From: an uncultured Croceitalea sp.
GTDB taxonomy: Bacteria; Bacteroidota; Bacteroidia; Flavobacteriales; Flavobacteriaceae
Direction of reading: 5' to 3'
Length of the DNA stretch: 64,000 nucleotides
Assembly: GCA_947499565.1 (NCBI GenBank)
Contig: CANMOV010000002.1
Span: forward strand, 682,001 to 746,000
The stretch's first letter is position 1. Every line of letters starts with the position of its first letter. The position numbers and the translations under genes are program-made. Shown here in pieces: positions 1 through 64,000 of this stretch. Below the pieces are notes generated by a model that did not search any database, had not been told where the DNA came from, and worked only from the letters and a program-made list of their open reading frames with translations.

Positions 1-1
1 T

Positions 2-223
2 GCATTTGATACCATGGGTTTTGAAAGAATTGGTTTAGGAGCTCATTCAGAAAATATTATAAGCATTGCTGCTATGAAGAGTTTGGGGTGCAAGCAGGAA
101 GGTATAATTCGAAATATTTTTCCTTCAATAGATGGAGAAGGGAGATCAGATGCAATTCTATTTGGAGCTTTAAAAGAGGAATGGTATGCCAGTATTAAAG
201 ATAATTTAAAGAACAGATTATGA
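2..223 (+). CDS. GNAT family N-acetyltransferase, C-terminal part (cut by window start)
   Basis: The reading frame is open from base 2 with no start inside the window; the in-frame ATG at 14 is internal. The visible 73 residues match the end of RimJ/RimL-type GNAT acetyltransferases: a segment AFDTMGFERIGLGAH, then NIISIAAMKSLGCKQEG, which is the acetyl-CoA-binding end of the fold (the usual N-x-x-S-x-x-A-M-x-x-L-G-F pattern, with Cys in place of Phe). These enzymes transfer acetyl groups to proteins, amino acids or small amines; the substrate cannot be told from this part. The stop overlaps the next start by 4 bases (ATGA), so the two are probably translationally coupled. Confidence 0.8.
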   Translation, partial: AFDTMGFERIGLGAHSENIISIAAMKSLGCKQEGIIRNIFPSIDGEGRSDAILFGALKEEWYASIKDNLKNRL

Positions 224-1824
224 ATTACTTAGATTATATAATAATTGTAGTTTACCTTATTGGTTTTTTAGGAATAGGGTACTTCTTTAAAGAAAATAAA
301 AGTTCTGGGGATTATTTTTTAGGGGGAAGAAGCATGGGTTGGTTGCCGTTGAGCTTATCTACAATGGCCACACAATTATCCGCAATTAGTTTTATTTCTG
401 CACCAGCTTTTGTTGGGTTAAAAGAAGGCGGAGGACTGCAATGGTTAACTTATGAATTTGGTGTTCCATTGGCTATGGCTTTTTTACTAATAGCAGTTAT
501 ACCCACTTTATATAAATCCGGAATTGTTAGTGTTTACGAGTATTTAGAAAAGCGTTTTGATGCATCTTCTCGACTGTTAATTAGTTTTGTTTTTCAAATA
601 AGCCGCTCAGTTGCTACAGGTGTTATGGTTTATACAATGGCATTAATATTACAAGCAACTGTCGGGGTAGACTTTTGGATTTCTATTTTAATTATTGGAG
701 TAATAACATTAGTATACTCATTTCAAGGCGGAATGAAAGCTGTTATCTGGGGCGATGTAATACAAATGGTGATTTTGTTTTTAGGAATTATCATTTGCTT
801 AGTTTATGGAATAAGCGAATTGGGTGGGTTTGAAAATTTTCTTACCAATGTAGATCAGGACAGACTTACTGCTGTTGACTTTAGTAAATGGGGTTTTAAT
901 AACGCAGACGGAAACGATGAATTTGGATTTTGGCCAATGGTAATAGGAGGTTTTTTCCTATATGCCTCCTACTATGGAACAGATCAAACTCAATCACAAC
1001 GCTTACTTTCTGCTAAAGGAATGCCTACTATTAAAAAACTATTATTGGCAAATGGGCTTTTTAGATTTCCGCTAACACTTACTTACTGCATTATGGGGCT
1101 TGTTTTGGGAACATTATTACTTCAAGATGCAGGATTTCAGGAAATGATGGATGCTACATATCAAGCTAATATAGGTTCATTAGAAGGTAAAAAAGCGGAT
1201 TTAATGGTTCCTGTGTTTATCATAAACTATCTGCCAAATGGAGTTATAGGTATTTTAATTGTAGCTATTATGTCTGCTGCAATGTCTTCTTTAAGTTCTA
1301 CCGTAAACTCATTATCTGCAGTAACTATGGAAGATTTTGTAAAAAGATTTAATCCAGGAATGACCGATAAAAAATACGTAATGAATTCCCGACTTTTATC
1401 GCTCTTTTGGGGCTTGGTTTGTCTCTTCTTTGCCTTTTTTGCTGGTAGTATAGAGGGAACTGTAATTGAGGTAATTAATAAAATTAGTTCTGTCTTTTAT
1501 GGCCCGATTTTAGCGGCTTTTATCTTAGCAATTCTTACTAAGAAAACCCATGCAGTTGGCGCTAACGTTGGTATTATTGTCGGTGTTCTATTTAATATGT
1601 ACTTATGGTTATATGTGCCAGAAGTATTTTGGTTTTGGTGGAATGCCATTGGCTGTTTAGTAACTATGTTGGTGGCAATCGTAGTTAGTCGCGTTGTTAA
1701 AAAAGATGTAAATGAAGGTTTAGAGGTGGTGTTTTATGCAGGTAAGAAAGAGCTCTTCATTTTGTTAAGCTTTTTCATCGTGATAATATTAGTTAGTGTT
1801 TCATTACCTTCATTATTCAGTTAA
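220..1824 (+). CDS. Sodium:solute symporter (SSS family) transporter
   Basis: A 534-residue polytopic membrane protein with about 13 hydrophobic segments. The N-terminal segment, the motif DYFLGGRSMGWLPLSLS and the glycine/serine-rich helix near SAAMSSLSSTVNSLSA are typical of the solute:Na+ symporter family (SSS). It should use the Na+ gradient to import a small organic solute. Its start overlaps the acetyltransferase stop and a glycerate kinase follows 11 bases later, so the solute could be glycerate or another compound that leads to it, but this is inference from position only. The Na+ gradient it needs may come from the Na+-NQR encoded later in the window. Confidence 0.9.
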   Translation: MNYLDYIIIVVYLIGFLGIGYFFKENKSSGDYFLGGRSMGWLPLSLSTMATQLSAISFISAPAFVGLKEGGGLQWLTYEFGVPLAMAFLLIAVIPTLYKSGIVSVYEYLEKRFDASSRLLISFVFQISRSVATGVMVYTMALILQATVGVDFWISILIIGVITLVYSFQGGMKAVIWGDVIQMVILFLGIIICLVYGISELGGFENFLTNVDQDRLTAVDFSKWGFNNADGNDEFGFWPMVIGGFFLYASYYGTDQTQSQRLLSAKGMPTIKKLLLANGLFRFPLTLTYCIMGLVLGTLLLQDAGFQEMMDATYQANIGSLEGKKADLMVPVFIINYLPNGVIGILIVAIMSAAMSSLSSTVNSLSAVTMEDFVKRFNPGMTDKKYVMNSRLLSLFWGLVCLFFAFFAGSIEGTVIEVINKISSVFYGPILAAFILAILTKKTHAVGANVGIIVGVLFNMYLWLYVPEVFWFWWNAIGCLVTMLVAIVVSRVVKKDVNEGLEVVFYAGKKELFILLSFFIVIILVSVSLPSLFS

Positions 1825-1835
1825 TATCATCTAAA

Positions 1836-2978
1836 ATGAAGTTTGTACTTGCTCCAGATAAATACAAGGGCTCCCTTACTGGAATGGAATTCTGTAATGC
1901 GGTTGAAAAGGGGCTTCGAATGATTTTTAATGATTTAGAAATTGTAAAAATACCTTTGGCAGATGGTGGGGATGGAACCATAGAAGTAGTTAAAAAATAT
2001 TTGAATGCTGATTCAGTAGTAGTAAGCGTTTCGGATCCACTATATAGACCAATACGATCTGCCTATTTACTTTCTAGTAATAAGAAAACAGCTTTTATAG
2101 AAATGTCTGAAGCTTCTGGATACAAATTGCTTCAAAAGAGCGAATTAAACTGCATGTATACCACATCTATAGGCACTGGCGAGCTAATTGCAGATGCTTT
2201 AGATAAAGGTGTCGAAGAAATTATTCTAGGTATCGGAGGGAGTGCTACTAATGACGGAGGAATGGGAGTAGCTTCTGCATTAGGTTATGAGTTTTTAGAT
2301 AAAAACGAGGATGTATTAAACCCCGTTGGAGAGAGTTTAGTTAGGGTAAAGAAAATCAATAAAAATAATATCCATGCAAGACTTGCAAAAGTAAAGTTTA
2401 GCGTGGCTTGTGATGTTGCCAACCCTTTTTATGGAAAAGACGGAGCAGCTTATGTATATGGTCCACAAAAAGGAGCAAACCCAAAAGAAGTGGCATCATT
2501 GGATATAGGTCTTAAGAATTTTGCAAACATTATTAAATCTGAACTAGGGTTTGATGTGCAAAATTTAAATGGCTCTGGAGCGGCAGGAGGATTAGGTGGC
2601 GGAGCGGCTGCTTTTCTGAACGCAACACTAAAATCTGGTATTGATTTAATTAAAGAAATTTCCAATTTCGATAATACGATTACCAATGCAGATTGGATTA
2701 TAACAGGAGAGGGTCGATTAGATACACAAACCCTTTCTGGAAAAACTATTGCAGGAGTGTTAGCTTCAGCAGAAAGAAAAGGTATTCCGGTTGCGGCTTT
2801 ATGTGGATCTGTTCTTCTAACTAAAGAAGAACAGGATAAGACAGGATTAAAATATGTTTCCGCTGTTTCTAAGGATACGGAAAGTTTAGAAATAGCTATG
2901 AAAAATAGTTATGAAAACCTGGTTCATGCAGCACATAGTTTTGGAAAAATAATTACCCAAAACAAGTATTCTTCCTAA
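1836..2978 (+). CDS. Glycerate kinase (GlxK/GarK family)
   Basis: A 380-residue soluble protein of usual family length. It opens with VLAPDKYKGSLTG, and carries LADGGDGTIEVV, LGIGGSATNDGGMG and ITGEGRLDTQTLSGK, all hallmark motifs of the GlxK/GarK family. These kinases phosphorylate D-glycerate with ATP, giving 2-phosphoglycerate for lower glycolysis. It lies 11 bases after the symporter gene in the same direction, so the two are likely co-transcribed. A 116-base gap with no gene separates it from the Rieske gene set downstream; whether it takes part in that set is not shown by the sequence. Confidence 0.92.
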   Translation: MKFVLAPDKYKGSLTGMEFCNAVEKGLRMIFNDLEIVKIPLADGGDGTIEVVKKYLNADSVVVSVSDPLYRPIRSAYLLSSNKKTAFIEMSEASGYKLLQKSELNCMYTTSIGTGELIADALDKGVEEIILGIGGSATNDGGMGVASALGYEFLDKNEDVLNPVGESLVRVKKINKNNIHARLAKVKFSVACDVANPFYGKDGAAYVYGPQKGANPKEVASLDIGLKNFANIIKSELGFDVQNLNGSGAAGGLGGGAAAFLNATLKSGIDLIKEISNFDNTITNADWIITGEGRLDTQTLSGKTIAGVLASAERKGIPVAALCGSVLLTKEEQDKTGLKYVSAVSKDTESLEIAMKNSYENLVHAAHSFGKIITQNKYSS

Positions 2979-3094
2979 TTATTTATTAGAAATTTTGGTT
3001 TATTCGTTAGGGTTATTTTTTTCCTTTACCTTAACGGTGATAAGTATACAGATTATTTACGACGGAATAGTATCCAATAATTAGAACCAATCCA

Positions 3095-4708
3095 ATGACT
3101 CAAAAACGTATTGAAATTGCCAAAATCTCTAGTTTAAAAGAAAAAGAGCCTGCATATGCCTTAGTTAAAAACACCGATTTAGTAATTATTAAACATGAAT
3201 CTGGCATTTCCGTTCTTTATGGTAGGTGTCATCATAGAGGTGCGCTGTTAGCAGATGGTCATATTAGCGGTCATAACTTAATTTGTGGTGTTCATGGGTG
3301 GGATTACCGCTATGACACAGGTATTAGTGAATACAATAATGATGAGCAATTACATAAGTTTCAGGAATATGTTGAGGGAGATTCACTTCAAATAGATGAA
3401 AATGAGATTGTGGCATTTGAGTCTAAACATCCGCAACCTTTCGACAGAGATTCTTATTTAGGAACTTATGCAGATACACATCCTGAAGAAACAGAACCGT
3501 ACACGGGTTATATAAAAGAATTAGCTGTAAATGGATTAAAAAATTTGGGACATCATGGATTTTCAGCATCAATGGGGGTTGATAGAAATACCCTCCCAAA
3601 ATGGAGTGATATCCAATTTCTTCCTGCGCAATTAGCATCTAGGCCTTTATTAGACCATGAAGAGGTTGCTACAAAAGTAATTATTGGGCCAAAAGCAAAG
3701 AAGCCACTGGTTTTGGATATACCGTTATTTGTTAGTGATATGAGCTTTGGAGCGCTTTCTAGAGAGGCTAAAATCGCGTTATCTAAGGGATCGGAAATGG
3801 CAGGAACAGGGATATGCTCAGGAGAAGGTGGAATGCTCCCCGATGAACAAAAAAATAATTCAAAATACTTTTACGAATTGGCATCGGCTCAGTTTGGTTT
3901 TTCCTGGGACAAATTAGACAATGTTCAGGCATTTCACTTTAAAGGCGGGCAAGGGGCTAAAACTGGAACAGGAGGTCATCTACCAGGAAGTAAAGTGAGC
4001 AAGGAAATTGCAGAAGTTCGTGGATTAAAGGAAGGTGAGACAGCAATTAGCCCAGCCACCTTTCCAGATTTTAATGGAGTTAAAGATTTTAAAACATTTG
4101 CAGCGAAAGTAAGAGAACGTACTGGTGGAATTCCTATTGGTTTTAAGATAGCGGCAAGTCATATAGAAAAAGATATTCAGTTCGCCCTAGATGTTGGGGT
4201 AGACTATATAATTCTCGATGGTAGAGGAGGTGGAACAGGTTCCGCTCCGACTATTCTTAGAGATAATATAAATGTTCCAACCATTCCTGCATTAGCGAGA
4301 GCTAGAAAGTATTTAGATAAAGTTGGAGCAATAGATGTAACGCTTGTCATAACAGGTGGTTTACGAATCGCTGAAGATTTTGCAAAAGCTATGATGATGG
4401 GTGCAGATGCTATTGCAGTTTCTAATTCTGCTATACAGGCAATAGGTTGTTTAGGCATGAGAGCATGTGGTTCCAATAACTGTCCAGTAGGTATTGCAAC
4501 ACAGAAAGAATCTTTACGTAGTAGATTAATTATTGATTCTTCAGCAAAGCAACTTGCTAACTTCTTCAATGCTACAAATGATTTGATAAAAGTAATTGCG
4601 CGTTCCTGTGGATATGATGATGTTTCAAAATTTAATCATGATGACCTTTCTACTTTTAAAAAAGAAATGCATGAGCTAGCAGGAATTCCTTTTGCAGGAG
4701 TAAATTAA
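3095..4708 (+). CDS. Rieske-fused glutamate-synthase-like FMN oxidoreductase
   Basis: A 537-residue soluble protein with two parts. Residues 1-110 form a Rieske [2Fe-2S] domain with ligands C45-x-H47 and C64-x-x-H67. Residues about 130-520 form an FMN-binding glutamate synthase domain (the GltB/archaeal GltS-like TIM barrel), seen in the segments MSFGALSREAKIALSKG, FHFKGGQGAKTGTGGHLPG and ILDGRGGGTGSAP. Cysteines C452, C458 and C463 in ACGSNNCPVGIATQ match the 3Fe-4S ligands of glutamate synthase. No glutaminase domain is present, so normal GltB chemistry with glutamine is not expected. The fusion implies an electron path between the Rieske centre and the FMN/3Fe-4S centres. It begins a tight set of seven genes; the next starts 11 bases on. 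The real substrate is unknown. Confidence 0.85.
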   Translation: MTQKRIEIAKISSLKEKEPAYALVKNTDLVIIKHESGISVLYGRCHHRGALLADGHISGHNLICGVHGWDYRYDTGISEYNNDEQLHKFQEYVEGDSLQIDENEIVAFESKHPQPFDRDSYLGTYADTHPEETEPYTGYIKELAVNGLKNLGHHGFSASMGVDRNTLPKWSDIQFLPAQLASRPLLDHEEVATKVIIGPKAKKPLVLDIPLFVSDMSFGALSREAKIALSKGSEMAGTGICSGEGGMLPDEQKNNSKYFYELASAQFGFSWDKLDNVQAFHFKGGQGAKTGTGGHLPGSKVSKEIAEVRGLKEGETAISPATFPDFNGVKDFKTFAAKVRERTGGIPIGFKIAASHIEKDIQFALDVGVDYIILDGRGGGTGSAPTILRDNINVPTIPALARARKYLDKVGAIDVTLVITGGLRIAEDFAKAMMMGADAIAVSNSAIQAIGCLGMRACGSNNCPVGIATQKESLRSRLIIDSSAKQLANFFNATNDLIKVIARSCGYDDVSKFNHDDLSTFKKEMHELAGIPFAGVN

Positions 4709-4719
4709 AAAAACCAAGT

Positions 4720-6672
4720 ATGAGTGATAAAAAAGTAGTTTGGCATAAGGTTCTAGATAATAAAAAGGATTTGCCCGAAGGAAGAGTGAAGACTGTTACT
4801 GCAGCTCATAAAGGTATTTGCCTGACGCATTTTGAAGGTAAGTTTTCAGCTTTAGATAATCGATGTCCACATCAGGGAGGCCCTTTAGGAGAAGGCTCAA
4901 TTGAAAATGGAATGTTACGCTGCCCATGGCATGGTTGGGATTATCATCCATGTACGGGAAATTCACCTGGTGGATTTGATGATGGTATAGAAACCTTTGC
5001 TATTAAAGATGATGGTGATTCCATTTATGTTGGGCTAGAAGAAGAGGCAGACCATCAAACAACGGTTTCAGATATTATGGTTGAAACCATGGTGAATTGG
5101 GGTGTTACTAAAGTATTTGGCATGGTTGGTCATTCTAATTTAGGGTTTGCAGATGCTATGAAGCGTCAAGAAGAAAAAGGAAATTTAAATTTTTATGGTA
5201 TTCGTCATGAAGGAGCTGCGGCTTTTGCAGCTTCTGCATATGGTAAATTAACAGGCAAGCCCGCGGCTTGTTTCTCTATAGCAGGACCTGGGGCAACTAA
5301 TATGTATACCGGTATGTGGGATGCAAAGGTGGACAGGGCGCCACTATTGGCACTTACTGGACAGGTAGCTACACAAGTAGTAGGTACAGGTAATTTTCAA
5401 GAGGTAGATTTGGTAAGAGGATTTAATACCGTTGCAGAGTTTAATCAGCGTGTCCAAAGTGATAGTAAACACGCAGAATTAATGTCTTTAGCAGTAAAAA
5501 ATGCGATTTTAAAACGGGATGTTTCACATTTAACTTTTCCGGATGAAGTACAGGAGAAATTGGCAAAAGCTACTGCTACTGCGCAAACACCGGATAAGAG
5601 AATAACCCAAATGGAAATTGCACCGCCAAAAGAAGCGGTTAATGATGCTATAGCATTAATTAAAAAATCAAAACGACCAGTCATTATTATGGGTCATGGC
5701 GCAAGAGCACATAAAAAGGATGTTGTAAAGTTTGCTGAAAGTTTGAATGCGGCGGTTGTTACAACCTTTAAGGGGAAAGGTCTTATTCCTGATAACCATC
5801 CTCTAGGTGGAGGTGTTTTAGGACGTAGTGGAACTCCAATCGCTTCTTGGTTTATGAATGAAGCTGATTTGCTGTTGGTATTTGGAGCCTCTTTTTCAAA
5901 CCATACAGGAATAACTCCAAAAAAGGCAATTATTCAAATTGACTTTGACCCTATGGCTTTGAGCAAATTTCATAAGGTTGAGGTAGCTGTTTGGGGAGAA
6001 ATCTCAAGAACCCTGGAAATTTTTAATAGTGAACTTAAGGGACAACTAAATACAGAAGATCAAACAGATGAAATAGCAGCGCGTTGGAAAATCTGGAAAG
6101 AAGAAAAAGCTAAACGTCTTTTGGAGACTTCAGAAAAAGGAATTAGTTCTATTGCAGTCTTTGAAGCTATGAATGCACTTACGCCTGATAATGCGGTCAT
6201 GTGCGTTGACGTAGGTAATAACGCCTATTCTTTTGGGCGCTATTTTGAGCCAACAAATCAGGATTTTTTAATGTCAGGATATTTAGGGTCAATAGGTTTT
6301 GCCTTACCGGCAGCTATTGGTGCTTGGACGGCAGTTGGCAATACACGACCTGTTGTTGCTGTAGCGGGGGATGGTGGCTTATGTCAGTATCTTGCGGAGA
6401 TTACGACATTGGTAAAATATAAGATGCCTGTGAAATTAATTGTTTTAAACAATCATGAACTAGGTAAGATATCAAAAGAACAAAGAGCTGGTGAATTTGA
6501 TGTTTGGAAAACGTCACTCTCTAATCCAAACTTTGCGGAATTTGCAAGATCTTGTGGTGCTTGGGGTAAAAGAGTAGAGGACCAAAACAGTTTACAGAAA
6601 GAAATGAAGGATATGTTTAAACAAGACGGCCCTGCAGTTTTGGAAATAATGACCGATGTAAACCTGATATAA
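4720..6672 (+). CDS. Rieske-fused thiamine-diphosphate enzyme, pyruvate-oxidase-like
   Basis: A 650-residue protein. Residues 5-105 are a Rieske domain (C49-x-H51, C68-x-x-H71). From about residue 115 it is a three-domain ThDP enzyme: the N-terminal domain has the cofactor-activating glutamate E164 in RHEGAAAFAAS and the segment GMWDAKVDRAPLLALTGQ, which is close to pyruvate oxidase (PoxB/POX) enzymes; the C-terminal domain has the ThDP-Mg motif G550-D-G-G ending in N577-N578. Pyruvate oxidases decarboxylate pyruvate and pass electrons to flavin and then to quinone or oxygen; here the added Rieske domain may be the electron outlet. Acetolactate-synthase-like chemistry cannot be excluded. E164 argues against glyoxylate carboligase, which lacks this residue. 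Same operon as the gene before, 11 bases apart. Confidence 0.85.
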   Translation: MSDKKVVWHKVLDNKKDLPEGRVKTVTAAHKGICLTHFEGKFSALDNRCPHQGGPLGEGSIENGMLRCPWHGWDYHPCTGNSPGGFDDGIETFAIKDDGDSIYVGLEEEADHQTTVSDIMVETMVNWGVTKVFGMVGHSNLGFADAMKRQEEKGNLNFYGIRHEGAAAFAASAYGKLTGKPAACFSIAGPGATNMYTGMWDAKVDRAPLLALTGQVATQVVGTGNFQEVDLVRGFNTVAEFNQRVQSDSKHAELMSLAVKNAILKRDVSHLTFPDEVQEKLAKATATAQTPDKRITQMEIAPPKEAVNDAIALIKKSKRPVIIMGHGARAHKKDVVKFAESLNAAVVTTFKGKGLIPDNHPLGGGVLGRSGTPIASWFMNEADLLLVFGASFSNHTGITPKKAIIQIDFDPMALSKFHKVEVAVWGEISRTLEIFNSELKGQLNTEDQTDEIAARWKIWKEEKAKRLLETSEKGISSIAVFEAMNALTPDNAVMCVDVGNNAYSFGRYFEPTNQDFLMSGYLGSIGFALPAAIGAWTAVGNTRPVVAVAGDGGLCQYLAEITTLVKYKMPVKLIVLNNHELGKISKEQRAGEFDVWKTSLSNPNFAEFARSCGAWGKRVEDQNSLQKEMKDMFKQDGPAVLEIMTDVNLI

Positions 6673-6890
6673 TGGAATTAATTATCAACGTTTTCTTAAT
6701 TGTATTAGGACTGTACTTTGGTTTAGGTTTGATTTTTGGGCTGTATTTTGTTTTTATCGGCGGGACTAAACTAGATTCCTTTCTTAAGGATAGCAAAAAG
6801 ATAGTTCGGTTACTTTTATTTCCAGGTGTAATAGCCACCTGGCCTTTTTTACTTAGGAAACTCTTAAATACAGAACAAGATGATAGCTAG
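6672..6890 (+). CDS. Small two-helix membrane protein in the Rieske operon
   Basis: A 72-residue protein not recognised as a named family. Residues about 3-32 are a long hydrophobic helix rich in glycine and aromatic residues, and residues about 45-62 a second one around FPGVIATWPFLLR. The ATG overlaps the previous stop by one base and its own end overlaps the next gene by 11 bases, so it is translated as part of the set. A role as a small anchor or subunit of a membrane redox complex is inferred from position only. Confidence 0.7.
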   Translation: MELIINVFLIVLGLYFGLGLIFGLYFVFIGGTKLDSFLKDSKKIVRLLLFPGVIATWPFLLRKLLNTEQDDS

Positions 6891-7242
6891 CCAAAGAAAA
6901 GCGCATAAGTTCATTTGGTTGGGATTGTCCATACTAATAGCTGCTTTATTAGTTCTTGTAATCAAAGATTTAGATTTTTCCTCCAGCACTTTAGAAACAC
7001 AGAAAGGGCTTCCATTTGAGGCTATGCGCTCTGAAAATAGTATTGTGCTCGTTAAGTTAAATGAACCATTAAAAACTCCTTCAGCATTGGTATATGAAAT
7101 TAATGCGAATAAAGAATTGGGAGCAGTATTAGGGGAGTTAAACGGAAAAGGAGAATATAAGTTTACCTTGTCCAAAAATGCTGTTGGAATTACTGTAATC
7201 GATAAAATAAAGAATCAAAAAATCTATACAACTACTTTCTAA
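6880..7242 (+). CDS. Single-span membrane-anchored protein of unknown function
   Basis: A 120-residue protein with one N-terminal membrane helix (about residues 10-30) followed by a small extracytoplasmic domain of about 85 residues rich in short beta-like stretches. No cysteine or histidine pattern suggests a metal site. It overlaps the small membrane protein before it by 11 bases and the membrane cytochrome after it by one base, so it is almost certainly co-translated with them. Function not recognised; a structural subunit of the membrane complex is the natural guess. Confidence 0.7.
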   Translation: MIASQRKAHKFIWLGLSILIAALLVLVIKDLDFSSSTLETQKGLPFEAMRSENSIVLVKLNEPLKTPSALVYEINANKELGAVLGELNGKGEYKFTLSKNAVGITVIDKIKNQKIYTTTF

Positions 7243-8273
7243 TGGGATTAGATTACAAATTCGTATTGTGGAATAAGCATAAAAAGACTTATGACAAGTT
7301 CATTGCCTTAGGAATGGTTTTGTATTTGATATTGTTTTTTGTCCTAACGCTAGTAACCAATGCTGAGTTGACCGTTGAGACAATAATTATTAGAGCATTT
7401 GGGTCATTGGCAATTATAGTTTTGCATATTATTTTAATAATTGGTCCATTAACCAGGCTTAATCCTAAGTATTTACCAATTCTATACAATCGCAGACATT
7501 TAGGTGTAAGTATGTTTTTAGCTGCTTTAGTTCATGGTCTTTTTTCGATAATCAATTTTCATACTTTAGGAGATAAGAATCCAATTGTATCCATTTTTAC
7601 TTCAAATATGGATTATGGTTCATTACATAATTTCCCTTTTCAAGTGCTTGGTTTTTTTGCATTACTTATACTTTTCGTAATGGCTTCAACAAGCCATGAT
7701 TTCTTTTTGAAAAACTTATCTCCAAAGATTTGGAAACAGTTACATATGTTAGTGTATTTGGCATATGCCCTTGTGATTTTACATGTTTTTTTAGGCGCCT
7801 TTCAGCAGGAAACATCTCTTTTCACAATTGGTATTTTAATATTAGGATTTCTTATGATTTCTGGTCTACACGTAATAGCAGCATTTAAGGAAGGTAAAAT
7901 AGATAGCGCTAAAGGAGAATTAGATAGTAATGGATGGTTAAAGGTTTGTTATACCGATGAAATTGAAGAAAGTAGAGCGAAAATATTTACTGTAAAAAAT
8001 GAACGAGTTGCAATTTTTAAAAATGAAGACAAACTCTCAGCAATTCACAATGTTTGCAAACACCAAGGAGGACCTTTAGGAGAGGGCAAAATAGTAGATG
8101 GTTGTATTACTTGTCCATGGCACGGGTATCAATATTTACCTCATAATGGGCAATCACCACCACCATTTACTGAAAAAGTAAATACCTATGAACTTAAAGT
8201 TTTAGAGGGTATTGTATATATTAACCCAGACGCAATGGCTGAAGGTACCGAGGTAGCACCTATAGTATGTTAG
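7242..8273 (+). CDS. Ferric-reductase-like membrane cytochrome with C-terminal Rieske domain
   Basis: A 343-residue protein. Residues about 15-215 contain roughly six membrane helices with histidines placed as in the ferric reductase/MsrQ (YedZ) family of b-type cytochromes, including HIILIIGPLTR and RRHLGVSMFLAALVHG. After a short linker, residues about 230-335 form a soluble Rieske domain with C272-x-H274 and C291-x-x-H294. Its segment HQGGPLGEG is identical to the one in the ThDP enzyme of this operon, so the two Rieske modules probably share a recent origin. The protein could carry electrons between soluble Rieske partners and haem or quinone in the membrane; the direction is inference. 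The gene overlaps its neighbours on both sides. Confidence 0.85.
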   Translation: MGLDYKFVLWNKHKKTYDKFIALGMVLYLILFFVLTLVTNAELTVETIIIRAFGSLAIIVLHIILIIGPLTRLNPKYLPILYNRRHLGVSMFLAALVHGLFSIINFHTLGDKNPIVSIFTSNMDYGSLHNFPFQVLGFFALLILFVMASTSHDFFLKNLSPKIWKQLHMLVYLAYALVILHVFLGAFQQETSLFTIGILILGFLMISGLHVIAAFKEGKIDSAKGELDSNGWLKVCYTDEIEESRAKIFTVKNERVAIFKNEDKLSAIHNVCKHQGGPLGEGKIVDGCITCPWHGYQYLPHNGQSPPPFTEKVNTYELKVLEGIVYINPDAMAEGTEVAPIVC

Positions 8274-9064
8274 AAATGGAAGAAAAAGAAGAGTTTTATA
8301 TAGGTTATTTGGATGAAGTTGGCGAAAAGACCAAAAAAACATTGAAGCGTTTTGTATTCACTGCTTTGGGGTTGTTGCTGGTATGCGGGTTTTTATTTTC
8401 ATTTTTCCAAAACCCTGCTGTAAACAGTTCATTTGACTTTAATAATCCAACCAAGGTTTCTGGAGTTTACCATGAATCACCGTATCCCATGTTGAGGGTT
8501 AAATTAGCGGATGATGCGTATAAAGATATTTTGCTTTTAGGATTTGGTAAGTTTGGCCCAAATAAATATCTAAAAGAGATAAAAAAGGAGACCAGTAGTT
8601 TGGTCGGTAAAGGTCTTACCATAGAAGGACAACTTATTTATTATAATGGGAAAACACTTTTGGAAATTGATGATAGTCAGAAAATAACGCTGAGTAATTC
8701 AAAAATGCAACCTATCACTGCGGCGACTCAATTAGATACTAAAGAATTAGAAGGTGAAATAGTAGACCCAAAATGTTATTTCGGTGTTATGAAACCTGGA
8801 TATGGTAAAATTCATAGAAGCTGTGCAGCGCTTTGTATTTCTGGTGGAATGCCACCAGTACTGGTATCTGTTAATGAAAATGGTATGGAGGAATATTTTT
8901 TATTGACTAATTTGAAAGGAAACCCTATTCATCAAGACATACTACCATATATAGGACAACCATCAATGCTTACGGGAAAAGTGTTTGATCTAGGAGATTG
9001 GAAGGAAATGAGGATTGATGTTGCTCAAATAAGAAAACTAAATAGAGAATCTTCAATTTATTAA
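8267..9064 (+). CDS. Membrane-anchored conserved-cysteine protein of unknown function
   Basis: A 265-residue protein with one membrane helix near residues 25-45 and a large outer domain. The C-terminal half has a striking motif around DPKCYFGVMKPG and HRSCAALCISGG, with cysteines C170, C186 and C190 that could bind a metal, haem or a cluster. I have seen this motif type in hypothetical proteins of other bacteria but know no assigned function. It starts inside the end of the cytochrome gene (7-base overlap); a second ATG at 8276 would avoid the overlap and is an alternative start. Membership in the Rieske redox set is inferred from the overlap. Confidence 0.75.
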   Translation: MLEMEEKEEFYIGYLDEVGEKTKKTLKRFVFTALGLLLVCGFLFSFFQNPAVNSSFDFNNPTKVSGVYHESPYPMLRVKLADDAYKDILLLGFGKFGPNKYLKEIKKETSSLVGKGLTIEGQLIYYNGKTLLEIDDSQKITLSNSKMQPITAATQLDTKELEGEIVDPKCYFGVMKPGYGKIHRSCAALCISGGMPPVLVSVNENGMEEYFLLTNLKGNPIHQDILPYIGQPSMLTGKVFDLGDWKEMRIDVAQIRKLNRESSIY

Positions 9065-9065
9065 G

Positions 9066-9512
9066 ATGAATAGAATTTTGTTGGCTTTTGTTTTTTTAAT
9101 TGCATATGGTGGTTTTGCGCAATCCATAGACTATAATACTAAAAAAGGATATGTGGCAAAAGGCTATGATGTTGTAGCCTATTTTGATAATAAAGCAGTT
9201 GAAGGTAAAGATTCGTTTGTTACTACCTATGATAAAGTAAAGTTTAAGTTTTCAAGCCAAGAAAATCTTGAAGAATTTAAAAACAAGCCAAAGAAATACC
9301 TTCCAAAATATGGCGGTTATTGCGCATATGCGGTAGCTGTTTCAAGTAAGAAGGTACCTGTAAACCCTGAAACTTTTGAAATAAGAAATGGCGAATTGTA
9401 TTTGTTCTATAATTCTGGGAAGAACAATACCTTAACACTTTGGAAAAGAGAATCGCCTGAAAACCTCAGAGTTAAGGCAGATGAAAATTGGAAAGAAATA
9501 AAATACCAGTAA
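9066..9512 (+). CDS. Exported YHS domain protein
   Basis: A 148-residue protein with an N-terminal signal peptide ending near GGFAQS. The rest is a YHS domain: GYDVVAYFDNKAVEGK, a YDKVKFKFSS strand, then KKYLPKYGGYCAYAVA. YHS domains often bind copper or other metals and are found alone or in metal transport ATPases and oxygenases. It starts one base after the previous stop, so it closes the operon; the protein should act in the periplasm close to the membrane complex. A metal carrier role is plausible but not shown. Confidence 0.85.
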   Translation: MNRILLAFVFLIAYGGFAQSIDYNTKKGYVAKGYDVVAYFDNKAVEGKDSFVTTYDKVKFKFSSQENLEEFKNKPKKYLPKYGGYCAYAVAVSSKKVPVNPETFEIRNGELYLFYNSGKNNTLTLWKRESPENLRVKADENWKEIKYQ

Positions 9513-9525
9513 TTTTCTGGTTTTA
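9504..9525 (+). terminator. Weak candidate terminator after the YHS gene
   Basis: A short hairpin with a 5-base stem (accag at 9505-9509, ctggt at 9517-9521) followed by a short T run. It overlaps the stop of the YHS gene. The stem is weak, so read-through to the LysE gene is likely. Confidence 0.3.
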
Positions 9526-9534
9526 TAAAGAGTA

Positions 9535-10188
9535 ATGTTAAAAGCTTTAAAACTTTTTGGTGCTGGTCTTTTGATTAGTTTTTTAGGTGCCTTACCCTTA
9601 GGAAGCCTAAATATTACCGCTTTTGATATTTCTGCTTCCCAAAATGTACAAAATGCACTTTTGTTTTCTTTTGCAGCTATTTTCATAGAGCTTGTTTATG
9701 TCCGGTTAACTTTATGGAGCAGCCAAAAAGTAAAGCTAGAAGGTAAATGGGTTTATTTCTTATTGTCTTTAGGAGTTTTACTTCTTTTTTATTTAGCAAT
9801 ATCTAGTTTTATTACTGCTATACACATTTCAGATATTGGTACTTCTTCATCAATACTGCCGAAAATAACCTCTCCAGTTTTATTGGGTTTATTGCTTAGT
9901 GCACTAAATCCACTTCAAATACCTTTTTGGCTTACTTGGAATAAAGTTTTGGAATCAAAAAAAATACTTAAGCACAATACCATTTCATTTGTAAACTATA
10001 TGTTTGGTATAGGTACTGGTACCTTAATAGGGTTATTAGTATTTATTTTTGCTGGAAAGCAAATCGTAGCTAATTACGAGCAATATGCGCGCATAACCAA
10101 TTTCTTGCTTGGTCTGCTCTACCTCGGTTTTTCTTTCTATCTTTTATTTTTATTAGTTAAAAAACGTCATCAATTTAAAATACAATAA
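9535..10188 (+). CDS. LysE family transporter
   Basis: A 217-residue membrane protein with about six hydrophobic segments. The start LISFLGALPLGSLNITAFDIS is the usual LysE/RhtB opening, with the small-residue and proline-rich first helix. The family exports amino acids or related compounds. A second conserved stretch LLSALNPLQIPFWLTWNK matches the NP motif in the middle of the family. It lies 22 bases after the YHS gene and 4 bases before a DinB gene, in a gene run of mixed content. Substrate unknown. Confidence 0.85.
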   Translation: MLKALKLFGAGLLISFLGALPLGSLNITAFDISASQNVQNALLFSFAAIFIELVYVRLTLWSSQKVKLEGKWVYFLLSLGVLLLFYLAISSFITAIHISDIGTSSSILPKITSPVLLGLLLSALNPLQIPFWLTWNKVLESKKILKHNTISFVNYMFGIGTGTLIGLLVFIFAGKQIVANYEQYARITNFLLGLLYLGFSFYLLFLLVKKRHQFKIQ

Positions 10189-10192
10189 GCTT

Positions 10193-10678
10193 ATGTTTAA
10201 CTCCTCAATTCAGACAATTGAGCAATTCAAAAATATATTGTCACAGATTTCTAAAGAGTGTTACGTATCACCATGTGGTGAACTTTCCGAGGCTACAATA
10301 GGGCAACACACAAGACATATAATAGAATTGTACCAATGTTTAATTGCAGGATACGATACTAATCAGGTGTGCTATGATAAAAGAGAACGAAATAAAAATA
10401 TTGAAGAAAGTATTCCTTTTGCAATAACACAATTAGAAGCAATACAAGAAGGTCTAGAAAAGCCTAATAAAGAACTAAAAGTAAGCTATGAATTAGGTGA
10501 AGATGAGGTAAGTTTAAATTCAAACTACTTTAGAGAAGTTATGTATAATTTAGAGCACGCAATTCATCACCATGCTCTAATAAAAGTCGGAATTAAGGCG
10601 ATGACTACCATCGTACTTCCAGATTCTTTTGGTGTTGCACCGTCAACAATACAGTACAGAAAGGTATGTGTACAGTAA
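10193..10678 (+). CDS. DinB-like four-helix protein
   Basis: A 161-residue soluble protein. Histidines in IGQHTRHIIELYQ and in LEHAIHHHALIKVG are placed as the metal-binding triad of the DinB/YfiT-like superfamily, a four-helix bundle that includes thiol-dependent transferases (bacillithiol or mycothiol S-transferases). Its 3' end overlaps the next gene by 13 bases. Since this window also encodes the bacillithiol disulfide reductase homologue YpdA, a thiol-transferase role is possible, but the exact activity cannot be read from the sequence. Confidence 0.75.
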   Translation: MFNSSIQTIEQFKNILSQISKECYVSPCGELSEATIGQHTRHIIELYQCLIAGYDTNQVCYDKRERNKNIEESIPFAITQLEAIQEGLEKPNKELKVSYELGEDEVSLNSNYFREVMYNLEHAIHHHALIKVGIKAMTTIVLPDSFGVAPSTIQYRKVCVQ

Positions 10679-11388
10679 GTTTTATTCCAAAGAAAGACTC
10701 TTTTATAATCACGTCTAATCGTGATGAGCATATCTCAAGGTCCCCAGCCTATCAACCAAAGACAGAAATTATTAATGGTGTTAAAGTAGTTTTTCCACAA
10801 GACCCTAAAGCGGGTGGTACTTGGTTTGCCATTAATGAAAAGAATGTTGCTGTTGTGCTATTAAATGGAGCTTTTGAGAATCATAAATCCACTGGTAACT
10901 ATAAAAAAAGTAGAGGCTTGGTTGTCTTAGATATTGTAAGCCATAATAACCCGCAAGCATACCTCGATGAGATTAACCTAACCAATATAGAACCTTTTAC
11001 CGTTATAGTAGTTCAACAAAATAAGTTGGTAGAATTAAGATGGGACGGTGGGGATAAGTTTATCAAATCATTAGATAGTTCTGAATGTTATATATGGTCC
11101 TCAACAACACTTTATAATAAAGTAGTTATTAAGAATCGTGAAGAATTGTTTTTAAAATTTCTTGATAATAGTGTTATAAATACGGCTTCTATTGTTGATT
11201 TTCATTCCAATAATCATCAAGATTTTCAAAATGGTTTTATAATAGATAGAGCAAGTGGTTTAAAGACATTCAGTGTAACCCAAGTGGTTTTAGAAAAAGA
11301 AAAAATAAGCCTAAAGCATATTGATTTATTGGATAATAATACCAATATGATTGAGCTGCCTGTAAATCAATTGATGAATCAAATTTGA
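10666..11388 (+). CDS. TANGO2/NRDE family protein
   Basis: A 240-residue protein that begins MCTVSFIPKKDSFIITSNRDE: the second-residue cysteine and the N-R-D-E motif define the NRDE/TANGO2 family. The later segment DPKAGGTWFAINEKN is also typical. Eukaryotic TANGO2 has been linked to haem and lipid handling, and the N-terminal Cys suggests an Ntn-hydrolase-like fold; the bacterial function is not established. It overlaps the DinB gene before it by 13 bases and the ATP-grasp gene after it by one base. Confidence 0.88.
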   Translation: MCTVSFIPKKDSFIITSNRDEHISRSPAYQPKTEIINGVKVVFPQDPKAGGTWFAINEKNVAVVLLNGAFENHKSTGNYKKSRGLVVLDIVSHNNPQAYLDEINLTNIEPFTVIVVQQNKLVELRWDGGDKFIKSLDSSECYIWSSTTLYNKVVIKNREELFLKFLDNSVINTASIVDFHSNNHQDFQNGFIIDRASGLKTFSVTQVVLEKEKISLKHIDLLDNNTNMIELPVNQLMNQI

Positions 11389-12431
11389 TGAGCACTATAG
11401 GATTAAAATGGCATAAGCTTACTCACTGGGAGTATTGGCCGTTTTGGGCAATATACTATCCTTTATTTCCTTTTTGGATATTTCTCTCTATAAAGGCTCG
11501 TTCTTTCTTCTTTTTTAATGCCGCCAATCCAACAATGGAGAATGGTGGAATGGCGATGGAATCAAAAAATGATATTTATAAGTTGATTCCTAATGAATAC
11601 ATACCAAGAACCATTTTAATAGAAAGAGAAACCGCAATAGAAGTTGTGGAAAAACAGATAGTTGCAAGTAAAATTGATTTCCCTTTCATTGCCAAGCCAG
11701 ATATTGGAATGAAAGCTTTTGGAGTAGATAAAATTCATAATCTAGAGGAGTTACAATTATATGTTGACCGTACACCAAGTGATTTTTTAATTCAAGAATT
11801 AATACCATATTCTAAAGAGGTTGGTATTTTCTATGTTAGAATCCCTGGAGAAAAGAATGGAAAAATAACAGGTATCGTAGCTAAGGAATTTCTTTCAGTA
11901 ATTGGTGATGGAGAAAAAAGCATATTAGAACTTATTAAAAATAACCCAAGAAGTCATTTTCAATTAAGTGCTTTGACCAAAAAGTTTGGAAGTAAGTTAG
12001 ATGAAGTTTTAAAAGAGGGAGAAGAATTTATTTTGGTTCCTTATGGCAGTCATACTAGGGGAGCAAAGTTTATAGATAAAAGCGATGAAATTAATCCAAA
12101 TCTTGAGAAGATTGTTAATACCATATGCACACGTATGCCAGAATTTTACTATGGTAGGTTAGATGTGTTATATGATAATTTCCCAGACCTTTCTCTGGGT
12201 CAAAAATTTAAAATTATTGAAATAAATGGGGCTGGCGGTGAGGCTACTCATGTCTATGACCCAAAGCATTCTCTATTTTTTGCATGGAAAGAAATTTTTA
12301 GACATTGGAACTATTTATGCAAAATCAGTATTATAAATCATAAAAGGGGCTATCCTTATTTAAGCTTTAAAGATGGGAGAGCTATGTTAAAGGAGAATAG
12401 TCTATTAGAAGAACAATTAAAATTGGTGTAA
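11388..12431 (+). CDS. ATP-grasp protein related to D-alanine--D-alanine ligase
   Basis: A 347-residue protein. I start it at the ATG at 11388, which shares one base with the TGA of the previous gene; the in-frame TTG three bases earlier is less likely. An ATP-grasp fold is seen in FPFIAKPDIGMKAFGVDKI, LIQELIPYSKEVGIFYVR and the metal-binding end FKIIEINGAGGEATHVYDP. Residues 1-60 are hydrophobic and aromatic and unlike classic Ddl, so this is an uncharacterised ligase-like family that joins a carboxylate to an amine or thiol using ATP. Substrate unknown. Confidence 0.75.
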   Translation: MSTIGLKWHKLTHWEYWPFWAIYYPLFPFWIFLSIKARSFFFFNAANPTMENGGMAMESKNDIYKLIPNEYIPRTILIERETAIEVVEKQIVASKIDFPFIAKPDIGMKAFGVDKIHNLEELQLYVDRTPSDFLIQELIPYSKEVGIFYVRIPGEKNGKITGIVAKEFLSVIGDGEKSILELIKNNPRSHFQLSALTKKFGSKLDEVLKEGEEFILVPYGSHTRGAKFIDKSDEINPNLEKIVNTICTRMPEFYYGRLDVLYDNFPDLSLGQKFKIIEINGAGGEATHVYDPKHSLFFAWKEIFRHWNYLCKISIINHKRGYPYLSFKDGRAMLKENSLLEEQLKLV

Positions 12432-12432
12432 A

Positions 12433-12996
12433 ATGAAATTTAAAATAACATTTATAGTAATCATATTTGGATTTACTTCTTTAATTGCACAGGATGTTTC
12501 AGATAAAAGAACAGATTTAGGTGTTTCAGTACAACTGTACCCTGCTGGTATTATCCCAACCGTAAATTTGGAGTACTATTTAGAAGAAAATGCCTCTTTA
12601 TTATTTCGATTAGGACTAAATATTGTTGATAGACAGGACTTTAGTGATTTTAATTTTACAGAAGAAGGTACTGGTTTTGGAGGTTCAGTTGGTTATAGAA
12701 GACATTTTCCCTCAGGTAAAGGAAAGTTTATCGCGGGTCTAAACATAGATATATGGAGCCTGACAATAGATTGGACCGATGTTGGTCCAGCAGATGGCAT
12801 AGTAGCTGGAAGCACATATACGCTAGTTATACAACCATGGTTGGAAGGTGGTTATTTTCTACCCATAAAAAACACAAAATCCCAAATAGGTCTCACATTA
12901 GGGTTTGGTAGAGAGATTAATGCTATCACCAGTGGTGATGAGGTGGAACAAGGGTTTATTGGTAGCGTTTCTTTACAATATAGCTTTAGACTTTAA
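12433..12996 (+). CDS. Outer membrane beta-barrel protein
   Basis: A 187-residue protein with a signal peptide that ends near SLIAQDVS. The mature part alternates polar and aromatic residues in short strands, has GFGGSVGYRRHF and ends in VSLQYSFRL with a terminal aromatic-x-leucine pattern, all as in small outer membrane beta-barrels of Bacteroidota. It starts one base after the ATP-grasp gene and is probably in the same transcript. No specific function is seen. Confidence 0.7.
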   Translation: MKFKITFIVIIFGFTSLIAQDVSDKRTDLGVSVQLYPAGIIPTVNLEYYLEENASLLFRLGLNIVDRQDFSDFNFTEEGTGFGGSVGYRRHFPSGKGKFIAGLNIDIWSLTIDWTDVGPADGIVAGSTYTLVIQPWLEGGYFLPIKNTKSQIGLTLGFGREINAITSGDEVEQGFIGSVSLQYSFRL

Positions 12997-13021
12997 TTCT
13001 TAAGCTTTTTCGCAATAGTTT

Positions 13022-13726
13022 ATGAAAAACAAATCTCGGTTTAGGTTTGTATTTTTTTTCCTAGTATTAGCTCATATAGGGTACACGCAAGAACCGCGAC
13101 TAAAGTTTTTTGAGAAAGATCCTGATACTATTTTTTATGAAAAATACGCTCATAAGAAACGTATTCCATTGGGAATTAAGCAACAAGCTTATATTGCCCT
13201 TTCATACTACCCAGAACTAAAAGATACCCGAATAACATTTAGATTCCGAAAAAGGAAAACCCCACTTACATCAAGACCGCGTTTTTTTAGTGTCTTTTTA
13301 CCAAAGCATAAACGTGCTTATGTGATTACTATTAGTACCAAAACTAAACCTGTATTAGCTCCAATATTATTTACGGCATTACCTTACAATGCTCAAATAG
13401 GAGTTCTAGGACATGAGATTGGTCATATTGTAGAATATAAAACTAGGAGTTCTTTTCAACTCATTGGACTTGCATTTAAAATTTCTAATTCGGCTTTTGC
13501 GGATAAATTTGAATTTGATACCGATGAGAGAACTATAGCCCATGGTTTAGGATATCAGTTATTGGATTGGAGTAAATATGTGAGACAAGCATTAGGTATA
13601 GCTGCTTGGAAAGGTGCAAATGAAAAATTAGCTAAAGGAAATCACCCGAAAACTAACCAGCGTTACATGAACCCAGAAACTATAGAAAAATATATAGCTA
13701 CGTATACTAAGTATTCTAAAGAATAG
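13022..13726 (+). CDS. Exported zincin-type metalloprotease-like protein
   Basis: A 234-residue protein with a signal peptide (cleavage near GYTQEP). The active-site motif LGHEIGHIVEY is an HExxH zinc-binding helix, followed about 40 residues later by FEFDTDERTIAHGLGYQLLDW, where an acidic residue may be the third ligand. It should sit in the periplasm or on the surface. The family is not one I can name with confidence; an M48-like or other gluzincin peptidase is likely. The gene is 25 bases from the barrel gene and ends the plus-strand run. Confidence 0.7.
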   Translation: MKNKSRFRFVFFFLVLAHIGYTQEPRLKFFEKDPDTIFYEKYAHKKRIPLGIKQQAYIALSYYPELKDTRITFRFRKRKTPLTSRPRFFSVFLPKHKRAYVITISTKTKPVLAPILFTALPYNAQIGVLGHEIGHIVEYKTRSSFQLIGLAFKISNSAFADKFEFDTDERTIAHGLGYQLLDWSKYVRQALGIAAWKGANEKLAKGNHPKTNQRYMNPETIEKYIATYTKYSKE

Positions 13727-13743
13727 CTAACGCTTAGCTTTTA
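13725..13743 (+). terminator. Weak candidate terminator after the zincin gene
   Basis: A hairpin with stem agctaa (13725-13730) and ttagct (13734-13739), a three-base loop, then a short T-rich stretch. It overlaps the last base pairs of the zincin stop and lies between convergent genes. Confidence 0.35.
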
Positions 13744-13783
13744 TAGTTTAGTTATTCAAAATTTAAAGAAACATTAAAGAATA

Positions 13784-14542
13784 CTAACTTTTGTATAATG
13801 CGAGTGCTTCGATAAAAAATGCTAGGACAGTATTCTCATCAACTTCCAAGGCAGGTAAAATAGCACCTTTAAAACCATTGTTTTTCCACTCACCATGGGT
13901 TAATTTGGAAAAATTGTTTGTTGCTAATGCATTATGACCTTTATAACCACTTATATAAAAATAGTGGTTGTCTGAGACCGAGTCGGGAATTGCCATGCCA
14001 ATACCAATAGATTTTCCAGAACCATTATTTAGTTCCACAAATGCACCTGTATCTAAGTGATGAGGCCAAATACGAATATCAGATTTCAATTTTTCATTAC
14101 TTAAGAAGGCTGCTAGTGAGCTCTGAGCTAATATGCGTAGCTGCAACAATTCACTTAAGTCATTTAAGTTTGATAGCTCAAATTTAAAGTCATTTGATAT
14201 CTTATAAGGTAGGTCGTAATGTAAATCGTAGCGATAAGCATTTTTAATGGAAGATGCAATGGCCATTTTTGAAATCCAATCAACAATTACATCATGAATT
14301 TTACCATCCAACGCAAAGGAAATTTTACCATTTTTGGAACCCCATTGCAGCGTAAAATCATCAAAGCTAAAAGCTAAGTAGGTTCCAGAATCCTCTAAAT
14401 TCCATGTTCTTAATGTGTGGTCTTCCATAAAAAACCCAACATTAGTATGACTATCGTCTGAACGATGTTCTAAAAAACTTTTTCCAGCAGTTGCTAGGTA
14501 CTGGGCAGCTAGGTGCAACTGTTTGTTCATATTGTTATTCAT
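13784..14542 (-). CDS. Hypothetical protein of unknown family
   Basis: A 252-residue soluble protein with no signal peptide, no membrane helix and no motif I recognise. It has a mixed alpha/beta look, with notable stretches IWPHHLDTGAFVEL and YFYISGYKGHNA. Histidines in IWPHHLDTG could bind a metal. The first ATG overlaps the end of the preceding gene by 8 bases; the second ATG at 14530 would remove the overlap. It is downstream of a small beta-barrel-like gene in the same direction and is likely co-transcribed with it. Confidence 0.75.
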   Translation of the reverse strand: MNNNMNKQLHLAAQYLATAGKSFLEHRSDDSHTNVGFFMEDHTLRTWNLEDSGTYLAFSFDDFTLQWGSKNGKISFALDGKIHDVIVDWISKMAIASSIKNAYRYDLHYDLPYKISNDFKFELSNLNDLSELLQLRILAQSSLAAFLSNEKLKSDIRIWPHHLDTGAFVELNNGSGKSIGIGMAIPDSVSDNHYFYISGYKGHNALATNNFSKLTHGEWKNNGFKGAILPALEVDENTVLAFFIEALALYKS

Positions 14543-15053
14543 GATGTGATTTCTTTTGTGGTTTTTTGAGTAATACTATAGCACCGAGTGTAAAAAACTC
14601 GTCGCTTAATTCACCCGCTACACCTTTAAACTCTGCAAATAGCAGAACTCGATTTATACTATAATGAGCTCCAAAACCATAATTAAATCCGAAAGCGCTA
14701 TGCTTTTCTACCTCTTCAGTATCCAATAGTAACCGCTCTTTTTCATTTGTATAATTAAATCCGCTTAAAGGATATACTCCAAACCGATGCGCTACTTCAA
14801 ATACATAATGTGCGTTAAGATTAAGTTCAAAAAGGCTTGTTTCATAGCCAGGGTTAGACATTTGATAAGGAAACACTGAAATTTCTGGTCCAAAACAAAA
14901 TACAGGACTAGTGCCAATGTATGCACGAATGTTGCCGCCAACTAAAGAAGAAGTGCCTGTAGGACCTAAGCCAACCATCCATCCTTCTTGTGCAGTAGAA
15001 ACTATGGTGAATAGGAAAATAGTAAAAATTGAAAACAAGCGGAGTATATACAT
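14535..15053 (-). CDS. Exported hypothetical protein, probable outer membrane barrel
   Basis: A 172-residue protein with a signal peptide (FTIVSTAQEGW region gives the cleavage site). The mature part is glycine- and aromatic-rich with alternating strands, for example FGFNYGFGAHYSINRVLLFAEF, and ends KKPQKKSHHE, a basic tail rather than the usual terminal aromatic. This fits a small outer membrane beta-barrel of Bacteroidota, but no family is recognised. It is first in a two-gene minus-strand set that is divergent from the signalling block. Confidence 0.65.
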   Translation of the reverse strand: MYILRLFSIFTIFLFTIVSTAQEGWMVGLGPTGTSSLVGGNIRAYIGTSPVFCFGPEISVFPYQMSNPGYETSLFELNLNAHYVFEVAHRFGVYPLSGFNYTNEKERLLLDTEEVEKHSAFGFNYGFGAHYSINRVLLFAEFKGVAGELSDEFFTLGAIVLLKKPQKKSHHE

Positions 15054-15266
15054 ACCTAAATGTAGTGAATAGTTTAATTGAATGTTAAATAACTAATAGT
15101 AAGGGATTTACGCTCTAATATAGGTATGGTTCAAATGAGTTGTACTAACAATTCTACTAAACTGTACCTTTTTGCAATTCATCTACACTTAATTACCATT
15201 CGTCTATAGTAGTTACATTTTAGAATTTCAAGTAGCTTACTTTGTTCTTTCATAAAAATCGCAACC

Positions 15267-15668
15267 ATGGATATTTTATTTATTGAAGATGACCAGGTTG
15301 AAAGAATGAAACTTCAGAGAACTGTTTCTAAACTTCAGCTAAAGCATAATATTACAGAAGCTAAGAATGGGGAAGAGGCATTAGAAGCTTTAAAATCTAA
15401 TCCTAAACTACCAGATATCATTCTACTGGACCTAAATATGCCTAGAATGAACGGAATAGAATTTTTGAAAATTTTAAAAGCAGATGAAAGCTATAAATAC
15501 CTGCCCACAATCATTTTGACAACATCTCAAAACAGAGCAGATTTACTAGAATGCTATAGGATTGGAATTGCTGGATACATTATAAAACCTTTAAAATATG
15601 GAGATTACGAGAGTAAATTAAAAAAAGTATTAGATTATTGGAACACCAATGAATTAGTAAAAGCGTAA
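15267..15668 (+). CDS. CheY-like single-domain response regulator
   Basis: A 133-residue receiver domain and nothing else. The acidic pocket is IEDD near the N-terminus, the phosphoacceptor is D55 in LLDLNMPR, the switch Thr is in IILTTSQ and the conserved Lys in YIIKPL. It has no output domain, so it should act by binding a partner or as an intermediate in a phosphorelay. It is 80 bases upstream of the H-NOX gene in the same direction. This suggests it is part of the same signalling block, either as a phosphate sink or as a second target of the kinases. Confidence 0.9.
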   Translation: MDILFIEDDQVERMKLQRTVSKLQLKHNITEAKNGEEALEALKSNPKLPDIILLDLNMPRMNGIEFLKILKADESYKYLPTIILTTSQNRADLLECYRIGIAGYIIKPLKYGDYESKLKKVLDYWNTNELVKA

Positions 15669-15748
15669 CAAAATATGGTTATTCACAACAATTTTCAAAT
15701 AAAAAAGTAAATATATTCCTACATTTAAAGTAAATCAGTCAATATAAA

Positions 15749-16291
15749 ATGAAAGGTATAGTATTTACAGAGTTTTTGGAGATGGTTGAATCCAAGTTTG
15801 GACTTGAGGTAACAGATGCTATTATCGAGGACTCAAATTTAGCATCTGAAGGTATTTATACTTCCATTGGTACATACGAGTTTAACGAAATGGTTAGCCT
15901 AATTACTAGTTTAAGTGATAAAGTTGGAATTGATGTAAATACTTTAATATATACATTTGGACATTACTTATTCAATAGTTTGGGCGCAGCTCATCCAGAG
16001 GTTATAAAAAGCTATTCCAATCCTCTGAGTCTTTTATACTCTATTGAAGACCATATTCATGTTCACGTAAAAAAGCTTTATCCTGAAGCTGAGTTACCTA
16101 CCTTTAAAATACTGGAGAAAACAGAGAATTCTATTTCAATGATATATTCGTCCTCTAGGGGACTTTATCGTTTGGCACACGGCTTAATTGAAAAGTGTTT
16201 TGAGCATTTTAATAGTTCTGCACAAGTTACTTATGAACTAATGAAGGATGATGGGACCGAGGTGAAATTCGACATTGTTCAAAATGGATAG
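15749..16291 (+). CDS. H-NOX haem nitric oxide sensor
   Basis: A 180-residue stand-alone H-NOX (HNOB) domain. The proximal haem ligand is most likely H104 in DHIHVHVKKLYPEAELP, and the porphyrin-propionate motif Y-x-S-x-R is Y133-S-S135-S-R137. These are the defining residues of the family. Such proteins bind NO at the haem and control a partner kinase or cyclase. The gene ends inside the start of a soluble histidine kinase gene (8-base overlap), the classic H-NOX/HnoK arrangement. No distal-pocket Tyr assignment was attempted, so NO versus O2 preference is inferred from the kinase context. Confidence 0.93.
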   Translation: MKGIVFTEFLEMVESKFGLEVTDAIIEDSNLASEGIYTSIGTYEFNEMVSLITSLSDKVGIDVNTLIYTFGHYLFNSLGAAHPEVIKSYSNPLSLLYSIEDHIHVHVKKLYPEAELPTFKILEKTENSISMIYSSSRGLYRLAHGLIEKCFEHFNSSAQVTYELMKDDGTEVKFDIVQNG

Positions 16292-17882
16292 TAAAGAGGT
16301 ACAACTTTTAAAAAAGGCTTTAGAGAGGCAAAAGAAAGCCCGAAAACAAGCAGAAAGAATATTAGAAACAAAGTCCAAAGAACTTTATGATGTTACCTAT
16401 CATCTAAAGCAAGCTAACAACAAACTTGAAGGTTTATTAAATGTGAAAACTTCTTCATTTGAAGGAGCTTTTATCAATATTATAGACCCATATATTGTTA
16501 TGGATTTGGAGTTCAATGTTATTAATATGAATGTTTCCGCTAAAGAATTTTTGGGTTATGATCATACAAAGGAAGATATAAATCTTTCCAAGTTGGTGCA
16601 TAAAGACTACATTAACTATACTGCTGAATCCATTAAAGTATTAATGGAGGTTGGTATTTTAAAGAATTATCGGTCAAAAATTGTTCTAAAGGATGGTACA
16701 GAAAAATTTGTGGAAATAAATAGCAGTATCATTTATGACAAATCCAAAAAACCAATTGCCGCTCAGGGGATAATAAGAGATATTAGTCAAGAAAATGAAA
16801 TAAAACAGCTGTTAGCGGAACAAAGAAAGCAGTTAGATATTATTGTTCAAAATTCACCTTTGGGTATTGCATTAACGATTAACTCAAAAATCATCAAGGC
16901 AAACCCAGCTTTTTCTTTATTATTAGGCTATTCCAATACAGAGTTAAAATCTCTTGAAATCATAGATCTATTTAAAAACAAGCAAGATGTTACCTCATTA
17001 GAATTTGTTCGAACATTAAAGTCAAAAGAAACAGATAATTTTTCAACAATAAATAATTTTTCAAAGAAAAATGGAAAATCAATATTAGCTAAAACTAATA
17101 TTAGTACAGTTAGAGATAATCGTGGCGAGGTTGAATTTCAAGTAGCTATAATTGAAGATATTACTCAGCAAAAAATATTAGAATTACAAAAAGAGGAGTT
17201 GCTAAAGGATTTGGAGAATAGCAATCAAGAACTTCAAGAGTATGCACATATTGTTTCTCATGATTTAAAATCACCTTTAAGAAGTATCAGTGCTATTACT
17301 AGCTGGATTAAAGAAGATTATTATGAAATGTTAGATGATAATGGCAAGAATAATTTGAGTTTATTACAGGATAAAGTTGAATCCATGGATAAATTAATCT
17401 CCGGGATTTTAGAATATTCAACTGCAAATAGTTCAGATTTAAAAAACACGAAAGTTGATCTAAACAAGATAGTTGAGGAAATTAAGGAAAGTATTTATAT
17501 CCCAAAAAATGTGGAAGTAATAATTCCAAAGTCATTACCTACAATTAAAGCAGATGGTACAAAAATGTACCAGTTGTTTCAAAATATAATTGGAAATGCA
17601 GTAGTGCATATTGATAAAAAGAATGGCTTAGTTGAAGTCATTTTTAAAGAGACTGAAGATTTTTGGCAGTTTTCAATTAAAGATAATGGCGTTGGAATAG
17701 CTGAAAAGTATCATAAAAAAATATTTGAAATTTTTCAATCAGTTGGAGAAAAAGAGAGATCCACTGGGATAGGTCTATCAATTGTTAAGAAAATTGTTGA
17801 TCGTTATGATGGAAAGGTTTGGGTGGATAGTAAGATTGGTGCAGGCACCAATTTTCATTTTACCTTAAAGAAATTAATCTAG
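16284..17882 (+). CDS. Soluble PAS-PAS sensor histidine kinase, probable H-NOX partner
   Basis: A 532-residue protein starting at the ATG at 16284; the in-frame TTG three codons earlier is less likely. Order: a charged coiled coil (about 1-50), a PAS domain (about 60-170), a second PAS domain (about 185-300), then HisKA with phosphoacceptor H326 in HIVSHDLKSPLR and a HATPase domain with N-box QNIIGNAVVHI, G1 DNGVGIA and G2 STGIGLSIV. No membrane helix is seen, so it is cytoplasmic, as expected of a kinase regulated by a soluble sensor. It overlaps the H-NOX gene by 8 bases and is 12 bases from the FIST gene. Confidence 0.9.
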   Translation: MDSKEVQLLKKALERQKKARKQAERILETKSKELYDVTYHLKQANNKLEGLLNVKTSSFEGAFINIIDPYIVMDLEFNVINMNVSAKEFLGYDHTKEDINLSKLVHKDYINYTAESIKVLMEVGILKNYRSKIVLKDGTEKFVEINSSIIYDKSKKPIAAQGIIRDISQENEIKQLLAEQRKQLDIIVQNSPLGIALTINSKIIKANPAFSLLLGYSNTELKSLEIIDLFKNKQDVTSLEFVRTLKSKETDNFSTINNFSKKNGKSILAKTNISTVRDNRGEVEFQVAIIEDITQQKILELQKEELLKDLENSNQELQEYAHIVSHDLKSPLRSISAITSWIKEDYYEMLDDNGKNNLSLLQDKVESMDKLISGILEYSTANSSDLKNTKVDLNKIVEEIKESIYIPKNVEVIIPKSLPTIKADGTKMYQLFQNIIGNAVVHIDKKNGLVEVIFKETEDFWQFSIKDNGVGIAEKYHKKIFEIFQSVGEKERSTGIGLSIVKKIVDRYDGKVWVDSKIGAGTNFHFTLKKLI

Positions 17883-17894
17883 AAAGTCGGAAAT

Positions 17895-19028
17895 ATGAAA
17901 TTTATTCAAGCTAAAAAAGAAAACAACTCAGCTTTTGAGTTTACGACACCGGTTTTGGAATTAGATAATCCTTTGGTGCTAGTTTTTGGTAATAGATTTA
18001 TGCTACAGGATAAGAATCTTTATAAAGAAGTAAGAGATTTATTCCCTTCTGGGCATTTAGTTTTTGGAACCACTTCAGGAGAAATATTAGCTGAAAATGT
18101 TTTTGAAAATTCTATTGTAATAACGGCGATTGAATTTGAAAAAAGCAACTTTTTAGTTAAAACTAAGAATGTTTCGGATTTTGATAATGATGATGAAAAA
18201 CTTGGAAAAAAATTAATAGCTGAATTTCCTACAACAGATTTAAGACATGTTTTTATAGTCTCTGAGGGGAGTACGGTTAATGGTAGTGCATTAATTAATG
18301 GTTTAGAGGAAAATAAAAATCAAGGGATAGGTCTTTCCGGGGGATTATGTGGTGACGATGCTAGGTTTGAACTTACTCTTGCTTCTTACAATGCCTCTCC
18401 AAAAGAAGGTGAGATTGTCGCAATTGGTTTTTACGGAGATACTTTGGAAATAACAAGTGCAAATTTTGGAGGTTGGACTGCGTTTGGCCCAGAAAGAGTC
18501 ATAACAAAATCTAAGGATAATATTTTGTACGAACTTGATGGTAAACCAGCTTTAGACCTATATAAAAAGTACTTAGGTGACAAGGCAAAAGAATTGCCAA
18601 AATCTGCATTATTATATCCCTTGAGTGTTAGAACTACTGAAAATGAAGAACCCATTGTAAGGACTATTCTTAATATAGATGAGGAGAGAAACGCAATGAT
18701 TCTGGCTGGTGATGTTCCTATAGGTTCTAAGGTGCAATTAATGATGTCGACAGTAGACGATATTGCCAATGGTGCTAATCACGCCGCAAAATTGGCAGTT
18801 TTAAATAGAAAAGATAAAGCAGAGTTAGCCTTATTAATATCCTGTGTAGGTAGAAAACTTGTTATGGATCAACGAACAGAAGAAGAAGTTGAAGAAGTTA
18901 TCTCTGTTATAGGTGAACATGCTTGTATTTCTGGCTTTTATTCCTACGGAGAAATGGCGCCTTTTGCTGGCCAGGAAGCCTGCAAACTACATAACCAAAC
19001 AATGACTTTAACCTTATTTAGCGAGTAA
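17895..19028 (+). CDS. FIST domain sensor protein (NosP-like)
   Basis: A 377-residue soluble protein made of FIST_N (about 20-215) and FIST_C (about 220-365). FIST_C is shown by the ending ISGFYSYGEMAPF and CKLHNQTMTLTLF, typical of the family. FIST proteins stand next to sensory kinases; a group named NosP binds haem and NO and controls its kinase. Here it sits between two soluble histidine kinases and just after an H-NOX/kinase pair, which supports a NosP role, but haem binding is not proved by the sequence. Its stop shares a base with the start of the second kinase. Confidence 0.88.
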   Translation: MKFIQAKKENNSAFEFTTPVLELDNPLVLVFGNRFMLQDKNLYKEVRDLFPSGHLVFGTTSGEILAENVFENSIVITAIEFEKSNFLVKTKNVSDFDNDDEKLGKKLIAEFPTTDLRHVFIVSEGSTVNGSALINGLEENKNQGIGLSGGLCGDDARFELTLASYNASPKEGEIVAIGFYGDTLEITSANFGGWTAFGPERVITKSKDNILYELDGKPALDLYKKYLGDKAKELPKSALLYPLSVRTTENEEPIVRTILNIDEERNAMILAGDVPIGSKVQLMMSTVDDIANGANHAAKLAVLNRKDKAELALLISCVGRKLVMDQRTEEEVEEVISVIGEHACISGFYSYGEMAPFAGQEACKLHNQTMTLTLFSE

Positions 19029-20092
19029 TGCATTCTTTACTAAAAAGACAATTAAAAAAGTATTTGCCACGGCATCTTAAGGATGAGCGTGGAATAGATG
19101 TTTTTTTAGATACTATTAGTAATTCCTATAACAATTATGATGAAAAACTGCATATGTTGCAGCGGGCTACCGCGATTAGTTCAGAAGAGTTGTTTATTGC
19201 AAATAGAGCAATAGAGAAGGAAGCAACAAGACAAAAACAGATTTTGGATAGTTTGGAAGAAGCTATAACTAGTCTAAAATCCAATTTAAAGCAAGAGAGC
19301 GATTTTGAATATGATTTAAAGGATGAGTTTGATGCCAGTAAGTTGGCAAAGCATATTACTGGTCTTGCAAATAAAGTTGCAGATATGGCCAGCGAAAAGA
19401 ATGTCCTTTTAAAGAACCTAGAAACGCAAAACGATTCTCTTAATAACTATGCGCATATTGTATCTCATGATTTAAAGTCTCCTATAAGGAATATAAATGC
19501 TTTAATGACTTGGATAATGGAAGATGAAAAAGAAAAATTTTCCGCTATCAGTAAGAATAATGCCATGCTAATATTAGAGAATCTTGAGAAAATGGATAAG
19601 CTAATAAATGGTATTTTAAGACATGCTACAATAGATTCCACAGAAGAGCACAAAACTACCTTTGAGTTACGCGATATGCTACAAGAAATAGAGAAAACTA
19701 TTTATGTTCCAGATAATGTTACTATAAGATATGGAATTAACCTTCCTAAAATAACGATTGAGAGAAATAAGTTGGAGCAAATGTTTATGAATTTAATCCT
19801 TAATGCGATTACTGCAACAGAGCATCTTAAAGATGGACTTATTGTAATAAAATTCATTAAGAATAAAGATTTTTGGGAATTTAGTATTTCGGATAATGGT
19901 AAAGGTATTCCGTTAGAACACCAAAAAAGCATTTTTAATATGTTTAAAAAATTGGACACTAATAATAGTGCAACCGGCATTGGATTGGCGCTCGTAAAAA
20001 AAATAGTTAATTTCTACAAAGGAAAGATTAACCTTGAAAGTGAGGAGAATAAGGGGACAACATTTAATATTCAACTAAGCAAAGTAGCATAA
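19028..20092 (+). CDS. Soluble histidine kinase, probable FIST partner
   Basis: A 354-residue cytoplasmic kinase with no membrane helix. Residues 1-130 are mostly helical and charged and hold no PAS domain that I can see. HisKA has H147 in HIVSHDLKSPIR, nearly identical to the H-box of the other kinase in this block. The HATPase domain shows LNAITATEHL, DNGKGIPLEHQ and SATGIGLALV. It begins on the last base of the FIST stop and ends on the first base of the Hpt gene, so the FIST-kinase-Hpt genes are one translational unit. Confidence 0.9.
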   Translation: MHSLLKRQLKKYLPRHLKDERGIDVFLDTISNSYNNYDEKLHMLQRATAISSEELFIANRAIEKEATRQKQILDSLEEAITSLKSNLKQESDFEYDLKDEFDASKLAKHITGLANKVADMASEKNVLLKNLETQNDSLNNYAHIVSHDLKSPIRNINALMTWIMEDEKEKFSAISKNNAMLILENLEKMDKLINGILRHATIDSTEEHKTTFELRDMLQEIEKTIYVPDNVTIRYGINLPKITIERNKLEQMFMNLILNAITATEHLKDGLIVIKFIKNKDFWEFSISDNGKGIPLEHQKSIFNMFKKLDTNNSATGIGLALVKKIVNFYKGKINLESEENKGTTFNIQLSKVA

Positions 20093-20409
20093 TGGAACAA
20101 CCAAATTTAAATTACATTAAGGAACTGGCAGGCGGGGATAAAGAGTTTGAATTAAATTTTATCCAAATTCTTAAAAATGAATTACCTGTAGAAGTGGAGC
20201 AATACAGTAATTATATTTTAAATGATGAATTAGAGCTCGCTTCAACCGTGGTACACAAGCTTAAGCATAAGTTTAATATTTTAAGCATGGAGAATGCGTA
20301 TTCTTATGCTGTAAAGTATGAAGAGGAGTTAAAGCAGGGCATAACGGAAATGGACTCAGAATTTAAATTAATTTTAAATCAAGTACTCGAGTACTTAACA
20401 ACTTTATAG
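20092..20409 (+). CDS. Hpt phosphotransfer protein
   Basis: A 105-residue all-helical protein of the length of a free Hpt domain. The phosphorylatable histidine is H55 in TVVHKLKHKFNIL, which follows the H-x-L-K pattern of the family. Hpt proteins pass phosphate from a receiver or kinase to the next receiver. Both kinases encoded here lack a receiver domain, so the free CheY-like protein upstream could be the missing intermediate in a His-Asp-His-Asp relay. The gene overlaps the kinase by one base and is 2 bases from the LytTR regulator. Confidence 0.88.
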   Translation: MEQPNLNYIKELAGGDKEFELNFIQILKNELPVEVEQYSNYILNDELELASTVVHKLKHKFNILSMENAYSYAVKYEEELKQGITEMDSEFKLILNQVLEYLTTL

Positions 20410-20411
20410 CC

Positions 20412-21122
20412 ATGAATTGTATTATTGTTGATGATGAGGCCACAGCAAGAGCCATCGTAGAAAAATTATGTAATCAATTTTCTGAACTAGATCTTATTGA
20501 CCAGTTTGATAATGCAATTGATGCGATTAAGTTTTTAAATCAACATCAAATCGATGTTATTTTTTTAGATATTCATATGCCTGGGTTTTCAGGAATTGAT
20601 TTTGTGCAAACTCTAAAAAACCCACCCAAAATAGTTTTAACTACCTCAGATACAGATTTTGCTATTGCAGCTTATGAGTATGAAGCTATTGTAGATTATT
20701 TGGTAAAGCCAATAAGTGCTGACCGATTCGAAAAATCAATTCAAAAAATAAAAAATACATCAATACATATTCCTGTTGAGTCTAACTTAAACCCTAGAAG
20801 TGATGCTACTAACGGTGATTTGTATATTAATATAGACAGGCGCTTAATTAAACTGAAATTACATGAAATTCTAATAATAGAAGCGCAAGGGGATTATATA
20901 GTAATAAAAACTACAAAAACTAACTACCGAGTACATACTACCTTAAAAAAAATTAAAGAGAAACTTCCTAACAAGACCTTTCTTCAGATTCATAGGTCAT
21001 ACATCATAAACTTTACCAAAATAATTGATATTGAGGATAATAGTGTGCTTATAGAAAAAAGCGTAATTCCTATTAGCCGCTCTAATAGACCAGAATTAAT
21101 GCGCAGACTCAACTTATTATAG
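20412..21122 (+). CDS. LytTR family response regulator
   Basis: A 236-residue protein: an N-terminal receiver (1-120) with phosphoacceptor D53 in IFLDIHMPG and a C-terminal LytTR DNA-binding domain (about 135-235) seen in FLQIHRSYIINFTKI and the closing region ISRSNRPELM. It should bind promoter DNA when phosphorylated and is the output of the block. It is the last gene of the tightly spaced run. Its targets are unknown; no obvious paired direct repeat for LytTR binding was picked out in the adjacent gaps. Confidence 0.92.
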   Translation: MNCIIVDDEATARAIVEKLCNQFSELDLIDQFDNAIDAIKFLNQHQIDVIFLDIHMPGFSGIDFVQTLKNPPKIVLTTSDTDFAIAAYEYEAIVDYLVKPISADRFEKSIQKIKNTSIHIPVESNLNPRSDATNGDLYINIDRRLIKLKLHEILIIEAQGDYIVIKTTKTNYRVHTTLKKIKEKLPNKTFLQIHRSYIINFTKIIDIEDNSVLIEKSVIPISRSNRPELMRRLNLL

Positions 21123-21436
21123 TTTAATTAGGCTATAGTAGTCATTACTGTTTCTCATTCAGTCAAATCTGGATTAAAATAGTACACTTCACTTTGCTTT
21201 ATCCCTGGTATATCAAATTCTTAAAATATAGATTGCCCCGTTCATCGACATAACCACAATAAAGAATAAAATAAACGTTATATAGTAAGATAAATACTAC
21301 AAAATTATAGTAACCTAGGTTTTATGGGAAAATTTAAATTAAAATAATTTCCGCCTATAAAACTACTTTCAATCTATGGTATTGATAGATAGTGCTTAAT
21401 AAAGGTAGTTGTCAACTTCATCTTAATCTTTAAATT
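21123..21436 (+). other. Intergenic gap between LytTR regulator and STAS gene
   Basis: A 314-base AT-rich stretch. Only very short open frames are present on either strand (the longest I read is 15 codons) and no hairpin terminator or RNA gene is clear. It may hold the promoter of the STAS gene, but no good TAnnTTTG box is seen close to that start. Confidence 0.6.
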
Positions 21437-21736
21437 ATGGCATTACAAATTTCAGAAGCAAGAGGAGTGTTTTCTGTATTTGGGAAACTAAATAAAGGAA
21501 ATGCAAAAATTTTAAAAAGGCATATGACTAACTTCCTAAATGCTACCGAAAAGGTGATATTAAATCTGGAACGAGTTGAACAAATAGATGAAATCGCTGC
21601 ACGCACCTTGGAAAGTTTATATAGAAACGCATTGCAGAATAATACGATACTAATTATTCTCGGGAAACAAAATAAGAAAATCGTATCTACTTTGGAAGCC
21701 ACCAACACTGCCTATATATTAAGCCCTAATCGTTGA
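21437..21736 (+). CDS. STAS domain protein (anti-sigma factor antagonist-like)
   Basis: A 99-residue protein with a STAS-like fold: an N-terminal strand pair ISEARGVFSVFGKL, a helix, VILNLERVEQIDEIAARTL and ILIILGKQNKKI. STAS proteins bind anti-sigma factors or signalling partners, often under control of phosphorylation. The usual conserved Ser/Thr after the central Asp is replaced by E-I-A here, so control by phosphorylation is uncertain. It is 314 bases after the LytTR gene on the same strand and may be a separate transcript; a link to the NO-type signalling block is only positional. Confidence 0.7.
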   Translation: MALQISEARGVFSVFGKLNKGNAKILKRHMTNFLNATEKVILNLERVEQIDEIAARTLESLYRNALQNNTILIILGKQNKKIVSTLEATNTAYILSPNR

Positions 21737-21776
21737 TTTACAGTACCTTATTTAGGCATAAGATTGTTTCTATAAC

Positions 21777-21803
21777 AAAGCATTGATGCAGTATGCTTTT
21801 TTA
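21777..21803 (+). terminator. Rho-independent terminator after STAS gene
   Basis: A 7-base stem aaagcat (21777-21783) and atgcttt (21793-21799) with a 9-base loop, followed by a run of T. It lies between the STAS gene and the convergent ypdA gene. Confidence 0.55.
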
Positions 21804-21836
21804 TTCCAACTTTATTATAGCCAAATATAGCTATGC

Positions 21837-22799
21837 TTATTGTTCAAGGATTGCCTCTATTATTAAAGGGGCGTGAATTCTTGAGTTTTCAATAAACCAT
21901 TTATGAGTTTCCATCCCGCCACAGATAACCCCTGCAAGATATAGGCCTTTAATATTTGATTCCATGGTATCAGGATTGTAAGTTGGTAACAATTTATTAT
22001 CCTTCGAAAGTTTAATTCCTAGTTTTTTTAGAAAGTCAAAATTGGGCATATATCCGGTTAAAGCAAGTACAAAATCATTCTCCAGTGTGACTTTACCTTC
22101 ATCAGTTTCAATATCAATTTCCGTTTCCCTAATTTCTTTAACTGTAGCATTATAGTAAGCCTTAATACTACCTTCTTTAATCCTATTAATAATATCCGGG
22201 CGTACCCAATATTTTACACGTTGCCCTACCTCTGGACCACGAATGATTAGTGTAACTTCCGCGCCTTTACGATAACATTCCAAAGCCGCATCAATAGCAG
22301 AATTACTCGCCCCAACTATAGCAAGTTTTTGACTGGCATAAAAGTGAGGGTCATTGTAATAATGCGATACTTTATGTAAATCTTCCCCCGGAACATTAAT
22401 TTTATTGGGCAAGTCATAAAAACCTGTAGCTAAGATAATATTCGACCCAACATAGCTAGATTTGGAAGTTTTTACAGTGAATTTAGCATCTTGCTTTTTC
22501 ACTTTCTCAACACGTTCAAATAAGTTTATTTTTAACTCGTTCGAAGTTACGATTCTCCTATAGTATTCTAATGCTTCATTGCGTCTAGGTTTTGCTTCGT
22601 TGCTTATGAAAGGAATACCATCTATTTCCAATTTTTCGGAAGAAGAGAAAAATTGCATGTTTACTGGGTAATTAAACAATGAGTTTACAATGGGGCCTTT
22701 TTCAAGAATTAAATATGATAAGCCTTGTTTTTTAGCTTCTAATCCACAAGCAATACCAATAGGTCCACCACCAATAATAACGACATCAAAAAGCTCCAT
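21837..22799 (-). CDS. ypdA: YpdA family bacillithiol disulfide reductase
   Basis: A 320-residue FAD/NADPH enzyme of usual length. The FAD site is VVIIGGGPIGIACGLEA at the N-terminus, the second dinucleotide site is AIVGASNSAIDAALE, and the middle motif is ILATGFYDLPNKINVPGE. This pattern marks YpdA, which reduces oxidised bacillithiol with NADPH; it has no CxxC redox motif as thioredoxin reductase would. It lies directly after rpe with a one-base overlap between the rpe stop and the ypdA start. It suggests the organism uses bacillithiol or a related thiol. Confidence 0.9.
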   Translation of the reverse strand: MELFDVVIIGGGPIGIACGLEAKKQGLSYLILEKGPIVNSLFNYPVNMQFFSSSEKLEIDGIPFISNEAKPRRNEALEYYRRIVTSNELKINLFERVEKVKKQDAKFTVKTSKSSYVGSNIILATGFYDLPNKINVPGEDLHKVSHYYNDPHFYASQKLAIVGASNSAIDAALECYRKGAEVTLIIRGPEVGQRVKYWVRPDIINRIKEGSIKAYYNATVKEIRETEIDIETDEGKVTLENDFVLALTGYMPNFDFLKKLGIKLSKDNKLLPTYNPDTMESNIKGLYLAGVICGGMETHKWFIENSRIHAPLIIEAILEQ

Positions 22800-23455
22800 T
22801 AGCGAATTACTTCTTTGAGATTCTTAATGGTTTCAGTAGGGTTTTCACTTTTAAAAACAAAACTACCTGCGACTAAAACATCAGCACCAGCATCAACTAA
22901 TTGTTTAGCATTATTTGCGTTAACACCGCCATCAATTTCAATTAAAGTAGCGGTACTTTTTTTATGTATTAGTTTTTTTAAATCAGCAACTTTTTGAAAC
23001 GTATTTTCTATAAATGATTGTCCCCCAAAACCTGGATTTACGCTCATTAAACAAACCAAATCAATATCTTGGATAGTATCTTCTAGTAAACGGACCGAAG
23101 TATGAGGGTTAAGTGCTACTCCAGCTTTCATACCAGCATCTTTAATAGCTTGTAATGTACGGTGAAGATGCTTACATGCCTCGTAATGTACGGTTAATAC
23201 GTCTGCTCCCAGCTCTGCAAAGGTAGTAATGTATCTATCTGGATCTACAATCATTAAATGTACATCCAAAGGTTTAGTTGCATGGTTTTTAATAGATTTC
23301 ACCACTGGCATTCCGTAGGAAATGTTTGGTACAAAAACGCCATCCATTACGTCAATATGGTGCCAGTCAGCATCACTTTTATTGACCATTTCTACATCTC
23401 GTTGTAGATTTCCAAAATCAGCTGCTAGTAAAGAAGGTGCTATTTTTTTGCTCAT
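22799..23455 (-). CDS. rpe: Ribulose-phosphate 3-epimerase
   Basis: A 218-residue TIM-barrel enzyme of normal length. It shows APSLLAADFGNL, WHHIDVMDGVFVPN, VHLMIVDPDRY, VNPGFGGQSFI and LIEIDGGVN, all family hallmarks with the metal-binding His and Asp residues. It interconverts ribulose 5-phosphate and xylulose 5-phosphate in the pentose phosphate pathway. It is the first gene of a two-gene set with ypdA. A -7 box lies about 20 bases upstream. Confidence 0.96.
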   Translation of the reverse strand: MSKKIAPSLLAADFGNLQRDVEMVNKSDADWHHIDVMDGVFVPNISYGMPVVKSIKNHATKPLDVHLMIVDPDRYITTFAELGADVLTVHYEACKHLHRTLQAIKDAGMKAGVALNPHTSVRLLEDTIQDIDLVCLMSVNPGFGGQSFIENTFQKVADLKKLIHKKSTATLIEIDGGVNANNAKQLVDAGADVLVAGSFVFKSENPTETIKNLKEVIR

Positions 23456-23472
23456 TATCGCTTTGTATAGTG

Positions 23473-23480
23473 CAAAAATA
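23473..23480 (-). promoter_or_regulatory. -7 promoter box of rpe
   Basis: On the minus strand the sequence is TATTTTTG, a full match to the Bacteroidota -7 pattern TAnnTTTG. It is 17 bases upstream of the rpe ATG. No clear -33 TTTG at the right distance. Confidence 0.5.
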
Positions 23481-23513
23481 AGGAAATGGTTTTTGGCTTG
23501 TTTACCAATTTAA

Positions 23514-24296
23514 TTAATCTATAAATGCAGATTTGGAAAGAACAATAGGGTCACATCGCAATATCTGGCTGCTACACATTTTACATTGGTTATTTTCATT
23601 TAATTCACTTAGCGCCTTAAGTGTTGAAGGTTTGGGTAAATTATACTCGTCTGCTTTGCCATAATCTACTATATAGCCCATATCCTCAAAAGCGGCTATG
23701 GATAAGCGACTTATTGGATTTATGCCATTATCTATAAAACCAGTCATTAATTCATTGGCAAAAATTAATTCTCTCCAATGTCCATCACGAGTACCTTCAC
23801 CACCTGTATTTGCTAACGGAACGCTGGTTAAGTTTTGATCATTAGCTAGCAGCTGATATTCATTTAAACTATTTGACCCATTAAAAGTTGGATTTCCTGT
23901 GCCTGAGCCCGAAATTAAATTCAAAAATCGGGATGACCAGAGTGTGCCAAAACCTAAAACATGTCCCATTTCATGAATGATAACATCCTTTAAGCTCATT
24001 TCTGCTTCTAATCGAGCTAAATCTGAGGTGTCAAATTGCATGATTCCAGTAGCAGGTAAAAAACTACCTGCTCTAAGTTGGGTTGGTCCTGCCTGACCTA
24101 GAATACCCAAAGCACCATCTATATTAACGGCTTGGGCATCAATACGGACATTTTCTATAATTTCTCCATTTGGCAACTGAACTCTTGGTAAATCTCCGAT
24201 AATTAATTCTGACCACCTAGCACTAGCCTTAGCGAAAGTTATTTCTTGGCTAGGAGTTAGACCACCTAAAAATCGAATTTCAATTGTAAAGCTCAT
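23514..24296 (-). CDS. Leishmanolysin-like (M8) metalloprotease
   Basis: A 260-residue protein whose middle carries VIIHEMGHVLGFGTLW, an HExxHxxGxxH-like metzincin helix, and later GHWRELIFANELMTGFI, which supplies a further histidine and the Met-turn as in leishmanolysin-like proteins. It starts directly with MSFTIEIRFLGGLTPSQ, with no signal peptide, although relatives are mostly exported. The C-terminus has CKMCSSQILRCD, a cysteine cluster of unknown role. It is separated from rpe by 58 bases and points the same way as trmL upstream. Function likely proteolytic, location uncertain. Confidence 0.75.
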   Translation of the reverse strand: MSFTIEIRFLGGLTPSQEITFAKASARWSELIIGDLPRVQLPNGEIIENVRIDAQAVNIDGALGILGQAGPTQLRAGSFLPATGIMQFDTSDLARLEAEMSLKDVIIHEMGHVLGFGTLWSSRFLNLISGSGTGNPTFNGSNSLNEYQLLANDQNLTSVPLANTGGEGTRDGHWRELIFANELMTGFIDNGINPISRLSIAAFEDMGYIVDYGKADEYNLPKPSTLKALSELNENNQCKMCSSQILRCDPIVLSKSAFID

Positions 24297-24391
24297 AATT
24301 AAGCGATTTAAATAAACCGTATTAATTATTTACGAACAAAAGATGCATCTAAGTCGTACAGATTAAAACTTTAACAGAATAGACTTAAGAA

Positions 24392-24850
24392 CTAAATGTT
24401 ATTTATTTGCCGTAATCCTTCATAAACAACAATGCCTACTGCATTAGCTAAGTTTAAGCTACGTATTTTTTGACTATACATGGGGATTTTATATAGCAAC
24501 TCGGAGTTTTCTTGAGTTATTGATGAAGGTAACCCTACAGACTCTTTACCAAATACTAGAAAAAGCTCTTCTTCAAATTTAATATTCCAATGCTTTTTTG
24601 TAGCATGGCTAGTAAAGTATACTAACTTTTTATCGTGATGTTTGGTCATGAATTCATCAACACTTTTATAAGTATGGACAGAAAGATGCTTCCAGTAATC
24701 TAATCCGGCTCTTTTTAAGCGTTTATCATCAATTTCGAACCCAAATGGCTTTACCAAATGAAGCACACAGCCAGATGCTAAACTTAAACGTCCAATGTTT
24801 CCAGTATTCGTAGGAATTTCTGGCTCTATTAAAACAATATTAAAAGCCAT
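24392..24850 (-). CDS. trmL: tRNA (cytidine/uridine(34)-2'-O)-methyltransferase TrmL
   Basis: A 152-residue SPOUT enzyme, the short form typical of TrmL. N-terminal motif EPEIPTNTGNIGRLSLAS, the middle FLVFGKESVGLP and the C-terminal IPMYSQKIRSLNLANAVG form the knotted SAM-binding site. It methylates the ribose at the wobble base of certain leucine tRNAs. It starts immediately after the stop of the VF530 gene, so the two form an operon. Confidence 0.92.
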   Translation of the reverse strand: MAFNIVLIEPEIPTNTGNIGRLSLASGCVLHLVKPFGFEIDDKRLKRAGLDYWKHLSVHTYKSVDEFMTKHHDKKLVYFTSHATKKHWNIKFEEELFLVFGKESVGLPSSITQENSELLYKIPMYSQKIRSLNLANAVGIVVYEGLRQINNI

Positions 24851-25072
24851 TTAACTTTCTTTTGACTTTAGATGTAGGTATAGCTGTTCAACCTTTTCTC
24901 TGGCCCATGGTGTTCTACGAAGAAATTTTAAGCTAGACTTTATAGATGGATTACTTTTAAAACAATTTATGTTTATTTGATTTGCCAAATATTCCCAAGA
25001 ATATGCTTGTGTGAGCTCCTCCATAATATCAACCAGTTTTATACCATGTAAAGGATTATTAGGTTGTTTCAT
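24851..25072 (-). CDS. VF530 family DNA-binding protein (DUF2132)
   Basis: A 73-residue basic protein that matches the VF530 family: [24 protein letters not shown], then [26 protein letters not shown] (quoted here only as positions 9-32 and 38-63 in outline). The family is a small helical bundle proposed to bind DNA. It is the first gene of the pair with trmL. Role unknown. Confidence 0.85.
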
Positions 25073-25148
25073 TATTTTTTACTGAAGATGAACAATAAGA
25101 TAAATGGTTTCATTTGTAATAAAACTAAGCCAAAAGTTTATAAAATGA

Positions 25149-25175
25149 AAAACTCCGGTAATCAGCCGGAGTTTA
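25149..25175 (-). terminator. Rho-independent terminator of rpoD
   Basis: A 9-base perfect stem (25150-25158 with 25166-25174) and a 7-base loop. On the minus strand it is followed by a T-rich run, so it ends rpoD transcription, about 110 bases after the rpoD stop. Confidence 0.75.
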
Positions 25176-25285
25176 TTCATCAATCAAAAAACGAACAGTC
25201 ATGATAAACTGTTGTAGGTAACTAAATTACAATATTCTTGCCAAAAAAAAAATTTAAGCTTTATTTAACTGTAATTTCTTTGGAA

Positions 25286-26149
25286 TTATCCCAAATATGT
25301 CTTCAAAATCTTACTTCTAGAAGTATGTTTTAACCTTCTTATTGCTTTTTCTTTAATCTGACGAACTCTTTCTCTTGTTAAATCGAAAGTCTCACCAATT
25401 TCTTCTAAAGTCATTGAATGTTGACCAGCGAGTCCAAAATACAAACGAATAACATCTGCCTCACGAGGAGTTAGCGTTTCTAATGCACGTTCTATCTCAG
25501 TTCGTAGAGAATCGTGCAGCAACTCTTTATCCGGATTTGGAGATTCTCCACTGCGTAATACATCATAAAGGTTAGAATCTTCACCATCGATTAGAGGAGC
25601 ATCCATAGATACGTGACGCCCAGAATTCTTTAAAGATTGCTTTACATCTTCAACAGTCATGTCTAATTCCTTCGCAATCTCTTCAGGAGAAGGCATACGT
25701 TCGTGCGCTTGCTCTAAGAATGCAAAAGTCTTATTGATTTTATTAATAGAACCAATCTTGTTTAATGGTAAACGTACAATACGGGATTGCTCAGCTAGTG
25801 CTTGCAAAATAGATTGACGAATCCACCATACAGCATAAGAGATAAATTTAAAACCTCTAGTTTCATCAAAACGTTGTGCTGCTTTTATTAAACCTAAATT
25901 ACCTTCATTAATTAAATCTGGTAATGTTAATCCTTGGTTTTGGTATTGTTTTGCTACAGAAACCACGAACCTTAGGTTAGCTTTTGTTAGCTTTTCTAAA
26001 GCAATTTGGTCACCAGCTTTAATTCGTTGCGCCAATTCTACTTCTTCATCGGCGGTAATTAAATCTACCTTACCAATTTCTTGTAAATACTTGTCTAACG
26101 ATGCGGTTTCCCTATTGGTTACCTGTTTTGTAATTTTTAACTGTCTCAT
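25286..26149 (-). CDS. rpoD: Primary RNA polymerase sigma factor RpoD/SigA
   Basis: A 287-residue sigma-70 factor in the short form usual for Bacteroidota, without region 1.1. Region 1.2 is at [15 protein letters not shown], region 2 at [19 protein letters not shown], region 3 around residues 130-200 and region 4.2 at [19 protein letters not shown]. It directs RNA polymerase to housekeeping promoters, in this phylum of the TTTG / TAnnTTTG type, several of which are found in this window. It has a strong Shine-Dalgarno-like sequence upstream, rare here. It is downstream of pnp and separated from it by a palindrome. Confidence 0.97.
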
Positions 26150-26157
26150 CTAAATTT

Positions 26158-26164
26158 CTCCTTC
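26158..26164 (-). promoter_or_regulatory. Shine-Dalgarno sequence of rpoD
   Basis: On the minus strand gaaggag lies 8 bases before the rpoD ATG. Strong Shine-Dalgarno sites are uncommon in Bacteroidota, so this one stands out and supports the chosen start. Confidence 0.6.
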
Positions 26165-26263
26165 AAATTAAGTTCATAAGCTTGCGCTCATATAGTTATA
26201 CGTAAGAAAACGTAAAAAGTTACAATTTGGTAAAATTTAATTCAATTATTTTTTGTAACTAAG

Positions 26264-26295
26264 AAGCCCTCACCTGAAATTTCAGGTGAGGGCTT
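26264..26295 (-). terminator. Perfect 32-base palindrome after pnp
   Basis: A 16-base arm at 26264-26279 is the exact reverse complement of 26280-26295. It starts 24 bases after the pnp stop and lies upstream of rpoD. The RNA would form a long hairpin. No good T run follows on the minus strand, so it could act as a 3'-end stabiliser or an attenuator as well as a terminator. Confidence 0.6.
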
Positions 26296-26319
26296 ACACT
26301 ATTTTTGAAGAAAATAAAA

Positions 26320-28530
26320 CTAATCTCTTCTTGGTTTTCTATCACGATTATCTCTTCCACCTCTGCGGTCGCCGCGATCATTTCTTGGTGGACGTTCTAC
26401 ATAACCTTCTGGTTTTGGTAAAAGCGCCTTGCGAGAAACTTTTTCTTTACGAGTACGTTTGTCTATTCCAAAGTATTTTACATCAAATACATCTCCAATG
26501 TTTACAACATCAGTTACATTTTCTGTGCGTTCCCATGCTAATTCAGAAACGTGAAGTAATACTTCATTCCCTGGAGCATCCATATACTCTACAACAGCAC
26601 CAAAGTCTAGCATTTTCATAACTTTTACCTCATAAACACTACCAACTTCAGGCTTAAATAATATAGAATCTATCTTTGCCATTACAGCATCGATACCCTT
26701 ACTACCTACTCCCAAGATTTCAACAATACCTTCTTCGGTAACTGGATCTTCGTTTATAACGATAGTCGTTTCAGTCTCCTTTTGCATCTCTTGAATCACT
26801 TTTCCGCCAGGACCAATTAAGGCTCCAATAAATTCGTTAGGAATACGTCTCGATACCATTGTAGGAGCATGCTCTTTTACTTCTGCGTTAGGAGCTGAAA
26901 TAGTATCTGTCAATTTTTCTAAAATATGTAAACGACCATCACGAGCTTGTTTTAGTGCATTCACTAAAATCTCGTATGATAAACCTTTTACTTTAATATC
27001 CATTTGACAGGCTGTAATACCATCAGCAGTACCCGTAACTTTAAAATCCATATCTCCTAAATGATCTTCATCACCTAAAATATCGGATAAAACAGCATAT
27101 TTCCCAGAATCTGAGTCAGAAATTAATCCCATGGCAATACCGGAAACAGGTTTTTTTAACTGAACACCTGCATCCATTAATGCCATAGTACCAGAACATA
27201 CTGTTGCCATAGAAGAAGAACCATTAGATTCTAAAACTTCTGAAACTACACGAACTGTATATGGACAATCTTCCGGAACCATTCCTTTTAAAGCACGTTG
27301 TGCCAAATTACCATGACCAACTTCTCTACGAGATGTTCCACGGATAGGTCTTGCCTCACCTGTTGAAAAAGGAGGGAAGTTATAATGCAAATAGAAACGC
27401 TCTTCGCCTTCGTAAGATGGCATATCTATTTGGTTAGCTTCTCTAGAAGTTCCTAAAGTTACCGTCGCTAAAGCCTGAGTTTCACCTCTTGTAAAAATAG
27501 CAGATCCGTGCGTTGATGGTAAATAATCAACCTCGCACCATATTGGACGAATTTCATCAGTTTTACGACCATCTAAACGTAATCCTTCATTTAAAGTAAG
27601 GTCACGAACAGCAGCTTTTTCAGCTTTGTAGAAATATTTTGAAATTAATCCACCATATTCTTCTTGCTCTTCTTCAGAGAAAGTTGCTATAACTTCTTCT
27701 TTAATTTCGCTAAAAGCAGCACTTCTTTCGTGTTTTGCTGAACCAGCCTTGGCTACAGCATAAACTTTATCATAAGAAAGCGTATGTACTTTTTTAGCTA
27801 AATCTTCATCTTCTCTTTCTGGCTCATACTCACGAACTTCTTTCTTTCCAAAAGCTTCAGCTAGTTTAATTTGAGCAGCGCACTGCACTTTAATAGCTTC
27901 ATGTGCAAATTTGATAGCCTCAGTCATTTCTTCTTCAGAAATCTCATCCATTTCACCTTCAACCATCATTACAGAGTCTGCAGAAGCTCCAATCATCATA
28001 TCGATATCGGATTCTTCTAACTGTGTTCTAGTTGGATTTATGATGAACTCACCATTCACACGACCAACTCTGGCCTCAGAAATAGCACATTCAAAAGGGA
28101 AGTCAGACAATTGAATAGCAGCAGAAGCAGCTAAACCTGCCATTGCATCTGGCATTACGTCATCATCATGAGACATTAATTGAATCATTACCTGAGTTTC
28201 AGAATGATAATCTTTTGGGAATAGTGGACGCAGTACGCGGTCTACTAATCGCATAGTTAGTACCTCGCCATCGCTTGGTCTAGCTTCTCTTTTGAAAAAG
28301 CCACCTGGGTAACGCCCAGCGGCGGCAAATTTTTCACGATAATCTACAGTAAGCGGTAGAAAATCTACATCAGCCTGCTTGTAGTTAGATACAACTGTAC
28401 ATAGTAACATACATTTGCCAGATTGTACAACAACAGAACCGTGTGCCTGTTTTGCCAATTTTCCAGTTTCGATAGAAATTTCTCTACCGTCACCGAGGTC
28501 TATAACCTCTTTAAAAGTTTTTGGAATCAT
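26320..28530 (-). CDS. pnp: Polyribonucleotide nucleotidyltransferase (PNPase)
   Basis: A 736-residue enzyme with the full domain order: first RNase PH-like core (about 1-220), helical linker, second RNase PH-like core (about 310-540) with the catalytic region [22 protein letters not shown] domain with [17 protein letters not shown]1 domain with [20 protein letters not shown] and an Arg/Gly/Asp-rich tail of about 30 residues. It degrades RNA 3' to 5' using phosphate. It lies between rpsO and rpoD. The leader contains a GC-rich hairpin that may take part in autoregulation, known for pnp elsewhere. Confidence 0.97.
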
Positions 28531-28581
28531 AAAATTGTGTTTGCCTTCTATAATTAAAAGGACTTGTTAAACATTTGGTCT

Positions 28582-28598
28582 ACCGTCATCCGGACGGT
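28582..28598 (-). promoter_or_regulatory. Hairpin in the pnp leader
   Basis: A 6-base stem accgtc/gacggt with a 5-base loop, unusually GC-rich for this DNA, 52 bases upstream of the pnp ATG. It is in the likely 5' leader and may be a processing or regulatory structure. This is inference. Confidence 0.4.
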
Positions 28599-28717
28599 CG
28601 GGTTGTGTTGTTGTGTTGACCAATGAAAAACTAAATGTAGCTTTTTGTGTTTGCCTTAAACTAGGTTTAAGGTCTTTATAAATATAGATACTAAAAACAA
28701 GTTTAGTATAAAAGTAA

Positions 28718-28737
28718 GGGGAAGCAAAAGCTTCCCC
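28718..28737 (-). terminator. Rho-independent terminator of rpsO
   Basis: An 8-base stem ggggaagc/gcttcccc with loop aaaa. On the minus strand it is followed by a T-rich stretch. It lies 11 bases after the rpsO stop. Confidence 0.75.
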
Positions 28738-28748
28738 CCATGAAATTA

Positions 28749-29018
28749 TTATTTTCTAATATTTAGCTCTTTAATAAGCTCACGATATTTTACAACATCT
28801 TTCTTTTTAAGATAATCTAGAAGACTACGTCTTTTACCTACCAATTTCACCAAAGAACGCTCTGTATTAAAATCTTTGTGATTCTTTTTTAAGTGCGTTG
28901 TTAAATGGTTAATACGATGCGTGAATAACGCAATTTGTCCTTCTGTAGAACCTGTGTTCCCTTCAGAACCGCCATGTTTCTTAAAGATTTTGGCTTTTAC
29001 TTCTTTTGTTAAATACAT
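28749..29018 (-). CDS. rpsO: 30S ribosomal protein S15
   Basis: An 89-residue protein of exact S15 length. Key parts are KKHGGSEGNTGSTEGQIALFT, HFK-like LTTHLKKNHKDFNTER and KLVGKRRSLLDYLKKKD, which bind 16S rRNA. It is upstream of pnp on the same strand, the conserved rpsO-pnp order seen in many bacteria, with a terminator between them. Confidence 0.97.
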   Translation of the reverse strand: MYLTKEVKAKIFKKHGGSEGNTGSTEGQIALFTHRINHLTTHLKKNHKDFNTERSLVKLVGKRRSLLDYLKKKDVVKYRELIKELNIRK

Positions 29019-29051
29019 TCCAATATTATTTTAAATGATTTTTATGTATAT

Positions 29052-29071
29052 GACTGTTTTTCCAATCAGTC
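29052..29071 (-). promoter_or_regulatory. Short hairpin at the start of the rpsO leader
   Basis: Arms gactg (29052-29056) and cagtc (29067-29071) flank a 10-base loop. It begins about where transcription from the rpsO -7 box should start, so it would be at the 5' end of the mRNA. S15 represses its own translation through leader structures in several bacteria; a role here is inference and the stem is short. Confidence 0.3.
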
Positions 29072-29073
29072 GG

Positions 29074-29081
29074 CAAAGATA
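29074..29081 (-). promoter_or_regulatory. -7 promoter box of rpsO
   Basis: Minus-strand TATCTTTG, a full match to TAnnTTTG, 55 bases before the rpsO ATG. The same sequence is found at menG and map. Confidence 0.55.
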
Positions 29082-29250
29082 ATTCTTTTTTTAGAAGAAA
29101 AAATTTTAAAGCAAAATTAAACCTTTTCTTTTTTTATGTGTCATAACTACAAACGTTAAAAATTTGTTAGCGTTTAGATATGCAAGATTATACTAGTTTG
29201 TCTTTGCTATATCAATTTAGCCCTATTTACAAACATTTAAATTTAAAAAG

Positions 29251-30123
29251 ATGAAAAAGAATTTTAAAAATAGTTGCTTATCAGCTATGATTTTGATAGC
29301 TGTTTTAAGTATTACCTCTTGCACCAATGATGAAGTTGCGATGGAAGATGAAATTATTGCAGAACAGATTATTACCGTGGCGGAATTAAAGTATAGCGAT
29401 GAATCTGAAATGATTTCTGACGAAGTATCTACAATAGCTGAGGATATTTATGCTTCTGATGAAATTTTAGCTACTTCTAAATTCGACTACCGTTCAGATT
29501 ATCTGCCTGATTGTGTAACTATCACTACGGTAATCACAGATACTACCAAAGAGAAAACTATTGACTTTGGTGAGGGCTGCGAATTACCTAATGGAAATGT
29601 ACTTAGTGGAATAATCAATTTAAGTTATGAAAAGGATATGGAAATGGCATCTAAGACTTTAGCGCTAGTTCTAGAAAACTTCACCTTTAACGGAGTTAGT
29701 GTTGAAGGTGGCGCGGATATTCTTAGAGTGCGCTCGAATGAAAGTGGTAATCCGCAAGGAACAGTAAGTGCATCATTTAATGCAACATGGCCAGAGGGTG
29801 AAACAGCTTCTTTTACAGGAACTAGAACTCGAGAGTGGATTGAAGGTTATGGTAGTGGTTTCTGGGGAGATAATGTGTTTTTGATTACTGGCAAAAGAAC
29901 ATTTGTTAATAAAGCTGGTAATACCTTCGAAAAAGAAGTGATTTCTCCTTTACGAAGAGAATGGTCTTGTCGGTTTATCGTTAGCGGCGTATTAGAGATT
30001 ACAAGAAATGATACTACAGCTAGTTTAGATTTTGGTGACGGTAGTTGTGATGCTAAAGGAATATTAACTTATCCTGATGGGACAAGTGAAGAAATTTTCT
30101 TGAGAAGATTTTTAAAAAATTAA
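29251..30123 (+). CDS. Exported lipoprotein of unknown function
   Basis: A 290-residue protein with a signal peptide and lipobox SITSC, so it should be a lipoprotein, followed by an acidic linker rich in Glu and Asp. The main part is beta-rich with DFGEGCELPNGNVLSGII and, near the end, SLDFGDGSCDAKG, a repeated DFG-[DE]-G-x-C pattern that may form a disulfide-linked two-module structure. No family is named with confidence. It stands alone between divergent and convergent neighbours, with a good terminator after it. Confidence 0.75.
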   Translation: MKKNFKNSCLSAMILIAVLSITSCTNDEVAMEDEIIAEQIITVAELKYSDESEMISDEVSTIAEDIYASDEILATSKFDYRSDYLPDCVTITTVITDTTKEKTIDFGEGCELPNGNVLSGIINLSYEKDMEMASKTLALVLENFTFNGVSVEGGADILRVRSNESGNPQGTVSASFNATWPEGETASFTGTRTREWIEGYGSGFWGDNVFLITGKRTFVNKAGNTFEKEVISPLRREWSCRFIVSGVLEITRNDTTASLDFGDGSCDAKGILTYPDGTSEEIFLRRFLKN

Positions 30124-30142
30124 AATAGTAATGTAAAAATTA

Positions 30143-30180
30143 CAAAAGGGTTGGCTTTTATGCCAACCCTTTTGTTTTCT
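30143..30180. terminator. Rho-independent terminator, probably bidirectional
   Basis: A 13-base perfect stem (30143-30155 with 30162-30174) with a 6-base loop and T runs on both sides. It ends the lipoprotein gene on the plus strand and may also stop transcripts from accD coming from the other side. Confidence 0.85.
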
Positions 30181-30259
30181 AATTTGTTATCTAATAATAG
30201 CCAATTAAGGTCTTAAACACCCTAGACTTGTCTAAGATTTAATAAAAGCCGAAAGTATT

Positions 30260-31120
30260 CTAGCTTCTAACGGGTTGATTGGTAATTAAATCTATATAGA
30301 GATTAACTTTGCTTTTTAAATCTCGGCGATGAGATATAAAATCTAGAAAACCATTTTCTTTTAAGAACTCTGATGTTTGAAAACCATCGGGTAAATCCTT
30401 GCCTGTTGTATCTTTCACAATTCTTGGCCCCGCAAAACCAATTAATGCTCCAGGCTCAGAAATATTAATATCACCTAACATTGCGTAAGAAGCCGTTGTA
30501 CCGCCAGTAGTTGGGTCTGTACATAATGAAATGTAAGGAATCTTCGCTTCTGCCAATTGCGCCAATTTTGCAGAAGTTTTTGCAAGCTGCATTAAGGATA
30601 AAGCGGCTTCCATCATACGTGCTCCACCAGATTTTGAAATCATTAAAAATGGAACTTTCTTCTTCTTTGAAACATCGATTGCGCGCGCAATTTTTTCACC
30701 TACAACGCTTCCCATGGAACCTCCGATAAAGCTAAAATCCATACAAGCGATAACAAGATCTTTCCCCATTGATTTTCCAATAGCAGATCGTACTGCATCA
30801 TTAAGTCCGGTTTTTGCTTTAGCGGCTTTTAAACGATCAGAATACTTTTTAGTATCCTCAAATTTTAAAGGGTCTTTTGAGTTTAACTTCTCATCAAGCT
30901 CTTGGAATTTGTTATCATCAAAAAGAATTTCAAAATACTCTTTACTGCCTATACGAACATGATAATCATCTTCAGGACTTACATAAAAATTTTTTGCTAG
31001 ATCTTCAGATTCAACAATTTTACCCGTAGGGGACTTATACCAGAGTCCTTTAGGAGTGTCTTTTTTCTCTTCTGTTGCAGTCTGTATTCCCTTTTCCTTT
31101 CTTTTAAACCAAGCTGTCAT
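30260..31120 (-). CDS. accD: Acetyl-CoA carboxylase carboxyltransferase beta subunit
   Basis: A 286-residue crotonase-fold protein. Motifs [36 protein letters not shown] and [19 protein letters not shown] are those of AccD. With AccA it transfers carboxyl from biotin to acetyl-CoA, making malonyl-CoA for fatty acids. The N-terminal zinc ribbon found in E. coli AccD is degenerate: the segment [20 protein letters not shown] has no cysteines, so no zinc is expected. It starts 16 bases after fbaA and is likely in its operon. Confidence 0.95.
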
Positions 31121-31136
31121 AAAAGTAAATTTTTAA

Positions 31137-32204
31137 TTAAAGGGTATTAACGTTGTTCAAATCTTCAAAAGCTTTCTTCAATCTGGTTACGAATGTTTTT
31201 TCTCCTTCACGCAACCAAACCCTTGGGTCATAGTATTTTTTATTCGGTGAATCATCACCATCCGGATTACCAATTTGAGATTTTAAGTAGTCAGTTTTAG
31301 CTCCCATATAATCTCTAATACCGCTCATAAATGCATATTGCAAATCTGTATCAATATTCATTTTTATTACCCCATAGCTGATACCTTCACGAATCTCTTC
31401 AACTGTAGAACCTGATCCACCATGGAATACAAAATCGATATGATTGTGTTCAACGCCGTATTTTTCAGAGATGTACTCCTGAGAATTTTTTAAGATTTTT
31501 GGAGTTAGTTTAACATTACCCGGTTTATAAACACCGTGTACATTACCAAAAGCCGCGGCAATTGTAAATTGTGGACTTACTTTGCTTAACTCTTCGTAAG
31601 CATAAGCTACTTCTTCAGGTTGTGTATATAATTTAGAATCATCAACATCGGTATTGTCTACGCCATCTTCTTCACCACCAGTTATACCTAACTCAATCTC
31701 TAAAGTCATACCCATTTTGCTCATACGCTCAAGGTAATTTTTACAAATTTCAATATTTTCTTCAATAGGCTCCTCAGAAAGATCAATCATATGAGAACTG
31801 AACAAAGACTTTCCAGTTTCCGCATAATGCTTTTCACTTGCATCCAATAAACCATCTATCCAGGGCAATAATTTCTTTGCGCAATGATCCGTATGTAAGA
31901 TAACAGGTACTCCATATGCTTCAGCTAGGGTATGTACATGTTTTGCTCCGGCTACAGCCCCAGCAATAGCAGCTTTTTGGCCATCGTTTCCTAAGCCCTT
32001 ACCTGCATTAAATTGTGCACCTCCATTAGAAAATTGAATAATAACAGGGGCATTTAAATCTCTTGCAGTTTCTAAAACACCATTTATGGTATCTGAGCCT
32101 ATAACATTAACAGCTGGCAAAGCATAGTTGTTTGCCTTTGCATGATTAAAAATAGTTTGTACTTCTTTACCGGTTGCTACACCCGGCTTAATACTGTGAG
32201 ACAT
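31137..32204 (-). CDS. fbaA: Class II fructose-bisphosphate aldolase
   Basis: A 355-residue enzyme of FbaA type. It shows LPAVNVIGSDTINGVLE at the start, the zinc and catalytic region ILHTDHCAKKLLPW, LEIELGITGGEEDGVD and FHGGSGSTVEEI. It cleaves fructose 1,6-bisphosphate to dihydroxyacetone phosphate and glyceraldehyde 3-phosphate, and works in reverse in gluconeogenesis. It leads a two-gene set with accD. A -7 box lies 31 bases upstream. Confidence 0.96.
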   Translation of the reverse strand: MSHSIKPGVATGKEVQTIFNHAKANNYALPAVNVIGSDTINGVLETARDLNAPVIIQFSNGGAQFNAGKGLGNDGQKAAIAGAVAGAKHVHTLAEAYGVPVILHTDHCAKKLLPWIDGLLDASEKHYAETGKSLFSSHMIDLSEEPIEENIEICKNYLERMSKMGMTLEIELGITGGEEDGVDNTDVDDSKLYTQPEEVAYAYEELSKVSPQFTIAAAFGNVHGVYKPGNVKLTPKILKNSQEYISEKYGVEHNHIDFVFHGGSGSTVEEIREGISYGVIKMNIDTDLQYAFMSGIRDYMGAKTDYLKSQIGNPDGDDSPNKKYYDPRVWLREGEKTFVTRLKKAFEDLNNVNTL

Positions 32205-32235
32205 ATTTTGTTAGTTAGAGGTTTAAAACAAGAAA

Positions 32236-32243
32236 CAAAAGTA
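32236..32243 (-). promoter_or_regulatory. -7 promoter box of fbaA-accD
   Basis: Minus-strand TACTTTTG, a full match to TAnnTTTG, 31 bases upstream of the fbaA ATG and downstream of the tamL stop. No clear -33 element. Confidence 0.45.
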
Positions 32244-32258
32244 ATAAAATAATTAGGC

Positions 32259-34895
32259 TTAGAAAGGATAATTAATTCCTATGTTAAATACGGATTCATT
32301 AAGGTTAAAATCGGTAAACCACCTTTTAGAATCAATATTGGCAGGGTTATGTGTTTTAAAACCCAAATCAAATCTAAAAATGAAATAACTTAAATCATAT
32401 CTAAGGCCAAAACCCGTTCCTAATGCAATATCTGTAAGAGAGTCAAAACCATTAAAAGTAGCTTCTGGATCATCTACATTGTCAAAAACATTCCAAATAT
32501 TTCCAGCATCGGCAAAAAGAGCTCCTTTTATATCTCCTACAATTGGAAAGCGATATTCTAGGTTAAAGCCTAGTTTAAAGTTTGCTTCATTAAAATCGTT
32601 TACATTTTCTGTTCTTCCAGGACCTAAAGAATATACTTGCCAGGCTCGGTTATCATTTGCCCCTCCACCAAAATAACTTCTTACAAAAGGAATACTATTA
32701 GAATTGCCGTATGGAACAGCAAGGCCAAATAGACTTCTAAAAGCTATAACATTCTCCCTACCTAAATCCCAATGTTTTATATATTCTAAATCTGTTTTTA
32801 CATATTGCGAATACGGTATGCCATAAACTAGCTCTTGCCCTTCATCATTTGTATTAAAAGGGATAAAGCTGGCAAAAGCAGCTAAAAGATTTCCAGCACT
32901 TTCTAATTTTAAGCGATATTGGTAAAAACTGTTATCATTTGTATCGGCACGATTATTTTTTTGAAATGTGAAATTAGAAGAAAAAATAAGGTTGTTTTCT
33001 GTGATACGATTTCTACGTTCATCAATACTTCTTACTTGACGAACTATTTCGTCATTTGCATCTGTGGTTCCATTTAAGATTGCTTGTATAAAACCCTGTG
33101 TGCCATCAGGTGTGTTTGGATTACCATCAGGTAATCTTAATACGGGGTTTGGATTGTCATTTGAACTTGTAAAAAAAGATGCTAATTCTGGAAAATTTTC
33201 AGGGCCATCAGCAGGATTTTCTATAAAACCGTCGAAAGCATCAGCAATACCATCCAAGTTTGTGTAGGTATTATTGTATACCCTAAAGAAGTTCTCTGCA
33301 TTTGTATTTCTTACAAACTCAATATCTATTAATTCTAATGTGTTTTTTACAAAATCCGTAGGGGCCCAACTATAAGCTAAAGTAGTGTTTAATACTTGCC
33401 TATCTAAGCCTATATTTTGTTGAAAATTTGTACCAATAGATAATCTTGTACTTGGAACCATGTAATATGGTATCACTCTTTCCGTATTTATTGGAAACCA
33501 TATTCGTGGGAAAGTTAGGTTTATGTCTCCACCAATCTCAGAAGTAAACGTCTCTTCCGATAAAGATTGGTCACTTAGAATACCTATGGAGCCTCTAACA
33601 GAAAAGCTTAGTGTCTCGGCTCCTCCAAAAACATTTCTAGCAAAAACAGAACCACTTAGAGCAGTACCAACAACTTGAATATCTGATCTTGAAACATCAA
33701 AATCTAATCCCAAAGAATATTTAGATCTTGCAGCTAGGTAAATATTGGTAATTAAGCGAGATTGGATAGTATCTTGATTAAAATCAATATTTGGGTACTT
33801 AAAGGTGTTTAAGTTGGTTATTTGCCGTTGAGTTCGGATACGATCTAGGTCTCTGTAAATGCTATCTTTCTCAAAAAAAATAGCATCTGTTAACGCTTCT
33901 GGTTTGTATCGTAATTTGTTTTTAAAGAAGATGGTATAACCCTCATGATCTATTGATTGTAATGAATCCTTATCCTGGTTGAAAATATAATCTGCATAAA
34001 TATTTATTTTTTCAAAACGGTGTACTTTATACTCTTGCGAAGTTGTATTATCGTTTGTCGCAACAAAATTTTTAATGTTCATTTGAACATCCATTTTTTG
34101 ATCATCTTTTAACTTGGTGGTATCCCTTAAAATGTCATAGCTAATAGAGCTCTCTTGAAAATTGTAAACGCCAGAGTTTCTAAAAATTGAAGTTAAACGT
34201 TGTCGTTCTTTATTAAAATTAGTTAAGTCGAATTGTTCCTTCTGCTTTACAAAAGAATTTTCAGTATTTAAAAGATAAAGTGAGTCTAAGTCTGAAGCTA
34301 AAATATTTGTTGATAAAGTATCTACAAAATATGGTTTGCCTAGGGTAATGTTATAATCAATTTCGGCTCTTTTCTTCCGTTTCTTTGGAAGAATAGCGTA
34401 GGCGGCTGTATTGTTAAAATAGCCTTTGCTACCATAATAAGCTTGTAAGCGTTCTACAGATTTTCTCGTTTTTGAAGTATCTATTATTGTTGGAGGTTCC
34501 CCCACACGTTTTAAAAAGTTACTATAGCCTTTTACAACAAAAGACTGTCCCAAGCGATTAACTTGTTTTTTAGATAAAAATGAGTTTAATCGCTTTTCTC
34601 TTTTCTCATTTTTTTGCAGCCAATTTTGGTAAGAAGAATCAGGATTTTCTTTAGCCAGGTTGTATAGGTTTAACCGCAATGGATAACCTAAAATGCTAGT
34701 GTTAGGTTTTTGTGAGATTAGGTTTTTAACCTCATCTTTACTCACTTTTATACTATCTGTATAAATTGTATTCTTAGTAAGTAAAAATTCCTCGTCACTT
34801 ACTTTTTTAATTGTATTACAAGAAGATAAGATAAGCAGAAGCAAGAATACCCCTATTTTTGCTCTGAATTTACCAAGAACGTTTATTATCTTCAT
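32259..34895 (-). CDS. tamL: BamA/TamA-family outer membrane lipoprotein TamL
   Basis: I start this at the ATG at 34895, giving 878 residues; two earlier in-frame ATGs lie inside or upstream of the promoter. The N-terminus MKIINVLGKF is followed by a lipoprotein signal with lipobox LSSC and C26 as the lipidated residue. Then POTRA-like segments (for example AYYGSKGYFNN) and a C-terminal Omp85 barrel with RSYFGGGANDNRAWQ and FRFDLGFKTHNPA. This is the Bacteroidota TamL layout, a lipid-anchored TamA relative thought to help insert outer membrane proteins with TamB. It is divergent from the rRNA methyltransferase gene with 25 bases between starts. Confidence 0.9.
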   Translation of the reverse strand: MKIINVLGKFRAKIGVFLLLLILSSCNTIKKVSDEEFLLTKNTIYTDSIKVSKDEVKNLISQKPNTSILGYPLRLNLYNLAKENPDSSYQNWLQKNEKREKRLNSFLSKKQVNRLGQSFVVKGYSNFLKRVGEPPTIIDTSKTRKSVERLQAYYGSKGYFNNTAAYAILPKKRKKRAEIDYNITLGKPYFVDTLSTNILASDLDSLYLLNTENSFVKQKEQFDLTNFNKERQRLTSIFRNSGVYNFQESSISYDILRDTTKLKDDQKMDVQMNIKNFVATNDNTTSQEYKVHRFEKINIYADYIFNQDKDSLQSIDHEGYTIFFKNKLRYKPEALTDAIFFEKDSIYRDLDRIRTQRQITNLNTFKYPNIDFNQDTIQSRLITNIYLAARSKYSLGLDFDVSRSDIQVVGTALSGSVFARNVFGGAETLSFSVRGSIGILSDQSLSEETFTSEIGGDINLTFPRIWFPINTERVIPYYMVPSTRLSIGTNFQQNIGLDRQVLNTTLAYSWAPTDFVKNTLELIDIEFVRNTNAENFFRVYNNTYTNLDGIADAFDGFIENPADGPENFPELASFFTSSNDNPNPVLRLPDGNPNTPDGTQGFIQAILNGTTDANDEIVRQVRSIDERRNRITENNLIFSSNFTFQKNNRADTNDNSFYQYRLKLESAGNLLAAFASFIPFNTNDEGQELVYGIPYSQYVKTDLEYIKHWDLGRENVIAFRSLFGLAVPYGNSNSIPFVRSYFGGGANDNRAWQVYSLGPGRTENVNDFNEANFKLGFNLEYRFPIVGDIKGALFADAGNIWNVFDNVDDPEATFNGFDSLTDIALGTGFGLRYDLSYFIFRFDLGFKTHNPANIDSKRWFTDFNLNESVFNIGINYPF

Positions 34896-34901
34896 TGAGG
34901 T

Positions 34902-34934
34902 CAAAATTACATGATTTAACATGGTTAGCAAAAA
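34902..34934 (-). promoter_or_regulatory. Complete promoter of tamL
   Basis: Minus strand: -33 TTTG within 34929-34934, 19-base spacer, then -7 box TAATTTTG at 34902-34909. This is a near-ideal Bacteroidota promoter. The -7 box ends 6 bases before the ATG at 34895, so the mRNA should have almost no leader. The -33 part lies inside the first codons of the divergent methyltransferase gene. Confidence 0.65.
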
Positions 34935-35646
34935 CCAACTGAAACTGATTAAGAGCTTACATCAAAAAAAGTACCGAAATGAACACGGACTTTTTTTTGT
35001 AGAAGGTTTAAAAGCAGTGAAAGAGCTTTTAAATTCCGATATAAGTTTATTTAAAGTTTTTTCAACTAATCCGATTAGTACAGAATTTAATGATATTGAA
35101 CATGAAGAAATAGAGGAGGTAGACCTTAAAAAGATTAGTGCACTGCATAGACCGAATGGTGTTTTAGGTGTTTTTAAAACCCCAAAGCCCAAACGAATTG
35201 ATTTTGACGATTGGGTTGTTGTTCTAGATGATATTAGAGATCCAGGTAATATGGGAACTATTATTAGACTTTGTGACTGGTTTGGAATAAAAAACTTGGT
35301 CTGTTCTAAAGAAAATGTAGATTGTTACAATCCAAAAGTCCTCCAGGCTACAATGGGCTCAATAGCAAGGGTAAATATTTCTTATACGAATTTAGAAGAC
35401 TTTATAACTATGACCCCGTTGCCTATCTATGGTACTTTTATGAATGGAGATTCCATCTATAGCGCAGAACTTCCAAAAGCTGGAATACTAATAATTGGGA
35501 ACGAAGGAAATGGGATATCTCCTAAAATAGAGGAGTTAATAGAAAAAAGAGTTACAATACCTCAATTTGGCAGTCCATCTACAGAAAGTTTAAATGCGGC
35601 AACCGCAACGGCTATAGTACTTGGAGAAATAAGAAGTAGAGGCTAA
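34921..35646 (+). CDS. TrmH/SpoU family RNA 2'-O-methyltransferase
   Basis: A 241-residue protein: an N-terminal L30e-like RNA-binding domain with EHGLFFVEGLKAVKELL and a SPOUT methyltransferase domain with VVLDDIRDPGNMGTIIR, GILIIGNEGNGIS and TESLNAATATAIVL, the three TrmH motifs. It should methylate the ribose of a 23S rRNA nucleotide; the exact site is not read from the sequence. It stands back to back with tamL and its upstream region overlaps that gene's promoter. Confidence 0.9.
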   Translation: MVSKNQLKLIKSLHQKKYRNEHGLFFVEGLKAVKELLNSDISLFKVFSTNPISTEFNDIEHEEIEEVDLKKISALHRPNGVLGVFKTPKPKRIDFDDWVVVLDDIRDPGNMGTIIRLCDWFGIKNLVCSKENVDCYNPKVLQATMGSIARVNISYTNLEDFITMTPLPIYGTFMNGDSIYSAELPKAGILIIGNEGNGISPKIEELIEKRVTIPQFGSPSTESLNAATATAIVLGEIRSRG

Positions 35647-35655
35647 TTTTTTTGA

Positions 35656-36351
35656 CTATTCAAAAGTCAGATTGATGAAAATTCCCCGCGTTCTGGCAGC
35701 AAGAAGGTTTCCAGTCCAAGGGCTATTTGGGTCATCATCTGGAACTAACTCATTTGTTAAAGCAAAAACGCCTCGTATAGATGGTGTAAACTTGAAAAAT
35801 TCTGTGTAAAAGTCAATACCAAATCCAAGTTCATAACCATAAACATTTTTTTTCATTCTAAAGGTACCACTGCTATTGTCATCTAAACTATCTTCATTTG
35901 CACCTAAATTAATTGCGGCATAACCCCCACCAATAATAAAAGGTTTAATATTATTAAAGCGTTTGGTACTAAGTTTTAGAAGTAAGGGAAATCGAATGTA
36001 AGTAGATCTTACCTCCCTGATAGCGTCATTTTCAGATGTAAAACCAGGAAAACCAAGAATGCGCTGCGAATACAATAAACCAGGTTCAAATCTTACATCT
36101 GCAAATTCATTAATTCGCATTTCGCCAATTAAGCCAACATTAAACCCATAAGTTTTATCAATAAGAATGTCTTGGCCAATATCATTTTCATATTCAAATT
36201 GAAAATCATATTGATTTACCCCTAAGTAGTACCCCCAATTTAAAAGGGCTTTATCTTCATTTTGAAGATTAATAATTGGATCTTTTCGAAACTGTGCTAG
36301 AAGACTGTTTGTAGCCATTACTATGACTAGCAAGACAAGTAAGTTTTTCAT
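35656..36351 (-). CDS. porT: Type IX secretion outer membrane protein PorT
   Basis: A 231-residue protein with a signal peptide (NSLLAQFRKD). The mature part is an outer membrane beta-barrel; the blocks GFNVGLIGEMRINEFADVRF, EVRSTYIRFPLLLKLS, YGYELGFGIDFY, FTPSIRGVFALTNEL and TRGIFINLTFE match PorT/SprT as I know it from flavobacteria. PorT is needed for type IX secretion and gliding. It follows menG by 4 bases on the same strand, the order I recall from other flavobacteria, which supports the call. Confidence 0.88.
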   Translation of the reverse strand: MKNLLVLLVIVMATNSLLAQFRKDPIINLQNEDKALLNWGYYLGVNQYDFQFEYENDIGQDILIDKTYGFNVGLIGEMRINEFADVRFEPGLLYSQRILGFPGFTSENDAIREVRSTYIRFPLLLKLSTKRFNNIKPFIIGGGYAAINLGANEDSLDDNSSGTFRMKKNVYGYELGFGIDFYTEFFKFTPSIRGVFALTNELVPDDDPNSPWTGNLLAARTRGIFINLTFE

Positions 36352-36355
36352 TTAT

Positions 36356-37084
36356 TTATTTTGACGCTACGTATATAGTTGCAACCCCAAATGTTTGAGG
36401 TTTATTCTCTATACCTATAAACCCAATTTTGGTCAAAATATTGTTGAAAGCTTTGCCATGCGGAAAGATTGCGGCAGATTCTGAAAGATAATTGTAAGCA
36501 ACCTTGTCTTTTGAAAATAACTTACCTATGGTTGGTAAGATGTATTTAGTATAAATCCTATAACCTTGCTTAAAAGGTGTTTTTGTTGGTACAGATGTTT
36601 CGAGTATTGCTAAAGTCCCTTTAGGAGCCAAAACCCTATAAATTTCTTCAAGCCCTTTTTCTAAATTTTCAAAATTTCTAACCCCAAAGGCTACTGTGAT
36701 AGCATCAAAAGAGTTGTCCTCAAAATTTAGATTTTCACTATCACCAACTATCATTTCAATGGTGTTGTCTAATCTCTTTTCATTTACTTTTTCTATTCCT
36801 ACCTCCAACATTCCAGTAGAAATATCTAACCCCACTATTTTTTTTGCACCTGTTTTTACCATAGCAATTGCTAAATCGCCAGTACCTGTTGCAATGTCCA
36901 AGATAGCATTAGGTTTAGCATTACCTACCAATTTTACTACCCTTTTACGCCATTTAGTGTCTATACCTAAAGAAATTACTCTATTTAAACCGTCATAATT
37001 TTTGGAAATAGCATCAAACATTTTAGTCACTTGAGCCTTTTTACCCAAATCAGAATTTTTATACGGAATTACTTTTTTTGCCAT
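36356..37084 (-). CDS. ubiE: Demethylmenaquinone methyltransferase (MenG/UbiE)
   Basis: A 242-residue SAM enzyme starting [16 protein letters not shown] at 37084. An earlier in-frame ATG at 37147 is rejected because a strong -7 promoter box lies between the two. Motifs: [20 protein letters not shown] (family signature), [15 protein letters not shown] (SAM site) and [20 protein letters not shown]. It does the last methylation in menaquinone synthesis, the quinone of this phylum. porT follows directly. Confidence 0.95.
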
Positions 37085-37100
37085 TTTGGAAATTGAAATG

Positions 37101-37108
37101 CAAAGATA
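37101..37108 (-). promoter_or_regulatory. -7 promoter box of ubiE-porT
   Basis: Minus-strand TATCTTTG, full match to TAnnTTTG, 16 bases upstream of the ATG at 37084. It lies downstream of the alternative start at 37147 and so decides the start. Confidence 0.6.
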
Positions 37109-37290
37109 CAACTTGAGTCTACAGCCATACATATACTTAAGAAGCAAAATAAAATGTGTAATTTTGTCTCAAATTCAGAATCTGTCCCGGTATATGGGTG
37201 AAAGTCTTCACTTTTCAACAAACTATCTCTTTACTCATAGCTGCTCAATTAATAAAAGTTGATTATAGTTAAAAAAATCTTTTTGAGTAA

Positions 37291-38640
37291 ATGAAAATAA
37301 TCATTGCAGGAGCTGGCGAAGTTGGCTTTCATCTGGCCAAGCTTTTATCTTACGAATCGCAGGATATCACTTTAATAGATACGGATAAAGAAAGTCTTTC
37401 CTATGCGGATAACCATTTAGACATAAGGGTCTTAAAAGGTGATGCAACTTCGGTATCTGTGCTCCAAGACGCTAATGTTGAAAATTCCGATCTTGTAATT
37501 GGTGTTACCTCTTCTGAAACAACAAATTTAACCTTATGTCTTTTAGCTAAACAACTTGGTAGTAAGAAGACTATTGCTAGAATTTCTAATACTGAATTTG
37601 TTGATAACAAAGAACTTATCAAATTTGAACAATTAGGGATTGATGAGTTAATATCTCCAGAAGAACTGGCAGCAACAGAAATACAGTTATTATTAAACCA
37701 GTCCGCATTTAACGATACCTATGAGTTTGAAGAAGGTCTTTTAACCATGGTTGGTGTGTTTTTGCCCAAAACTGCTCCTTTTGTGGGTAAAATGGTTAAG
37801 GAAGCGGCAAATATTTTCCCTGAACTACATTTTATGCCTATTGCACTGCAACGGATGGGCACGCAATACACGGTTATACCAAGAGGTGATACCATTTTTA
37901 AGGAAGGCGACCAATTGTACTTTATTACATCTGCCGAAGGCGTAGATGAGTTATACAAGCTAATTGGGATGAAGAAAAAAGAAATCAAGAATGTTATGAT
38001 TCTTGGTGGGAGCAAAGTAGGCTGTAAAACGGCACATTATCTCTGTAACAAAAGGTTTAATGTAAAGTTGTTCGAGAAGAATAAAGACAAAGCCTTTGAT
38101 ATTGCAGATACGTTACCAAATGCCTTAGTTATTAATGGAGATGGTCGTAATGTGGAGTTATTAGAAGAAGAGAGTATCGAATCAATGGATGCTTTTATTT
38201 CTGTTACTGGAAACTCTGAGACTAATATTATGTCTTGTCTTGTGGCAAAATCTAAGGGAATTAAAAAAACCATTGCTTTAGTTGAAAACATGGATTATTT
38301 TCAACTTTCACAATCTATAGGTATTGATACTTTAATTAATAAAAAGCTATTAGCAGCAAATAATATATTCAGATATATAAGAAGGGGAGAAGTCTTGGCT
38401 TTAACCCGATTGATTAATCTAAATGCTGAAATTTTAGAGTTTGAAGTAAAGCCTACATCATTAGTTAATGGAGAAATTATTAAAGAGCTCGATTTTCCAC
38501 GTGATGCTATTATAGGAGGAGTAATTAGGGACGGAAAAGGAATAATCGCTTTAGGGGACTTTCAAATTTTGCAGGGAGATAAAGTAGTTGTCTGTTGTCT
38601 TCCAAAAGCAATTTCAAAAATTGAAAAACTGTTTTTATAA
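37291..38640 (+). CDS. trkA: Trk potassium uptake regulatory subunit TrkA
   Basis: A 449-residue cytoplasmic protein with two RCK units: each has a Rossmann NAD-binding domain (first at KIIIAGAGEVGFHLAKLLS, second at VMILGGSKVGCKTAHYL) followed by a TrkA-C ligand domain. It gates the TrkH channel in response to nucleotides. The trkH start shares a base with its stop, so the two are translated together. A TAATTTTG box at 37158-37165 may be its promoter but is 125 bases upstream. Confidence 0.95.
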   Translation: MKIIIAGAGEVGFHLAKLLSYESQDITLIDTDKESLSYADNHLDIRVLKGDATSVSVLQDANVENSDLVIGVTSSETTNLTLCLLAKQLGSKKTIARISNTEFVDNKELIKFEQLGIDELISPEELAATEIQLLLNQSAFNDTYEFEEGLLTMVGVFLPKTAPFVGKMVKEAANIFPELHFMPIALQRMGTQYTVIPRGDTIFKEGDQLYFITSAEGVDELYKLIGMKKKEIKNVMILGGSKVGCKTAHYLCNKRFNVKLFEKNKDKAFDIADTLPNALVINGDGRNVELLEEESIESMDAFISVTGNSETNIMSCLVAKSKGIKKTIALVENMDYFQLSQSIGIDTLINKKLLAANNIFRYIRRGEVLALTRLINLNAEILEFEVKPTSLVNGEIIKELDFPRDAIIGGVIRDGKGIIALGDFQILQGDKVVVCCLPKAISKIEKLFL

Positions 38641-40130
38641 TGGGACTTAATCTAAGGATTACTGTTCATATAATGGGTTTATTACTTCTTTGTAATGGGG
38701 GTTTTATGCTATTGGCAGCCTTAGTTAGTGGAATTTATCAAGATGGAGCAACTATAGATATAGCAATGGCTGCTATAGTAACCTTGATGGTTGGTGTCAT
38801 GGCTATGTTTTACACTAGGGGTCATCGCAAAGAAATAAAGCGGAAAGAAGGTTATATTATAGTCACTTTTGGTTGGATTGTAATGTCACTTTCTGGCGTG
38901 CTTCCATATATTTTTTCTGGGGCTATACCTTCGATTACGGATGCATTTTTTGAAACCATTTCGGGATATACTACTACAGGAGCTTCTATTTTAAATGATA
39001 TTGAAGTTTTACCTAAAGGAATTCTATTTTGGCGCAGCCTTACCCATTGGATTGGTGGTATGGGAATAATCGTGTTAGCAATCGCTATTTTACCATTATT
39101 AGGTATTGGAGGCATGCAACTATTTGCTGCTGAAGCGCCAGGTCCAGGAGGAGATAAGCTTCATCCAAGAATTACGGATACTGCTAAAAGATTGTGGTTT
39201 ATTTACGTTGGTTATACAGTTGCAGAGACCATTTTGTTAAAGCTTGCTGGAATGTCATTTTTTGATGCCGCTAATCATGCGCTAGCTACGTTATCAACTG
39301 GAGGTTTTTCAACTAAGAATGCCAGTGTTGCATATTGGAATAACCAACCTTTAATCCAATATATCATTATAGTCTTTATGTTCTTGGCAGGGACTAATTT
39401 TGTAATAAGCTATTTTGCTTTTACCAAAAAAATACAACGCGTAATCAAAGATGAGGAGTTTAGAGTATATTCTTTTTTTGTACTAGGATTTACATTAGTT
39501 GCCTTTCTAATTGTGTTGCTTCAGGCGGATGTTCCTGTTTCCGATTACCATCCGCAAGTATGGGGTAAAACAGAAAGTTCATTTAGACATGCATTGTTTC
39601 AAGTTCTTGCTATAATTACAACTACTGGATTTGTTACCGCAGATTTTACCAATTGGACACCTTTCTTAACTGTTTTCTTTTTTGGATTGATGTTCTTAGG
39701 CGGTTCTGCAGGTTCCACTTCTGGAGGGATTAAAGTTATGCGGCATTTACTGATTATTAAGAATGGAATTTTGGAGTTTAAACGAACGCTTCATACCAAT
39801 GCCATTATCCCAGTTAGGTATAATAACAAGACGGTGACAGAACATATCGTTTATAATATCATAGCATTCTTTGTATTGTATATGTTGCTTTTTATTATTG
39901 GAGCTTTGGTGCTAGCATTTTTGGGCCTAGATTTTGAATCTGCTGTTGGAGGTGCTGCATCATCATTGGGTAATGTGGGTCCTGCTTTAGGAGATTTAAA
40001 CCCAGTAGTTAATTTTAGTGAACTACCAGCATTTGGAAAATGGTGGTGCGGATTCCTAATGCTCCTAGGAAGACTAGAACTATTTACGGTCTTAATTTTA
40101 TTCACCCCTTTCTTCTGGAAGAGAACTTAA
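38640..40130 (+). CDS. trkH: Trk potassium uptake channel subunit TrkH
   Basis: A 496-residue membrane protein with four pore repeats. The selectivity-filter regions are ETISGYTTTGAS, LATLSTGGFSTK, AIITTTGFVT and ASSLGNVGPALG. It also has the loop GSAGSTSGGIKVMR characteristic of TrkH. Together with TrkA it imports K+ driven by the membrane potential or ion gradients. It overlaps trkA by one base. Confidence 0.96.
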   Translation: MGLNLRITVHIMGLLLLCNGGFMLLAALVSGIYQDGATIDIAMAAIVTLMVGVMAMFYTRGHRKEIKRKEGYIIVTFGWIVMSLSGVLPYIFSGAIPSITDAFFETISGYTTTGASILNDIEVLPKGILFWRSLTHWIGGMGIIVLAIAILPLLGIGGMQLFAAEAPGPGGDKLHPRITDTAKRLWFIYVGYTVAETILLKLAGMSFFDAANHALATLSTGGFSTKNASVAYWNNQPLIQYIIIVFMFLAGTNFVISYFAFTKKIQRVIKDEEFRVYSFFVLGFTLVAFLIVLLQADVPVSDYHPQVWGKTESSFRHALFQVLAIITTTGFVTADFTNWTPFLTVFFFGLMFLGGSAGSTSGGIKVMRHLLIIKNGILEFKRTLHTNAIIPVRYNNKTVTEHIVYNIIAFFVLYMLLFIIGALVLAFLGLDFESAVGGAASSLGNVGPALGDLNPVVNFSELPAFGKWWCGFLMLLGRLELFTVLILFTPFFWKRT

Positions 40131-40157
40131 ACTAAGAAATAGACATCTAAGAATTTC

Positions 40158-41345
40158 TTAAACTACCGCCTTAATTCTAGAAACTGCTTCTTTTATTTCA
40201 TCCTGAGAGGCTGCATAAGAAATTCGTATTCCATTAGGATTTCCAAAAGCATCTCCTGTTACTGTTGCAACATTGGCATTTTCTAACAAATACATAGCAA
40301 AATCAGACGCATTGTTAATTTTAGTCCCATTTAAAGTTTTTCCAAAGAATGCAGATACATCAGGGAATACATAAAATGCCCCTTCTGGCTCATTACATTT
40401 AAATCCGTCAATACCATTCAATAATTCAAGAATCAATTCTCTTCTTATTTTAAATTCATCTATCATGTATTGCACACGATTCGGTGATTCTAATAGCGCC
40501 GTTATTACTGCTCTTTGCGCAATACAATTTGCACCACTTGTTACTTGGCCCTGTAGTTTGTTGCATGCTCTAGCAATATATGCAGGAGCTCCAATATACC
40601 CAATTCGCCAACCAGTCATAGCAAAAGCTTTAGCAACACCATTTACGGTTACAGTGCGGTCGTACATATCTTCAAACTGAGCCATAGATGAATGTGCAGT
40701 TACCCCATAATTAATATGCTCATAAATTTCATCACTAACTACTATAATTTGCGGATGTTTTTGAAGGACATCTGCAAGTGCTCTAAGTTCATCTTTGCTA
40801 TATATAGAACCACTAGGATTACATGGAGAGCTATACCAAAGCATTTTAGTTTTGGGCGTAATTGCGGCTTCAAGCTGAGCGGCGGTCATTTTAAAGTCGT
40901 TTTCTATTGAGGTAGGTACCTCAACGGGTACACCATCAGCAAGCTTAACAATGTCACTGTAACTTACCCAATATGGGCAAGGTAAAATGACTTCATCACC
41001 TTTATTTAAGCAAACCTGAGCTACATTATACAATGCTTGTTTTGCACCCGTAGAAACTACTAATTGCGAAGGTTCATAGGATAGCTTATTATCTCTCTTA
41101 AATTTAGTGATAATAGCGTTTTTCAATTCTAAATAACCATCCACAGGAGTATAAGAATTGTAGCCATCATTCACCGCCTGTATTGCAGCATCTTTTATGT
41201 AATCTGGGGTATTAAAGTCCGGTTCTCCCAAACTTAATCCAATAATATCTTTTCCTGAAGCTCTTAGTTCTCTAGCCTTTGCGGCCATTTCAAGGGTTGC
41301 GGAAGGAGTTACGCTATTAATCCTATCCGAAAGTTGGTTGCTCAT
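40158..41345 (-). CDS. PLP-dependent aminotransferase (aspartate aminotransferase type)
   Basis: A 395-residue class I fold enzyme. N-terminal LRASGKDIIGLSLGEPDFNT, the phosphate and ring contact region VVSDEIYEHINYG, and the PLP lysine in VNGVAKAFAMTGWRIGYIGAP fit aspartate aminotransferase subgroup Ib as in AspC-like enzymes of Gram-positives and Bacteroidota. It transfers amino groups between aspartate or related amino acids and 2-oxoglutarate; narrower substrate calls are not safe. It is 15 bases after the desaturase gene on the same strand. Confidence 0.92.
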   Translation of the reverse strand: MSNQLSDRINSVTPSATLEMAAKARELRASGKDIIGLSLGEPDFNTPDYIKDAAIQAVNDGYNSYTPVDGYLELKNAIITKFKRDNKLSYEPSQLVVSTGAKQALYNVAQVCLNKGDEVILPCPYWVSYSDIVKLADGVPVEVPTSIENDFKMTAAQLEAAITPKTKMLWYSSPCNPSGSIYSKDELRALADVLQKHPQIIVVSDEIYEHINYGVTAHSSMAQFEDMYDRTVTVNGVAKAFAMTGWRIGYIGAPAYIARACNKLQGQVTSGANCIAQRAVITALLESPNRVQYMIDEFKIRRELILELLNGIDGFKCNEPEGAFYVFPDVSAFFGKTLNGTKINNASDFAMYLLENANVATVTGDAFGNPNGIRISYAASQDEIKEAVSRIKAVV

Positions 41346-41360
41346 TAGTGTGTAGAATTT

Positions 41361-42461
41361 CTAGTATTGTAAGGAAGGCTGTTTTCCTAATTCTTTTAAG
41401 TGTTTGAAGTGCGAAATTATTGCTTTTCTAGTAGTTTTATACTCATTGTAAGGTAAATTAAACTCCTTAGCTGTTTCTTTCACAATTTTTGAAATTTTTG
41501 TGTAGTGCACATGACTAATGTTTGGGAAAATATGATGTTCTACTTGGTGATTTAATCCGCCAGTGAACCAATTAATAATCCTGTTTTTTGTACCAAAGTT
41601 TACAGTTGTAAATAATTGGTGTATTGCCCAAGTGTTTTTCATAGTACCGCTTTCATCAGGTAATGGAGTTTGCGCATCATCTACGATATGAGCTAATTGA
41701 AATACTACACTCAAGATTACACCTGCTACATAATGCATTATAAAAAAGCCAAGTAGTATTTGCCACCAAGGAATATCAACAAGAAGTAAGGGGAGAACAA
41801 TCCAAATTGTAATGTAAAGTGCTTTAGTGACTACCAAGGTACTCCAGTTAATTACTGGACTCGGTAATTTTCCATAAGACAATTTACGCTTCATATAGCG
41901 ATACATCTGCTGAAAATCCGTAGTAATTGCCCAATTGAAGGTTAATAATCCATACAAGAAAATCGAGTAGAAGTGCTGGAATTTATGATGTTTTTTCCAC
42001 TCGGCATGTTTAGAAAATCGTAATATTCTTCCTGCTTCCATATCCTCATCATGTTCATGAATATTAGTGTAGGTGTGATGAAGCACATTGTGTTGAACTT
42101 GCCAGTTATATACATTTCCTGCAAGGATGTAGATACTACTGCCCATTAATTTATTTACCCACTTCTTATTGGAGTAAGCGCCATGGTTACCATCATGCAT
42201 AACATTCATTCCAACTCCTGCCATTCCAACTCCCATTAGCATGGATAGCAACAAATAACCCCAAAAGGGTAGGTCAAGAGTTAGTATTAAAAAATAGGGC
42301 GTAAGAAATAAAGAAAACATTACTATGGTCTTCAAATGAAGTCTCCAATTGCCTGTTTTCTTTATTTTGTTTTCGTTAAAATATTGATTGACTCTTTTGT
42401 TAAGAGTTCTAAAAAACTGTGCGGAATCTTTTCTTGAAAATCGAATTGTATCCTTCTGCAT
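41361..42461 (-). CDS. Membrane fatty acid desaturase
   Basis: A 366-residue membrane enzyme starting MQKDTIRFSRKDSA at 42461; an earlier in-frame ATG at 42506 lies upstream of a promoter box and is rejected. Three histidine boxes that bind the diiron site are present: HDGNHGAY, HNVLHHTYTN and GGLNHQVEHHIFP. The spacing and the last box (QxxHH) are like front-end or acyl-lipid desaturases that use cytochrome b5 or ferredoxin-type donors. It should desaturate membrane lipid acyl chains. It is first in a pair with the aminotransferase. Confidence 0.92.
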   Translation of the reverse strand: MQKDTIRFSRKDSAQFFRTLNKRVNQYFNENKIKKTGNWRLHLKTIVMFSLFLTPYFLILTLDLPFWGYLLLSMLMGVGMAGVGMNVMHDGNHGAYSNKKWVNKLMGSSIYILAGNVYNWQVQHNVLHHTYTNIHEHDEDMEAGRILRFSKHAEWKKHHKFQHFYSIFLYGLLTFNWAITTDFQQMYRYMKRKLSYGKLPSPVINWSTLVVTKALYITIWIVLPLLLVDIPWWQILLGFFIMHYVAGVILSVVFQLAHIVDDAQTPLPDESGTMKNTWAIHQLFTTVNFGTKNRIINWFTGGLNHQVEHHIFPNISHVHYTKISKIVKETAKEFNLPYNEYKTTRKAIISHFKHLKELGKQPSLQY

Positions 42462-42480
42462 CTTATAAAATTTTACGTTA

Positions 42481-42488
42481 CAAAGGTA
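42481..42488 (-). promoter_or_regulatory. -7 promoter box of the desaturase gene
   Basis: Minus-strand TACCTTTG, full match to TAnnTTTG, 19 bases upstream of the ATG at 42461. A TTTG about 15 bases further up is close to, but shorter than, the usual -33 spacing. Confidence 0.6.
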
Positions 42489-42577
42489 ACTAAATTGGGA
42501 GTCCAAAAAGTTAGGGTTATACTAAAACGTCATTTGAGATTCTAAAAGTATTATTTTTGGCCAGTTTAACAAATAGG

Positions 42578-43213
42578 ATGACCTCAGAAATCGTTTTTAA
42601 ATATTTTACAAAGCTAACAGAAGTTCAAAAACAACAGTTTTTGCAATTGGATGCGCTTTACCAAGATTGGAATCAGAAAATTAATGTGGTTTCTAGAAAG
42701 GATATAGATGAGCTTTATATTAGACATGTATTGCATTCTCTTGGGATTGCTAAAATTCAAAAATTTAATGAAGGTGCAGCTATTTTAGATGTAGGTACAG
42801 GTGGAGGTTTTCCAGGAATACCGCTGGCAATTCTATTTCCTGAAACAAAATTCACACTAGTCGATGCTATCGGTAAAAAGATAAAAGTTGTTCAAGAAGT
42901 AATAGATGGTTTACAGTTAGCGAATATAACTGCACATCATTCCAGGGTTGAAGATTTACCTGGACAGTTTGATTTTATTGTGAGCAGAGCCGTGGCAGCA
43001 ATGCCTACTTTTGTGCATTGGACAAAGGGAAAAATTAAAAAGGACTCTACACATGAACGTAAAAATGGAATTCTATATCTAAAAGGTGGTGATTTAACAG
43101 ATGAGTTAAAAGCGTACAGAAATGCTCAGATTTTTGATTTACCAGAGTATTTTGAAGAAGACTTTTTCGAAACAAAAAAGGTAGTATACTTACCTCTAAA
43201 GTTTAAGGGATAA
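42578..43213 (+). CDS. rsmG: 16S rRNA (guanine(527)-N7)-methyltransferase
   Basis: A 211-residue SAM enzyme. I start it at the ATG at 42578 (MTSEIVFKYF), not at the in-frame TTG 21 bases earlier. Family motifs are LYQDWNQKINVVSRKDID, ILDVGTGGGFPGIPLAIL (SAM site) and FIVSRAVAAMPTFVHW. It methylates G527 of 16S rRNA; loss gives low-level streptomycin resistance in other bacteria. It ends at a bidirectional terminator shared with the convergent DinB gene. Confidence 0.95.
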   Translation: MTSEIVFKYFTKLTEVQKQQFLQLDALYQDWNQKINVVSRKDIDELYIRHVLHSLGIAKIQKFNEGAAILDVGTGGGFPGIPLAILFPETKFTLVDAIGKKIKVVQEVIDGLQLANITAHHSRVEDLPGQFDFIVSRAVAAMPTFVHWTKGKIKKDSTHERKNGILYLKGGDLTDELKAYRNAQIFDLPEYFEEDFFETKKVVYLPLKFKG

Positions 43214-43240
43214 AAAAAGGCGCATATAGCGCCTTTTTTG
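43213..43240. terminator. Bidirectional terminator between rsmG and the DinB gene
   Basis: Perfect stem aaaaaaggcgc with gcgcctttttt (43213-43223 and 43229-43239) and a 5-base loop atata. A/T runs on both sides allow use on both strands between convergent genes. Confidence 0.85.
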
Positions 43241-43253
43241 TATAGGTTAAATT

Positions 43254-43766
43254 TTACTTACTCCATGGTGGAACAACTCCGTTAGAACGGGCATAAGCAA
43301 TTAATTGCCCTTTATGTTCACCGTTGTGTTCCATCATAGCTAAAAGACCACCTAGTTTGTTCATTTTAGCAAAACCGAAGTCAACTTCAGTGTTTAAATC
43401 ATCATTTTTAACCATCATGATTTTCTCTAATACAAACTCATTTGATTTTTTTAAGGTAGCGATAATATTTTCTTTACCAGTAATTTTGCCCAAATTCATC
43501 ATATCTACATCTTCTGGTGGTGGAAAACCCATTTTCATTGCTAAATAATAGTTACCTCCTGCCACATGTAATAGTGCTTCTCCAACTGAATTAATGCCTT
43601 CTGCTGGTCTCCAGTCGTATTGGTCTTCAGAAAAGGCCTCAGCTAATTGAATTACTTGACCTTGATTGCCCTGTAAAACTCCTTGTATGGTAGCTTGGGC
43701 TAAATTGTCTTGTGCATATGTTACCACAACCAAGAGTAACATACATAGTGTTGTTAATTTTTTCAT
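43254..43766 (-). CDS. Exported DinB-like protein
   Basis: A 170-residue protein with a signal peptide (LLVVVTYAQDN), so it works outside the cytoplasm, which is common for this subgroup in Bacteroidota. The mature part is a four-helix DinB-like bundle with EALLHVAGGNYYLAMKMGFP and MMEHNGEHKGQLIAYARSNG, whose histidines form the metal site. No catalytic role is known to me. It is the second DinB-like protein in the window; the other is cytoplasmic. Confidence 0.85.
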   Translation of the reverse strand: MKKLTTLCMLLLVVVTYAQDNLAQATIQGVLQGNQGQVIQLAEAFSEDQYDWRPAEGINSVGEALLHVAGGNYYLAMKMGFPPPEDVDMMNLGKITGKENIIATLKKSNEFVLEKIMMVKNDDLNTEVDFGFAKMNKLGGLLAMMEHNGEHKGQLIAYARSNGVVPPWSK

Positions 43767-44095
43767 TATTTATAGATTAAGGTTATGCCACGAAACTAAA
43801 ACTTAGCATGTCTTAAAAGTAATGAAAATCTTTAGGGATTTGTAATGCTAGTAGAAATGAATAAGAAAAATATTAGGTAAAAAACACATTTGCATATACT
43901 AGTCTGCACTTGTAAGCGTATTTTTTTAAACGATACCAAATCTTGTCAATTGTATTACCTAAACCAATAAATATGTTTCCTAGTGAGGTCATAATAAGGT
44001 AAATTTAAGTTAATGATAATTTATAAACAATTAATTAACGTTAAATTTACATTGAAATTGCCTTATTATTGAAGTAGAACAATTGATAAAGTAAA
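43767..44095 (-). other. Intergenic region between pruA terminator and the DinB gene
   Basis: About 330 AT-rich bases with no gene of normal length. The only structured content I find is a possible 39-codon open frame at 43873-43992 on the minus strand, listed separately. It should also hold the promoter of the DinB gene, but no full TAnnTTTG box is close to its start. Confidence 0.5.
43873..43992 (-). CDS. Possible 39-residue small protein
   Basis: An open frame from ATG at 43992 to TAA at 43873, too short for most gene finders. The product starts MTSLGNIFIGLGNTIDKIWY and goes on as a basic, aromatic helix with RLKKYAYKCR. It could be an amphipathic membrane-binding peptide. A sequence close to a -7 box (TACCTTAT) is just before the ATG, which would leave little leader. 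No family recognised; the frame may be chance. Confidence 0.3.
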   Translation of the reverse strand: MTSLGNIFIGLGNTIDKIWYRLKKYAYKCRLVYANVFFT

Positions 44096-44141
44096 AAAAC
44101 GCTTCTAAATAGCCTGAAATTGAGCTAGTTAGAAGCGTTTT
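44096..44141 (-). terminator. Rho-independent terminator of pruA
   Basis: A 13-base perfect stem (44096-44108 with 44129-44141) around a 20-base loop; on the minus strand it is followed by seven T. It lies 23 bases after the pruA stop. Confidence 0.8.
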
Positions 44142-44164
44142 AAGAATTAAATTAATATTTTAAT

Positions 44165-45793
44165 TTATCCCAAAAACGGATAACGATAATCCTCTGGAGT
44201 CACAAAAGTCTCTTTAATCAACCTAGGAGAAACCCAACGTAATAAATTTTGAGCAGAACCGGCCTTATCGTTAGTTCCAGAAGCTCTTGCTCCGCCAAAC
44301 GGTTGTTGACCAACAACTGCGCCAGTTGGTTTATCATTAATATAAAAGTTACCTGCACAATTTTGTAAAGCTTTAGTAGCTTGATCAATAGCATATCTAT
44401 CCTGTGAAAGCACAGCCCCGGTTAGGGCATATTCCGATGTGCTATCAACAAGTTCAAGAGTTTTAGACCAATCTTTATCATCATACACATAAACGGTTAC
44501 CACTGGTCCAAAAAGTTCTGTGCACATGGTTGTATATTTTGGATCATTTGCTATAATTACTGTTGGCTCAATAAAATATCCTTTAGATTTATCATAAGAA
44601 CCACCTGCAAAGACCTCGGCATTTTTATCTGTCTTAGCTTGGTCAATGAACTTTGCTAGCTTATCAAAAGAACCTTCATGTATTACGGCGGTAATAAAGT
44701 TGCTCATATCTTCCGGAGAACCAGGCTTATTAAAGCTTTCTATGTCCTTTTTTACCAAATTTAAAATTTTATCGGCAGTGGATTTTGGCAAATACACCCT
44801 AGAGGCCGCACTACATTTTTGTCCTTGAAATTCAAATGCTCCTCTTGTAATAGCAGTTGCAACCTGCTCCGGTTTTGCTGTTGGGTGAGCTAGAATAAAA
44901 TCTTTACCGCCAGTTTCCCCAACGATACGAGGATAGGTTTTGTAGGTGTGGATATTGGTTCCAATTTGTTTCCACAGTTCTTTAAATACATGTGTAGAAC
45001 CTGTAAAATGTAGCCCCGAAAAATCTGGACTTGCCAAAACCGTATCAGTAATCATTACTGGATCACCCATTACCATATTTATTACACCATCTGGTAAACC
45101 CGCTTCCTTGAATACATCCATGATAACTTTTGCAGAATATACTTGGCTGTCACTAGGTTTCCAAACTACTACATTACCCATCATAGCTGCACTTGCAGGT
45201 AAATTTCCTGCAATAGCGGTAAAATTAAATGGGGTAATGGCATACACAAAGCCTTCTAAAGGACGATATTCCACTCGGTTCCAAATACCTTCAGCAGAAT
45301 CTGGTTGCTCTTCATAAATTTGACTCATATACTCTACGTTAAAACGAAGAAAATCAATAAACTCACAGGCAGCATCAATTTCCGCTTGGTGAATTGTTTT
45401 TGATTGCGCCATCATCGTAGATGCATTAATTTTTGCTCTGTATGGACCGGCAATTAGTTCGGCTGCTTTCAAGAAAATTGCTGCTCGTTGCTCCCAAGTT
45501 AGGTTTGCCCATGTTTCTCTGGAGTCTAAGCAATTGGCAATGGCCTTTTCTACATGTGATTTTTCAGCAGTATGGTAATGACCAACAACATGTTTGTGGT
45601 CATGCGGAGGAGACATAGGTTTTGTATCTCCAGTTTTAATCTCTTCTGAGCCAATGTATAGCGGAACTTCTACTTGACTATTGTAGTATGTTTTATATTG
45701 TTTGAGAACAGAATCTCGCTCAGGAGTACCTGGAGCATAACTCTTTATAGGTTCATTAATTGCAGTTGGAACTTGAAAAAAACCTTTACCCAT
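44165..45793 (-). CDS. pruA: L-glutamate gamma-semialdehyde dehydrogenase (P5C dehydrogenase)
   Basis: A 542-residue aldehyde dehydrogenase of the stand-alone P5C dehydrogenase length. Catalytic Glu is in RIVGETGGKDFI and catalytic Cys in FQGQKCSAASRVYLP. The later segment PFGGARASGTNDKAGS is typical of the P5CDH group. It oxidises glutamate semialdehyde to glutamate with NAD+, the second step in proline breakdown. The proline dehydrogenase gene is not next to it in this window. A promoter box lies 31 bases upstream. Confidence 0.95.
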   Translation of the reverse strand: MGKGFFQVPTAINEPIKSYAPGTPERDSVLKQYKTYYNSQVEVPLYIGSEEIKTGDTKPMSPPHDHKHVVGHYHTAEKSHVEKAIANCLDSRETWANLTWEQRAAIFLKAAELIAGPYRAKINASTMMAQSKTIHQAEIDAACEFIDFLRFNVEYMSQIYEEQPDSAEGIWNRVEYRPLEGFVYAITPFNFTAIAGNLPASAAMMGNVVVWKPSDSQVYSAKVIMDVFKEAGLPDGVINMVMGDPVMITDTVLASPDFSGLHFTGSTHVFKELWKQIGTNIHTYKTYPRIVGETGGKDFILAHPTAKPEQVATAITRGAFEFQGQKCSAASRVYLPKSTADKILNLVKKDIESFNKPGSPEDMSNFITAVIHEGSFDKLAKFIDQAKTDKNAEVFAGGSYDKSKGYFIEPTVIIANDPKYTTMCTELFGPVVTVYVYDDKDWSKTLELVDSTSEYALTGAVLSQDRYAIDQATKALQNCAGNFYINDKPTGAVVGQQPFGGARASGTNDKAGSAQNLLRWVSPRLIKETFVTPEDYRYPFLG

Positions 45794-45824
45794 TTCGGAA
45801 AATTTAAGTGTTAAATATTTCCGG

Positions 45825-45832
45825 CAAAGGTA
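45825..45832 (-). promoter_or_regulatory. -7 promoter box of pruA
   Basis: Minus-strand TACCTTTG followed by CCGG, full match to TAnnTTTG, 31 bases upstream of the pruA ATG. Confidence 0.55.
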
Positions 45833-45855
45833 GTAAACCCCAATCTAAAAAGCGA

Positions 45856-46242
45856 CTAGTTTAAGGCGAAAGGCGCAGCAAATTTAAAGGTAGGTACTTC
45901 AACCAAAAATTGCTCAGTAGAAGTTAGGTTTACCATATGGAAAAAGCCTTTCATTGCTCCAATGGGAGAAGCTAAAAGAGATCCAGAACTATAGGTGTGT
46001 GTCTTGCCTGGCTGAATCACAGGTTTCTTACCTATTACGCCTTCGCCATCTACGGTTTCCATTTCTTTTAGGGAATCAAAAATATCCCAATGACGTGCAG
46101 TCAGCTGAACATTTTCTTTGCTCTGATTCTCAATGGTAATGGTGTACCCAAATGCATAATGCATTTTGTAGTTTTTGAAGAAGGTTCCTTCAAAAGTGGT
46201 TTGAACGGATACTTTAATTCCTTTGGTTACTTGTGTAATCAT
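45856..46242 (-). CDS. apaG: ApaG domain protein
   Basis: A 128-residue protein covering one ApaG domain. It has YTITIENQSKENVQLTARHW, GEGVIGKKPVIQPGKTHTY and SPIGAMKGFFHM, all characteristic of the family. ApaG has a fibronectin-III-like fold and is linked to metal and nucleotide homeostasis, but its biochemical role is not settled. It starts 3 bases after the DUF3667 gene stop and is likely co-transcribed with it. Confidence 0.93.
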   Translation of the reverse strand: MITQVTKGIKVSVQTTFEGTFFKNYKMHYAFGYTITIENQSKENVQLTARHWDIFDSLKEMETVDGEGVIGKKPVIQPGKTHTYSSGSLLASPIGAMKGFFHMVNLTSTEQFLVEVPTFKFAAPFALN

Positions 46243-46245
46243 AGT

Positions 46246-47457
46246 CTAATAGGTAAAAACACTCCCTATTCCTAATAGTAATACTGTAATTATCGCTAAA
46301 AAAGTAAATACCGAATTTAGAAATATGTATTTAATACTCGTTTTAAAAAATCCTTGGCCGTAGAATTTCCTCATGGCTTGAAACAGGTAAATTCCAAAAA
46401 TTAGCAAGAATAAACCTGAGGTCGACCAATCAAAAATTGAGTCAATAATCCAGCTAAGGATGAGCAAGATAAATAATAACGATTGGTTGTGGAAACTAAA
46501 GATTAAATGATCGGTATAGGTGTATTTTTTACGGATGTACACCACAGAAATGAAAATTGTAAAGATGGGTAAAAAGAAAAATATGACAAATGGGAGCTTG
46601 GCAATAGTGTCATTTAACCAGCTACCAGGTTGTCGCCAAGCCCTTAAACTGCTTTTTGAAGCATTAAAAGACAATTTGGTATTCCAAGAATCATCGATGT
46701 CATATTTTGCCTTGGCATCTGCATAGCTGCTAATGGAATCTCTTCTCAGCATTGCAAAGAAAAACGCCATCTTGTCAAACGTACCACTATCAGAATCAGC
46801 TTTTAGGTTTTGATAGTATTTTTTTGGATTTGCATCTAGTAAGGAATCAGATTTTTTCTCTTTTAATTCTCGTTGTTTTATATAGTATTCTAAAGAATCT
46901 AAACCCTGCAGACCTTTATTTAACTCTGGGTTATTTGTTTTTATAGAATCTAAGCCTTTAAAAAGATTGTCTAGTTGTGCTTCGGATTCAATACTGTCCT
47001 TTTTTTGTTCTTCCTCGGTTTTATCATCATCAAATGTAAATGATAACGGACCAGTCTGTTTTATTTTTTCATCCAACTGTAAATCATCCAAGTTGGAAAA
47101 AGCACCTCCATAACTTACCATTAAAAAATATAAAAAGGCCAAGCTCAATAAAAAGCGAAAAGGATTGGTATATGAAATTCTTTTGCCCTTAATATAATCT
47201 TTAGTAATTGTGCCTGGTTTAATAAGCATTGCATAAAGCGTAGCTAATAATTTAGAATCATAATTCACTAAATTGGAAAGAAACTCATCAAAAAAATCTT
47301 TTAAGGTAAGTTTCTTTATGCTATTTGCTTGCGAACAACTTGGGCAGTATTTGTCGCTCATATCTAAAATGTGACCACAGTTTAAGCATTCTGTGCCTCT
47401 AAATTTAAGCTCGTAGCGCCCTTTGGTGATAAGACTTTTTTCTTCTCCCTTTGCCAT
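46246..47457 (-). CDS. DUF3667 zinc-ribbon membrane protein
   Basis: A 403-residue protein. Residues about 19-40 form a zinc ribbon (C-x-x-C in ECLNCGHIL and C-x-x-C in KYCPSCSQ). Then DFFDEFLSNLVNYDSKLLAT and MLIKPGTITKDYIKGKR mark DUF3667. Hydrophobic helices lie at about 95-115 and in the last 130 residues; between them is a long acidic and charged stretch. The family is common in Bacteroidota and has no known role. It is upstream of apaG. Confidence 0.88.
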   Translation of the reverse strand: MAKGEEKSLITKGRYELKFRGTECLNCGHILDMSDKYCPSCSQANSIKKLTLKDFFDEFLSNLVNYDSKLLATLYAMLIKPGTITKDYIKGKRISYTNPFRFLLSLAFLYFLMVSYGGAFSNLDDLQLDEKIKQTGPLSFTFDDDKTEEEQKKDSIESEAQLDNLFKGLDSIKTNNPELNKGLQGLDSLEYYIKQRELKEKKSDSLLDANPKKYYQNLKADSDSGTFDKMAFFFAMLRRDSISSYADAKAKYDIDDSWNTKLSFNASKSSLRAWRQPGSWLNDTIAKLPFVIFFFLPIFTIFISVVYIRKKYTYTDHLIFSFHNQSLLFILLILSWIIDSIFDWSTSGLFLLIFGIYLFQAMRKFYGQGFFKTSIKYIFLNSVFTFLAIITVLLLGIGSVFTY

Positions 47458-47484
47458 TTGGTTGGTTCTGGGATTAAAGATAAA

Positions 47485-48729
47485 TTAATTACTGATATTT
47501 CTAGAGTTTGCATTACCAATACCAATAATGCTATCATACATATCTCCAAAGTTTCGATAGTATACTAGGATAAGATAATTGTTCTCGGTAAAATGTGAGT
47601 TACCGGATACCCTATTGAGGTTTACAATACCTTCTTTATCTTTAGTTACATATTTGTAATTATAAAAACCTTGCTTAAAAGGATACATTAATTCCAGATT
47701 TCCAGTGTCTTGGTTATATACCATTTTGTTATCCTCACTTAACTCATAGTTATTAAACTTGCCAAATATATAAATGTCATCTAGACCCATTTCCGGATTG
47801 TAAGGGAGGCTAAAGTGTACTTTGGTGTATTCTGCTTCGCGCGAAACATCTTCTCCTTGTAATGTTCTAACGGCAAAATCACCATTGATATCAGGAAAAT
47901 ATGTGTATTCTCTATTATATCTGTATTGATTGGTAAAAAGATAATGGTTGTACAACTCCTTAAACTCAATTCTAGAAATCGCAAAAGTTGGGGCTCGTAA
48001 ATCTTTGGTGTCAAAATTTAGATATTCATTACCACCATAAAAACTAGTCTCTTGGTCATATTTATAAACCAATTCATTACCCAATGTAAATTGAGGTTTA
48101 ATATTGTAAATAGCTGTTGGCCAAAAGTAATTTTGAATTATGGCAACTTTAACCTCTTTTTTTGGATTTACAATTTCAAATCCTGACGTGTTAATGTTAA
48201 ATTGGACTACTTGCTTTTCATTCAAAAAATTAAAATCTCTTGAGCGCTTTACATTACCGCCAACGGTTACCGCATTTTGATATATGATAAACCTACGCGA
48301 AAATTGTAATTTACCTTTCATATTATATATCTCTATTAAGTAATTTCCGCTAACTTTAAATTTAAGCTGGTCATTTGGTAGTGTTAATCTATAATTAGAG
48401 TAGGGCTGAAGCGTTGTTAAACTATTATCATAATCAATAATTCGTTGGTTATCTGTGCCAATAATATATTGTGATTTTAATAGTTGTGAAGGTGTCCAAT
48501 CGTAATCGCAATGCACAATTTTAAAATAATAATCTTGTTCGCTTGCTGTAATATCATCAAATTCTAAAAGTAACTGTTCTCCTAGTTTAATTACAGGAAA
48601 CTGATCTTCTGTTGGCCCCTTAAAAACAATAGTTTTTATGTTATAGGGCGGATTAACCTCTTCTTGCACTTGAGCTACAAGTGTTGAGGTGAAACAAAGC
48701 ATCAAAAGCTGTTTAACAAAAAAGCGCAT
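47485..48729 (-). CDS. Type IX secretion system plug protein
   Basis: A 414-residue protein with a signal peptide (FTSTLVAQVQEE). It matches the family once called DUF5103: NIKTIVFKGPTEDQFPVIKL, KIVHCDYDWTPSQL, DFNFLNEKQVVQFNI, FWPTAIYNIKPQF and FIYQNAVTVGGNVKRS. In Flavobacterium the plug protein sits in the SprA translocon and closes the pore when no substrate is present. It is divergent from nqrA with a 152-base gap that holds the nqr promoter. Confidence 0.88.
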   Translation of the reverse strand: MRFFVKQLLMLCFTSTLVAQVQEEVNPPYNIKTIVFKGPTEDQFPVIKLGEQLLLEFDDITASEQDYYFKIVHCDYDWTPSQLLKSQYIIGTDNQRIIDYDNSLTTLQPYSNYRLTLPNDQLKFKVSGNYLIEIYNMKGKLQFSRRFIIYQNAVTVGGNVKRSRDFNFLNEKQVVQFNINTSGFEIVNPKKEVKVAIIQNYFWPTAIYNIKPQFTLGNELVYKYDQETSFYGGNEYLNFDTKDLRAPTFAISRIEFKELYNHYLFTNQYRYNREYTYFPDINGDFAVRTLQGEDVSREAEYTKVHFSLPYNPEMGLDDIYIFGKFNNYELSEDNKMVYNQDTGNLELMYPFKQGFYNYKYVTKDKEGIVNLNRVSGNSHFTENNYLILVYYRNFGDMYDSIIGIGNANSRNISN

Positions 48730-48839
48730 TCAAAGCATATTTAAAGGGTAAAGGTAAACAAAAAGCATGCCCAACAAATTTAGCTCGATGTATTGCCAAT
48801 TTTCTAGTCAATTAATTATAATAATTATCGTTTTAGTAG

Positions 48840-48847
48840 TAAATTTG
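48840..48847 (+). promoter_or_regulatory. -7 promoter box of the nqr operon
   Basis: TAAATTTG, full match to TAnnTTTG, 34 bases upstream of nqrA. No TTTG at the usual -33 distance. Confidence 0.5.
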
Positions 48848-48881
48848 CAAGCAATTTTGTTAACGAAAGGTCCACACTAAT

Positions 48882-50234
48882 ATGTCTAAAGACATCCGAA
48901 TTAAAAAAGGGTTGAACATCAACCTCATCGGGGCTGCTGAACAAACTACATCCAAGGCTGTTTTAAGCAATGTATATGCCCTTAATCTTGAAGATTTTCA
49001 CGGAGTTATCCCAAAAATGTTGGTTAAAGAAGGTGCTGAGGTAAAAGCAGGGGAGCCTATTTTTTACAATAAAAACATTGAAGACATGCGCTTTGTTTCT
49101 CCAGTAAGTGGAGAAATCGTTGAAATTGTAAGAGGAGCAAGACGACGTATCTTAACTTTAAAGATTCTTGCAGACAAGGAACAAAACTATCATGATAATG
49201 CTACATTCGATATTGATTCTGCAGATGGGGAATCAATAAAGAAGGCTTTACTCCAGTCTGGTTGTTGGCCATTTGTTAAACAAAGACCATACGCAATCGT
49301 TGCTTATCCAGATGCAACACCAAAATCAATCTTCATCTCTGCATATACTACTGCTCCTTTGGCAGCAGACACAGATTATGTTTTAAGAGGTAAAGAAAAA
49401 GAATTACAAGCTGCTATTACGGCGCTTGCAAAAATGACACCAGGACAGGTTCATGTTTCCGTAGGAAATACAGAAACATCACCTTTTACTAATATTAAGG
49501 GTATTACTTTACATAAAGTTTCTGGACCGCATCCTGCTGGCCTTGTTGGAACGCAGATTAATAAACTTGACCCTATTAATAAAGGAGAAGTAGTTTGGAC
49601 TGTTGCTCCACAAGATTTGATAATTATAGGAGAGCTTTTGTTAACCGGTAAGTTTAATGCGGAACGCACAGTTGCATTGGCTGGTTCATCAATAAAAGCT
49701 CCAAAATATTACACCACTAAAATTGGCGCTGAAATTTCTACCTTTTTATATGCCAGTGGTGTTAATGAAGATAAATTTCGTTTGATTAATGGTGATGTGT
49801 TAACCGGTGCTAAAACTACTCCTGAAGGTCATCTAGGTTTTTATAATAATACGGTTACTGCAATACCAGAAGGTGATGATTACGAATTCTTTGGTTGGAA
49901 TAAACCTGTATTTAATAAAATATCATCTACAAGAGCCTTAACATTCTCTTGGTTAAACAAGAATAAGAAATACGATTTGGATACTAATACCAACGGGGAA
50001 CATAGAGCTTTTGTGGTGACTGGTAGATATGAAGAGGTATTTCCATTAGATATTTTTCCATTACAGTTGTTAAAAGCTTGTATGGTTAAAGATTTGGATG
50101 AGATGGAGCAGTTAGGTCTTTATGAAGTAGCTCCAGAAGATTTTGCACTCACAGAATTCATATGTATTTCTAAGCAACCGCACCAGCAGATAATCAGAGA
50201 AGGACTCGATTTAATGTATCAAGAAATTGGATAA
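48882..50234 (+). CDS. nqrA: Na+-translocating NADH:quinone reductase subunit A
   Basis: A 450-residue soluble subunit. Typical parts are IRIKKGLNINLIGAAEQ, MLVKEGAEVKAGEPIFYNK, VSPVSGEIVEIVRGARRR and GPHPAGLVGTQINKLDPINKG. NqrA binds the cytoplasmic side of the complex and is near the quinone site. It begins a six-gene nqrABCDEF operon with gaps of 1 to 10 bases. The complex moves electrons from NADH to menaquinone and pumps Na+, giving the gradient used by Na+ symporters such as the one at the start of the window. Confidence 0.97.
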   Translation: MSKDIRIKKGLNINLIGAAEQTTSKAVLSNVYALNLEDFHGVIPKMLVKEGAEVKAGEPIFYNKNIEDMRFVSPVSGEIVEIVRGARRRILTLKILADKEQNYHDNATFDIDSADGESIKKALLQSGCWPFVKQRPYAIVAYPDATPKSIFISAYTTAPLAADTDYVLRGKEKELQAAITALAKMTPGQVHVSVGNTETSPFTNIKGITLHKVSGPHPAGLVGTQINKLDPINKGEVVWTVAPQDLIIIGELLLTGKFNAERTVALAGSSIKAPKYYTTKIGAEISTFLYASGVNEDKFRLINGDVLTGAKTTPEGHLGFYNNTVTAIPEGDDYEFFGWNKPVFNKISSTRALTFSWLNKNKKYDLDTNTNGEHRAFVVTGRYEEVFPLDIFPLQLLKACMVKDLDEMEQLGLYEVAPEDFALTEFICISKQPHQQIIREGLDLMYQEIG

Positions 50235-50236
50235 AA

Positions 50237-51496
50237 ATGGGCATGAAAGAAAAATTACATCAGCTTAAATTAAAATATCAGGGTAAAAAAATGGCTCCTG
50301 CCTTTAATGCCCTTCATACCTTTTTGTACTCACCGAACGAAACTACACACTCTGGAAGTCACGTTCGCGCAGTTGACGATTTAAAAAGGACTATGAATAC
50401 GGTAATCATGGCATTGGTACCCTGTTTATTGTTTGGTATGTTTAATGCAGGTTATCAGCACTATTCAGCAATAAATGGTTTTCCAGCGGAGTTCTCATTA
50501 TTTGAGCATTTCCTTACTTGGGATAACTTTTGGCTAGGGGTAATTACCATTTTACCATTAGTTATTGTTTCTTATGGTGTTGGCCTAGTAATCGAATTTA
50601 TTTTTGCAGTAATAAAAGGACATGAAGTAGAAGAAGGGTATTTGGTTACAGGAATGTTAGTGCCGCTTATTATACCTGTTGATACACCCCTTTGGATGCT
50701 AGCTGTTGCTGTTGCATTTGGTGTGGTTATAGGTAAAGAAGTTTTTGGAGGTACAGGAATGAATATTTTAAATCCAGCATTAACTATTAGGGCATTCTTA
50801 TTCTTTGCGTATCCAACTTGGATGAGTGGTGATAAAGTTTGGGTGCATGATGCTGTAAATCTAGCAGGAACTGCTGATGCAATTTCTGGTGAAACAATTC
50901 TCGGTTATTTAGCGCAAGGCAATACAAGTGAATTCTCGTATTCGGTTTCGGATATGTTCTTTGGATTCATACCGGGTTCCGTGGGGGAAACATCTACTTT
51001 ATTAATTCTGCTTGGTGGACTATTCTTAATCTTTAGCAAAATAGCAAGTTGGAGAATCATGTTAAGTGCAGTTATAGGTTCCTTAGTGATGGGTTTACTA
51101 TTTAATGGTGCAGTGGCTTGGGAATGGATTCCGGAATACAGTAAATTTTACGGTTTAATGAGTTTTGATTTCTGGAAACACTTGATTGTAGGAGGGCTTG
51201 CCTTTGGTATTGTCTATATGGCTACGGATCCAGTAACGGGTTCGCAGACTAATAAAGGAAAATGGATTTATGGATTTTTAATTGGATTTATATCCGTAAT
51301 GATTCGAGTATTTAATCCAGGATATCCAGAAGGCGTATTCTTGGCAATATTATTAATGAACGTTTTTGCACCTACTATAGATCATTATGTTGTTCAGGGT
51401 AATGTGAAAAAACGTATGAAAAGATTAAAAAACGCAACTATTCTTCCAAAACCTTCTGATGGTAAGGCTGAAGAATTAAAAGTAGAAACCGTTTAG
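50237..51496 (+). CDS. nqrB: Na+-translocating NADH:quinone reductase subunit B
   Basis: A 419-residue membrane subunit with about ten helices. Motifs include GTGMNILNPALTIRAFLFF and ATDPVTGSQTNKGKWIYG. NqrB carries a covalently bound FMN on a threonine in a D-x-x-[ST]-G-A-T motif. Here the matching site reads D214-A-I-S217-G-E219-T220, so T220 should be the FMN site but the usual alanine is a glutamate. It starts 2 bases after nqrA. The ApbE enzyme that attaches FMN is encoded at the end of the gene run. Confidence 0.96.
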   Translation: MGMKEKLHQLKLKYQGKKMAPAFNALHTFLYSPNETTHSGSHVRAVDDLKRTMNTVIMALVPCLLFGMFNAGYQHYSAINGFPAEFSLFEHFLTWDNFWLGVITILPLVIVSYGVGLVIEFIFAVIKGHEVEEGYLVTGMLVPLIIPVDTPLWMLAVAVAFGVVIGKEVFGGTGMNILNPALTIRAFLFFAYPTWMSGDKVWVHDAVNLAGTADAISGETILGYLAQGNTSEFSYSVSDMFFGFIPGSVGETSTLLILLGGLFLIFSKIASWRIMLSAVIGSLVMGLLFNGAVAWEWIPEYSKFYGLMSFDFWKHLIVGGLAFGIVYMATDPVTGSQTNKGKWIYGFLIGFISVMIRVFNPGYPEGVFLAILLMNVFAPTIDHYVVQGNVKKRMKRLKNATILPKPSDGKAEELKVETV

Positions 51497-51498
51497 CT

Positions 51499-52248
51499 AT
51501 GGCAATTAATACAGAGAAAAATTCATATACCGTAATTTTTGCGGTAGTAATGGTAATTATTGTTGGATCTATTTTAGCTTTTTTGGCCTCTGGTTTACGA
51601 CCACAAATAGATGAAAATGAACGTTTTGAAAAGCAACAAAACATCCTTTATGCAATGGGTGTTAGTGAAAATACTGAAGATAGTGGAGTTAATTTTATAC
51701 CTACTACCAGTGTTGAAGAAGAATTTTCAAAATATATCAAGCAACAACTTGTAATTATTGATGGTAAAGCGCAAGAACAGGAAGAGGCTTACTTAATTGA
51801 CTTAAAAAAGGAAATAAGTGCTCTTAAAAATAATGAGGAAGCTAGATTGCCTTTATTTATAGGAGAAAAGGATGGTAAAAAATTCTACATTTTGCCTATG
51901 TATGGTAAAGGACTTTGGGATGCCATTTGGGGCTTTATGGCTGTAAACGAAAGTATGACCGTTCAAGGAGTTTATTTTGATCACAAAGGCGAAACTCCAG
52001 GTTTAGGAGCCAACATAAAGTTGCGTTATTTTATGGATGATTTTACAGGAGAATCTCTTTTAGACGGAAATAGGTATGCTGGTATAGCAGTTGCAAAGGG
52101 CAATAATGACCCCTTAAACCAAGATAAAGAAGATAATGAGGTTGATGCGCTTGCTGGTGCTACAATTACAGGGAATGGTGTCTCGGCAATGATTAAAGAG
52201 ACTTTGAAAATATACAAACCTTACTTAGAAACAATCAGAACTAATTAA
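51499..52248 (+). CDS. nqrC: Na+-translocating NADH:quinone reductase subunit C
   Basis: A 249-residue subunit with one N-terminal membrane helix and a large periplasmic FMN-binding domain. The FMN attachment site is D216-A-L-A219-G-A-T222 with T222 as the flavinylated residue; the first position is Ala where Ser is common. Other family parts are MYGKGLWDAIWGFMAV and DHKGETPGLGANI. It is co-transcribed with nqrB and nqrD (2 and 1 base gaps). Confidence 0.96.
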   Translation: MAINTEKNSYTVIFAVVMVIIVGSILAFLASGLRPQIDENERFEKQQNILYAMGVSENTEDSGVNFIPTTSVEEEFSKYIKQQLVIIDGKAQEQEEAYLIDLKKEISALKNNEEARLPLFIGEKDGKKFYILPMYGKGLWDAIWGFMAVNESMTVQGVYFDHKGETPGLGANIKLRYFMDDFTGESLLDGNRYAGIAVAKGNNDPLNQDKEDNEVDALAGATITGNGVSAMIKETLKIYKPYLETIRTN

Positions 52249-52249
52249 T

Positions 52250-52897
52250 ATGGCGCTACTTTCAAAAAAAGATGCAAATCTTATATTAGACCCGTTAGCT
52301 GATAATAATCCAATTACTATTCAGGTATTAGGTATCTGTTCGGCATTGGCTATTACAGCAGAACTAAAAGCTTCTGTTGTTATGTCAATATCAGTGCTTT
52401 TTGTTCTTGGTGTAGGTAACGTTGTTATTTCCTTAATGCGAAATATTATACCATCAAAAATTCGAATTATTGTTCAACTAATTGTTGTTGCTACACTAGT
52501 AATTATAGTTGATCAGGTTCTAAAAGCTTTTGCTTATGAATTAAGTAAAACCCTTGCGGTATTTGTTGGTTTAATTATTACCAATTGTATTATAATGGGA
52601 CGTTTTGAAGCTTTTGCCTTAGGTAATGGTCCTTGGAAATCGTTTTTAGATGGTATCGGTAATGCATTGGGTTATGGAGTTATTCTAATCATCGTTGGAT
52701 TTTTTAGAGAGTTATTAGGTTCTGGAACTTTATTTGGAATACCAGTACTTGGAGATCCAATAGCAAAAACAGGATTGTATGCGACCGGATATGAGAATAA
52801 TGGATTTATGATTATTCCTCCAGCGGCATTAATTGTTGTTGGGGTTATTATTTGGGTACAGCGTTCAAGAAACAAAGCATTAATTGAAGAAGCATAA
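52250..52897 (+). CDS. nqrD: Na+-translocating NADH:quinone reductase subunit D
   Basis: A 215-residue membrane subunit with six helices. Recognised by NPITIQVLGICSALAITAEL, ITNCIIMGRFEAFALGNGPW with a conserved cysteine, and GFFRELLGSGTLFG. NqrD and NqrE together hold an iron centre between conserved cysteines inside the membrane. One base after nqrC and ten before nqrE. Confidence 0.97.
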   Translation: MALLSKKDANLILDPLADNNPITIQVLGICSALAITAELKASVVMSISVLFVLGVGNVVISLMRNIIPSKIRIIVQLIVVATLVIIVDQVLKAFAYELSKTLAVFVGLIITNCIIMGRFEAFALGNGPWKSFLDGIGNALGYGVILIIVGFFRELLGSGTLFGIPVLGDPIAKTGLYATGYENNGFMIIPPAALIVVGVIIWVQRSRNKALIEEA

Positions 52898-52907
52898 ATA
52901 AAAGATT

Positions 52908-53645
52908 ATGTTAGAGCATGTAGAATTATTTTTTAAATCCATTTTCATTGACAACATGGTTTTCGCTGTGTTTTTGGGAATGTGTTCGTACTTGGCGGTT
53001 TCTAAAAAGGTAAGTACTGCGGTAGGTTTAGGAGCAGCTGTAATCTTTGTATTGGCTGTTACAGTCCCATTAAATTGGCTATTAGATCAGTATTTATTAC
53101 AAGATGGTGCCTTAGCTTGGTTAGGTCCGGAATATGCGGATTATAACTTAAGCTTTTTATCTTTTATCCTGTTTATAGCAACTATTGCAACAATGGTGCA
53201 ATTGGTAGAGATTGTTGTTGAGAAGTTTTCTCCATCATTATACAATTCTTTAGGGATATTTCTTCCATTAATTGCTGTAAACTGTGCAATTTTAGGAGGT
53301 TCTCTATTTATGCAGGCTAGAGAGATTCCTACTTTAGGATTGGCATTTAACTATGGGGTAAGCTCTGGTATAGGTTGGTTTTTAGCAATTTTGGCTATTG
53401 CTGCTATTCGAGAAAAGATTAGATACTCAAATGTTCCGGCTCCGTTAAGAGGATTGGGAATTACGTTTATAATTACTGGATTAATGGGTATTGGTTTTCA
53501 AAGCTTTGGAGGAATGTTAACTGGTGATAATGAACCGCCAGAAGAAACGCCACCTACCACAGCAGAAAAGATTGAAGTAGAGGAAATTAAAAAAGAGATT
53601 GAAGATGAAAAAGCAGTCTCTTATAACGAAGTTAAAAACAAATAA
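52908..53645 (+). CDS. nqrE: Na+-translocating NADH:quinone reductase subunit E, with long C-terminal tail
   Basis: A 245-residue membrane subunit. The core shows DNMVFAVFLGMCSYLAVSKK and LIAVNCAILGGSLFM, each with the cysteine that helps bind the intramembrane iron. The core ends near residue 203 as in other NqrE proteins (about 200 residues); after it comes a hydrophilic, proline- and glutamate-rich tail of about 42 residues (PPEETPPTTAEKIEVEEI and on). The tail has no known function and may be a lineage feature. Four bases before nqrF. Confidence 0.95.
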   Translation: MLEHVELFFKSIFIDNMVFAVFLGMCSYLAVSKKVSTAVGLGAAVIFVLAVTVPLNWLLDQYLLQDGALAWLGPEYADYNLSFLSFILFIATIATMVQLVEIVVEKFSPSLYNSLGIFLPLIAVNCAILGGSLFMQAREIPTLGLAFNYGVSSGIGWFLAILAIAAIREKIRYSNVPAPLRGLGITFIITGLMGIGFQSFGGMLTGDNEPPEETPPTTAEKIEVEEIKKEIEDEKAVSYNEVKNK

Positions 53646-53648
53646 AAA

Positions 53649-54956
53649 ATGATTTTAGCTACAAGTACAGCAGGTACTATACTAATTACAGTAGTTGCTT
53701 TTCTAATATTATTATTACTATTAGTAGCACTGTTATTATTTACAAAAGAGAAACTGTCTCCATCGGGCCCTGTAACATTAACTATTAACGGTGAAAAGAA
53801 AATAGAGGTTTCCTCTGGAGGGACCTTATTATCAACTTTAGGGAATCAAAAAGTGTTTTTACCTTCTGCTTGCGGTGGTGGCGGAACTTGTATACAATGT
53901 GAATGCCATGTTCTAGCGGGAGGTGGGGAAGCATTGCCAACCGAAACCCCACATTTTTCACGAAAAGAGTTACAACATGGAGCGCGTTTGGCCTGCCAGG
54001 TAAAGGTAAAGCAGGACATGGAAATTACCATTCCTGAAGAAGTCTTTGGTATTAAAAAATGGCCAGCTAAAGTTGTTCGTAATTATAATGTAGCATCTTT
54101 TATTAAGGAGTTTGTAGTTGAAATTCCTGAAGATATGGGTTATAAAGCAGGTGGTTATATTCAGATAGAAGTTCCAAAGTGCGAAGTGAAATTTGCAGAT
54201 ATGGATATCACTGCCCACCCTGAAGAGCATGAGACTCCAGATAAATTTCAAGCAGAATGGGACAAGTTTAATCTATGGCCTTTGGTAATGAAGAATCCAG
54301 AGCTGGTAGAAAGAGCATATTCAATGGCCTCTTTCCCTGCCGAAGGGAGAGAGATTATGCTGAATGTTCGTATTGCTACACCACCATGGGATCGTTCTAA
54401 GAATGGATGGATGGATGTAAACCCTGGTGTTGCATCATCTTATATTTTTGGCTTAAAACCGGGAGATGATGTGGTGATTTCTGGCCCTTACGGTGAATTT
54501 TTTATTAATGAGTCTGATTCTGAAATGCTATATGTTGGCGGTGGTGCAGGAATGGCTCCTATGAGATCACACTTATATCATTTGTTCAAAACTTTAAAAA
54601 CAAATAGAAAGGTTTCGTATTGGTATGGAGGTCGTTCAAAAAGAGAATTGTTTTACTTAGACCATTTTTATCAATTAGAAAAAGACTTTCCAAACTTTAA
54701 GTTCTACTTGGCACTTTCTGAGCCAATGGAGGAAGATAACTGGAAGGTTAAAGAGAATATAGATGCACCAGGTGATGGTTTCGTTGGATTTATACATAAT
54801 TGTGTTATAGACAACTATTTAAACCATCATGAATCACCAGAAGATATTGAGTTGTATTTCTGTGGTCCTCCATTAATGAACCAAGCAGTTCAAAAAATGG
54901 GTGAAGATTTTGGAATTCCAGATGAACACATCAGATTCGATGATTTCGGTGGATAA
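53649..54956 (+). CDS. nqrF: Na+-translocating NADH:quinone reductase subunit F
   Basis: A 435-residue protein: one N-terminal membrane helix, a plant-type [2Fe-2S] domain with ligands in SACGGGGTCIQCECHV and the last Cys in ARLACQVKV, then an FAD domain (ERAYSMASFPAEG) and an NADH-binding domain (YVGGGAGMAPMRSHLYHL, YFCGPPLMNQAV). It takes hydride from NADH and feeds electrons into the complex. It is the last subunit gene and is followed by a strong terminator. Confidence 0.97.
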   Translation: MILATSTAGTILITVVAFLILLLLLVALLLFTKEKLSPSGPVTLTINGEKKIEVSSGGTLLSTLGNQKVFLPSACGGGGTCIQCECHVLAGGGEALPTETPHFSRKELQHGARLACQVKVKQDMEITIPEEVFGIKKWPAKVVRNYNVASFIKEFVVEIPEDMGYKAGGYIQIEVPKCEVKFADMDITAHPEEHETPDKFQAEWDKFNLWPLVMKNPELVERAYSMASFPAEGREIMLNVRIATPPWDRSKNGWMDVNPGVASSYIFGLKPGDDVVISGPYGEFFINESDSEMLYVGGGAGMAPMRSHLYHLFKTLKTNRKVSYWYGGRSKRELFYLDHFYQLEKDFPNFKFYLALSEPMEEDNWKVKENIDAPGDGFVGFIHNCVIDNYLNHHESPEDIELYFCGPPLMNQAVQKMGEDFGIPDEHIRFDDFGG

Positions 54957-54993
54957 GTAATAGACAATTGTAATTTTATAGAATTAAATATTT

Positions 54994-55022
54994 AAGCCGA
55001 TACCTAAAGTATCGGCTTTTTT
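54994..55022 (+). terminator. Rho-independent terminator after nqrF
   Basis: A 10-base perfect stem (54994-55003 with 55009-55018), 5-base loop and T run. It is placed immediately before the next ATG at 55023, so transcription past it should be partial or the next genes have another promoter. Confidence 0.8.
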
Positions 55023-55400
55023 ATGCTGATGGAACAAAGGGAGCTTACAGAACAAGAACTGCATAATTTAGCCATGAATATTGTAGGCAAACAACTTGAA
55101 GAAAATGGCTATGAGTTTTTAGCTATTAATAGTGAATTAAAAAAGAACCCACAATTTGTTTGTACTAAAGAAAAGAAGTTGAGTTTTGTTGTAGTAAAAA
55201 GCATCGAATATCCTGGAGACCCCAAGGATATAGAATTCTTTAGAACAGACTTGAACAAGATGAGAGATCATGCTTTAAAGTTTGAAGCACGTACTTTTTA
55301 TGCAGCAGTTGGTTTGGTTAATGCTAAGGATTATAACCGTCCAGTAAATTTAAACGAAGATTATATTGTAGACTATGATGGACTTGTTGAGATTAAGTAA
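55023..55400 (+). CDS. Small conserved protein next to nqrF
   Basis: A 125-residue soluble protein seen in this position in other flavobacteria and sometimes labelled Nqr subunit F, but it has none of the NqrF domains. Typical parts are LHNLAMNIVGKQLEENGYEF, PQFVCTKEKKLSFVVVK and NLNEDYIVDYDGLVEI. The fold looks like a small alpha/beta (possibly nuclease-like) domain. It overlaps no subunit gene but its end lies 4 bases before apbE, so a link with NQR assembly is possible. Function unknown. A second ATG at 55029 is an alternative start. Confidence 0.8.
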   Translation: MLMEQRELTEQELHNLAMNIVGKQLEENGYEFLAINSELKKNPQFVCTKEKKLSFVVVKSIEYPGDPKDIEFFRTDLNKMRDHALKFEARTFYAAVGLVNAKDYNRPVNLNEDYIVDYDGLVEIK

Positions 55401-55404
55401 TAAA

Positions 55405-56418
55405 ATGACGAGGAATTATATATTTTTTTTATTGACAGTATTGTTGCTAGGCTGTAAGTCAAAACCAAAATTTATAAAGAATCAAAATGTAGGTTCGGCA
55501 TTAGGAACCACCTATTCCATAATTTATATTTCTAATCAGGAACTTAACTTTCAGAGAGAAATAGATTCTGTGTTCACCGTTTTTAATAATTCGCTTTCAA
55601 CTTATCATCCTGATTCTGATATTTCAAAAATCAACAATGGTGACAGCACACTTGTGGTTAATCAAATGTTTAGAGATGTGTTTTTTCAAAGTCAAGTTAT
55701 TAATGTCGAATCCAATGGTTATTTTGACCCTACTGTTGGTGTTTTAGTAGATGCTTGGGGTTTTGGACCAGGGAAGGCATTACATCAATTAGATAGTGTC
55801 CAGGTAGATAGCTTAATGCGATATGTAGGTTGGATGCATATAGGACTCAATAGAGATTATACTATTGCTAAAATGAAACCGGGAATTAAATTTGATTTTA
55901 ATGCAATTGCTAAGGGATATGCCATAGATAGGCTCGGCAAGATGTTAGAAAAGCATAATATCCAAAACTATCTGGTAGAAGTTGGAGGTGAAGTTGTTGC
56001 AAAAGGAACTAATCTAATATCTAACAAACCATGGACCGTTGGAGTTGATGATCCCAATAATTTTATGAAGCGAGGAACAGCTGCTATAATTCATCTTAAG
56101 GATAAAGCCCTTGCTTCTTCAGGTAACTATCGAAAGTTCCGGATTGACCCAGAAACTGGAGAGAAATATGTACATACCATAAATCCAAAAACAGGTTATC
56201 CTAAAATTTCCAATATACTATCGACAACAGTTATTGCTGACTTCTGCATACAAGCAGACGGTTACGCTACCGCATTTATGGCAATGGATTTAGAAGACAC
56301 CAAAATTTTATTGGAAGAAAAAAAGGGAGAATTGGAAGCTTTCATTATTTATTTAGATGAAGAGGGAAATACAAAAGAATTTATGACTTTGGGATTCGAA
56401 GAAATGGTTGTAAAATAA
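55405..56418 (+). CDS. apbE: FAD:protein FMN transferase ApbE, lipoprotein
   Basis: A 337-residue protein starting MTRNYIFFLL at 55405; an earlier in-frame ATG inside the previous gene would spoil the signal peptide. Lipobox LLLGC makes it a lipoprotein. ApbE motifs: FNAIAKGYAIDRLG, YLVEVGGEVVAKG, LASSGNYRKF and HTINPKTGYP, the last with the Mg-binding residues. It moves FMN from FAD onto threonines of target proteins, here most likely NqrB and NqrC encoded just upstream. Its stop directly abuts the convergent methyltransferase gene. Confidence 0.93.
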   Translation: MTRNYIFFLLTVLLLGCKSKPKFIKNQNVGSALGTTYSIIYISNQELNFQREIDSVFTVFNNSLSTYHPDSDISKINNGDSTLVVNQMFRDVFFQSQVINVESNGYFDPTVGVLVDAWGFGPGKALHQLDSVQVDSLMRYVGWMHIGLNRDYTIAKMKPGIKFDFNAIAKGYAIDRLGKMLEKHNIQNYLVEVGGEVVAKGTNLISNKPWTVGVDDPNNFMKRGTAAIIHLKDKALASSGNYRKFRIDPETGEKYVHTINPKTGYPKISNILSTTVIADFCIQADGYATAFMAMDLEDTKILLEEKKGELEAFIIYLDEEGNTKEFMTLGFEEMVVK

Positions 56419-57183
56419 TCACTTTTTAACCAAAGGAGTAATTTCCCCCTTTGCTAATCGATACTTATTTACTTCATCTATTGATAGTACTGATGTATAG
56501 TCAATTTCTTCGACGGTGAAACCTACATTTCTTAGTTTATTAAAATAATCCCTACCATAAATACGAACATGGTCGTACTGACCAAATATTTTGGCACGTT
56601 CTTTTTTGTCTGTTATAGAATCGTCTTCAAAAGTTTTATCTCTTTTTAAGTCCTGTGGTATTTGAAATATACCCCATCCACCAGGTTTGAGTACACGATA
56701 TAGTTCTTCCATTGCTTTTGTATCATTTGGGATGTGTTCTAAGACATGATTACATAAAATCACATCATAACTATTATCATCGAAAGGAAGGTCGCAAATA
56801 TCTGCCTTAACATCTGCTATTGGAGAATTAAGGTCGGTGGTGGTGTATTCAATGTTTTTTAGTTTTTTAAAACGTTTATGAAATGCCTGTTCCGGTGCAA
56901 AATGGAGTAGTTTAAAATTATCCTTAAAGAAACTAGTTTCATTTTGTAAATAAAGCCAAAGTAATCTGTGGCGTTCTAATGATAGGGTAGAAGGGGATAG
57001 GACTCCTTCCCTTGGATTTTCATAACCATAGGGTAAAAACTTACGAAACCCTTTACCGTCAATAGGGTCAATATATTTATTGCCGCTGTAATATAATGCC
57101 AAAATTGGGCGAACCCAATAGCTAATGGTTATGAGCCATGGTCTTGGAATTAAATTAAGGAAATATTTAAAAAGTTTTGACAC
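56419..57183 (-). CDS. Class I SAM-dependent methyltransferase
   Basis: A 254-residue protein that starts at a GTG (57183), two bases after the map stop; the aligned N-terminus FLNLIPRPWLITISYWVRP starts too early for any later ATG. The SAM fold shows LHFAPEQAFHKRFKKL, DICDLPFDDNSYDVILC and NHVLEHIPNDTKAMEELYR with the motif LKPGGWGIFQIP. It belongs to the methyltransferase type-11 group; the substrate is unknown. Likely in an operon with map. Confidence 0.85.
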   Translation of the reverse strand: MSKLFKYFLNLIPRPWLITISYWVRPILALYYSGNKYIDPIDGKGFRKFLPYGYENPREGVLSPSTLSLERHRLLWLYLQNETSFFKDNFKLLHFAPEQAFHKRFKKLKNIEYTTTDLNSPIADVKADICDLPFDDNSYDVILCNHVLEHIPNDTKAMEELYRVLKPGGWGIFQIPQDLKRDKTFEDDSITDKKERAKIFGQYDHVRIYGRDYFNKLRNVGFTVEEIDYTSVLSIDEVNKYRLAKGEITPLVKK

Positions 57184-57185
57184 TG

Positions 57186-58001
57186 TTAAACAGTTTTACT
57201 ACTTCTAAATTCTTCTTCCTCATTAGATGTAATACCTAATGCATCATAAATATATTGAAAGGTAGAAAGTAGTTCCGGTCTGCCATTAATAAGAGCAACA
57301 TCATGTTCAAAATGTGCACTTGGTTGATTATCCGCTGTTAGAATAGTCCAACCGTCTTTAAGTTGCTTTATTCTTTTTGTTCCCATATTAACCATAGGTT
57401 CAATAGCTACTACCATTCCGTCCACAAACTTTTTACCTCTTCCACGCTTTCCATAGTTGGGCATTTGCGGGTCTTCATGTAGCTCTCTCCCTAAGCCATG
57501 ACCAACCAATTCACGCACAATACCATACCCGTGATTTTCACAATAGTTCTGAATAGCATAACCAACATCACCTACGCGATTTCCTTGTTTAAATTCTCTA
57601 ATTCCAATATAAAGAGACTCCTTGGTAATTTGTAATAGCTTTTTAGTTTCTGCAGCTACCTCACCAACTTCGAAGGTATATGCATGGTCGCCGTAGTAGC
57701 CATTTTTTAGGGCGCCACAATCCACAGAAATTATATCACCTTCTTGTAAGACATCATTGTTTGGGATACCATGAACTACTTGAGCGTTTGGACTCCAATT
57801 TAGAGTGTTAGGAAAATCATACATGCCAAGAAAACCAGGTTCGGCACCTTGTTCTCGAATAAATTCTTCGGCTAGTTTATCCAGTTTTAATGGATTTGCT
57901 CCAGGTTTTACTTCTGAAGCTAACATCCCTAAGGTTCTAGAGACTACTAAAGCGCTTTCGCGCATTAATTCTATCTCTTCTGCACTTTTGATTTTAACCA
58001 T
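57186..58001 (-). CDS. map: Type I methionine aminopeptidase
   Basis: A 271-residue enzyme. The metal ligands are in ISVDCGALKNGYYGDHAYTF (two Asp), VGHGLGRELHEDP (His), VVAIEPMVNMG (Glu) and the last Glu in HFEHDVALI. It removes the initiator methionine from new proteins. The length is usual for the type without N-terminal extension. A promoter box sits almost next to the ATG. Confidence 0.96.
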   Translation of the reverse strand: MVKIKSAEEIELMRESALVVSRTLGMLASEVKPGANPLKLDKLAEEFIREQGAEPGFLGMYDFPNTLNWSPNAQVVHGIPNNDVLQEGDIISVDCGALKNGYYGDHAYTFEVGEVAAETKKLLQITKESLYIGIREFKQGNRVGDVGYAIQNYCENHGYGIVRELVGHGLGRELHEDPQMPNYGKRGRGKKFVDGMVVAIEPMVNMGTKRIKQLKDGWTILTADNQPSAHFEHDVALINGRPELLSTFQYIYDALGITSNEEEEFRSSKTV

Positions 58002-58006
58002 AGCCG

Positions 58007-58014
58007 CAAAGATA
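58007..58014 (-). promoter_or_regulatory. -7 promoter box of map, very close to the ATG
   Basis: Minus-strand TATCTTTG, full match to TAnnTTTG, ending 5 bases before the map ATG. Transcription from it should start at or next to the start codon. Confidence 0.55.
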
Positions 58015-58050
58015 AGAGGAATTGGATTAATTATTTGCGTTTCCCAAATA

Positions 58051-59553
58051 CTATACCAAGGCTTTTTGGGTCATTAATTCTGGTTGGGAAACCCCCATCA
58101 TTTTTAATATAGTAGGAGCAATATCACCCAAAACACCATCATTAATTTCATTAATATCCTTATCTACTAAAATTAGTGGAACAGGATTCGTGGTATGTGC
58201 CGTATTAGGGCTTCCATCTGGATTAATCATAGTGTCACAGTTTCCATGATCTGCAATAACTATGGTAGAATATCCATTTTCTAAACCAGAAGTAATAACT
58301 GCTCTTGCACATTCGTCTACAACTTCACATGCTTTAATGGCAGCTTCCATGCTACCCGTATGGCCAACCATATCTGGATTTGCAAAGTTTAAACAAACAA
58401 AATCTACATCACCTTTTTCCAATTCTGGAATAATAGCATCTCGTATTTCAAATGCACTCATTTCAGGCTTTAAATCATAAGTTGCTACTTTTGGAGAAGG
58501 ACATAATATACGTTCTTCTCCCTCAAAAGGCGCTTCTCTTCCCCCATTAAAAAAGAAAGTTACATGTGGATATTTTTCAGTTTCGGCAATGCGAATTTGC
58601 TTTTTACCTGCTTTGGCGATTGTTTCTCCTAAAGTGTCTTTGATATTATCTTTATCATATACTACTTTAACTCCTTTGAAAGAATCGTCATAATTGGTAA
58701 TAGTTACATAATATAAATTAAGTTTTTTCATACCATGTTCAAGAAAGTCTTCTTGATTTAAAACTTGGGTTAGTTCACGACCTCTATCCGTTCTAAAGTT
58801 GAAGAAAATAATTACATCATCTTCCTTTATTTGACCATCTTTATCCAGCACAATAGGTTCTATAAACTCATCTGTTTTGCCTTCAGCATAGCTTTTTTCC
58901 ATTGCAGTAGAAATGTTCTCAGAGGTAGTGCCAATGCCATTTACTAAAACATCATATGCTTTTTTTACACGTTCCCAACGTTTATCACGATCCATTGCAT
59001 AATAACGACCAATTACGGATGCTAAGTTGGTATTTTTAGCTGCACAGAATGTAACTAAATCTTCTAAGAAACCCTTTCCACTTTTAGGGTCAACATCTCT
59101 ACCGTCTGTAAATGCATGTACAAAAGCTTTTTGGACACCATTGCTTTCGGATGCATTAATTAAAGCCTTAAGATGTGTAATATGGCTATGGACACCTCCA
59201 TCGCTTACTAAACCAAGAAAATGGACTGCCTTATTGTTGGCTTTTGCATATTCAAAAGCATCTTTTAATACTTTCTCGTCTTTTAAAGTATCTTCTTTAA
59301 CTGCTTTATTGATTTTTGCTAGGTCTTGGTATACAATGCGACCAGCACCTAGATTCATATGACCAACCTCACTGTTTCCCATTTGACCTTCAGGAAGACC
59401 AACATTCATTCCGTCTGTTAATAAATCCGCATTTGGGTATGATTTGTATAATGAGTCTACAAATGGTGTATTGGCATTTTCAATTGCTGAAACTTTAGGG
59501 TTTGGAGATTTACCCCATCCATCTAGAATCATTAAAATAACTTTCTTATTCAT
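58051..59553 (-). CDS. gpmI: Cofactor-independent phosphoglycerate mutase
   Basis: A 500-residue enzyme of the GpmI type. N-terminal ILMILDGWGKSPNP gives metal ligands, GNSEVGHMNLGAGRIVYQDL carries the catalytic serine, HAFTDGRDVDPKSGKGFLED is the substrate domain, and ADHGNCDTMINPDG supplies the last metal ligands. It interconverts 3- and 2-phosphoglycerate in glycolysis with Mn. It lies upstream of map with a 49-base gap that holds map's promoter. Confidence 0.97.
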   Translation of the reverse strand: MNKKVILMILDGWGKSPNPKVSAIENANTPFVDSLYKSYPNADLLTDGMNVGLPEGQMGNSEVGHMNLGAGRIVYQDLAKINKAVKEDTLKDEKVLKDAFEYAKANNKAVHFLGLVSDGGVHSHITHLKALINASESNGVQKAFVHAFTDGRDVDPKSGKGFLEDLVTFCAAKNTNLASVIGRYYAMDRDKRWERVKKAYDVLVNGIGTTSENISTAMEKSYAEGKTDEFIEPIVLDKDGQIKEDDVIIFFNFRTDRGRELTQVLNQEDFLEHGMKKLNLYYVTITNYDDSFKGVKVVYDKDNIKDTLGETIAKAGKKQIRIAETEKYPHVTFFFNGGREAPFEGEERILCPSPKVATYDLKPEMSAFEIRDAIIPELEKGDVDFVCLNFANPDMVGHTGSMEAAIKACEVVDECARAVITSGLENGYSTIVIADHGNCDTMINPDGSPNTAHTTNPVPLILVDKDINEINDGVLGDIAPTILKMMGVSQPELMTQKALV

Positions 59554-59570
59554 CCTATTAAATTGTGATT

Positions 59571-59578
59571 CAAAAATA
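59571..59578 (-). promoter_or_regulatory. -7 promoter box of gpmI
   Basis: Minus-strand TATTTTTG, full match to TAnnTTTG, 17 bases upstream of the gpmI ATG. Confidence 0.45.
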
Positions 59579-59774
59579 GTGTGTTTTAAACGTGTGGGCT
59601 ACTTTTTTTGAGGTTTTTGCATTGAGAATTCGTTAAAGATTTTATGTTAAAAATGAGAACCTTGTTAAAGTTTAGTTATATAAGTGTTAATCGTGTAACA
59701 AAGAGTTATAATGGGCGTCTATTTTTATATCAATTAAATCTATAATCAAATTATTAATCAAAAATTCATTCATC

Positions 59775-60164
59775 ATGAAGAAAACAATCCTAACTATTGC
59801 TGTTGCAATTTCTTGCGCAGCAACTGGCATTTATGCCAATGAAACAAACAATGACCTAGTAGCTAATACTGAGGTGACAACTAAAGTTGAAGTAAGCTCT
59901 TTTTGTAAAGCAATTATAAAGGGAGATATTGAAACTGTTCAAAAATTAATAGAATTAGGGGAAGATGTTAATAAGAAATCTCTTGGTATGACACCTTCAC
60001 ATTTTGCTGCGCGATACAATAAGCCTGAAATTTTGCAGTTGCTAATTAATAATGGCGCTAATTTAAAAACAAGATGTGATAAAGGGTATACGGTTAAAAA
60101 GTATGCGGAATTATCAAATGCAATGGATGCACTTGAGGTATTAAAATCAGCTATGAAAGGATAA
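59775..60164 (+). CDS. Exported ankyrin repeat protein
   Basis: A 129-residue protein with a signal peptide (MKKTILTIAVAISCAATG, cleavage near IYANE). Mature part has about two ankyrin units: AIIKGDIETVQKLIELGEDV and SLGMTPSHFAARYNKPEILQ followed by LINNGANL. Ankyrin units bind other proteins. It stands alone with a terminator behind it; the target is unknown. Periplasmic ankyrin proteins in other bacteria can be linked to oxidative stress, but nothing here shows it. Confidence 0.85.
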   Translation: MKKTILTIAVAISCAATGIYANETNNDLVANTEVTTKVEVSSFCKAIIKGDIETVQKLIELGEDVNKKSLGMTPSHFAARYNKPEILQLLINNGANLKTRCDKGYTVKKYAELSNAMDALEVLKSAMKG

Positions 60165-60184
60165 GGAGTTTATTCATTTCATCA

Positions 60185-60216
60185 AAAAACCCATTGCAGC
60201 GCAATGGGTTTTTTAT
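60185..60216 (+). terminator. Rho-independent terminator after the ankyrin gene
   Basis: A 13-base perfect stem (60185-60197 with 60201-60213), 3-base loop and T run, 20 bases after the ankyrin gene stop. Confidence 0.85.
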
Positions 60217-60265
60217 TTACCTTATAGTGTTCAAGTAAAAGAGTAAATATATTTATCTAAATTTT

Positions 60266-60433
60266 TTAAAATTCAAAACCAGTAAACGCACGGTATAAAA
60301 ATGCGTATAACGCCATAGATATCATAACTGCACAAAATGCAGAATATGCTTTTAATACGATGACCAAAAACTCTGGTTTGCAATTAGCAAACGCCTCAGA
60401 ATAAAGGCTTTTAAAATGTGTAAGTGTCCCCAT
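60266..60433 (-). CDS. Small membrane protein, DUF6747-like
   Basis: Found by reading the gap: an ATG at 60433 opens a 55-residue frame ending at TAA 60266. The product starts MGTLTHFKSLYSEAFANC, then has a hydrophobic helix (about residues 22-46) and ends with RAFTGFEF. This matches a short family I recall from flavobacteria as DUF6747. A TAnnTTTG box is found about 77 bases upstream. Function unknown; one membrane helix with the N-terminal part likely in the cytoplasm. Confidence 0.75.
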   Translation of the reverse strand: MGTLTHFKSLYSEAFANCKPEFLVIVLKAYSAFCAVMISMALYAFLYRAFTGFEF

Positions 60434-60509
60434 TAGTTATGTCTTTTGTTTTTTGAAACGACTTAGCTAATTAGGTTTAGGTGGTAAATGATTTGGTGGT
60501 ATAAAGGTA

Positions 60510-60517
60510 CAAAAATA
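60510..60517 (-). promoter_or_regulatory. Possible -7 box of the small membrane protein gene
   Basis: Minus-strand TATTTTTG, full match to TAnnTTTG, 76 bases upstream of the ATG at 60433. Such matches can occur by chance in AT-rich DNA. Confidence 0.35.
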
Positions 60518-60554
60518 GAACCAAAGTTGCTTTTTACTCGATGAACTTACAATA

Positions 60555-61325
60555 TTATCGACCTTGATACTTTATAATAGCTTCTTTTATCTTTTCTATG
60601 CGATTTTCTGGGTCTGGATGTGTGCTCTGAAATTCTGGAACTCTGTTAGGACCCGCTGCCCCTTTCAAAATTTTCATGACTTTAATCATCTCGTAAGGGT
60701 CATAACCCGATTGAATCATAAATAAAACACCAAGTTCATCACTTTCTAATTCATCGCCTCTGCCATTGGTTAACAAGGTATTTTGCCCAATACCACCAAC
60801 TACATTTCCTAAATCTCCTGCACCAACGGTTGCTCCCATAGTCGCAGTTCTCCAGAAGTCGCTATTTGCAATACGTTCAGCAGAATGCCTGCCAATCACA
60901 TGACCAATTTCATGTCCTAAAACCCCAGCAAGTTGCGCTTCATTTAATTGCGAGAAAAGTGCATACGTAATAAAACATTGTCCTCCGGGTAATGCAAAGG
61001 CATTAATTGTTCTATCATCAGCAAGTAAATGAAAGTCATACTGATAAGGCGTTTCTCTGGCTACACTATTGTTTACTAATTTTTGACCAACCGCATCAAC
61101 TAGAGCTTGCATCCGTTCATCCGGATATAGACCGCCATGCTGCTGAGCCATTTCAGGTGCGCTTTGCAAGCCAATGGCAATTTCTTGATCAGGATTCATA
61201 GTAATATGCTGTGACCTTCCTGTATAAGGGTTTTCTTCTGTGTTATTACATTTTTTTATGAATGCAAATGCTACGATTGCTACACCTATAAGTATTCGTA
61301 TTTTCCAGCTACCTCTATTTCTCAT
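60555..61325 (-). CDS. M48 family metalloprotease
   Basis: A 256-residue protein with an N-terminal hydrophobic segment (about residues 8-24) that ends in KKCNNTEEN; this may be a membrane anchor or a lipoprotein signal, although the KKC lipobox is poor. The zinc site is GVLGHEIGHVIGRHSAERIA, and the third ligand is in ELESDELGVLFMIQSGYDP. This is the BepA/LoiP-like M48 group, which degrades misfolded outer membrane proteins in the periplasm. C-terminal FQSTHPDPENRIEKIKEA is also typical. Confidence 0.9.
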   Translation of the reverse strand: MRNRGSWKIRILIGVAIVAFAFIKKCNNTEENPYTGRSQHITMNPDQEIAIGLQSAPEMAQQHGGLYPDERMQALVDAVGQKLVNNSVARETPYQYDFHLLADDRTINAFALPGGQCFITYALFSQLNEAQLAGVLGHEIGHVIGRHSAERIANSDFWRTATMGATVGAGDLGNVVGGIGQNTLLTNGRGDELESDELGVLFMIQSGYDPYEMIKVMKILKGAAGPNRVPEFQSTHPDPENRIEKIKEAIIKYQGR

Positions 61326-61368
61326 TGCGTGCTAGTGTTCTAGTTTTGTGAAAGATATAAAAAAAGAA

Positions 61369-62103
61369 TTATAACAAATCTTCGTTTATGCCTAGAATAT
61401 TATTCTGAATATAGGTTTTTAGAAAGCCTGTTGTAAAGTGTTCACTTCCTTCAAATTCTTCTCTAATTAGTTGTCTAAAGATATTAACGCCTCTAAACTG
61501 CTCAAGCATTGGTTTAGAAAGTGGAGCATAACTATAATGCCACGGCTCATATTTAAAGCCTTTCCTAAAATAATCATCGGTATATACTAAATGATAACCA
61601 AATTCCTTTGCGTTTTCATCTAGCCATTTTTTAAATGCTTCAAACGGGCCACCCTCGCCAAATTTTTCTGGTACTAAAACATCTCCGGTTACTCTTGGGT
61701 ATCCATCTATAATGTCAATATCTGTACCCCAATGATGTCTGCTGGTTCCAGGTATGGTAGAATATTCAATAATTTTATCTATGGCGTCCATGGGTTGCAT
61801 GCCATCAGTCTCTGTGTACTTAATAAATTTTCTTTCGAAAATTGCTTTTTGTCTTTCGAAACTACGATAGCTGGAAATCATTTTTATATCAAAACCATCG
61901 CTATATGCTGCCTTTTTCATTTTAATAAAAGCATCATGAGCTTCTTTTCTAAGGTTAATTCCTTCACCAAACAATTCAATTTCTGCCTTGCCCATTAGTT
62001 CTTCTATGGAATATTCTGGGTCATTTATAGTAAATAAAGAAGGTATTGTTGCTAAGGCTAGGCCACTAGTACTGGTTTTCTTAATAAACGTTCGTCTTTG
62101 CAT
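61369..62103 (-). CDS. M15 family D-alanyl-D-alanine carboxypeptidase-like, Tat-exported
   Basis: A 244-residue protein. It starts MQRRTFIKKTSTSGLALATI, a twin-arginine-type signal. The catalytic domain has YRSFERQKAIFERKF, SRHHWGTDIDIIDG (zinc His and Asp) and KYEPWHYSYAP (catalytic Glu and last zinc His), the VanY/DdcX motifs. It should trim peptidoglycan stems in the periplasm. A Tat signal on an M15 peptidase is uncommon and may mean the enzyme folds with its metal before export. Confidence 0.88.
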   Translation of the reverse strand: MQRRTFIKKTSTSGLALATIPSLFTINDPEYSIEELMGKAEIELFGEGINLRKEAHDAFIKMKKAAYSDGFDIKMISSYRSFERQKAIFERKFIKYTETDGMQPMDAIDKIIEYSTIPGTSRHHWGTDIDIIDGYPRVTGDVLVPEKFGEGGPFEAFKKWLDENAKEFGYHLVYTDDYFRKGFKYEPWHYSYAPLSKPMLEQFRGVNIFRQLIREEFEGSEHFTTGFLKTYIQNNILGINEDLL

Positions 62104-62198
62104 AATATATTGGTATGAATTACTTAGTTCAACTTTCTTTTTTCAAAAGCCATGCCACTAATGTTTCATTCCAAAGTTAAGAAGTTTATTAAAAGTAT

Positions 62199-63368
62199 TT
62201 ACTTATCTAAAAACAAGAAGCCTTGATAATTTAATTCTATATCAGGTAGGGTTACGATATAAAAATAAACTCCTTCAGGTAATCCTTGAGATTTATTAAG
62301 GACTAGATTATTTTGGTTAGAGAAACCATTAAACTCATCCGTATAGTTATCTTTTTCAAAAACTTTTTGCCCAAAACGATTAAAGATTTGAACATTATTG
62401 CTGCCTGCTTCCCCAAGGTTATCAATAACTAGAAAATCATTGGTGCCATCGCCATTTGGTGAGACAAAGTAATTTCCTAAAGTGGGATTGTTAACTGCAA
62501 AAGTATCTAGTGGTAAGGGAACAGTGCCAAATGTAATTGCAGCATAATCACTTGGAATAAATTTTTCTGAAACTAGAAAACCTTGATTTAAATCACCACT
62601 AAACGCAGTTTTACCAATAACAGTCCATAAATTAGAGGCTTTTGACCAACCCACAAGAATAATATCCTCAGCTTCAGTAGTATTACCAATGTTAGCTAAA
62701 TCACTTTGTGGGTTCCAACTTAGGGTTATAGTAGAAGGTACATCCCCATGCAAGATCCAAAATTCTTTATCAGATATTTCTCCGATACTGCGTACCTTTT
62801 CATTTAAATCAAAACTTGTAGCAAGTGTTGGTGCATTACCGGGGTTTTGTCTTAAATAGGCGCAAATGGCTAGCTCATTATTGCTATCTGACTCTAATAA
62901 TAGCGGACGTAGTTGGGTTGGGCTTCCTACTGGGAAAGAAAAAATAGATTTATTGGTAATCGCAGCAAAACCAGTAACTTTTGAAAAGTTATTTTCACCG
63001 GCAAAAAAAGCGTTATCCAAAAAGTTTAGATAAACAACTTCATTATTTAAATCACTAAATATATTACCCTCAACAAAATTTATATTGTTTGAAATATTTA
63101 TAGTAGTATTTAAAAAAAGACCGTCTGTTATAAAGATTTCGGTGTCAAAAAAAGTGGGTGCAATAGAACCATCAATCTGTATAATATCTTCCCCATAAAA
63201 ACCAACTAGACCAGAGGTGGTTTCAAAGTCACTATCATTAATGAGGTTGGTATGAAAACCTAGCTCTGCATTACCATGCAATTGTATATTTCCATTATTA
63301 TACAATGCTGGTTGCGCGGTAGCTATAAAACCAATTAAGGAAAACGTTATGTTGAGAAGGTTTTTCAA
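62199..63368 (-). CDS. T9SS-type surface protein with gliding motility-associated C-terminal domain
   Basis: A 389-residue protein starting at TTG (63368); no ATG fits and the signal peptide MKNLLNITFSLIGFIATAQ begins exactly there, 4 bases after the previous stop. The body is beta-rich with no named domain. The last 90 residues are a CHU_C-type domain: VSPNGDGTNDFLVIDNLG, VQIFNRFGQKVFEK and LPEGVYFYIV, the type B C-terminal sorting signal of the type IX system. It should be secreted to the cell surface. Likely in an operon with the partial gene upstream. Confidence 0.88.
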   Translation of the reverse strand: MKNLLNITFSLIGFIATAQPALYNNGNIQLHGNAELGFHTNLINDSDFETTSGLVGFYGEDIIQIDGSIAPTFFDTEIFITDGLFLNTTINISNNINFVEGNIFSDLNNEVVYLNFLDNAFFAGENNFSKVTGFAAITNKSIFSFPVGSPTQLRPLLLESDSNNELAICAYLRQNPGNAPTLATSFDLNEKVRSIGEISDKEFWILHGDVPSTITLSWNPQSDLANIGNTTEAEDIILVGWSKASNLWTVIGKTAFSGDLNQGFLVSEKFIPSDYAAITFGTVPLPLDTFAVNNPTLGNYFVSPNGDGTNDFLVIDNLGEAGSNNVQIFNRFGQKVFEKDNYTDEFNGFSNQNNLVLNKSQGLPEGVYFYIVTLPDIELNYQGFLFLDK

Positions 63369-63372
63369 TTGA

Positions 63373-63999
63373 CTACTGTTTTTTTAGTAATGCTTTAATT
63401 TCCGCTAAGTCTTTCTTTAAAGAATCCAATTCTTCTGCCAAAACTTCATTTTTAGATTTTAATGCTTCAATTTTCTTTTCCTGTTCTATGGTATGCAAGA
63501 ACAATTCCTCTATTTTTTCAAGGTTTTTTAGGTTTGACCTACTTAGATTCCATGAACCACTTTCCTGTGCTTCCTGAGCAGATTGTATACCTGGTAGATG
63601 ATTGTTTTTAATCAAAAAGGCTTCAATTGATTTCAAACTTTGGAATTCATATTTGGAGTCCAGTGCGGAAAAACCAGTAAAGTATTTTTGAAATACATAA
63701 TCAGGAACAACAGCATTGCCATTAAGAAGAATATCAGCTTGAACACTCAAACCAGCTGTAGTTGTAATGCCAAGATTAAAATCAGGTATTATTTTTGAAC
63801 CATCTATTGCAGCTGCGACACTAATATCTTCGTTGAGTATAGTAAGGTCGAGTATTTCTCCTGTAGTGACAGCATCATCCCTAATTTCAGATTGACCTAC
63901 TGCATCAATTCTAATTTCTCCTGCATCAACCGAATCTGTTGCTAAGTCAGAGGCTGTTATTGAATTGTCTAAGATTGTTCCACCAGCTCCACCCACAAT
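63373..63999 (-). CDS. Surface protein with coiled-coil tail, N-terminal part cut by the window end
   Basis: The frame is open to the last bases of the window; the GTG at 63996 is a codon inside a longer gene. Visible are about 209 residues: repeats of the style DSVDAGEIRIDAVGQSEIRDD at the N-terminal side, a DYVFQKYFTGF motif, IKNNHLPGIQSAQEAQESG and a C-terminal coiled coil of about 50 residues (KIEELFLHTIEQEKKIEALK and on). This is the common tail-fibre-like end of large Bacteroidota surface proteins. It is probably exported with the CHU_C protein encoded next to it. Confidence 0.8.
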   Translation of the reverse strand: MVGGAGGTILDNSITASDLATDSVDAGEIRIDAVGQSEIRDDAVTTGEILDLTILNEDISVAAAIDGSKIIPDFNLGITTTAGLSVQADILLNGNAVVPDYVFQKYFTGFSALDSKYEFQSLKSIEAFLIKNNHLPGIQSAQEAQESGSWNLSRSNLKNLEKIEELFLHTIEQEKKIEALKSKNEVLAEELDSLKKDLAEIKALLKKQ

Positions 64000-64000
64000 T

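Follow-up and report, generated by a model that had tools for sequence, protein, structure and literature searches.

Rieske domains are known either as small soluble carriers or as relays within a single complex. Several described systems resemble parts of the locus reported here. The large subunit of glutamate synthase and stand-alone GltS-like proteins, which we take to be of the B. subtilis YerD type, are built on an FMN barrel and 3Fe-4S cysteines, and E. coli PoxB and the pyruvate oxidases are built on a ThDP fold. Dioxygenase systems of the CarAc type employ Rieske ferredoxins. MsrQ/YedZ of the ferric reductase domain (FRD) superfamily possess a six-transmembrane (TM) module with conserved histidines in TM3 and TM5 and transfer electrons across the membrane, according to PMC3591440. 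This 2013 account also lists a domain model in which an FRD protein carries a Rieske extension.

Here we describe a bacterial operon in which all three kinds of catalytic scaffold (glutamate-synthase-like, pyruvate-oxidase-like and ferric-reductase-like) carry a Rieske domain. The operon lies in a 64,000-nucleotide stretch of DNA from an uncultured Croceitalea sp., which is called the window below. Its seven genes, and two nearby genes that enter the comparison, are as follows.

3095..4708, plus strand: GltR, N-terminal Rieske domain and glutamate-synthase-type FMN/3Fe-4S domain
4720..6672, plus strand: PoxR, N-terminal Rieske domain and pyruvate-oxidase-like ThDP enzyme
6672..6890, plus strand: M72, core subunit, a small protein in which two segments are hydrophobic
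6880..7242, plus strand: S120, RKxHxxxW motif, then one N-terminal membrane segment, then a part that is probably outside
7242..8273, plus strand: FreR, ferric-reductase-domain cytochrome with six TM segments and a Rieske domain at the C-terminus
8267..9064, plus strand: Cys265, a single TM helix followed by two OB-like domains that are probably outside
9066..9512, plus strand: member of the YHS-domain (seleno)protein family with N-terminal signal-like segment, an optional neighbour
13784..14542, minus strand: c7-family protein, 9 kb from GltR in the window
14535..15053, minus strand: c19-family protein, outer-membrane beta-barrel-like

Results

Three Rieske fusion genes in one operon

The seven open reading frames, all on the plus strand, lie where a sequence-only reading of this DNA had placed them (3095-4708 through 9066-9512). 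The tight spacing that it reported is also evident: four of the six junctions are overlaps, and the other two are gaps of 11 bases and 1 base. Pfam places a Rieske domain in three of the seven genes, with scores of 43.5, 56.5 and 60.4 bits against a cut-off of 20.3; Glu_synthase, TPP_enzyme_N/M/C and Ferric_reduct are matched as well. The cluster ligands are exactly those named in that reading, and they are conserved: C45/H47/C64/H67 of GltR in 96% of 47 rows (which include two GltS-like proteins, from L101 and L111, without a Rieske domain), C49/H51/C68/H71 of PoxR in 55 of 55 rows, and C272/H274/C291/H294 of FreR in 81 of 81 rows. The whole genome yields four Rieske matches. That three of them fall in this operon indicates that the arrangement is not due to chance.

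The fourth Rieske gene encodes a small exported, lipoprotein-like protein (G000 C1:1478292; L004:1456-1914, minus strand) and perhaps belongs to another redox set, with neighbours that we take to be thioredoxin-like and ApbE-like genes. The close same-strand run of genes extends beyond position 9512, as far as 13726. A promoter and terminator scan gave 29 promoter-like sites versus 44 expected from shuffles, and inspection by eye of the stretches upstream of GltR yielded no motif that we would defend. Further along the window, a plus-strand group at 15749-20092 comprises an H-NOX gene, a PAS-type kinase-like gene, a FIST-domain gene and a second kinase-like gene (HNOB and FIST by Pfam; the kinase-like names are our assumption), which is likely a gas-sensing signalling set. 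A leishmanolysin-like metalloprotease gene, matching Peptidase_M8 over part of the profile, is present at 23514-24296 on the minus strand.

A membrane core shared across genera and phyla

The operon is composed of two linked modules, a membrane core of M72, S120, FreR and Cys265, and an enzyme module of GltR and PoxR. A contig scan supplied the FreR loci, the best 80 of 506 relatives, and the counts given for this sample lean to close relatives; the nearest named ones are Flavobacteriaceae, with 84% identity for the FreR of L051, and we accordingly take the window's phylum to be Bacteroidota. Cys265 is found at 79 and M72 at 78 of these 80 loci, and the misses are at contig ends. Nine of 247 genomes from the window's phylum carry full-length FreR; full-length Cys265 is found in exactly these nine, side by side with FreR.

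Cys265 has a confidently predicted fold of one helix plus two domains (pLDDT 89), which we read as probably OB-like, helped by PDB fold matches that are weak. The second domain carries C170, H183, C186 and C190, all invariant in 80 rows. This Cys3His OB domain also stands alone in small secreted-looking proteins of five other genomes (L178-L182), in one case near a metal-sensitive repressor.

A long S120 gene is called at 51 of the 80 FreR loci. At most of the others, the interval between M72 and FreR holds a frame that opens with (L)RKxHxxxW and continues into one membrane helix. The part of S120 that is probably outside is reduced in other lineages to a short peptide. H9 of S120 is invariant (63 rows). 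Searching upstream of FreR with a strict pattern recovers the RKxHxxxW peptide at 69 of 84 sites (the 80 loci, the window and three Rhizobium loci), whereas up to 3000 control stretches gave no match. A looser form of the motif is seen by eye in 14 of the 15 misses, the exception being L123. The window copies of M72, S120 and Cys265 gave no match to a family in Pfam (E 0.1) or in NCBIfam (E 0.01); a PHROGs scan returned one weak match for M72, to a family of unknown function.

The core extends beyond the Bacteroidota. FreR and Cys265 are found together in five Rhizobium plasmid records, with identities of 41-43% and 29-31%, respectively; M72 is recognisable in L131, and the peptide motif is present in L131-L133. 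In the phylum of an Acidobacteria MAG (L128), 9 of 119 genomes carry FreR, at ten places. Cys265 adjoins it at nine of these, the tenth (L136) has M72, and the strict peptide motif is found at four of the ten. Linkage of the core across genera and phyla, in Bacteroidota, on Rhizobium plasmids and in the phylum of the Acidobacteria MAG, is well supported.

Both enzymes are linked to the core and separable from it

The concern that homologues of these genes might rarely occur together was not borne out. In the fetched flanks of the 80 FreR loci (best of 506), PoxR is present at 54 and full Rieske-GltR at 44, with both at 41 and neither at 23. Where a locus is without an enzyme, the genome sometimes holds it elsewhere, as evident for Rieske-GltR in 12 of 35 such genomes (6/13 plus 6/22) and for Rieske-PoxR in 8 of 25. 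Combining locus and genome for 79 of these loci (L100 was left out) raises the counts to 62 for PoxR, 56 for Rieske-GltR and 52 for both; ten have PoxR without GltR, four have GltR without PoxR, and 13 have neither, several of which are MAGs and may be incomplete. In six FreR genomes (G249, G253, G256, G267, G269 and G275), the GltR and PoxR that are distant from FreR are no more than a few kilobases apart, with a spacing of about 70 bases in G256.

The same association is seen in the 247-genome sample. Matches spanning the Rieske region were found in 35 genomes for GltR, 7 for PoxR and 9 for FreR, and the pairs FreR plus GltR, FreR plus PoxR and PoxR plus GltR in 8, 4 and 6 genomes. Rieske-GltR thus occurs in 8 of 9 FreR genomes versus 35 of 247 overall, and PoxR in 4 of 9 versus 7 of 247. 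Hypergeometric P values for the three pairs are 6e-7, 3e-5 and 3e-5, or 4e-6, 4e-4 and 2e-4 with the discovery genome removed, and both sets overstate the association because they ignore kinship. Linkage of both enzymes to the membrane core is well supported.

The enzymes also exist without the core. Rieske-GltR is present without FreR in 27 of its 35 genomes and PoxR in three (G088, G128 and G239). Two of these, G088 and G239, have GltR and PoxR together, as near neighbours in the former and on different contigs in the latter, which suggests that the Rieske domains of GltR and PoxR do not serve FreR alone. The G088 PoxR reading includes one in-frame TGA and may be damaged. Conversely, neither Rieske-GltR nor Rieske-PoxR was found in G247, the one genome searched from the phylum of L128, or in the one Rhizobium plasmid searched.

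The sequence-only reading had proposed a single system. Its linkage and its membrane redox role are well supported, whereas a fixed seven-gene unit is ruled out, given that core and GltR-PoxR module are separable and that the YHS gene accompanies FreR at 29 of the 80 loci (best of 506). It had also suggested that the Rieske domains form a docking or wiring set and that electrons move to the membrane, both of which we treat as hypotheses. The YHS gene tends to be a loose attachment that goes as much with the block after 9512: in L088 it is found, apart from the core, with LysE and DinB genes, and in L073, L097, L099 and L136 it is near FreR without LysE.

Neighbouring and swapped genes

Several genes recur around GltR and PoxR, namely a Na+/H+ exchanger (c6), c7, c15 (weakly DUF2721-like) and the barrel-like c19. 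In many other genomes a c7 relative adjoins GltR or PoxR, and in some a c19 relative lies between the two. Ten stretches have GltR without FreR or PoxR (L146-L155); in five of them c7 adjoins GltR or is a single gene removed from it, two of these being partial matches.

A flavoprotein, c26 (FMN_red family for the one member scanned), occupies the GltR slot at eight loci, for which no Rieske-GltR was found at the locus or in the genome. It looks as if c26 replaces GltR at these eight loci, several of which are close relatives. In L068 and L112, which have PoxR and no GltR, the locus starts too near the contig end to show the slot.

Upstream of the core, an SDR gene is present in all three Rhizobium loci and at each of the two FreR places of G247. 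The three Rhizobium plasmids also encode a ThDP enzyme about 3 kb away on the other strand, which in L131 is without a Rieske domain and 25% identical to PoxR. Two further neighbours were noted. In L069 and L095, a fusion of a 2Fe-2S ferredoxin domain with a nucleotide cyclase catalytic domain (by Pfam for the L095 copy) lies between GltR and PoxR, and is possibly a redox-sensing cyclase. In L103, L105, L110 and L159, a c79-family protein adjoins c7, GltR or M72, and for the L159 copy Pfam gives DM13 (electron transfer).

FreR is a ferric-reductase-domain protein with a Rieske tail

FreR matches Ferric_reduct (PF01794) with 51.1 bits versus a cut-off of 28. Six hydrophobic segments precede its Rieske domain, and the predicted fold contains six long helices (mean pLDDT 83). 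Ferric_reduct and Rieske-type domains are its only Pfam matches, with no FAD- or NADPH-binding domain among them, and its score of 46.9 bits does not reach the MsrQ NCBIfam equivalog cut-off of 130. The tail has the fold and ligands of CarAc-type Rieske ferredoxins.

Six histidines (H86, H98, H107, H152, H168 and H181) are invariant in the same 81 rows as the Rieske ligands. Of these, H98, H168 and H181 correspond to the set of three histidines that PMC3591440 describes for YedZ, and are predicted haem ligands in TM3 and TM5. H86 could act together with H168 to hold a second haem.

The positive-inside pattern, judged by eye, suggests that the Rieske tail of FreR should be cytoplasmic and thus on the side of GltR and PoxR. 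Neither enzyme has a hydrophobic segment, and the FreR domain follows the sixth segment, so all three Rieske domains should face the cytoplasm.

GltR and PoxR retain the features of their enzyme families

GltR, of 537 amino acids, matches the FMN/3Fe-4S synthase domain (PF01645) with 288.1 bits versus 20.4, and no glutamine amidotransferase domain was matched. Its 3Fe-4S cysteines (C452, C458 and C463, as C-x5-C-x4-C) are invariant in the 47 rows, and much of the aligned GltS site is retained. His295 aligns with a Gln of GltS that we take to be a residue of the 2-oxoglutarate site.

PoxR has all three domains (N, M and C) of the ThDP enzymes by Pfam, and its best PDB match is PoxB, with the 3eya alignment spanning PoxR residues 115-644. 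The RHE Glu and the FQE motif are retained, and Lys583 is at the position of a PoxB Phe, presumably one with a role in that enzyme. The alignment stops at residue 526 of 572 in PoxB, 6 residues short of the PoxR end; the C-terminal PoxB tail, which we take to bind lipid and meet the membrane, is therefore absent from PoxR. The nearest NCBIfam model is pyruvate oxidase, whose equivalog cut-off is not reached (best 419.1 bits versus 742), and PoxR is under the cut-off of every NCBIfam model listed (25 of 60).

The three Rieske groups are separate clades

A FastTree phylogeny was built from 102 Rieske domains, 28 from each group plus all 18 others, which were chosen by likeness to FreR and form a narrow outgroup. 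The FreR, PoxR and GltR groups each emerge as one clade (support 0.94-1.0), and no clade unites FreR with PoxR, GltR with PoxR, or FreR with GltR. This pattern suggests old, stable fusions. Three domains on the cytoplasmic side, each one clade, would also fit a shared potential level where the enzymes meet the cytochrome. The separate clades, as judged with this narrow outgroup, give no support to the idea that one of the Rieske domains was recently copied into the other two genes.

Discussion

We favour a model in which two Rieske-wired modules carry electrons across the membrane, with PoxR and GltR exchanging electrons with FreR and the haems connecting to Cys265, and give it a probability of roughly one half. 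PoxR would oxidatively decarboxylate pyruvate or a similar 2-oxo acid in the cytoplasm and deliver the electrons to its own Rieske domain, which would stand in for the lipid-binding tail of PoxB as the contact with the membrane. The FMN/3Fe-4S enzyme of GltR would exchange electrons through its own Rieske domain in the same manner. The cytoplasmic Rieske domain of FreR would accept electrons from either enzyme and pass them over one or two b haems to the anchored periplasmic Cys265 with its putative thiol or metal site, and M72 and S120 would be small membrane subunits of the FreR system.

We tentatively extend this model to a conduit of M72, S120, FreR and Cys265 that is shared across phyla, in which the Rieske domain of FreR is a common socket and those of PoxR and GltR are the plugs, an extension that is less likely than not. 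If it is true, 2-oxo acid and amino-acid metabolism could drive periplasmic reduction without NADH.

Other arrangements can be envisioned. PoxR and GltR might be a self-contained cytoplasmic pair with direct Rieske-to-Rieske transfer, where GltR makes an amino acid by reductive amination and FreR is a separate or overflow outlet. The existence of both enzymes without FreR in G088 and G239, the GltR-PoxR gene pairs away from FreR in six FreR genomes, and the retention by GltR of its 3Fe-4S cysteines and much of the GltS site are all consistent with such a pair. However, GltR is without an amidotransferase domain and has His295 at the presumed 2-oxoglutarate-site Gln, the presence of FreR strongly predicts both enzymes, and the G088 PoxR reading has its in-frame TGA; we consider the pair unlikely. 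The view of FreR as a quinone-linked hub that sends PoxR and GltR electrons to menaquinone, with Cys265 merely stabilising the complex, draws on PoxB, the quinone-linked pyruvate dehydrogenase, and on the finding of no MsrP-kind molybdopterin enzyme among ten genes scanned. It seems improbable to us, because the Cys3His set of Cys265 is invariant and the protein is strictly paired with FreR, both of which suggest that Cys265 has a role in redox or metal chemistry outside the membrane.

Electrons might even flow in reverse, with FreR fed by quinol or the periplasm, GltR supplied from the FreR Rieske domain, and PoxR no more than an additional donor. The sequence features fix no direction, and GltS enzymes are normally electron consumers. 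Nevertheless, FRE and NOX proteins of the same superfamily move electrons from the cytosol outward, as stated in PMC3591440, and reverse flow appears very unlikely. That the genes are unrelated and only neighbours by chance in this family might be argued from the loose gene order outside the core and the extra genes that come and go, yet the neighbourhood is repeated in varied arrangements in many genera and the genes co-occur away from the locus too. Chance neighbourhood is ruled out by the co-occurrence counts, and we consider unrelated genes exceedingly improbable.

Comparison with known systems

In our searches of open-access literature we found no described system for these fusions together, in agreement with the sequence-only reading. 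Three unrelated scaffolds that each seemingly gained a Rieske domain and stayed together would connect soluble enzymes to a membrane cytochrome in a new manner. Since the core is present in Bacteroidota, in Rhizobium and in the phylum of the Acidobacteria MAG, establishing its function would annotate many genomes, and the counts reported here supply a test set of core-only, enzymes-only and combined genomes.

Each component departs from its closest described relative. FreR is set apart from MsrQ/YedZ by a presumably cytoplasmic Rieske tail, by a further invariant histidine (His86) and by its association with Cys265 and with small subunits of its own. No MsrP-type partner or molybdopterin oxidoreductase domain was found in the ten genes scanned (220-10188). 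It also differs from NADPH oxidases and long ferric reductases, as it is without their FAD- and NADPH-binding domains. Its tail shares fold and ligands with the CarAc-type ferredoxins but is fused to a membrane cytochrome, and no dioxygenase was found among the same ten genes. PoxR has the ThDP fold of PoxB over the enzyme part, yet carries an N-terminal Rieske domain, has Lys583 for Phe and is without the C-terminal tail. Likewise, GltR shares the FMN barrel and 3Fe-4S cysteines with the large subunit of glutamate synthase and the stand-alone GltS-like proteins, and bears a Rieske domain in place of the amidotransferase domain of glutamate synthase.
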